A stretch of DNA of 24,607 bases from a virus. The stretch covers positions 1 to 24,607 of IMG/VR virus record IMGVR_UViG_3300030419_002369, one strand, 5' to 3'. Below the pieces are notes generated by a model. It ran no database searches. It was not told the DNA's origin and saw only the letters and a list, made by a program, of their open reading frames with translations. This document shows positions 1-24,607 of this stretch, one piece after another (the first letter of the stretch is position 1; each line of letters opens with the position of its first letter). The translations under genes were made by a program, and so were the position numbers.

Positions 1-1479
1 ACTGTTCGATGCTGTACTCAGAACGGCATCAGGGGTGGATCAGCAACTGTCCACTTTCCTATCTGGCATCAAGAAATCAGAGACATCATCGTCCTCAAAA
101 ACAACAAAGGAACAGACGACAACAGAGTCAGAAAGTTAGATTACTCTATACAGATTTCCAAATTATTTTATGAACGTTTTATCGAAGATAAGGAAATCAC
201 GCTTTTTTCCCCTCATGATGTTCCTGGTCTGTATGAGAATTTTGGGACCGATAAGTTTGATGACTTATATGTTCGTTACGAGTCAGATGAATCCATCCCC
301 TCCACAAGAGTCAGTGCTCAAGAATTAATTCTTGATCTTCTTAAGGAGAGAGCAGAGACTGGACGGATCTATATTATGAATATAGATCATTGTAATAGTC
401 ATTCATCCTTTAAAGATAATATTTACATGAGTAATCTTTGTCAGGAGATTACTCTTCCAACGTATCCTATTAGTCATATAGATGATCATCTAGGTGAGAT
501 TTCTCTTTGTATATTATCTGCAGTTAATGTTGGAACAATAAGAAGTGATAAGGAACTGGAAGATCTTTGTGATCTTTCTGTTCGTGCATTGGAAGAGTTG
601 ATTGATTATCAGCAGTATCCTGTATTAGCAGCAGAGCAAGCAACGAAGGCACGTAGATCTCTTGGAGTAGGGTTTATTGGACTTGCACATTATCTTGCTA
701 AACTTGGGTTTAATTATAACTCTCAAGAGGCATGGAATGCTGTTCATAGTTTAGCAGAATCTTTCCAGTATTTTCTATTGAAGTCATCTAATCAGATTGC
801 TAAGGAGAAGGGGCATTGTGAGAATTTTGGAAGGACTAAGTATGCAGATGGAATACTACCAATTGATACATATAAACGTGATGTAGATGACATTTGTCCA
901 CCGGAGTATCAACATGATTGGGAGAGTCTACGGAATGATATCACCACCTATGGTCTTAGGCACTCAACACTGTCCGCACAAATGCCTTCGGAGAGCAGTT
1001 CCGTTGTGTCAAATGCAACAAACGGAATTGAACCACCTAGAGATTACTTGTCCGTTAAAAAATCAAAGAAGGGACCTCTTAAGCAGATTGTTCCCTCCTA
1101 TGCTAGTTTAAAGAATGAATATACTTTGTTATGGGATATGCCTAGTAATGATGGTTATATTAAAATAGTTGCCGTTATGCAGAAGTTCTTTGATCAGGGA
1201 ATTTCTGGGAACTGGTCTTATAATCCAGAGCATTATGAGAATTCTGAAGTTCCTGTTAGTGTAATGGCTAATGATTTATTAACTACATATAAGTATGGTT
1301 GGAAGACCTCTTATTATCAAAACACAAATGATCTTAAGAGTGATGAAGAACCTGCACATCCTATTGGATGGCACGATAATATAGAAGAAGTTGGTATTCA
1401 AGGTGGTACAAAATTAACCACTTTATTGGATGAATTAAGTAATTCTGAGGAGGGTGAGTGTGAGTCCTGTTCAATCTGA
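1..1479 (+). CDS. nrdA: Ribonucleoside-diphosphate reductase, class Ia, alpha subunit (3'-terminal part)
   Basis: This is the C-terminal 492 residues of the large subunit, which reduces ribonucleoside diphosphates to deoxy forms. The frame is open from the first base, so the true start lies upstream of the window; the ATG at 376 is internal. The text follows E. coli NrdA closely from its G-G-V-R-G-G region to the C-terminus. The finger-loop motif N-L-C-x-E is at residues 145-149 of this fragment, with the radical Cys at 147. The partner active-site Cys is at 170 (S-L-C-I-L-S). The PSE-S-S loop and N-A-T-N-G-I-E-P-P follow, and the radical-transfer Tyr pair is encoded at 1312-1317. The tail C-E-S-C-S-I carries the redox Cys pair with shorter spacing than in E. 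coli. The nrdB start lies 10 nt past the stop. Codon use switches abruptly: C-ending codons before about 360 and at 955-1060, T-ending elsewhere. Confidence 0.97.
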   Translation, partial: TVRCCTQNGIRGGSATVHFPIWHQEIRDIIVLKNNKGTDDNRVRKLDYSIQISKLFYERFIEDKEITLFSPHDVPGLYENFGTDKFDDLYVRYESDESIPSTRVSAQELILDLLKERAETGRIYIMNIDHCNSHSSFKDNIYMSNLCQEITLPTYPISHIDDHLGEISLCILSAVNVGTIRSDKELEDLCDLSVRALEELIDYQQYPVLAAEQATKARRSLGVGFIGLAHYLAKLGFNYNSQEAWNAVHSLAESFQYFLLKSSNQIAKEKGHCENFGRTKYADGILPIDTYKRDVDDICPPEYQHDWESLRNDITTYGLRHSTLSAQMPSESSSVVSNATNGIEPPRDYLSVKKSKKGPLKQIVPSYASLKNEYTLLWDMPSNDGYIKIVAVMQKFFDQGISGNWSYNPEHYENSEVPVSVMANDLLTTYKYGWKTSYYQNTNDLKSDEEPAHPIGWHDNIEEVGIQGGTKLTTLLDELSNSEEGECESCSI

Positions 1480-1489
1480 TATACATGGT

Positions 1490-2620
1490 ATGACTGTCTT
1501 CAATACTGAAGAAGTTGATACTAAGAAACAACCAATGTTTTTTGGAAAACCTCTTGGTGTTCAACGTTATGATTCGTATAAGTATCCTGTATTTGATAGA
1601 CTTACTACTCAACAGTTAGGATATTTTTGGAGACCAGAGGAAGTATCACTCCAGAAGGATAGAGGAGATTATCAAACATTACGTCCAGAACAAAAGCATG
1701 TTTTTACTTCTAATTTGAAGTATCAGACTATGTTGGATTCTGTGCAAGGACGTGCTCCTGGTATGGCTTTTATCCCTTATTGTTCATTACCAGAGTTAGA
1801 AGCATGTATGGAAGTATGGGGATTTATGGAGATGATCCATAGTCGTTCCTATACTTATATTGTTAAGAATGTGTATTCAGATCCGTCTGATGTATTTGAT
1901 ACTATTCTTAGAGATGAGAAGATACTAGAACGTGCTGCTAGTGTTACTGAATCGTATGATACTTTTATTAACTCTGCTCAAGAGTGGGGTGCTAGTAATA
2001 ATTGGAGAGATGATTGGAGAGATCATATTAATGCACAATGGACACGTAAAGATTTAAAAAGACAACTTTATAGGGCAATTGCTAATGTTAACATATTGGA
2101 AGGAATTCGTTTTTATGTTTCTTTTGCTTGTAGTTTTGCCTTTGGTGAACTTAAACTCATGGAAGGGTCAGCAAAAATTATCTCCCTCATTGCAAGAGAC
2201 GAAAACCAACATCTCGTACTTACTCAAACAATCTTAAACAATTGGAGAAAGGGTGATGATCCAGAGATGGTAGAGATAATGAAAGAAGAAGAGGAGTGGA
2301 CATATAAGATGTTTGATCGGTGTGTAAATGAAGAGAAAGCATGGGCAGACTATTTGTTTAGAGATGGAAGTATGATAGGATTGAATGATAAGTTACTACA
2401 GAGATATGTTGAGTGGATTGCTAATAAGAGACTTAAGGCAATAGGTCTCAAACCAGTATATGATATTCCTATGCGAAACAATCCACTTCCTTGGACACAG
2501 CATTGGATTTCATCTAAGGGTTTACAAGTAGCACCACAAGAAACAGAAGTAGAATCTTATGTTGTTGGTGGTATCAAACAGGATGTTAAGAATGACACAT
2601 TCTCAGGATTTAAACTCTAA
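1490..2620 (+). CDS. nrdB: Ribonucleoside-diphosphate reductase, class Ia, beta subunit
   Basis: This 376-residue diiron radical subunit partners NrdA. I chose the ATG at 1490 because the product then begins M-T-V-F-N-T, matching the start of T4 NrdB (S-T-V-F-N-T). GTG codons at 1454 and 1460 extend the frame; the one at 1460 has a GGAGG 6 nt upstream (1449-1453), but that sequence also encodes the NrdA tail. Visible ligands and radical site are L-D-S-V-Q-G-R (first Asp), E-M-I-H-S-R-S-Y (Glu, His and the radical Tyr), the F-G-E-L-K-L-M-E-G helix, and A-R-D-E-N-Q-H (last Glu and His). The C-terminus D-T-F-S-G-F-K-L resembles the peptide that docks on NrdA. Length is normal for the family. The 2150-2260 stretch, which encodes the second diiron helix, uses C-ending codons unlike its flanks. 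The glgP start lies inside the last 29 nt. Confidence 0.97.
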   Translation: MTVFNTEEVDTKKQPMFFGKPLGVQRYDSYKYPVFDRLTTQQLGYFWRPEEVSLQKDRGDYQTLRPEQKHVFTSNLKYQTMLDSVQGRAPGMAFIPYCSLPELEACMEVWGFMEMIHSRSYTYIVKNVYSDPSDVFDTILRDEKILERAASVTESYDTFINSAQEWGASNNWRDDWRDHINAQWTRKDLKRQLYRAIANVNILEGIRFYVSFACSFAFGELKLMEGSAKIISLIARDENQHLVLTQTILNNWRKGDDPEMVEIMKEEEEWTYKMFDRCVNEEKAWADYLFRDGSMIGLNDKLLQRYVEWIANKRLKAIGLKPVYDIPMRNNPLPWTQHWISSKGLQVAPQETEVESYVVGGIKQDVKNDTFSGFKL

Positions 2621-5051
2621 AATTCTAGCAAAAAAATATGATGATTTTATTTTTGGAGATTATGAAATAATGCCCAATAATCTTTATAATGGCATTAATG
2701 AACGTTTATTTTATACACTAGGAAAACGTCCTGAGATTGCTACCACTCATGATTTCTATATGGCATTGAGTTATGCTGTAAGAGATCAGATGATGACTTA
2801 TTGGTTAGATGCTCCACGTCGTCCACAGAAAGAAGTTGCATATCTATCAGCAGAATTTTTAATTGGTCCTCAACTGAATAATAATCTTATTAGTTTGGGT
2901 ATAAGAGATGAAGCAAAGGAAGCATTATCAAATTATAATAGGTCTTTAGATGAGATTCTTGATGTAGCAGAGGAACCTGGACTGGGTAATGGTGGTCTTG
3001 GTCGTCTGGCTGCTTGTTATATGGACTCTCTAGCGACTTTAAAAGTACCTGCTACTGGTTATGGTATAAGATATAAGTATGGTATCTTCAAGCAGATTAT
3101 TAAAGATAATATGCAATTGGAAGTTACTGATAATTGGTTGCATGGAGAATGGCCTTGGGAACTTTGTCAACCTGATGAATCAGTTCTTGTAGGTTTTGGT
3201 GGTAAGGTAGAGAATTATGTATCTGATAGAGGTCATTATAGGGTAAGGTGGGTTCCTGAAGAACAAGTAGTTGCAGTACCTTATGATGTATTGCAGTTGG
3301 GATATAAGGTTAATAGTTGTAATAGATTAAGACTATGGAGAGCAGATGCTACTGAGACATTTGATTTCTATGCATTTAATATTGGAGACTATCTTGGTTC
3401 TGTAGAACAGAGTGTCTCATCCGAGACTATATCTAAGGTATTGTATCCTAATGATGGTACAGACCAAGGTAAGATATTAAGATTAAAGCAACAGCATTTC
3501 TTTGTGAGTGCTTCCTTGCAGGATATGCTTAATAGTTTGGATAGAAGAGAAATTCCAATAGAAGAATTTCCAAACTATTGGCAAGTTCAATTGAATGATA
3601 CTCACCCATCTATTGCTGTAGCAGAGATGATGAGATTACTTGTTGATGAAAGGCATATAGAGTGGGATCAAGCATGGGATATAACTCATCAGTCTGTTGC
3701 ATATACAAACCATACTCTTCTACCAGAAGCACTTGAGAAGTGGGATCTTAAACTTTTCAAGACTCTTCTACCAAGACATATGGAGATTATCTATGAGATT
3801 AATCGTAGGTTTTTACAGGTAGTAAGACTTCAATATCCTGGTGATGATCAGATGTTGGAGAAGATGTCTATTATTGATGAGCGTGGTAACAAGGCAGTTC
3901 GTATGGCACATCTTGCTACTGTTGGATCTCATCATGTAAATGGTGTTGCCGCATTGCATTCTGAGTTAGTTAGAAGTCAATTGATGCCTGAGTTTTATGA
4001 TTTATGGCCTCATAAGTTTACTAACGTAACTAATGGTGTTACTCCCAGAAGATGGATTGCATCTTCTAATCCGGCACTAGCAGAAGTTCTTGATTCTTAT
4101 TGCCCAGATTGGATTACCAATATGGAATCTTTGAGGGATTTAGAAAATAATTTAGATGATCCATCACTCTTGGAAAAATTTGGAGAGTCAAAGGTTGTAG
4201 GTAAACATAATCTTGCTACTTATATTTTTAATCATTTGGGAATATCTGTAGATCCATCTAGTATGTTTGATGTACAGGTAAAGAGAATACATGAGTACAA
4301 GAGACAGCATTTACTTGCTTTGTGGATTATTCATCAGTATCTTCGCATTAAGAGTGGACAAGATGTTGTTCCTAGAACAGTAATTTTTGGTGGTAAAGCA
4401 GCACCTGGATATTACATGGCGAAATTGATTGTTCAATTTATTTGTCATATTGCTGATGTTGTAAATACGGATCCAGATATGGATGGTAAGTTGAAGGTTA
4501 TCTTCTTACCAAACTATAGTGTTAAGTTAGGAGAGAAGGTATACCCTGCTGCTGATCTATCAGAACAGATCTCTACTGCTGGTAAGGAAGCATCCGGCAC
4601 AGGGAACATGAAGTTTATGATGAATGGTGCTTTAACTATTGGTACACTTGATGGTGCTAATGTAGAGATACGTGAACTTGTTGGTGAAGAGAACTTCTTC
4701 CTATTTGGTCACGATGAGAGTGGGATCCAACAGTTATGGAGTGAAGGGTATCATCCTCAGAATCATATGAGTTCTGAACTATGGGAAGTAATTAATCTTG
4801 TTAAAGGAGGTCACTTTAGTCATGGTGATAAAGATATGTTTGAACCTATGGTTAATAATTTAATAAATCATGATCCTTTCTGTGTCTTTGCAGATTTCTC
4901 TGATTATCTAGATGCACAAGATAGAGTGGATAGTGCATGGAAAGATCGTGATAGATGGAATAGAATGTCACTTCTAAATATTGCAAGGTCTGGATTCTTT
5001 TCATCTGACCGTTCTATTAGAGATTATTGTAATTCTATTTGGGGGATCTAA
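2592..5051 (+). CDS. glgP: Glycogen (alpha-glucan) phosphorylase, GT35 family
   Basis: This 819-residue protein is predicted to cleave alpha-1,4-glucan with phosphate, giving glucose-1-phosphate, using pyridoxal phosphate. It reads as a full-length member of the family. In order it has E-F-L-I-G near the N-terminus, G-N-G-G-L-G-R-L-A-A-C, Q-L-N-D-T-H-P, T-N-H-T-L-L-P-E-A-L, the run V-N-G-V-A-A-L-H-S, N-V-T-N-G-V-T-P-R-R-W, V-K-R-I-H-E-Y-K-R-Q, the phosphate-site stretch P-R-T-V-I-F-G-G-K-A-A-P-G-Y, and E-A-S-G-T-G-N-M-K-F with the PLP-binding Lys at 674 (codon 4611-4613). I saw no frameshift and no missing core residue. The ATG at 2592 follows AGGA at 2580-2583; a longer start at 2559 would only add residues read out of frame from nrdB. 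Placement after nrdAB suggests co-transcription and a role as an auxiliary metabolic gene mobilising host glycogen. Confidence 0.96.
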   Translation: MTHSQDLNSKILAKKYDDFIFGDYEIMPNNLYNGINERLFYTLGKRPEIATTHDFYMALSYAVRDQMMTYWLDAPRRPQKEVAYLSAEFLIGPQLNNNLISLGIRDEAKEALSNYNRSLDEILDVAEEPGLGNGGLGRLAACYMDSLATLKVPATGYGIRYKYGIFKQIIKDNMQLEVTDNWLHGEWPWELCQPDESVLVGFGGKVENYVSDRGHYRVRWVPEEQVVAVPYDVLQLGYKVNSCNRLRLWRADATETFDFYAFNIGDYLGSVEQSVSSETISKVLYPNDGTDQGKILRLKQQHFFVSASLQDMLNSLDRREIPIEEFPNYWQVQLNDTHPSIAVAEMMRLLVDERHIEWDQAWDITHQSVAYTNHTLLPEALEKWDLKLFKTLLPRHMEIIYEINRRFLQVVRLQYPGDDQMLEKMSIIDERGNKAVRMAHLATVGSHHVNGVAALHSELVRSQLMPEFYDLWPHKFTNVTNGVTPRRWIASSNPALAEVLDSYCPDWITNMESLRDLENNLDDPSLLEKFGESKVVGKHNLATYIFNHLGISVDPSSMFDVQVKRIHEYKRQHLLALWIIHQYLRIKSGQDVVPRTVIFGGKAAPGYYMAKLIVQFICHIADVVNTDPDMDGKLKVIFLPNYSVKLGEKVYPAADLSEQISTAGKEASGTGNMKFMMNGALTIGTLDGANVEIRELVGEENFFLFGHDESGIQQLWSEGYHPQNHMSSELWEVINLVKGGHFSHGDKDMFEPMVNNLINHDPFCVFADFSDYLDAQDRVDSAWKDRDRWNRMSLLNIARSGFFSSDRSIRDYCNSIWGI

Positions 5052-5076
5052 ATAAGATGACTATTAAACTTATGGG

Positions 5077-5547
5077 ATGGCGACCACCACAAAGACCACA
5101 ATGGGTCAAGGAGATTATGAGAATCCCTGGACCTATGAGGGTACAACTTTTACTTCTGCTGATATTGACAATTTCTTCGGTTTCGTCTACTGTATTACAA
5201 ATAACACGAACGGAAGGCAGTACATCGGGCGTAAGTATTTCTGGAAGTTTAGAACTCCGCGAGGTAAAAAGCGCAAAGTAAAATCTGAATCTGATTGGAA
5301 AAATTATTATGGATCGTCTGAAGAACTTAAGGAAGAAATTCAACAATTGGGTAGACATAACTTTAGCAGAGTTATGCTCAGCTTACATAAAACAGCTGGC
5401 AAAACAAACTTCGAAGAGACGAGACAACTCTTTCTTAAAGGAGTACTCACTGAATCACTTAGCGACGGAACACCGAAGTACTACAATAGTAACATCCTCT
5501 CAAGATACTTCAGAAAAGACTATTATGAGGTTGGACAAGACGGATGA
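5077..5547 (+). CDS. SegE-like GIY-YIG endonuclease
   Basis: This 156-residue protein has the GIY-YIG nuclease signature: G-F-V-Y at 35-38, then Y-I-G-R at 49-52, followed by a basic segment (R-G-K-K-R-K-V-K, about 62-69) and W-K-N-Y-Y-G-S. A plausible catalytic acidic position is in N-F-E-E-T-R-Q near 111-117. The spacing fits the T4 SegE-type GIY-YIG domain used by free-standing phage nucleases, some of which promote transfer of their own locus. No intron is visible around it. The start has no clear Shine-Dalgarno site; ATG 5101 (M9) is an alternative. Codon use is richer in C-ending codons than in glgP upstream or the small genes downstream, consistent with separate ancestry. It may be a homing endonuclease or a domesticated repair or degradation nuclease; the sequence does not decide. 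Confidence 0.85.
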   Translation: MATTTKTTMGQGDYENPWTYEGTTFTSADIDNFFGFVYCITNNTNGRQYIGRKYFWKFRTPRGKKRKVKSESDWKNYYGSSEELKEEIQQLGRHNFSRVMLSLHKTAGKTNFEETRQLFLKGVLTESLSDGTPKYYNSNILSRYFRKDYYEVGQDG

Positions 5548-5716
5548 GATTGTTGATAGTGTAAGGGATTGGGTAGTTGATAAGATAGAAGCAGCAGAAC
5601 CTGTTGGTGATAAGATTGCACTCTATTCTGAATTTGAAGAGTGGATTGAGTTAGATGATGAAGATTCTATAGACATCATATCTTCAGGGACTAAGATCAA
5701 ACCACCTGAGGAATGA
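5525..5716 (+). CDS. Small acidic protein of unknown function
   Basis: The predicted product has 63 residues, starts M-R-L-D-K-T-D-E and is strongly acidic throughout, with a D-D-E-D stretch near residues 45-48. The open frame continues upstream to 5309, but that part reads through the nuclease gene and looks like a shadow, so I place the start at ATG 5525, giving a 23-nt overlap with the nuclease gene. No family is recognised. It is probably one of the small accessory proteins common in T4-like phages. No membrane segment or Cys motif is visible. Confidence 0.7.
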   Translation: MRLDKTDEIVDSVRDWVVDKIEAAEPVGDKIALYSEFEEWIELDDEDSIDIISSGTKIKPPEE

Positions 5717-5722
5717 TATATA

Positions 5723-6055
5723 ATGATTAGGAGACCTTGGGGAACATATGAAGTTCTGTTAGATGAACCTGAATGTAAGGTAAAAAGAATATTTGTATAT
5801 CCAAAACAAAGATTTTCCCTTCAGTATCACAACTACAGAGAGGAACATTGGACTATTGTAGATGGTATTGGTACAATTACACAAGGTGATATTTCATCTA
5901 CGATAAGACCAGGAGAGTATGCATATATTCCAAAGAAAGCAATTCATCGTCTTGATGGTGGTGAGAATGGTGTACTTTTCATTGAAGTACAACGTGGTAA
6001 ATGTGATGAAGATGATATCGTAAGATTATCAGATGATTATGGGAGAGTAAATTAG
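5723..6055 (+). CDS. Cupin protein, mannose-6-phosphate isomerase type II / ManC C-terminal-like
   Basis: This 110-residue single-domain cupin begins R-R-P-W-G-T-Y-E and contains V-K-R-I-F-V-Y-P, Q-R-F-S-L-Q-Y-H, R-E-E-H-W, P-G-E-Y-A-Y-I-P and a second-motif His at 75. This is the pattern of the domain found alone or at the end of bifunctional ManC proteins (PF01050), which interconverts mannose-6-phosphate and fructose-6-phosphate. In that family the first motif is usually H-x-H-R-x-E-H-W. Here it is H36-N-Y38-R-E-E-H42-W, so the second metal-ligand His is replaced by Tyr. The domain may still bind metal through the remaining residues or may have lost isomerase activity. If active it could supply mannose units toward GDP-mannose, the substrate of the epimerase encoded at 8359. 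It lies 6 nt after the previous gene. Confidence 0.85.
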   Translation: MIRRPWGTYEVLLDEPECKVKRIFVYPKQRFSLQYHNYREEHWTIVDGIGTITQGDISSTIRPGEYAYIPKKAIHRLDGGENGVLFIEVQRGKCDEDDIVRLSDDYGRVN

Positions 6056-6065
6056 GTACAGAAAA

Positions 6066-6314
6066 ATGTTAGTAGTACAATGTAAAGACTGCCGGAAAGA
6101 ACTGAGCAGTACAAATAGAAGTCAATCGTGTGGATGTCCTAACATGATGACGGTGAAGGGTGACAGTGTAACAGCAGTTGACCTAACTAGAGTTATCATG
6201 TTACAATCAAACAAGCAAAACAAAACACCAAATGCACTGTCTCCTCAAGATCTGGCATTTCAGGAAGAGAGAAGGCGAAGGAAGGTGCGTAAATTAGACT
6301 TTGAAGTTCGATGA
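6066..6314 (+). CDS. Small Cys-containing basic protein of unknown function
   Basis: The product has 82 residues. The N-terminus has C-K-D-C at residues 6-9 and C-G-C at about 22-24, a spacing that could form a small zinc site. The C-terminal third is basic (E-E-R-R-R-R-K-V-R-K). No named family is recognised. The stop overlaps the next start as ATGA, which suggests coupled translation with the membrane protein that follows. The function could be nucleic-acid binding, from the charge and the possible zinc knuckle, but that is inference only. Confidence 0.75.
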   Translation: MLVVQCKDCRKELSSTNRSQSCGCPNMMTVKGDSVTAVDLTRVIMLQSNKQNKTPNALSPQDLAFQEERRRRKVRKLDFEVR

Positions 6315-6637
6315 CTGAAGAGGCGATTCGCAAGGTATCGTATACTAAAGCAGAAGTAGATGCTTTAATTGCTGCTGCTGTTGCTGAAGCACATGAAGCA
6401 GATCGTATCATCATGGCTAAGCATAATCGTGATGCTACTATTATTAGTATGATTCTTGGGTTTATTTGTCTTGCATTATTTGTGGATGGACTACTTAGGA
6501 TTTTGGGTATCATTCCACCTTTTATGGATCTTGATGTTAATGTTATTGATGATGTTATAGAGAAGGTTGAGAGTGATATGATTCCATTGATTCAGGATAC
6601 CGCACAAAAGGCTACTAAATATATACCAAGAAGATGA
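6311..6637 (+). CDS. Small single-pass membrane protein
   Basis: This 108-residue protein has an alanine-rich, helix-prone N-terminus (A-L-I-A-A-A-V-A-E-A-H-E-A) and one hydrophobic segment at about 44-69 (M-I-L-G-F-I-C-L-A-L-F-V...). An amphipathic acidic-to-basic tail ends I-P-R-R. The first of a run of four membrane proteins, it shares a 4-nt overlap with the gene on each side. No family is recognised. It is probably inserted in the host inner or thylakoid membrane; the partner is unknown. Confidence 0.75.
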   Translation: MTEEAIRKVSYTKAEVDALIAAAVAEAHEADRIIMAKHNRDATIISMILGFICLALFVDGLLRILGIIPPFMDLDVNVIDDVIEKVESDMIPLIQDTAQKATKYIPRR

Positions 6638-6750
6638 TGGGGACTATAGATACTTCATGGAGTTCAATAAGAGTTGCTCTTATTATGATTATGGCAGTTG
6701 TATGGTTTTATCTTTTGAACGTAGAACTTAGAAGCAACAATGATGAATGA
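6634..6750 (+). CDS. 38-residue single-span membrane peptide
   Basis: A very short gene fills what would otherwise be a roughly 100-nt gap between two membrane protein genes. It starts at ATG 6634, overlapping the preceding stop by 4 nt (ATGA), and ends at TGA 6748-6750, 11 nt into the next gene. The product begins M-M-G-T-I-D-T-S-W and has one hydrophobic span at about 13-29 (V-A-L-I-M-I-M-A-V-V-W-F-Y), then a short polar tail. Placement and the perfect overlap at both ends support it as real. Function unknown. Confidence 0.65.
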   Translation: MMGTIDTSWSSIRVALIMIMAVVWFYLLNVELRSNNDE

Positions 6751-7084
6751 TTTTTCAGTAATAATATTTTTAGTCATTTCATTGTCTCTTCTTGGTGGTG
6801 CTTTGTGGTTAATGTGGAGTGCTGGTACTTCTGAACCTATGAAAAATTATAGGACTGGTACTTGGACAACACAGGTTACCAAAAGAGTTCATCCTGAGAT
6901 GGAAGGTGTAGAACCTGGTACAGAACTAATGGGTGTAAACTTTGATGAGAAACCTACTAGTTGTGATTTAGAAGAATATAAAGATCTTCAAGCACGTATA
7001 GAAGTATTAAGAGCTGAATTGGAAGGAGAAGATGATGACGACGACGATGATGATGGAGATGTTCCCGCACTACTAAAACGATGA
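6740..7084 (+). CDS. N-terminally anchored membrane protein with poly-Asp tract
   Basis: This 114-residue protein has a hydrophobic segment at about 6-26 (V-I-I-F-L-V-I-S-L-S-L-L-G-G-A-L-W), which may be an uncleaved anchor. A soluble middle part follows, then a predicted helix around residues 78-94 and an eight-Asp run encoded by 7031-7054 before the tail D-V-P-A-L-L-K-R. The start may be ATG 6740 or 6743. It overlaps the next gene by ATGA. The acidic tract could bind cations or a basic partner; no family is recognised. Confidence 0.75.
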   Translation: MMNDFSVIIFLVISLSLLGGALWLMWSAGTSEPMKNYRTGTWTTQVTKRVHPEMEGVEPGTELMGVNFDEKPTSCDLEEYKDLQARIEVLRAELEGEDDDDDDDDGDVPALLKR

Positions 7085-7365
7085 CTTTTCTAATAGCATT
7101 AATGTCCTTTGCAAATTTTGTGTTCTATCCTTTAGTGATAGGTACAATTGTTGCAGTTATTATTGAACAAATCTTTAGGGCAAGAGGTAGCGAAGATAAC
7201 CCAGAAGATGTAAGAAGGGTTGTTATTTCTATGGGTATACGAAAGTATCTTTATAGGCAAGCATGGCTTTTTAATATAATTTGGTTCATAGGATATTTTA
7301 TTCTTATGTTCACTATAGGTAGACAGCAACCAGCAGCAATGCCTGATATGATCTGGCAGGGTTAG
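7081..7365 (+). CDS. Two-span small membrane protein
   Basis: This 94-residue protein has two hydrophobic segments, at about 2-28 (F-L-I-A-L-M-S-F-A-N-F-V-F-Y-P) and 61-79 (A-W-L-F-N-I-I-W-F-I-G-Y-F). They are separated by a charged loop with R-A-R-G-S-E-D-N and R-K-Y-L-Y-R. It is the last of the four overlapping membrane protein genes; after it there is a 30-nt gap without a terminator. Function is not recognisable. Confidence 0.75.
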   Translation: MTFLIALMSFANFVFYPLVIGTIVAVIIEQIFRARGSEDNPEDVRRVVISMGIRKYLYRQAWLFNIIWFIGYFILMFTIGRQQPAAMPDMIWQG

Positions 7366-7395
7366 TTGTATACATAATAAGGTTTAATTAATCTT

Positions 7396-7539
7396 ATGAA
7401 GAAAGACATTAACATTAGGGAAGCGAAACCTTACTTCCCAGACACTCTTCCATGTGAATATGATCCACCTGATACAAAACAATTGGATGAAGAGGACTAT
7501 TATGAATCTTATAATAGAGGAAGGGGATCTGATGCTTGA
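7396..7539 (+). CDS. Small acidic protein of unknown function (47 residues)
   Basis: The frame ATG 7396 to TGA 7537-7539 encodes 47 residues beginning M-K-K-D-I-N-I-R-E, with P-Y-F-P-D-T-L-P near the middle and a Tyr-, Glu- and Asp-rich second half. It fills the gap between the membrane gene run and the promoter at 7536. The composition and placement look like a true small phage gene. Its stop codon lies inside the -35 element of that promoter. Confidence 0.6.
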   Translation: MKKDINIREAKPYFPDTLPCEYDPPDTKQLDEEDYYESYNRGRGSDA

Positions 7540-7564
7540 CTCCTCTTCCGGTTTCTCTTATAAT
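7536..7564 (+). promoter_or_regulatory. Sigma70-type promoter candidate
   Basis: TTGACT at 7536-7541 is followed after exactly 17 nt by TATAAT at 7559-7564, a 5/6 and a 6/6 match to the bacterial housekeeping consensus. Transcription would begin near 7571, leaving a leader of about 17 nt before the ATG at 7588. The -35 element includes the stop codon of the preceding gene. In T4-like phages such promoters usually serve early expression by host polymerase. Confidence 0.65.
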
Positions 7565-7587
7565 TAGTGTATAGTCAAGTCAGAAAA

Positions 7588-7803
7588 ATGACACTCACAA
7601 CTAAATTCAAGAAGGACATTCAGACCCTTAGAGCAGCAGCAAACGGAGAAATATATTTAGATGTAAAGAATCAAAAATTATATAAGAAGGTTAAGAGATT
7701 TTATAATAACGAGGGGGTAGAATTTACTGGTGATGCGGGAGAAGATTATGAGATCTTACTCGATTGCATTGCTCAAGATCTTGAGTCTGCGAAGGTACGA
7801 TGA
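7588..7803 (+). CDS. Conserved-looking small phage protein (71 residues)
   Basis: The product starts M-T-L-T-T-K-F-K-K-D-I and contains A-A-A-N-G-E-I-Y-L-D-V-K-N followed by a basic stretch and an acidic C-terminal half. I chose ATG 7588, because the upstream GTG at 7567 lies within the promoter region. From memory this resembles small proteins found in T4-like cyanophages, but I cannot confirm that here. It is the first gene after the 7536-7564 promoter and overlaps the next gene by ATGA. Function unknown. Confidence 0.75.
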   Translation: MTLTTKFKKDIQTLRAAANGEIYLDVKNQKLYKKVKRFYNNEGVEFTGDAGEDYEILLDCIAQDLESAKVR

Positions 7804-8024
7804 ATATTATCATGGAACGGTATCCTTACCGTTATGTTGAATGCGGAACTCTTGATAATGGGTTTCCTGATTTTAGGATTCAAAAAGCAGATGAGTGGAC
7901 CAAGAGATATAAAGACATGTATCTCTGTGATAATGGAATGCAATTAACAACTGCAATAGAGGATTTTGAGTACACGAAGTGGCTTGATCCTGCAGGGGTC
8001 CCAGCTTATCGAAAGCATAACTAA
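7800..8024 (+). CDS. Small protein of unknown function (74 residues)
   Basis: The frame starts with ATGA overlap at 7800, or at ATG 7812, giving 74 or 70 residues. The sequence is rich in aromatic residues (Y-P-Y-R-Y-V-E-C and later D-F-E-Y-T-K-W) and has no membrane span or recognised motif. The overlap with the preceding gene points to coupled translation. Function unknown. Confidence 0.72.
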   Translation: MNIIMERYPYRYVECGTLDNGFPDFRIQKADEWTKRYKDMYLCDNGMQLTTAIEDFEYTKWLDPAGVPAYRKHN

Positions 8025-8036
8025 ATAAAAAAGGAG
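8022..8036 (+). promoter_or_regulatory. Late-promoter-like TAAATA box and ribosome binding site
   Basis: TAAATA at 8022-8027 matches six of the eight positions of the T4 late box TATAAATA and lies 22 nt before the ATG at 8050. AAGGAG at 8031-8036 is a Shine-Dalgarno-like sequence, though its 13-nt gap to ATG is long. The same CTAAATAAA word recurs before the next gene at a similar distance, which supports a regulatory role. Confidence 0.4.
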
Positions 8037-8049
8037 TTAAACTAAAACA

Positions 8050-8280
8050 ATGGCATTTAAAGGAACAGCAGGAAAGTCTGCTAGTGGAGCATCCATGTCC
8101 AAGTATGATGTGGAGGTAGAAGAAAGACTACAGAAATTAGAAGCAGCAGTAGCAGCACTTGAGAAGCATTCACATGATGCACCAGCAGTAAGTGGTGTAT
8201 CTGTATCAGGAGTGAAGGAAGCTACTGAAGGTCTTGGACCAGAAGGAAAAATCGACGCATTAATTGGATTACTTTCCTAG
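8050..8280 (+). CDS. Small helical protein, possible virion-associated
   Basis: This 76-residue protein has a Gly/Ser/Ala-rich start (F-K-G-T-A-G-K-S-A-S-G-A-S-M), a heptad-like helix at about 19-40 (V-E-V-E-E-R-L-Q-K-L-E-A-A-V-A-A-L-E-K) suited to a coiled coil, then a flexible Ser/Val/Gly segment and a short C-terminal helix. A late-type box lies upstream and a strong terminator follows at once, so it may form its own late transcription unit. That timing would fit a structural protein, but I recognise no family. Confidence 0.75.
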   Translation: MAFKGTAGKSASGASMSKYDVEVEERLQKLEAAVAALEKHSHDAPAVSGVSVSGVKEATEGLGPEGKIDALIGLLS

Positions 8281-8294
8281 TAATAATTAATTGA

Positions 8295-8320
8295 GGAGGT
8301 TGCAATAACCTCCTTTTTTT
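8295..8320 (+). terminator. Intrinsic terminator
   Basis: GGAGGTT (8295-8301) pairs perfectly with AACCTCC (8307-8313) across a 5-nt loop, followed by seven T residues (8314-8320). It lies 15 nt after the coiled-coil protein gene and separates the small-gene region from the glycan cassette. Confidence 0.9.
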
Positions 8321-8333
8321 GTTATACTAAATA
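8300..8333 (+). promoter_or_regulatory. Promoter candidate for the glycan cassette
   Basis: TTGCAA (8300-8305, 4/6) and TATACT (8323-8328, 5/6) are 17 nt apart and overlap the terminator. TAAATA at 8328-8333 is a partial T4 late box, 25 nt before the ATG at 8359. Early and late polymerase programmes could therefore both start here. The match is moderate and the first element could be chance. Confidence 0.4.
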
Positions 8334-8358
8334 AAGTGATCGATTATTCTAAAAGAGT

Positions 8359-9453
8359 ATGAGGGACTACAAAGGAACTGCACTAGTATTAGGTGCGGGT
8401 GGATTTATTGGAAGTCATATGGTTAAGAGACTTCGTAAAGAAGGTTATTGGGTAAGAGGGGTAGATTTAAAATCACCTGAGTTTTCAAAGACAGAAGCAA
8501 ATGAGTTTGTACACGGCGACCTACGTGATGTAGATTTTGTTCGTCGTGTTTTAGGTTTTAAAGGAGTACAAGGTAATTTCTATCATTCAGTTCCCGAAAG
8601 ATATATAGAACCCTTTGATGAGATTTATCAGTTCGCTGCTGATATGGGTGGTGCAGGATTTGTATTCACTGGTGAGAATGATTCTGATATCATGCACAAC
8701 TCTGTAAGTATTAATTTGAATGTACTTGAAGAGCAGCGTAAGATAAATGAATCAAAGGAAGTAAATAAGACGAAGATATTTTATTCTGGATCAGCATGTA
8801 TGTATCCAGAGCACAATCAACTTGACCCTGATAATCCTGATTGCCGTGAATCATCAGCATACCCCGCAAACCCAGACTCCGAATACGGATGGGAGAAACT
8901 CTTTTCAGAACGTCTCTATCTTGCTTACAACCGTAATCATGGTATCCCTGTGCGTATTGCCAGGTATCATAATATCTTCGGACCCGAAGGAACATGGCAA
9001 GGAGGTAGAGAAAAAGCACCAGCAGCAATATGTAGGAAAGTCGCTTATGCATCAGATGGAGACACCATTGAAGTCTGGGGTGACGGAAAGCAAACCCGTT
9101 CCTTCCTCTTTATTGATGAATGCATCGAAGCTACTTATCGAATGATGAATTCAAATTTCTTAGGACCAGTTAATATTGGTTCGGAAGAAATGGTTACTAT
9201 CAATGAGTTAGTAGATACTGCTGCTAAGGTTGCTAAGAAAACTATTCATAAGAATCATATAGATGGTCCTCTTGGTGTTCGTGGTCGTAATTCTAATAAT
9301 GATTTAGTTAGAGAGAAGTTGGGATGGGATTATTCTCAGACACTGGAGGAAGGAATTAGGAAGACTTATGAATGGATTACTTGGCAGATAATGAAAGATA
9401 TGTATAAGGCAGAACCTAACGTAAAAGACTATGAACTAACTGCAGCAGGATAA
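8359..9453 (+). CDS. GDP-mannose 3,5-epimerase-like extended SDR
   Basis: This 364-residue protein follows plant GDP-mannose 3,5-epimerase closely, an enzyme that converts GDP-D-mannose to GDP-L-galactose (and some GDP-L-gulose). The NAD-binding G-A-G-G-F-I-G is at 12-18, A-A-D-M-G-G at 93-98, S-G-S-A-C-M-Y-P with the catalytic Cys at 147, and Y176-G-W-E-K180 as the SDR pair. R-Y-H-N-I-F-G-P follows, then G-G-R-E-K-A-P-A-A with the second acid/base Lys at 219, G-D-G-K-Q-T-R-S-F and V-R-G-R-N-S-N-N. An insertion of about 18 residues precedes the A-A-D-M-G-G strand compared with the plant protein as I recall it. The 8815-9125 stretch, covering the active site, has C-rich codon use unlike the rest. 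It opens the glycan cassette. Another GDP-sugar SDR activity is possible but less likely. Confidence 0.88.
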   Translation: MRDYKGTALVLGAGGFIGSHMVKRLRKEGYWVRGVDLKSPEFSKTEANEFVHGDLRDVDFVRRVLGFKGVQGNFYHSVPERYIEPFDEIYQFAADMGGAGFVFTGENDSDIMHNSVSINLNVLEEQRKINESKEVNKTKIFYSGSACMYPEHNQLDPDNPDCRESSAYPANPDSEYGWEKLFSERLYLAYNRNHGIPVRIARYHNIFGPEGTWQGGREKAPAAICRKVAYASDGDTIEVWGDGKQTRSFLFIDECIEATYRMMNSNFLGPVNIGSEEMVTINELVDTAAKVAKKTIHKNHIDGPLGVRGRNSNNDLVREKLGWDYSQTLEEGIRKTYEWITWQIMKDMYKAEPNVKDYELTAAG

Positions 9454-9455
9454 TT

Positions 9456-10304
9456 ATGAGAGTTTTAGTATTGGGTTCCAGTGGCCAAATTGGAGCATAT
9501 TTGACTGAATATCTACGTGAGAAAGGTCATGATGTAAGAGAGTTTGATAAGAATAATGGTGAGGATCAAGACCTTACTACTATTCCTAATCCTAAATTAC
9601 GCAGTAATATAATGACTGCTGATTTTGTATATGTTCTTGCATTCGATGTAGGTGGTTCTCACTACCTTAAGAAGTATCAACATACCTTTGGTTTTATTGA
9701 TAACAATGCTCGTATGTTGGCAAATGTATTTGGTCTTTTAGGTGAATACAAGAAACCATTTGTCTTTGCATCATCTCAGATGAGTAATATGAGTTACTCA
9801 CCTTACGGAGTAATGAAGAGGGTAGGTGAACTATATACTAAGTCTTTAAACGGATTGATAGTAAAGTTTTGGAATGTTTTTGGAATTGAAAATGACATGG
9901 AGAAAGCACATGTCATTACAGATTTCATAAAGAAAGGTTTTGAGACTGGTACTATTGATATGATGACCGATGGTACGGAAGAGAGGGAGTTTCTATACGC
10001 TGAAGATTGCTGTGAAGCGTTGGAAACGGTCATGGAAAACTATTCTGATTTCACTAGTGACGACGACCTTCATATTACTACTGGTTACAGTACAGATATT
10101 CTGGGCATTGCACGAACGATTCAGTCCTTATTTAAAGAGATTGGTCGGGAGGTTACTATTGTACCCGCTGAGTCTAAGGATGAGGTACAGAAGGATGCCA
10201 GAAATGTACCAAATTCGTACATTACGAAATGGTGGCAACCGAAGACTAGTGTGACTGAAGGTATTACTAAAGTATTCAATGAAATGAGGAAGGATTATGA
10301 CTAA
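9456..10304 (+). CDS. NAD-dependent epimerase/dehydratase (extended SDR), substrate unknown
   Basis: This 282-residue protein has the Rossmann motif G-S-S-G-Q-I-G at 7-13, a catalytic Ser region S-S-Q-M-S at 106-110, and Y117-G-V-M-K121. W-N-V-F-G and R-E-F-L-Y-A-E-D-C follow, as in sugar-nucleotide SDRs. It is shorter than most epimerases (about 310-340 residues). It starts 2 nt after the GDP-mannose epimerase stop, so it may process the same GDP-sugar, for example by a further epimerisation or reduction. The exact substrate cannot be read from the sequence. Confidence 0.85.
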   Translation: MRVLVLGSSGQIGAYLTEYLREKGHDVREFDKNNGEDQDLTTIPNPKLRSNIMTADFVYVLAFDVGGSHYLKKYQHTFGFIDNNARMLANVFGLLGEYKKPFVFASSQMSNMSYSPYGVMKRVGELYTKSLNGLIVKFWNVFGIENDMEKAHVITDFIKKGFETGTIDMMTDGTEEREFLYAEDCCEALETVMENYSDFTSDDDLHITTGYSTDILGIARTIQSLFKEIGREVTIVPAESKDEVQKDARNVPNSYITKWWQPKTSVTEGITKVFNEMRKDYD

Positions 10305-11064
10305 CTTGACTCCACTTAAAAGATTTATTGAACATCCCTCAAATGATTTGGGTGATAATGCATGGAAACTTCTTGACTTAGTTAAGACCATGAGGAATAA
10401 AAGGTTTATGGACCTTGGAGTTCGTAATGGTGCATCTTCTGCTATTATGTCTGTAGAAGCAGATGAGAGAAAGAACCAAGCTTGTGGATGTGATTTTATG
10501 TTTGAGGGTTTCTTTAGAGATTCCCGTAAATTTGTGAGTGAAAATTATCTATGTTATCAAGCAGATAGTGTTACTCTTGGTAAGAATTGGGATGAGGATC
10601 CGTTTGATATTATTTTTATTGATACTATACACACAAGAGAACAGGTACTTGCTGAACTATACTTTTGGTCAAATCATTTAAATGAGAATGGGTATTTTGT
10701 TTTCCATGATTCTCATTGGGAGAAAGAAGGTGGGGATGTTATTGCAGGAAAGGAATGGAAGAGAGTTGATGTTGCTATTACTGATTTCTTTAATCTACCT
10801 AAGAACGTAATGGAATTAACAGAGTATGAGAATGATGATATATTATTAAATCATTTTCCTGGTAGTTATGGTATGACTTTTGTGAAAGTAAAGACACTTG
10901 ATGCTATAGAAAGATTTAAAGAGGGTGTAGATTGGAAGGAAGTATTTGATATTCGAAATCAATTAAGTGATTTCCATTTAAATAAGCAACGTCCTGATTG
11001 TATTGGACATGAATGGAAATTAGATTTCGATAATATTGATAATGAATTAGTTATTAATCCATGA
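10297..11064 (+). CDS. Class I SAM-dependent methyltransferase (Methyltransf_24-like)
   Basis: This 255-residue protein has a SAM-binding motif D-L-G-V-R-N-G-A-S-S at about 39-48, an acidic second strand (C-G-C-D-F), and F-D-I-I-F-I-D-T-I-H with an Asp and His typical of the MT24 group. F-V-F-H-D-S-H marks the strand with a probable catalytic site. The C-terminal 70 or so residues are unlike the core and may bind the acceptor. Members of this group often act on sugars or glycans, so a sugar O-methyltransferase role is plausible. It overlaps the upstream gene by 8 nt and the downstream gene by ATGA. Confidence 0.8.
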   Translation: MTNLTPLKRFIEHPSNDLGDNAWKLLDLVKTMRNKRFMDLGVRNGASSAIMSVEADERKNQACGCDFMFEGFFRDSRKFVSENYLCYQADSVTLGKNWDEDPFDIIFIDTIHTREQVLAELYFWSNHLNENGYFVFHDSHWEKEGGDVIAGKEWKRVDVAITDFFNLPKNVMELTEYENDDILLNHFPGSYGMTFVKVKTLDAIERFKEGVDWKEVFDIRNQLSDFHLNKQRPDCIGHEWKLDFDNIDNELVINP

Positions 11065-11885
11065 CATTTTCGGTATCCCATTGGTCGGGTCGCTTAGGAA
11101 ATAACATACAGCAGATTGCTAATTGCATAATGGCTGCTGAAAAATATAAGTGTACTTTCCGTCAAAAGTTAGACCATGATATTATTCCAAAGTATGATGT
11201 AAACTTTGAAGGTTTATATGCTTCTGATTACTCAGCAGATGCTAGGTATTATTCTTGGGAAGCATTAGTTCATTGTGAGAAGGGATGTTATGAAGGTGGT
11301 AATGAAACTGGATTAGGTGTAGAGCATATCTATAGGAATATGCAAAGAACCTGCCAAGTAAATATTGCACCTTACTTGATGCTCCCACATAAGGATCCCA
11401 TTGGTAGTGATACAATTGTAATGCATCTTAGGAGTGGTGATAATTATCACAGAATATTTGATCCACCAACTAACTATGTTCCTAATCCTCTAGTGTTTTA
11501 TTTGGAATTAATAGATTTATATGATAAAGTAATTATTATTACAGAACCAGATAGAGAAAATCCTATAGTTCATGAGTTAGAGAAGATTGATAAGGTGAAG
11601 ATACAATCTTCCACAGTTGCAGATGACTTTGCTACACTAATGAATGCAGAGAATGTAGCATTGTCTGGTGTTGGAACCTTTGCAATGGCTGCGGCACTTT
11701 GTTCTACTAATATTAAAAATCTTTATACTACAGATTTGTTATTGACAGAACATTTAAATTATACTATGCTTTATAATACGAATGTGGAAGTTAATGTTAT
11801 GGAGTTAGATAATTATCTCCCAGTATTTCCTTGTAGTTGGAAGAATACTGAGGAGCAACGTAAGTTTATTCTTGAATATCGATGA
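11061..11885 (+). CDS. Putative glycosyltransferase, divergent GT11 (fucosyltransferase)-like
   Basis: This 274-residue protein has the GT11 N-terminal pattern G-R-L-G-N-N-I-Q-Q-I at about 10-19 and a basic-acid motif H122-L-R-S-G-D127, where canonical GT11 enzymes have H-x-R-R-x-D. The C-terminal region has S-G-V-G-T-F-A-M-A-A-A in place of the usual N-S-T-Y-S-W-W. Family members transfer fucose (alpha-1,2) from GDP-fucose, and related donors such as GDP-L-galactose are conceivable here. The fold call is fairly good; donor and acceptor are inference. It has ATGA overlaps on both sides. Confidence 0.65.
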   Translation: MTFSVSHWSGRLGNNIQQIANCIMAAEKYKCTFRQKLDHDIIPKYDVNFEGLYASDYSADARYYSWEALVHCEKGCYEGGNETGLGVEHIYRNMQRTCQVNIAPYLMLPHKDPIGSDTIVMHLRSGDNYHRIFDPPTNYVPNPLVFYLELIDLYDKVIIITEPDRENPIVHELEKIDKVKIQSSTVADDFATLMNAENVALSGVGTFAMAAALCSTNIKNLYTTDLLLTEHLNYTMLYNTNVEVNVMELDNYLPVFPCSWKNTEEQRKFILEYR

Positions 11886-12874
11886 AAATATTTGTAACAG
11901 GATGTGCTGGATTACTTGGCGCAAATTATACTCGTCATTTAATTGCTAACGGTCATCATGTCGTTGGTATTGATAATCTTTCTGGAGGATATAAAGCCTT
12001 TGTTGCTAAAGGTGAAAATTTTGAGTTTGTAAAATTAAATTTAGAAAGAAGAAAAAAGGTTGAAAAATTATTTGAGGAGCACAGACCAGATGTTTTACTT
12101 CACTTTGCCGCTTATGCTGCTGAAGGTTTATCTCCTTTCATTCGTAATTATAACTACCGTAATAATCTTATATGCTCTGCTAACTTAATTAATCCTTGTA
12201 TCACTTATGGTACAAAGATGATCTTTACATCTAGTATGGCAGTTTATGGTGGACAACAGACACCATTTACAGAAGATAAACAACCTATGCCTATTGATCC
12301 TTATGGTGTTGCTAAGTATGCTGTAGAAACTGATTTAAGATTAGCACATGAGCAGTTTGGTTTAAGATATAATATTGTTAGACCTCATAATGTTTTAGGT
12401 ATCTATCAGAATATCTGGGATCGTTATAGAAATGTGATTGGTATATTCATTCGTAAGACATTGAATGGTATTCCTATTCTTGTTTATGGTGATGGAGAAC
12501 AGACTAGAGCATTCTCAGATATTCAGTATTATATGGAACCATTTGATATTCTTTTGAATGAATTTGATGGTGAGATCTTTAATATTGGTGCTGATAAGTT
12601 CTTTAGTTTGAATCAAGTTGCAGAAACAGTACAAAAGATTGGTAGTAAATATGGTTATGATGTTCCTATAGAACATGGACCTCCACGTCATGAAGTAAAA
12701 CATGCTTATTGTGATCATACAAAGGCAAAAAATTTACTTAAGTTTAAAGACAATACTGAATTAGAAAACTTGATTGAGAAACTATTTGTTTGGGCAATGA
12801 AGGAACCTAATAGAAAGGTAAAGGATATTGAATATGAAGTTACTAAAGACATTTATGAGTACTGGAGAACTTAA
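11882..12874 (+). CDS. UDP-glucose 4-epimerase-like extended SDR
   Basis: This 330-residue protein has G-C-A-G-L-L-G at 7-13, D-N-L-S-G-G at 31-36, T-S-S-M-A-V-Y-G with the catalytic Ser at 117-118, and Y141-G-V-A-K145. R-P-H-N-V-L-G-I-Y and Y-G-D-G-E-Q-T-R-A-F-S-D follow. The order and length match the GalE/UDP-sugar 4-epimerase group. It could interconvert UDP-glucose and UDP-galactose, their N-acetyl forms, or act on the UDP-glucuronate that the dehydrogenase at 22391 may make. The sequence alone does not settle which. ATGA overlap with the previous gene; the next gene follows with no gap. Confidence 0.87.
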   Translation: MKIFVTGCAGLLGANYTRHLIANGHHVVGIDNLSGGYKAFVAKGENFEFVKLNLERRKKVEKLFEEHRPDVLLHFAAYAAEGLSPFIRNYNYRNNLICSANLINPCITYGTKMIFTSSMAVYGGQQTPFTEDKQPMPIDPYGVAKYAVETDLRLAHEQFGLRYNIVRPHNVLGIYQNIWDRYRNVIGIFIRKTLNGIPILVYGDGEQTRAFSDIQYYMEPFDILLNEFDGEIFNIGADKFFSLNQVAETVQKIGSKYGYDVPIEHGPPRHEVKHAYCDHTKAKNLLKFKDNTELENLIEKLFVWAMKEPNRKVKDIEYEVTKDIYEYWRT

Positions 12875-13525
12875 ATGTATTATCAAAAAGATTTTGAACG
12901 ATTGAGGAGAAAGTTCTCAGAAGCAGAAAATATACAGGAGAATTATTCACAATCAATGCAAGATATGTTTGTATTGACTATGCTTAATGGGAAAAGGAAT
13001 GGAGTTTATGTGGAGATTGGTGGAGATAAACCAATATCAATTAGTAATACGTACCTACTAGAAAAGGAGTTTGATTGGATGGGAGTTTCATTTGAATTGG
13101 ATGGTGACAAGGTATCATACTTCAATACCATCAGAAGAAATAAATGTATCTGTGCTGATGCTACAGATTATGATTATAAATTTCTTTTTGAGGAAAGAAA
13201 ATATCCAAACCAGATAGATTATCTTCAATTGGATATTGATCCTGCACCACAAACTCTTGAGGCATTAAAGAAGTTACCCTTAGATGATTATAGATTTTCA
13301 GTAATCACATATGAGACTGATGTTTATCGTCATGGCCCAGACATTCAGGATGAGCAGATAGATATATTAAAATCTTATGGGTATCAGTTGGTTGCAAAGA
13401 ATGTTCAATGTGAAGGGAATCCTTATGAAGATTGGTGGATTGATCCTGCAATTGTTTCAGAGGATGTTTGGAAACCATTTAGAACTGATATTGGTTCCGA
13501 TTCTATGGAGGTTATTCTAAAATGA
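12875..13525 (+). CDS. FkbM-like methyltransferase (Methyltransf_21-like)
   Basis: This 216-residue protein starts directly after the previous stop. Y-S-Q-S-M-Q-D at about 24-30 and Y-V-E-I-G at about 45-49 match the opening and SAM-binding strand of the FkbM group; G-V-S-F-E-L carries the ribose-binding acidic residue, and D-Y-L-Q-L-D-I-D follows the expected pattern. In this group the core G-x-x-D-G is often kept; here it reads G-G-D-K-P, so SAM binding may be altered. A sugar O-methyltransferase role fits the surroundings. ATGA overlap with the next gene. Confidence 0.75.
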   Translation: MYYQKDFERLRRKFSEAENIQENYSQSMQDMFVLTMLNGKRNGVYVEIGGDKPISISNTYLLEKEFDWMGVSFELDGDKVSYFNTIRRNKCICADATDYDYKFLFEERKYPNQIDYLQLDIDPAPQTLEALKKLPLDDYRFSVITYETDVYRHGPDIQDEQIDILKSYGYQLVAKNVQCEGNPYEDWWIDPAIVSEDVWKPFRTDIGSDSMEVILK

Positions 13526-14283
13526 GCGACACTTGGACCTTACAGGATGAAGCAGCAAATCCTTATTTAACAATATGCAGAGTAGCTGCACAATCTTCTG
13601 ATGCTTTTAAGACATTTAAGAGTCATGGTGCATATCGACATGTATTGGAACATGTAGCAATGGAAGAAGGTCAGCAGTATTTGGATGAGATTAAGATAGA
13701 TTTTATGGATAAACTTGATGAAGTTAAACAAAATGATTCTTTAGGTGGTCCCGTTACATATACTTACGATAAGGTTGGTAATATATCAGCAACTACTTTA
13801 AGATACTTAAAAAATACTTCTGATATTGTTACTAAGTTTGGGACTTCTTTTGATTCTATTGTTGAGATTGGTGGTGGATATGGTGGACTTTGTAAGGTGA
13901 TGAGTTCTTTTGTTGATTTTGAGAATTATCTTTTGGTTGATTTAGAAGAATGTAATATGTTGTCTAGGAAATATCTTTCTTTCTTTGATCTCCCAACAAT
14001 GTCTTATAGATCAGAAGAGATTGAGGTTGAAGATAATTTTGATCTTCTTATTAGTAACTATGCTTTCTCTGAATGTCATAAAGAAGTTCAACTTGATTAT
14101 ATTGAACGGTTTATAAAGAAATCTGATAAGTTCTACATGATGCATAATAATTTTCATTTAGAGATGGGGACTATTCCTCATGAAGAGTTTGTAGAGATTA
14201 TGTCAGATACTCATGATGTAGAATGGTATAATGATCATGGAGTTTCTGATGCTCCTAAGATCATATACGGAACTATAAAATGA
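13522..14283 (+). CDS. Putative sugar O-methyltransferase
   Basis: This 253-residue protein has a clear SAM motif E115-I-G-G-G-Y-G-G, preceded by a helical N-terminal domain of about 100 residues. L-L-V-D-L-E-E supplies the acidic residue of the second strand, and D-L-L-I-S-N-Y-A-F-S-E is the fourth strand with a N-x-x-F-S-E signature seen in proteins annotated as putative sugar O-methyltransferases. The position between a methyltransferase and a GT17 glycosyltransferase supports a glycan substrate. ATGA overlaps on both sides imply coupled translation. Confidence 0.8.
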   Translation: MSDTWTLQDEAANPYLTICRVAAQSSDAFKTFKSHGAYRHVLEHVAMEEGQQYLDEIKIDFMDKLDEVKQNDSLGGPVTYTYDKVGNISATTLRYLKNTSDIVTKFGTSFDSIVEIGGGYGGLCKVMSSFVDFENYLLVDLEECNMLSRKYLSFFDLPTMSYRSEEIEVEDNFDLLISNYAFSECHKEVQLDYIERFIKKSDKFYMMHNNFHLEMGTIPHEEFVEIMSDTHDVEWYNDHGVSDAPKIIYGTIK

Positions 14284-15119
14284 AGGTATTTGATTCGTTT
14301 AGATTTTTTAATGAACTAGATCTCTTAGAAATAAGATTTAATTTACTTTATGATTCTGTAGATCATTTTGTTATTACAGAATGTCCCTACACTATCATGG
14401 GTGATGAGAAACCTTTGTATTATTGGGAGAATAGGAAGAGGTTTGATAAGTTTAATGATAAGGTTATCCATGATGTTATGGAGGAGATACCTGATAACTT
14501 CTCAGATTATGTTGAGAAGAAAAAGTATCATACTCCTTATGGAAATACTGATCGTAATTGTGGACAAGCTTATATTACTATTCCCCTTAGGTATCAGAGA
14601 GATATCTATGCTAGGAATTATACTTCATATTCTTTAGAGAAAGCAGGTGTTGAGGATGATGATATTGTTATTACAAGTGATGCGGATGAAATTATTAATC
14701 CATTAGTTTTAGAAAATATGGATTGGTTTGATGGACATAATCATTATGTTGCTTTACAAAGAACATTTTATTATAAACTAAATCTTCTTCGGGAAGAAGA
14801 TTGGATGGGATCCAGAATTTGTAAATGGAGAATATTAAAAGATAGTTCTGTAGATGAATTACGTCAGAATCATCCACAATCATATAGGATAGAAAAGGGT
14901 GGATGGCATTGGAGTTACTTTGGTAATGTTGAAACTATTGAACAGAAACTAGAAGCATGTGCTGATAGTCATCATGGATCATCTGATTTGCAAGAGAAGA
15001 TTGATAATGGATTGGACCCAGTAGGGAGGGGATTGGGTTATGATAAGGTTCCTCTTGACGATTCATTCCCAGAGTATATACTAAACAATCAAGAGAAGTA
15101 TTCTAAGTTCATTTTATAA
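14280..15119 (+). CDS. GT17 family glycosyltransferase
   Basis: This 279-residue protein begins with the GT17 hallmark F-D-S-F-R-F-F-N-E-L-D-L-L-E-I-R, followed by V-D-H-F-V-I-T-E, K-P-L-Y-Y-W-E-N-R and S-D-A-D-E-I at 133-138 (metal-binding D-x-D-E). G-G-W-H-W-S-Y-F-G comes near residue 215. The named family member is the beta-1,4-N-acetylglucosaminyltransferase that adds bisecting GlcNAc, but bacterial and phage members have untested specificities. It lies 3 nt before the next gene. A role adding GlcNAc or a related sugar to the cassette's glycan is inferred. Confidence 0.88.
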   Translation: MKVFDSFRFFNELDLLEIRFNLLYDSVDHFVITECPYTIMGDEKPLYYWENRKRFDKFNDKVIHDVMEEIPDNFSDYVEKKKYHTPYGNTDRNCGQAYITIPLRYQRDIYARNYTSYSLEKAGVEDDDIVITSDADEIINPLVLENMDWFDGHNHYVALQRTFYYKLNLLREEDWMGSRICKWRILKDSSVDELRQNHPQSYRIEKGGWHWSYFGNVETIEQKLEACADSHHGSSDLQEKIDNGLDPVGRGLGYDKVPLDDSFPEYILNNQEKYSKFIL

Positions 15120-15122
15120 GTT

Positions 15123-16067
15123 ATGGAATTACTTGAGGGAGTTGCACTCTCTAAACTTTGTGATTATTCATTCGGAGATCAATCAGGTCAATGGGGTAAC
15201 ATCTATACCTCATTCATGGAACCTGCTAACCTTTTAAATCTTGATTTTGTTACTAAGATTTATGAGGTAAAGAAGGAGAGAGATTATATGACTCTCTTTA
15301 TTGATAATATTAGATTGTATAAGAGAGTTATTGAGGATGTTAAACCAGAGGATAGAGATTATGTTAATTCGTTAATGGCAACGAGTGATCTTCTTGAGTT
15401 GTGTTCTCATTTCTCATCAATGAAGTTTATTATCTTTACTAATTTAGAAGATACTCCTATTGATGGTTTTATTCATGGTCTTATACCAGAGAATGTACTT
15501 TGTATCTCTGCTATAAATGCAATTGCACATGGAGATAAAGTTATACCAGCACCATATGGTTTACAAAGAAGAATGACTCCTGATGATAAGAGGATAGAAC
15601 AATTGCAGAGTGCTATGAATGCAAATGTTGATCCTTCTATGTTTAAACTTCTTTATGTAAATCATAATGATAATTCTCATCCTGATAGATTGGGTATTAA
15701 AGATATTTTTAAGGAATATGAATGGGCAAATGTAGATGAACAGAGAGTTGATTATTATAATTTTCTATTAAATCTTGCAAAGCATAAGTTTATTGTTTGT
15801 CCTAGAGGTAATGCAATTGATTGTCATCGTAATTGGGAAGTTCTGTATATGAGAAGAGTTCCTGTTATGGTAACTGATACATATCTTATGGATTTATTTT
15901 ATGATTATCCTGTTTTGTGGGTTCATGATTATGCAGATGTTACTCATGATTTATTAAAAGATAATAATCATTTGTATGAAGAAGCACAAGAAATGGATTT
16001 GACTCCATTGACTCTTCCCACTTTCTTTGATAATATTGTTAATAAGTATGCAGGTGCAAATGGATAA
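15123..16067 (+). CDS. Exostosin-like (GT47-type) glycosyltransferase
   Basis: This 314-residue protein has a C-terminal nucleotide-sugar domain with L-L-Y-V-N-H-N at about 178 and the strong motif C226-P-R-G-N-A-I-D-C-H-R. W-E-V-L-Y-M-R-R-V-P-V-M-V follows. This layout is typical of exostosin/GT47-like enzymes and related GT-B proteins with a C-P-R-G-x-x-x-D-x-x-R-x-W-E signature. The donor is unknown. It starts 3 nt after the GT17 stop and ends inside the next gene by 8 nt. Confidence 0.72.
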   Translation: MELLEGVALSKLCDYSFGDQSGQWGNIYTSFMEPANLLNLDFVTKIYEVKKERDYMTLFIDNIRLYKRVIEDVKPEDRDYVNSLMATSDLLELCSHFSSMKFIIFTNLEDTPIDGFIHGLIPENVLCISAINAIAHGDKVIPAPYGLQRRMTPDDKRIEQLQSAMNANVDPSMFKLLYVNHNDNSHPDRLGIKDIFKEYEWANVDEQRVDYYNFLLNLAKHKFIVCPRGNAIDCHRNWEVLYMRRVPVMVTDTYLMDLFYDYPVLWVHDYADVTHDLLKDNNHLYEEAQEMDLTPLTLPTFFDNIVNKYAGANG

Positions 16068-16647
16068 ATTTATTGAGAAGGCACTGCATGGTGATGGTGA
16101 TTCTGATCGTCATCTTATTTCAATCTTTGCAATGGCACTTGCATCCAAAGGGAAGACGTATGTTGAGTTGGGTGTAAGAGAGGGACATACTACTGAACCA
16201 TTATATGAGGCTGCTAGATTAAATGGTGGTCATTTGTGGTCTGTAGATATAAACGATCCGACAGAATATAGACCAGACAATGGGAATTATACTTTTGTTA
16301 AACAAGATAGTATAACTTTTTTAGATCAGTGGGATCCAGGTAAGAAAATAGATGTTGTCTTTGTTGATGATTGGCATTCATATAAACATGTTAAGAAGCA
16401 GTTAGAATTACTTGATGAATTGGTTGGACCGAGTAGTATAATACTCTTACACGATTTAATGTATGGGAACACAGATCCTTTTTATCATGCAGACCTTGCA
16501 CACGGTGGACCTCAATGGGATTCTGGTGGTCCTTATCGTGCTGTTGCAGAATTGAATCCACAGTTCTGGGAATGGTCAACACTACCTTGGAATAATGGAC
16601 TAACTATATTACGTAAAAAGTACAGTAACAAATACCATAGGAGATAG
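16060..16647 (+). CDS. Class I methyltransferase (Methyltransf_24-like), second copy type
   Basis: This 195-residue protein starts at ATG 16060, overlapping the previous gene by 8 nt; ATG 16048 is an alternative. Y-V-E-L-G-V-R-E-G at 34-42 is the SAM loop, W-S-V-D-I-N-D supplies the ribose-binding Asp, V-V-F-V-D-D-W-H is the D-x-H strand and I-I-L-L-H-D the following strand. It shares this plan with the protein from 10297 but lacks its C-terminal extension. It is probably a sugar or glycan O-methyltransferase. It is followed 1 nt later by the next gene. Confidence 0.8.
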   Translation: MDKFIEKALHGDGDSDRHLISIFAMALASKGKTYVELGVREGHTTEPLYEAARLNGGHLWSVDINDPTEYRPDNGNYTFVKQDSITFLDQWDPGKKIDVVFVDDWHSYKHVKKQLELLDELVGPSSIILLHDLMYGNTDPFYHADLAHGGPQWDSGGPYRAVAELNPQFWEWSTLPWNNGLTILRKKYSNKYHRR

Positions 16648-16648
16648 T

Positions 16649-17578
16649 ATGTTAGCAGCAAGTATTCACGAACACGCTGGTTTGGGTAATCAGATATGGA
16701 GGTATGTCTGCTGTAGAGTATTCGCAGAACATCATGGATATGAATGGGGTGTGAGTCATCCTGGTTGGCGTGGACCATTTCTTAATATAGATTGGGGTAA
16801 GGAAGTTAATCTTAATGTAGAACAAGACTCAGACTTCCAAATGGTAGAAGGTTTTAAGCATTATTATAAAGAGAAGTGGATACATCATAGGAGTGCTCCT
16901 GGTGAGATTGGGGATCCTGATAATAAGTTTTATGAATTACCTGATAATTGTTATATCAATGGTACGTTTCAGAGGATGAGTTATATTGAAAAACATCGTG
17001 ATAAGATTTGTAGTTGGTTAACTTATGATGATAAGGTTACTGATTATGCATCCGAAGAATATTGTGTGATTCAGATACGTGGTGGTGACTATACTACAGG
17101 ACACTCTATGCTGCCACCACAGTACTATCAGATGGCGATGCAAAATATGAAGGATAATAATCCTGATATTAAGTTTGTTATCGTTACAGACGATCCTGGG
17201 ACTGCTCAGAAGTATCTTCCTGGTGTACCTATTGTTGGTTCTGCTGTATCTGAAGAGAAGGATCAATATCAAAAAAATATTTCATGGTATACCTATCCTG
17301 GTGGACCAGTAGGAATTGATTATAGTATTCTTAATACAGCAAAGTATGCTATAATATCTGCATCAACCTTTGCTTTTTGGCCTATCTGGACAAACAATGA
17401 TCTTGTAAATGTTATTGCTCCTAAGTATTGGTTTGATTGGTCAAGGTCTGATGGGTGGTGGAGAATGAAAGATGGTATTGTAAATGATCAGAGATGGTTA
17501 TGGATGGATACGCAAGGAGATCTTTATGAGACTAGTACTTGTATAGAACACGCAAAAGAATACTATGCTAAATCTTGA
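16649..17578 (+). CDS. Putative glycosyltransferase, GT11-like
   Basis: This 309-residue protein has G-L-G-N-Q-I-W-R-Y at about 11-19, the GT11-style opening, and Q142-I-R-G-G-D147 in place of H-x-R-R-x-D. P-P-Q-Y-Y-Q-M-A-M follows and F-V-I-V-T-D-D-P carries the T-D-D motif. S-A-S-T-F-A-F-W-P-I-W matches the N-S-S-x-S-W-W region of GT11 with changes, and I-A-P-K-Y-W-F-D follows. It is more divergent than the copies at 18248 and 20773, so donor specificity may differ. A 1-nt gap precedes it and a 14-nt overlap follows. Confidence 0.72.
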   Translation: MLAASIHEHAGLGNQIWRYVCCRVFAEHHGYEWGVSHPGWRGPFLNIDWGKEVNLNVEQDSDFQMVEGFKHYYKEKWIHHRSAPGEIGDPDNKFYELPDNCYINGTFQRMSYIEKHRDKICSWLTYDDKVTDYASEEYCVIQIRGGDYTTGHSMLPPQYYQMAMQNMKDNNPDIKFVIVTDDPGTAQKYLPGVPIVGSAVSEEKDQYQKNISWYTYPGGPVGIDYSILNTAKYAIISASTFAFWPIWTNNDLVNVIAPKYWFDWSRSDGWWRMKDGIVNDQRWLWMDTQGDLYETSTCIEHAKEYYAKS

Positions 17579-18245
17579 TAATGTAACATTATTTTGCATT
17601 TCTTCAGATAATGTATCTGGAGCGTTAAATGCATTACAATATAGTATGAGGGGTATCAAGTATGGTGCTGTTAAACTCATCACCCACGAGAGACCTCAAC
17701 AAAGTTTACCACAAGGTATTGAATACTCAGAGTGCTATGAAATTACTTCTATTCACGACTACAACTATTACTGTATCTACAATCTTACCGGACACATTGA
17801 CACTGATTACTGCTTACTTGTACAGCCTGATGGCTTCGTATTAAACCCAGACAAGTGGGAAGATGAATTCTTTAAGTATGATTATATCGGTGCTCCTTGG
17901 GAGAAGGTTCCACATTCATACTTAGACCCTTGGGGTAAGGGACATCGTGTGGGTAACGGTGGGTTCTCATTCCGCAGTAAAAAATTATTAGATGTACCGA
18001 AGAGAGCACATATACAATTTGATGTAAACTGGGGTGACTTCTATAAACACTTTGGTTATGGTAATACAGCAGAGGATGGAAATATTTGTGTGCATAACAG
18101 ACATATATATGAATTACTAGGGTGTAAGTTTGCACCTGTAGAGGTAGCAGCAAGGTTCTCTCAAGAGAAACAACTACCAGAGACACAAGGGATTACTCCT
18201 TTTGGTTTTCATTATCACCTCCCACCAGGGACTAATATGGGTTAA
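17565..18245 (+). CDS. DUF5672 family protein (probable glycosyltransferase)
   Basis: This 226-residue protein matches the DUF5672 pattern: L-L-V-Q-P-D-G-F at 84-91, then W-E-D-E-F-F-K-Y-D-Y-I-G-A-P-W at about 98-112, R-V-G-N-G-G-F-S-F-R-S-K, and a tail with F-G-F-H. The conserved Q-P-D-G resembles a D-x-D-like metal site of GT-A folds, and such proteins are often encoded in glycan clusters. The 17675-17870 stretch of the gene uses C-ending codons unlike the rest. It overlaps the upstream gene by 14 nt. Confidence 0.8.
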   Translation: MLNLDNVTLFCISSDNVSGALNALQYSMRGIKYGAVKLITHERPQQSLPQGIEYSECYEITSIHDYNYYCIYNLTGHIDTDYCLLVQPDGFVLNPDKWEDEFFKYDYIGAPWEKVPHSYLDPWGKGHRVGNGGFSFRSKKLLDVPKRAHIQFDVNWGDFYKHFGYGNTAEDGNICVHNRHIYELLGCKFAPVEVAARFSQEKQLPETQGITPFGFHYHLPPGTNMG

Positions 18246-18247
18246 TT

Positions 18248-19084
18248 ATGATAGGACACAATCACTTAGGAAAGAATGGTCGCTTTGGAAATCAGATGTT
18301 CCAGTATGCAGCACTTAGAGGCATTGCTGCAAAGCATGGATATGAATGGTGTATTCCACCTGGACCAACAACTGATGATGAGTTTACTGACGAAGAGAAT
18401 GATCATAAATTATTCATGGCATTTAAAATGTCTGGAGTATTTGAAAAGAAAACTGTAGATGGGAAACGGGTTCATGGGTCTAAGGTTAAGACATTCCCTG
18501 CACCTTATCAGCAAGAAGGAAGTTTTACATTCGATCAGGAACTATTTGATACTTGTCCAGATAATATCAATCTCTATGGGTATTTTCAATCAGAAAAATA
18601 TTTTAAACATATTGAAGATGAGATCAGGAAAGACTTTACTTGGCGTGACGACGTTAGGGATCTTTGTCAAGATCTTTTTAATAGCATTGATGGCGAGGCT
18701 ATTTCCCTCCACATTCGACGCACTGACCACTTGGTTAAACCAACATATCATCCAGTACTTCCGATAAGTTATTATGAGGAAGCACTGTCCAAGTTCCCTT
18801 CTGATATTCCTGTTTTAGTATTCTCTGATGATCCTATGTGGTGTCATGATGAAGCATTCTTTGGTGATGATAGGTTTATGATATCAGATAGTGGTGATAA
18901 CATTACTGATATGTGCTTGATGAGTATGTGTGATTATCAGATCATGGCAAACTCTACTTACTCTTGGTGGGGTGCTTGGTTATCTAACTCAGAGAATGTG
19001 ATTGCACCTAAGTTATGGTTTGGTCCTGATGGTCAAGACCCTAGAGATGTGTATGTAGATCGTTGGGAGTATCTTGAAGTATGA
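18248..19084 (+). CDS. GT11 family (alpha-1,2-fucosyltransferase-type) glycosyltransferase
   Basis: This 278-residue protein shows all GT11 blocks: G-R-F-G-N-Q-M-F-Q-Y-A-A-L-R at about 11-24, Y-F-Q-S-E-K-Y-F, H155-I-R-R-T-D160, Y-Y-E-E-A-L, F-S-D-D-P and N-S-T-Y-S-W-W-G-A-W, then A-P-K-L-W-F-G. The H-x-R-R motif binds the GDP donor in this family. GDP-fucose is the usual donor; in this cassette GDP-L-galactose from the 8359 enzyme would be an alternative. It is a clear paralogue of the protein from 20773. The DNA encoding the H-x-R-R motif (about 18690-18735) has C-ending codons. ATGA overlap with the small membrane gene. Confidence 0.88.
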   Translation: MIGHNHLGKNGRFGNQMFQYAALRGIAAKHGYEWCIPPGPTTDDEFTDEENDHKLFMAFKMSGVFEKKTVDGKRVHGSKVKTFPAPYQQEGSFTFDQELFDTCPDNINLYGYFQSEKYFKHIEDEIRKDFTWRDDVRDLCQDLFNSIDGEAISLHIRRTDHLVKPTYHPVLPISYYEEALSKFPSDIPVLVFSDDPMWCHDEAFFGDDRFMISDSGDNITDMCLMSMCDYQIMANSTYSWWGAWLSNSENVIAPKLWFGPDGQDPRDVYVDRWEYLEV

Positions 19085-19233
19085 GAACACAGCGTAAAGA
19101 AAACTATTATTATGTTTTCTGGACTATAGCAATGATTGCTTTTATAGTTCCACAAGTCTTTACTGCATATGCATATATGAGTATTAAAGATCTTCTTGAT
19201 AAACCAATAAAGGTTGAGTATATTAATGACTGA
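19081..19233 (+). CDS. 50-residue single-span membrane protein within the glycan cassette
   Basis: The frame runs from ATG 19081, inside the ATGA overlap with the GT11 stop, to TGA 19231-19233, overlapping the next start by 8 nt. The product begins M-R-T-Q-R-K-E-N-Y-Y-Y, then has one hydrophobic span at about 12-33 (V-F-W-T-I-A-M-I-A-F-I-V-P-Q), then a polar tail. The Arg/Lys-rich N-terminus suggests it stays cytoplasmic. It fills exactly the gap between two glycosyltransferase genes, which supports reality. It could anchor the enzymes to the membrane, but that is speculation. Confidence 0.68.
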   Translation: MRTQRKENYYYVFWTIAMIAFIVPQVFTAYAYMSIKDLLDKPIKVEYIND

Positions 19234-19975
19234 ATTTTCTATAGCAATACCAGCACACGATAGAGGAGAGAACGGTCCCAAGTGGATGGCAGAATTACTT
19301 GATACATTAAAGCAACAGACTTTTCAAGATTTTGAGGTGGTTGTATCAGACCAGAGTAAGAATGATAACATAATGAATGTATGTCAGAAATATGATTTTG
19401 ATTTTACATACATTAAGTATGAAGGTAGTGTTCCGTGTGAGAATATTAATATTGCATTAGAGAATTGTGAGGGTAGAATCATTAAGATTATGTTCTCTGA
19501 TGATATCTTTGTGAGAAAGGATGCACTAGAACGTATTAAATATGAGTATGATAATACTAGATGTAAGTGGGCCTTTAGTGGGTTTGCTAATTGGGATGGT
19601 GATGAATATTTTGATGAGAAACTTCCTGAGTGGAAAGAGAGAACACTTGAAGGGAACAATCATTTAAGTAGTCCTACAGTAGTTTCTTTTCTAAATGAAT
19701 ATAAGCAGGAGTTTGATGTTAATCTTAAACTCTTGCTAGATGTGGATTTTTATCATAGAATGAGGTGGTTACATGGGAAACCAAATATCATACCTGAAGT
19801 TCTGGTTGCAAATCGAGATCATGATGATAGAATTAGTAGCGATGCAACATCTAAGTATGATTGTGTTATCGAGCACTCAGAAGGTAATTGGATGATGAAT
19901 AGGGCGGAACTAAATTACGTTTACCAGAAGTACCCTGGTTTTATTCGCAACGGAAAGTATCCAGATGAGAATTAA
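19226..19975 (+). CDS. GT2 family glycosyltransferase
   Basis: This 249-residue GT-A protein starts at ATG 19226 (M-T-E-F-S-I-A-I-P-A-H-D-R). T-F-Q-D-F-E-V-V-V-S-D-Q-S lies at about 32-44, and the metal/nucleotide site is S91-D-D93. The second half has L-L-L-D-V-D-F-Y-H-R-M-R-W, typical of the acceptor region of small GT2 enzymes. Donor and acceptor are unknown. It overlaps the small membrane protein gene by 8 nt and the next gene by 11 nt. Confidence 0.85.
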   Translation: MTEFSIAIPAHDRGENGPKWMAELLDTLKQQTFQDFEVVVSDQSKNDNIMNVCQKYDFDFTYIKYEGSVPCENINIALENCEGRIIKIMFSDDIFVRKDALERIKYEYDNTRCKWAFSGFANWDGDEYFDEKLPEWKERTLEGNNHLSSPTVVSFLNEYKQEFDVNLKLLLDVDFYHRMRWLHGKPNIIPEVLVANRDHDDRISSDATSKYDCVIEHSEGNWMMNRAELNYVYQKYPGFIRNGKYPDEN

Positions 19976-20786
19976 TTTATCAGAAGCAACTTTTATCATA
20001 CCTGTTAGGATAGAATCTCCTGATAGGTTGAGGAATGTGGTTACAACTACTGCATTCTTAATGGAGAACTTTGATACTAATATTATTATCAAAGAGGTTG
20101 ATAAGGAACCAGTGTTTCAAAGGGATGCTCTTCCTTTATTAGAAGAGATACTTGATTTTAATATCTGGGAGAACTTTAATTACATCTATGAGAAGAGTGA
20201 TGATCCTTTGTTTCATCGTCAAAGGATTTTAAATGAAATGATAATGGAGGCAGATACTCACATCGTTGTTAACTATGATGCTGATGCTATCCTTCCAAAG
20301 GAATCATATGAACTTGCTTATAAGGGTATTATGGATGGAGTATATGATGTAGTTTATCCTTATGGTAGTGGGATGTATCAGAAGCAAGTACATGCAACTG
20401 ATGTAACTGTATCTTCTTTCTTGGAGACAGGTGACTATGAGTTCCTGAATGCTGTATCAAAAGATCATACATCAGACTTTGGATGGGTTCAGTTCTTTAA
20501 GAGAAGTAGTTATATACAAGGTGGTATGGAGAATGAAAACTTTAAAGCATATGCACCAGAGGATAAGGAAAGATATTATAGATTTAATATGTTAGGATAT
20601 AGTGTAGGACGTATTGAAAATTATGTTTATCATTTAGAACATGCAAGGGGTGAGAACTCCTGGTTTAATAATCCACACATGGATGGTAACATGTCTGAGT
20701 GGGATAAAATTAAAAATATGAGCAAGGATAACTTGCTGAAATATTATTCTGAACAGGAGTATCTACAGAAGTATGCTGGCATTTAA
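19965..20786 (+). CDS. GT-A glycosyltransferase with galactosyltransferase-like (GT7 C-terminal type) half
   Basis: This 273-residue protein has a GT2-like N-terminus (F-I-I-P-V-R-I-E-S-P-D-R) and a metal site Y104-D-A-D107. G-G-M-E-N-E-N-F lies about where GT7/GT27 enzymes have G-x-x-N-E-x-F, followed by A-P-E-D-K-E-R-Y-Y-R and H-L-E-H-A-R-G. The second half thus resembles the beta-galactosyl/GalNAc transferase C-terminal domain. It could transfer galactose or GalNAc. It overlaps the following GT11 gene by 14 nt. Confidence 0.75.
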   Translation: MRINLSEATFIIPVRIESPDRLRNVVTTTAFLMENFDTNIIIKEVDKEPVFQRDALPLLEEILDFNIWENFNYIYEKSDDPLFHRQRILNEMIMEADTHIVVNYDADAILPKESYELAYKGIMDGVYDVVYPYGSGMYQKQVHATDVTVSSFLETGDYEFLNAVSKDHTSDFGWVQFFKRSSYIQGGMENENFKAYAPEDKERYYRFNMLGYSVGRIENYVYHLEHARGENSWFNNPHMDGNMSEWDKIKNMSKDNLLKYYSEQEYLQKYAGI

Positions 20787-21624
20787 TAACATAGGTAGTC
20801 TGGGACGACTAGGTAATCAGATGTTTGAGTATGCTGCACTACGTGGCATTGCTAAAAACAAGGGATATGATTTCATGATTCCAACTCCTGATAGAAAGGG
20901 GATAGAGAATTATAGTCTGCATAGTTGTTTTAAGTTATCACCTGATAGATATGAGGGATACCAGGAGCATTTTAATTATGCTCAAGAACCTTACTTTCAT
21001 TTTTGTGAGGAGTTATTTGAGACTTGTCCTGATAATGTAAGTCTTCATGGATTCTTTCAATCGTGGAGATATTTTGCTAATGTTACTAAAGAATTAAGAG
21101 AAGACTTTACTTTCCATGATAGCATTTTAAATCCTTGTAAGGAGATGATGGAGGAACTTGATGGACAAGAACCTATCATGCTTCATGTTCGTAGAGGAGA
21201 TCCTAATCTTACAGACCCTCGTGGATTCAAGTGGTCATATACTCAGTGTGGGTCTATGCATCCAGTGCAACCCATAGAGTATTATGAGAAGGCACTTTCT
21301 AAGTTCCGTAAGGATCAACCTGTTATTGTATTTTCTGATTCTGTTGACTGGGTGAAGGAACAAGAATTCTTTAAACCAGATCGATTTATGATCTCTGAAC
21401 CAGAAGATAAATATGCCGATGGTTCTTTTACACCTTATGCTGATTTATGCTTGATGAGTTTGTGTTCTCATGCTATAATTGCTAACAGTAGTATGAGCTG
21501 GTGGGGTGCATGGTTACAAACCAATCCAGACAAGATAGTAATTGCACCAAAGATGTGGTTCGGTCCTGATTATAAGGACAAAGATACCAAAGACCTTTAT
21601 TGCCCTGAGTGGATACTATTATGA
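20773..21624 (+). CDS. GT11 family glycosyltransferase, paralogue of the 18248 gene
   Basis: This 283-residue protein has G-R-L-G-N-Q-M-F-E-Y-A-A-L-R-G-I-A at about 11-27, F-F-Q-S-W-R-Y-F, H138-V-R-R-G-D143, Y-Y-E-K-A-L, F-S-D-S and N-S-S-M-S-W-W-G-A-W, then A-P-K-M-W-F-G-P. It aligns along its length with the enzyme from 18248, for example C-P-D-N followed by G-(Y/F)-F-Q-S. Two related enzymes with different acceptors or positions on the same glycan are likely. It overlaps nadE by ATGA. Confidence 0.88.
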   Translation: MLAFNNIGSLGRLGNQMFEYAALRGIAKNKGYDFMIPTPDRKGIENYSLHSCFKLSPDRYEGYQEHFNYAQEPYFHFCEELFETCPDNVSLHGFFQSWRYFANVTKELREDFTFHDSILNPCKEMMEELDGQEPIMLHVRRGDPNLTDPRGFKWSYTQCGSMHPVQPIEYYEKALSKFRKDQPVIVFSDSVDWVKEQEFFKPDRFMISEPEDKYADGSFTPYADLCLMSLCSHAIIANSSMSWWGAWLQTNPDKIVIAPKMWFGPDYKDKDTKDLYCPEWILL

Positions 21625-22394
21625 TTAGAATAGATGATTATGAAAGATTAGAGTATGACATTGAAAGATGGATCAAGGATTATTATTGGTTTAATAATGT
21701 TAAATCATTAGTAGTTGGAGTATCTGGTGGAATAGATTCTGCCGTAGTGTCTACTTTGTGTGCTAAGACAGGATTACCCACATATGTAGTGTGTATGCCT
21801 CTTGAATCGACACATAATAATAGTAAGTTATCTGAAGATCATGCTAAGAAATTGGCAGAGAAGTATGATAATGTAACTCAAGTAATGGTTGAATTGTCTA
21901 GTGCTTATTATCAATTTCATCATTCGATTGAGTGGTGGTCTGATGCACATGGACATGGTAAGAAAGAATTTACTTCTGATGAATTGACTAATGCAAATAC
22001 AAAGGCACGTATGAGAATGCTTACCTTGTATCAGATTGCTGGTGCTAAGGGTGGTATTGTAGTTGGTACTGGTAATAAGGTAGAAGATTATGGTGTAGGA
22101 TTCTTTACTAAGTATGGTGATGGTGCAGTGGACATTGCTCCTATCGCAGATCTTTACAAGTCAGAGGTATGGGAACTAGGTGAGTATCTAGAAGTAGATC
22201 AACGTATTGTTGATGCAGCACCTACTGATGGACTATGGGATGATCAGAGAACAGATGAGGATCAACTGGGTGCTACCTATGAACAGTTAGAAGAAGCAAT
22301 GGAAAAAGGAACTGGACCTGGTGTTGATGTTCTTAAATATTATAATGAAAAGAATCAACACAAAATGAACCCTATCCCTACATTTAAATTATGA
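21621..22394 (+). CDS. nadE: NAD+ synthetase (ammonia-dependent type)
   Basis: This 257-residue protein is predicted to amidate nicotinic acid adenine dinucleotide to NAD+ using ATP. It has the PP-loop S35-G-G-I-D-S40, a central K-A-R-M-R-M-L-T-L-Y helix, then G-T-G-N-K-V-E-D-Y-G-V-G-F-F-T-K-Y-G-D-G, D-I-A-P-I-A-D-L-Y-K and the P-T-D-G-L-W-D-D-Q-R-T-D-E-D-Q-L-G loop. No glutaminase domain is present and length is normal for the ammonia-dependent form. The ATG at 21621 shares ATGA with the upstream GT11 stop, so I prefer it to GTG 21609. ATGA also joins it to the dehydrogenase gene, an NAD+-consuming enzyme. It could sustain NAD+ for the SDR/dehydrogenase steps or restore NAD+ depleted by host defences; both are inference. 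Confidence 0.93.
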   Translation: MIRIDDYERLEYDIERWIKDYYWFNNVKSLVVGVSGGIDSAVVSTLCAKTGLPTYVVCMPLESTHNNSKLSEDHAKKLAEKYDNVTQVMVELSSAYYQFHHSIEWWSDAHGHGKKEFTSDELTNANTKARMRMLTLYQIAGAKGGIVVGTGNKVEDYGVGFFTKYGDGAVDIAPIADLYKSEVWELGEYLEVDQRIVDAAPTDGLWDDQRTDEDQLGATYEQLEEAMEKGTGPGVDVLKYYNEKNQHKMNPIPTFKL

Positions 22395-23509
22395 AAATAG
22401 GATTAATTGGAGCAGGAAGACTTGGAATTTGCCTTGCTCTTCTTATAGGTAAGGCGGGATATAGTGTCTTAGCATCTGATGTTAGGGAAGATTATATCAG
22501 CGGTCTTCAGAACAAAGAACTTTCTACTAATGAACCAGGAGTTTTGGATCTTCTTAGAACATCCTGGATGGTAGAATTCACCACAGATAATTCAAGAGTT
22601 ATTGATGAATGTGATATTATCTTTACTCTTGTTGCTACTCCATCATTAGAAGATGGAAGTTATGATGTAAATGCTGTATGGAAAGTTGTTGATGATTTTA
22701 AGAATGCATCTGGTGTACTAAAGGGTAAGTCTCTTGTTGTTGGATGTACTACCAATCCAGGTGATTGTGATTTATTTCAAGAGCAGTTAGAACCTCTTGG
22801 TGTAGATATCTATTACAATCCAGAGTTTATTGCACAGGGATCTATTGTTAATGATCTACAGAATGCTGATATGGTATTGCTTGGTGGTCAAGGAGAACAT
22901 TCTATTGTATTAAATGATATCTATGAGAAGATTCAATATGGGTATACTGTTCCATCTATTCATTTTATGAGTACAAGGGCTGCAGAGTTAACAAAGATTG
23001 CACTCAATTGTTTCCTTACAACTAAGATCAGTTATGCTAATCAGGTTGGTCAGGTAATGATTAAAGATGGTATGGAGGATGAGATTGATAGTGTATTGGG
23101 AGCAATTGGATCGGATTCAAGAGTTGGTAATAAGTATCTTGGTTTTGGGTTTGGATTTGGTGGACCTTGTTTCCCTAGAGACAATCGTGCCTTTGCTGCA
23201 TATGCACAAGGAGTTGGTGTACAGACTGCTATTGGTGAGACAACAGATAATTTTAACAATGAGCACACTGATTTTCTAAGAGATTATTATATTAATAAAA
23301 ATAAGGATGAATTACCTTTTTGTTTTTCCTACTTGACTTATAAGAAAGGTATAGATATCCTTACAGAGAGTCGTCCTTATGATCTTGCTTTATCTCTTTT
23401 AGAAGAAGGGTATAAAGTATACTGCATTGACAATACATGTAGTGATCAGGTGGATGATAGAATTATTCTTTCTGAACCTAAAGAAGATGTTTGTTGGATT
23501 GACCTATGA
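22391..23509 (+). CDS. UDP-glucose/GDP-mannose dehydrogenase family protein
   Basis: This 372-residue protein oxidises a sugar nucleotide at C6 with two NAD+, giving a uronate. G-L-I-G-A-G-R-L-G is at 4-12, Y-Y-N-P-E-F-I-A-Q-G-S is the substrate segment, A-E-L-T-K-I-A-L-N carries the conserved Lys and Asn, and F-G-F-G-F-G-G-P-C260-F-P-R-D contains the catalytic Cys at residue 260. The C-terminal domain has L-T-Y-K-K-G but is short. Whether it uses UDP-glucose, UDP-N-acetylhexosamine or GDP-mannose is undecided. It shares ATGA overlaps with nadE and the next glycosyltransferase gene. Its product could be the substrate of the SDR at 11882. Confidence 0.92.
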   Translation: MKIGLIGAGRLGICLALLIGKAGYSVLASDVREDYISGLQNKELSTNEPGVLDLLRTSWMVEFTTDNSRVIDECDIIFTLVATPSLEDGSYDVNAVWKVVDDFKNASGVLKGKSLVVGCTTNPGDCDLFQEQLEPLGVDIYYNPEFIAQGSIVNDLQNADMVLLGGQGEHSIVLNDIYEKIQYGYTVPSIHFMSTRAAELTKIALNCFLTTKISYANQVGQVMIKDGMEDEIDSVLGAIGSDSRVGNKYLGFGFGFGGPCFPRDNRAFAAYAQGVGVQTAIGETTDNFNNEHTDFLRDYYINKNKDELPFCFSYLTYKKGIDILTESRPYDLALSLLEEGYKVYCIDNTCSDQVDDRIILSEPKEDVCWIDL

Positions 23510-24417
23510 TGCTTGATTATGCTGAAAAGAATAAAGCAGCCTATAAATTAAAAGGTTTAGGTCCTATCTATTGTATTAATCTGGATGGTCAACCAGAGAG
23601 ATGGGAGTTTATGAAAGCCCAATTTAAGTATTGGGAAATAGAAAACTATGAAAGGATCTCTGCTTATGATGGTAGAGAAGATGATCTAAGTGATATTATT
23701 ACAGGTAAATATCCAGAGTCTATGTCTTCTGGTGAGATTGGATGTGTAACCAGTCATCTAAAAGCAATGAAGCACTGGTTAGAAACATCTGATAGTAAGT
23801 ATGCAATCATGATGGAAGATGATTGTAGTCTTGATTTAGTTCAGTTTTGGAATTTTACTTGGAGAGATTTTTATTCCCATATTCCTTTTGATTGGGATGT
23901 AGTGCAGATTGCTATTATTTGTACAGGTGATATTCATGTCAAACTTCATAAGAGATTTGTAAATGATTTTTCTACCGCATGTTATTTAATTACAAGACAT
24001 CATGCAGAGAAACTTTTAAAGTTTCATACACGTAAGGGTAAGTATAAACTTGATAATGGTGCTAAACCACGTCCAGTTGCAGATGATTTAATATACAATG
24101 CGGGTAATACATATGCTATTCCTTTGTTAGTCTATCGACATGAACTTGGATCTAGTATTCATCCAGAACATGTAGATGCTTTTCATAAGGGAAATTATGA
24201 TGCACAGACTAATTTCTGGGCTCAGAATGGAGCAAGTATTGATATTAGAGATTATATGAATTATGATCCTTATGTTGGTAGAACTTCTGAGAACTCTGCA
24301 CTACCTAAAGATGATCAAACATATAATCCAGGTCCGTGGGATTCTGCACCAGAACCAATAGGGGAAGATGATTTAGAAGGTTCGGAAAACCAGTTTACTC
24401 CAGGTCTCCCAGAGTGA
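23506..24417 (+). CDS. GT25 family (LPS-type) glycosyltransferase
   Basis: This 303-residue protein has I-Y-C-I-N-L-D at 21-27, R-W-E-F-M near 32, the G-E-I-G-C-x-x-S-H block at 76-84, and the metal-type motif E104-D-D106. These are the landmarks of GT25 LPS glycosyltransferases. The C-terminal region has R-P-V-A-D-D and P-L-L-V-Y-R-H, then a flexible Pro/Glu/Gly-rich tail of about 35 residues outside the usual domain. ATG 23506 overlaps the previous stop as ATGA. It is the last gene of the cassette. Confidence 0.88.
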   Translation: MMLDYAEKNKAAYKLKGLGPIYCINLDGQPERWEFMKAQFKYWEIENYERISAYDGREDDLSDIITGKYPESMSSGEIGCVTSHLKAMKHWLETSDSKYAIMMEDDCSLDLVQFWNFTWRDFYSHIPFDWDVVQIAIICTGDIHVKLHKRFVNDFSTACYLITRHHAEKLLKFHTRKGKYKLDNGAKPRPVADDLIYNAGNTYAIPLLVYRHELGSSIHPEHVDAFHKGNYDAQTNFWAQNGASIDIRDYMNYDPYVGRTSENSALPKDDQTYNPGPWDSAPEPIGEDDLEGSENQFTPGLPE

Positions 24418-24439
24418 CACCCACATCTGTGGTCGTCAC
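24414..24439 (+). other. Hairpin overlapping the GT25 stop codon
   Basis: GTGAC (24414-24418) pairs with GTCAC (24435-24439), and CCACA (24421-24425) with TGTGG (24428-24432), separated by a 2-by-2 internal loop. The hairpin covers the cassette's last stop codon (24415-24417). No T run follows, so it does not look like an intrinsic terminator. It could protect the transcript end or be a weak attenuator. Confidence 0.45.
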
Positions 24440-24442
24440 ATA

Positions 24443-24476
24443 TTGACTCATTTCTAAACATATGTTAATATAAATA
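24443..24476 (+). promoter_or_regulatory. Stacked sigma70-like and T4 late promoter elements
   Basis: TATAAATA at 24469-24476 is an exact match to the T4 late promoter box. TTGACT at 24443-24448 is followed after 17 nt by TAATAT (24466-24471, 4/6), a weaker sigma70-like arrangement. Either would start transcription near 24478-24484, directly at the structured RNA that follows. The late box is the stronger call. Confidence 0.65.
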
Positions 24477-24478
24477 TT

Positions 24479-24553
24479 ATGGACTGGCACAATCTTTACT
24501 GTGACAGTTTCAAGTCAAAGGACCCGAAAGATCGTACTCCTTGGCGAATGTAA
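24479..24553 (+). CDS. Possible 24-residue ORF (doubtful)
   Basis: ATG 24479 opens a short frame to TAA 24551-24553 with a hydrophilic product beginning M-D-W-H-N-L-Y-C and containing D-P-K-D-R-T-P-W-R. The composition looks protein-like. However, the ATG lies just upstream of or at the expected late start site, there is no ribosome binding site, and the last third of the frame falls in a strong RNA stem. Confidence 0.25.
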   Translation: MDWHNLYCDSFKSKDPKDRTPWRM

Positions 24554-24598
24554 ACAGACTTCCATGTCGGGAGGTCTAACATCCGCAGGAGTTTTTTT
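24482..24598 (+). ncRNA. Candidate structured small RNA ending in a terminator
   Basis: Downstream of the late promoter is a roughly 115-nt stretch whose 3' half folds on itself. ACTCCT (24536-24541) pairs with AGGAGT (24587-24592), GCG (24544-24546) with CGC (24584-24586), ATGT (24548-24551) with ACAT (24579-24582), and inside them GACTTCC (24557-24563) with GGAGGTC (24570-24576, one G-T wobble). Seven T residues follow (24592-24598). This is either an unusually elaborate terminator or a discrete RNA with its own promoter. I found no tRNA features. Confidence 0.4.
24536..24598 (+). terminator. Extended intrinsic terminator hairpin
   Basis: The stacked stems described for the candidate RNA (outer ACTCCT/AGGAGT, inner GACTTCC/GGAGGTC) end directly in seven T residues, the form of a rho-independent terminator. 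It would end transcripts from the late promoter at 24469 and any readthrough from the glycan cassette. Confidence 0.7.
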
Positions 24599-24607
24599 CT
24601 TGCGAGA

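Follow-up and report, generated by a model that had tools for sequence, protein, structure and literature searches.

Phage genes of NAD metabolism are commonly interpreted as boosting energy supply or countering host defense; we present here a large subfamily of marine phage NadE proteins that tracks one enzyme of a glycan cassette. The window is the 24,607-nucleotide stretch of DNA analyzed here; the viral record that contains it has 34,316 bases and is itself a fragment. In it, nadE directly precedes the gene for a nucleotide-sugar dehydrogenase (UGD), and sequence comparison with related viruses gives good support to a coupling of the two genes that is tight and nonrandom. This tightness is what is new; phage nadE itself was already known and is annotated as an NAD synthetase in S-SSM7, Bellamy, HTVC008M, and others. 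No report of the pairing was found in the available portions of the open-licence literature, in one of which nadE and UDP-glucose 6-dehydrogenase are listed among abundant snow-virus genes with no link drawn (PMC11097641). The explanation that we place first, at slightly short of an even chance, is a functional ammonia-dependent NAD synthetase kept with an NAD+-dependent dehydrogenase and topping up NAD+ for the sugar-acid step. Either outcome, an NAD+ need of the cassette or a NadE acting on a sugar acid, would change the annotation of a common "auxiliary metabolic gene," and the question is testable on isolated cyanophages.

The nadE gene and the glycan cassette

The features of the window that bear on the pairing are as follows.

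2559..5051, + strand: glycogen/alpha-glucan phosphorylase (TIGR02093, 1135.8 bits); the true start probably lies downstream of the listed one
8359..20786, + strand: remaining glycan cassette, with three SDR epimerases/dehydratases, GT2, GT11, GT17, methyltransferases, and unassigned ORFs
20773..21624, + strand: GT11 (fucosyltransferase-like) glycosyltransferase, directly upstream of nadE (PF01531, 7.1e-27)
21621..21624, + strand: ATGA overlap of the upstream GT11 gene and nadE
21621..22394, + strand: nadE, homologue of single-domain, ammonia-type NAD synthetases, 257 aa (PF02540, TIGR00552, AlphaFold2 model)
22391..22394, + strand: ATGA overlap of nadE and the dehydrogenase gene
22391..23509, + strand: UGD nucleotide-sugar dehydrogenase, "type 0," partner of nadE (PF03721/PF00984, TIGR03026)
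23506..24417, + strand: GT25 glycosyltransferase, directly downstream of the dehydrogenase (PF01755, 2.1e-13)

The nadE reading frame runs from the ATG at 21621 to the TGA ending at 22394 and encodes 257 aa. A GTG at 21609 could serve as an alternative start, but 82 of the 88 phage rows in the family alignment have M at the position of the 21621 start, which favors the latter. The first-pass annotation had called this gene nadE, set between 4-nt overlaps and next to a dehydrogenase gene, and each part of that description is borne out. The protein matches Pfam NAD_synthase (PF02540, E = 1.2e-48), the TIGR00552 nadE equivalog domain model (180.8 bits; curated cutoff, 63.65), and PHROG 11189 "NAD synthetase" (E = 1.7e-88); its score against the narrower model NF010587 is 182.7, below the cutoff of 255. 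Both overlaps read ATGA. Four-base overlaps are commonplace in the glycan cassette, so they are unremarkable in themselves; it is the conserved pairing across phages that is remarkable. The dehydrogenase matches PF03721 and PF00984, exceeds the cutoff of TIGR03026 (197.7 bits against 189.8), which places it in the UDP-glucose/GDP-mannose dehydrogenase family, and has GxGxxG and the catalytic Cys motif GFGGPCFPRD.

No CN_hydrolase (glutaminase) domain was found in the 257-aa NadE, whose Pfam matches are limited to NAD_synthase and, more weakly, HUP domains. The annotation of a Sf-FS3 phage protein as "CN hydrolase" hinted at a glutaminase partner; that protein had no Pfam match, and the idea was dropped. 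The AlphaFold2 model of NadE (mean pLDDT, 89.7) matches solved NAD synthetases over its full length: the Francisella NMN synthetase 3fiu at a Z score of 30.3, 2e18 at 27.8, and the Bacillus subtilis NadE 1nsy at 26.7. GMP synthetases come next in the structure search, at Z scores of at most 16.7. The best sequence match in the PDB is again 3fiu, the NadE* of Francisella tularensis (E = 1.2e-41), yet the two proteins are only about 32% identical.

The window NrdB shares 83.2% identity with that of Synechococcus phage S-SM2 and lies near those of many T4-like cyanophages. The source is thus probably a marine, T4-like cyanophage, a cyanobacterial host being suggested by NrdB kinship. The phosphorylase gene is located between nrdB and the glycan cassette, and among named cyanophages it has a close homologue only in S-SCSM2R (71.9%), which is also positive for nadE and UGD. 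Its product could supply glucose-1-phosphate towards UDP-glucose; phosphorylase and nadE together would fit a phage that feeds UDP-glucose oxidation from both sides, although two cases carry little weight. Two small ORFs lie in the same region. The one at 5077-5547, between the phosphorylase gene and the cassette, has a weak homing-endonuclease match (PADLOC HEase, 3.3e-05), and that at 5723-6055 encodes a stand-alone cupin domain resembling the C-terminal part of mannose-6-phosphate isomerase (PF01050). Mannose-6-phosphate isomerase-like cupin genes are reported for cyanophage S-SCSM1 in the available text of PMC9602691.

Coupling of nadE to the dehydrogenase across viruses

The near set comprises the window and the best 80 of 314 viral relatives (81 loci). 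UGD lies within three ORFs downstream of nadE on the same strand in 77 of them, following nadE directly in 60 and after one or two intervening ORFs in 11 and 6, respectively; the other four loci end at the sequence edge, so UGD is present in 77 of the 77 whose sequence reaches far enough. The gene upstream of nadE is GT11 in 37 rows, SDR in 20, and from other clusters or missing in 25, out of 82 rows in which the window's record stands twice. Locus L001 is that same record and was dropped from all counts except the cluster-membership and flank tables, the upstream-gene count included; L240 was dropped because it shares a contig with L005. A further set of 79 loci was collected with an HTVC008M query (21 loci) and a 642-kb phage query (49), together with two loci from a UGD query and seven named records. 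UGD is inside the locus in 43 of these, upstream of nadE in five of the 43, and absent from 36, one phage being counted twice among the 79 (L084 and L171, the latter an IMG/VR copy of HTVC008M).

Named phages give the same picture. Every record with a NadE of 45% or higher identity to that of the window carries UGD (15 of 15, including two Bellamy records), UGD was found in 0 of 32 named records with more distant NadEs, and 17 UGD-bearing records of the phage collection have no NadE match; the counts of 15 and 32 are of records, many of them duplicate accessions and some fragments, and not of independent phages. The NadEs of S-SSM7, S-SSM6a, Bellamy, P-TIM68, Sf-FS3, S-SCSM2R, and HTVC008M belong to the same subfamily as that of the window (45.8 to 58.4%) and share its UGD pairing. 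The UGDs of Bellamy and of the pelagiphage HTVC008M are of "type 1," whereas the other five are of "type 0," like that of the window. A window epimerase served as a control. Proteins with at least 63% identity to it occur in 37 phage records (marine or Synechococcus/Prochlorococcus), of which 12 carry both nadE and UGD, 25 neither, and 0 one alone (again records rather than independent phages). A cassette with NAD-dependent epimerases therefore needs no nadE, whereas UGD does.

Among 42 large records, UGD (PF00984) is present in all 29 in which it is linked to nadE and in 7 of the 13 in which it is not near nadE; no UGD was found in the remaining 6 of the 13, most of which are fragments. All 42 contain one full-length NadE each, with a further weak match in four, and NadE is accompanied by UGD, an NAD-route gene, or both in 40, the records of L185 and L199 having neither. 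A search of viral_contigs for UGD without nadE, using the window UGD as the query, returned three loci, all nadE-positive, and is uninformative.

The dehydrogenases are more diverse than the pairing. A total of 119 UGD sequences fell into four groups of 94, 19, 4, and 2 members, with at most 38.3% identity between groups. The Cys is kept in all types inspected, within GFGGPCFPRD in type 0, GDGGxCHPRD in types 1 and 2, and GYGGSCFIKD in type 3. Inside the window's own NadE clade, L054, L057, L076, L077, L078, and Bellamy have type 1 UGDs, and the others have type 0. Marine virus AG-345-E15 has the named NadE most similar to that of the window (66.1%), yet its UGD is merely 27.6% identical to the window's and 81.3% identical to that of Bellamy. 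As read from these sequences, the NadE-UGD pair persists while the dehydrogenase family is repeatedly swapped, even within that clade. As a separate observation, GDGGxCHPRDN replaces GFGGxCFPxD around the Cys in the UGDs of L170 (9000s), L082, L088, and other members of types 1 and 2, which form a distinct, unnamed group of phage nucleotide-sugar dehydrogenases.

A NadE tree was built from 89 of 240 rows after removal of near copies, 15 rows whose flank was too short for labeling being dropped as well. UGD-linked NadEs appear in several places of this tree, and the HTVC008M clade falls within a starred group with Pelagibacter genes. Holding the UGD-linked NadEs as one clade was rejected (p-AU 0.0075; labels were fixed before the tree was made, and the test was run after the tree had been seen). 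Parsimony counts on the quick NadE tree left many open forks, and the AU test was relied on instead.

These results bear on the explanation that nadE and UGD are neighbors only through an old cassette spreading as a block, with no functional tie. Because the 80 nearest loci share ancestry, the gene order they have in common does not amount to 80 independent events. Nevertheless, the pair is retained where its flanking genes change, UGD is replaced in place by distant types, the two genes co-occur without adjacency in the 7 records noted above, and a single UGD-linked clade is rejected, and we regard such passive linkage as very unlikely.

Conserved residues, selection, and cellular relatives of NadE

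The window NadE has SGGxDS, the loop of N-type ATP pyrophosphatases, together with the motifs TKxGDG and HK; we take the residues of all three to be binders of ATP and deamido-NAD. With single-domain type N NadE (TIGR00552/PF02540) it shares the same 257-aa synthetase domain, SGGIDS loop, TKYGDG and HK motifs, and fold; unlike housekeeping NadE, it is phage-borne and fixed beside a sugar dehydrogenase, and its activity is predicted. An alignment of 23 diverse NadE rows (UGD-linked phages, other phages, and cellular genes) contains 59 invariant columns, including the SGG.DS loop (SGGIDS in the window), GTGN.VED, TKYGDG, PTDGL, and HKM. Residues G33, S35, G36, G37, D39, and S40, T163, K164, G166, D167, and G168, and H247 and K248 are invariant in all 23 rows. 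Pairwise dN/dS among 81 close relatives has a median of 0.198 and reaches at most 0.349 (809 of 3240 pairs with usable pS), and the window gene gives 0.14 against locus L002 and 0.18 against L004. In its predicted fold, its catalytic motifs, and the purifying selection on its gene, NadE is consistent with an active enzyme, and NAD synthetase activity of the phage protein is, on this basis, likely.

The best 80 of 591 cellular relatives come from Pelagibacteraceae, Poseidoniales, Flavobacteriaceae, Chloroflexi, and others, the closest being from marine bacteria and archaea. All 20 cellular genomes examined have the homologue as their sole full-length NAD_synthase match, the rest being short HUP-domain matches in longer ORFs, and NadD exceeds its cutoff in 14 of the 20; the cellular subfamily would therefore carry out the ordinary last step of NAD synthesis, from NaAD. 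Near nadE, no UGD was found in any of these 80 cellular loci (blastp 1e-8 with the window UGD, which distant types could escape). A cellular precedent, in the form of a second NadE beside UGD in glycan clusters, was rejected, as far as these best 80 of 591 relatives go, on that result and on the lack of a second full-length NadE in the 20 genomes. The phage nadE does not look host-derived, to judge by two points: none of the best 80 of 591 cellular relatives is cyanobacterial, and a two-domain form of cyanobacterial NadE is implied in the accessible part of PMC3376133.

Roles considered for the coupled enzyme

If NAD+ provision is the reason for the pairing, NadE would convert NaAD, ATP, and NH3 to NAD+ and during infection would top up NAD+, so that the host pool would limit neither the dehydrogenase, which needs two NAD+ for each sugar acid, nor the cassette's SDR enzymes. 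That the coupling acts through such provision is about an even call and is the weakest step of the explanation, because the dehydrogenase reduces NAD+ without destroying it. Extra NAD+ is an indirect help for the dehydrogenase, and the strict adjacency exceeds what a supply role needs. The SDR enzymes do not require nadE, since the same epimerases and glycosyltransferases occur without it in 25 of the 37 control records. A cyanobacterial host already has its own NadE, as the match to Synechococcus elongatus NadE in control searches indicates. The first-pass annotation had pointed out that a lone NadE can act only where NaAD is available. This is right in biochemistry, and an NMNAT-like protein reported in virions of T4-like cyanophages, in the part of PMC9602691 available, could supply NaAD.

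NaAD and UDP-uronate are alike in that each has a carboxylate-bearing ring linked via a diphosphate to a nucleoside. This likeness is a point for another explanation, in which the NadE homologue is a sugar-acid amidase that would adenylate the carboxylate made by the dehydrogenase to give a uronamide, as WbpS-type enzymes do in bacterial O antigens. Amidation would explain why the partner makes a carboxylate, why adjacency is kept while the dehydrogenase family changes, and why cassettes without UGD lack nadE; the specificity of the pairing would be better explained by it than by NAD+ supply. If it were true, NadE with four dehydrogenase types would turn NDP-uronate into NDP-uronamide for a phage-directed glycan, would be the first NadE-family enzyme to act on a sugar nucleotide, and would account for a pair that is almost never split. 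Uronamides made by an ATP-dependent amidotransferase encoded beside a UDP-sugar dehydrogenase are known from WbpS, in the available portions of PMC7468200 and PMC6025236. WbpO and WbpS place a sugar-acid dehydrogenase and an ATP-dependent amide-forming enzyme in one pathway, as hypothesized for UGD and NadE; WbpS, however, like the known uronamide enzymes, is of another family (AsnB-like), whereas the window counterpart is NadE-like and its sugar activity hypothetical.

Residue comparisons weigh on amidation from both sides. Two residues of the catalytic region, Y157 (elsewhere F) and A173 (elsewhere S), are specific to the window's NadE clade, each being found in 100% of 90 main-clade rows and in 0 to 1% of 25 nonlinked phage and 80 cellular rows. 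However, the active-site motifs are invariant together with those of sole-copy housekeeping NAD synthetases, and none of 261 positions has a residue common to all UGD-linked NadE groups yet rare elsewhere (thresholds of 0.8/0.6/0.6 in the linked groups and 0.3 in the rest; the 25 phage rows counted as nonlinked lack UGD within the fetched locus, yet UGD lies elsewhere in 7 of 13 such large records). The absence of such a residue argues for an unchanged substrate. Furthermore, the UGD-linked lineages are not one clade, so a switch of substrate would need to have occurred more than once. Amidation had been the lead reading and was demoted to a rival on the residue test, which yielded only the clade-specific changes; we now consider it unlikely.

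The kinship to 3fiu, the top match by both sequence and structure, leaves room for a third activity and tells against supply from NaAD, as NaMN could be the substrate instead. NadE would then be a NadE*-like NMN synthetase converting NaMN to NMN, and an adenylyltransferase would follow as in the Francisella-type route, the virion NMNAT-like protein being a candidate for the second enzyme. Fourteen of the 29 UGD-linked records, all six named isolates among them, have a CTP_transf_like ORF of about 400 to 600 aa, although PF01467 (CTP_transf_like) matches mix several enzyme types; the window's own 34-kb fragment has 0 such matches. In T4-like cyanophages, the virion-associated NMNAT-like proteins at L243 830-2017 and L244 6866-8248 have GRFNPPTVGH and GMSASKMR motifs. 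Such a protein is not specific to nadE phages, as S-SCSM1 has no nadE match, and it resembles NMNAT families only weakly, with no PDB match at an E value of 0.1 or below for L244, the one searched. In Francisella, NadM replaces NadD according to the accessible text of PMC3376133, whereas the closest cellular kin of the phage gene mostly have NadD, which points to NaAD as the substrate. The same text describes the Methanocaldococcus jannaschii NadE as an NAD synthetase without NMN synthetase activity. An NMN synthetase is, on balance, decidedly unlikely.

NAD+ supply and counter-defense had both been left open in the first-pass annotation. A supply-type role tied to the dehydrogenase is the one favored here; counter-defense, in which NadE would restore NAD+ after a host NAD+-depleting defense, is unsupported for UGD-linked nadE, because NAMPT/NAPRT-type genes are nearly absent from the UGD-linked records, and we hold it to be most improbable. 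NadE would complete a host-fed nicotinate route. NAD+ salvage by phage KVP40 reportedly needs a nicotinamide-type transferase. So does NARP1, a known phage-encoded NAD+-restoring route, in the portion of PMC12774641 available. The KVP40 salvage (NadV/NadR-type) and NARP1 (Adps plus Namat) are, like the window NadE, phage-encoded NAD+ production, but they use a nicotinamide transferase, which is absent from the window's 34-kb record, and are not tied to sugar dehydrogenases. The NAMPT/NAPRT family (PF04095) is found in 1 of the 29 UGD-linked records, that of the 642-kb phage, and not in the window's own fragment, detection of Namat by PF04095 having had no positive control. NAPRTase-family genes occur in 6 of the 42 large records, five of them among the 13 nonlinked ones and the other in the 642-kb phage. 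NadE in true NAD routes has other neighbors, namely, NAPRTase in L216 and CTP_transf_like in L233, and the NadE of Xanthomonas phage X1 has NMNAT and NAMPT annotated nearby; here, nadE tracks UGD and not other NAD genes. PADLOC, run on 10 window proteins, gave no match except the weak homing-endonuclease one.

Two further arrangements were seen around nadE. In one large-phage group (L197 to L200, L205, and L207), an ORF of about 551 aa precedes nadE; considered as a NAMPT, this candidate was rejected, since in L197, the one scanned, it is a phage chaperonin (PF00118, 1.7e-72). At L193 4121-5674, next to UGD, the nadE frame is 517 aa long; behind its NadE part come about 270 aa that match nothing in Pfam, and NadE may here be fused to a cassette protein.
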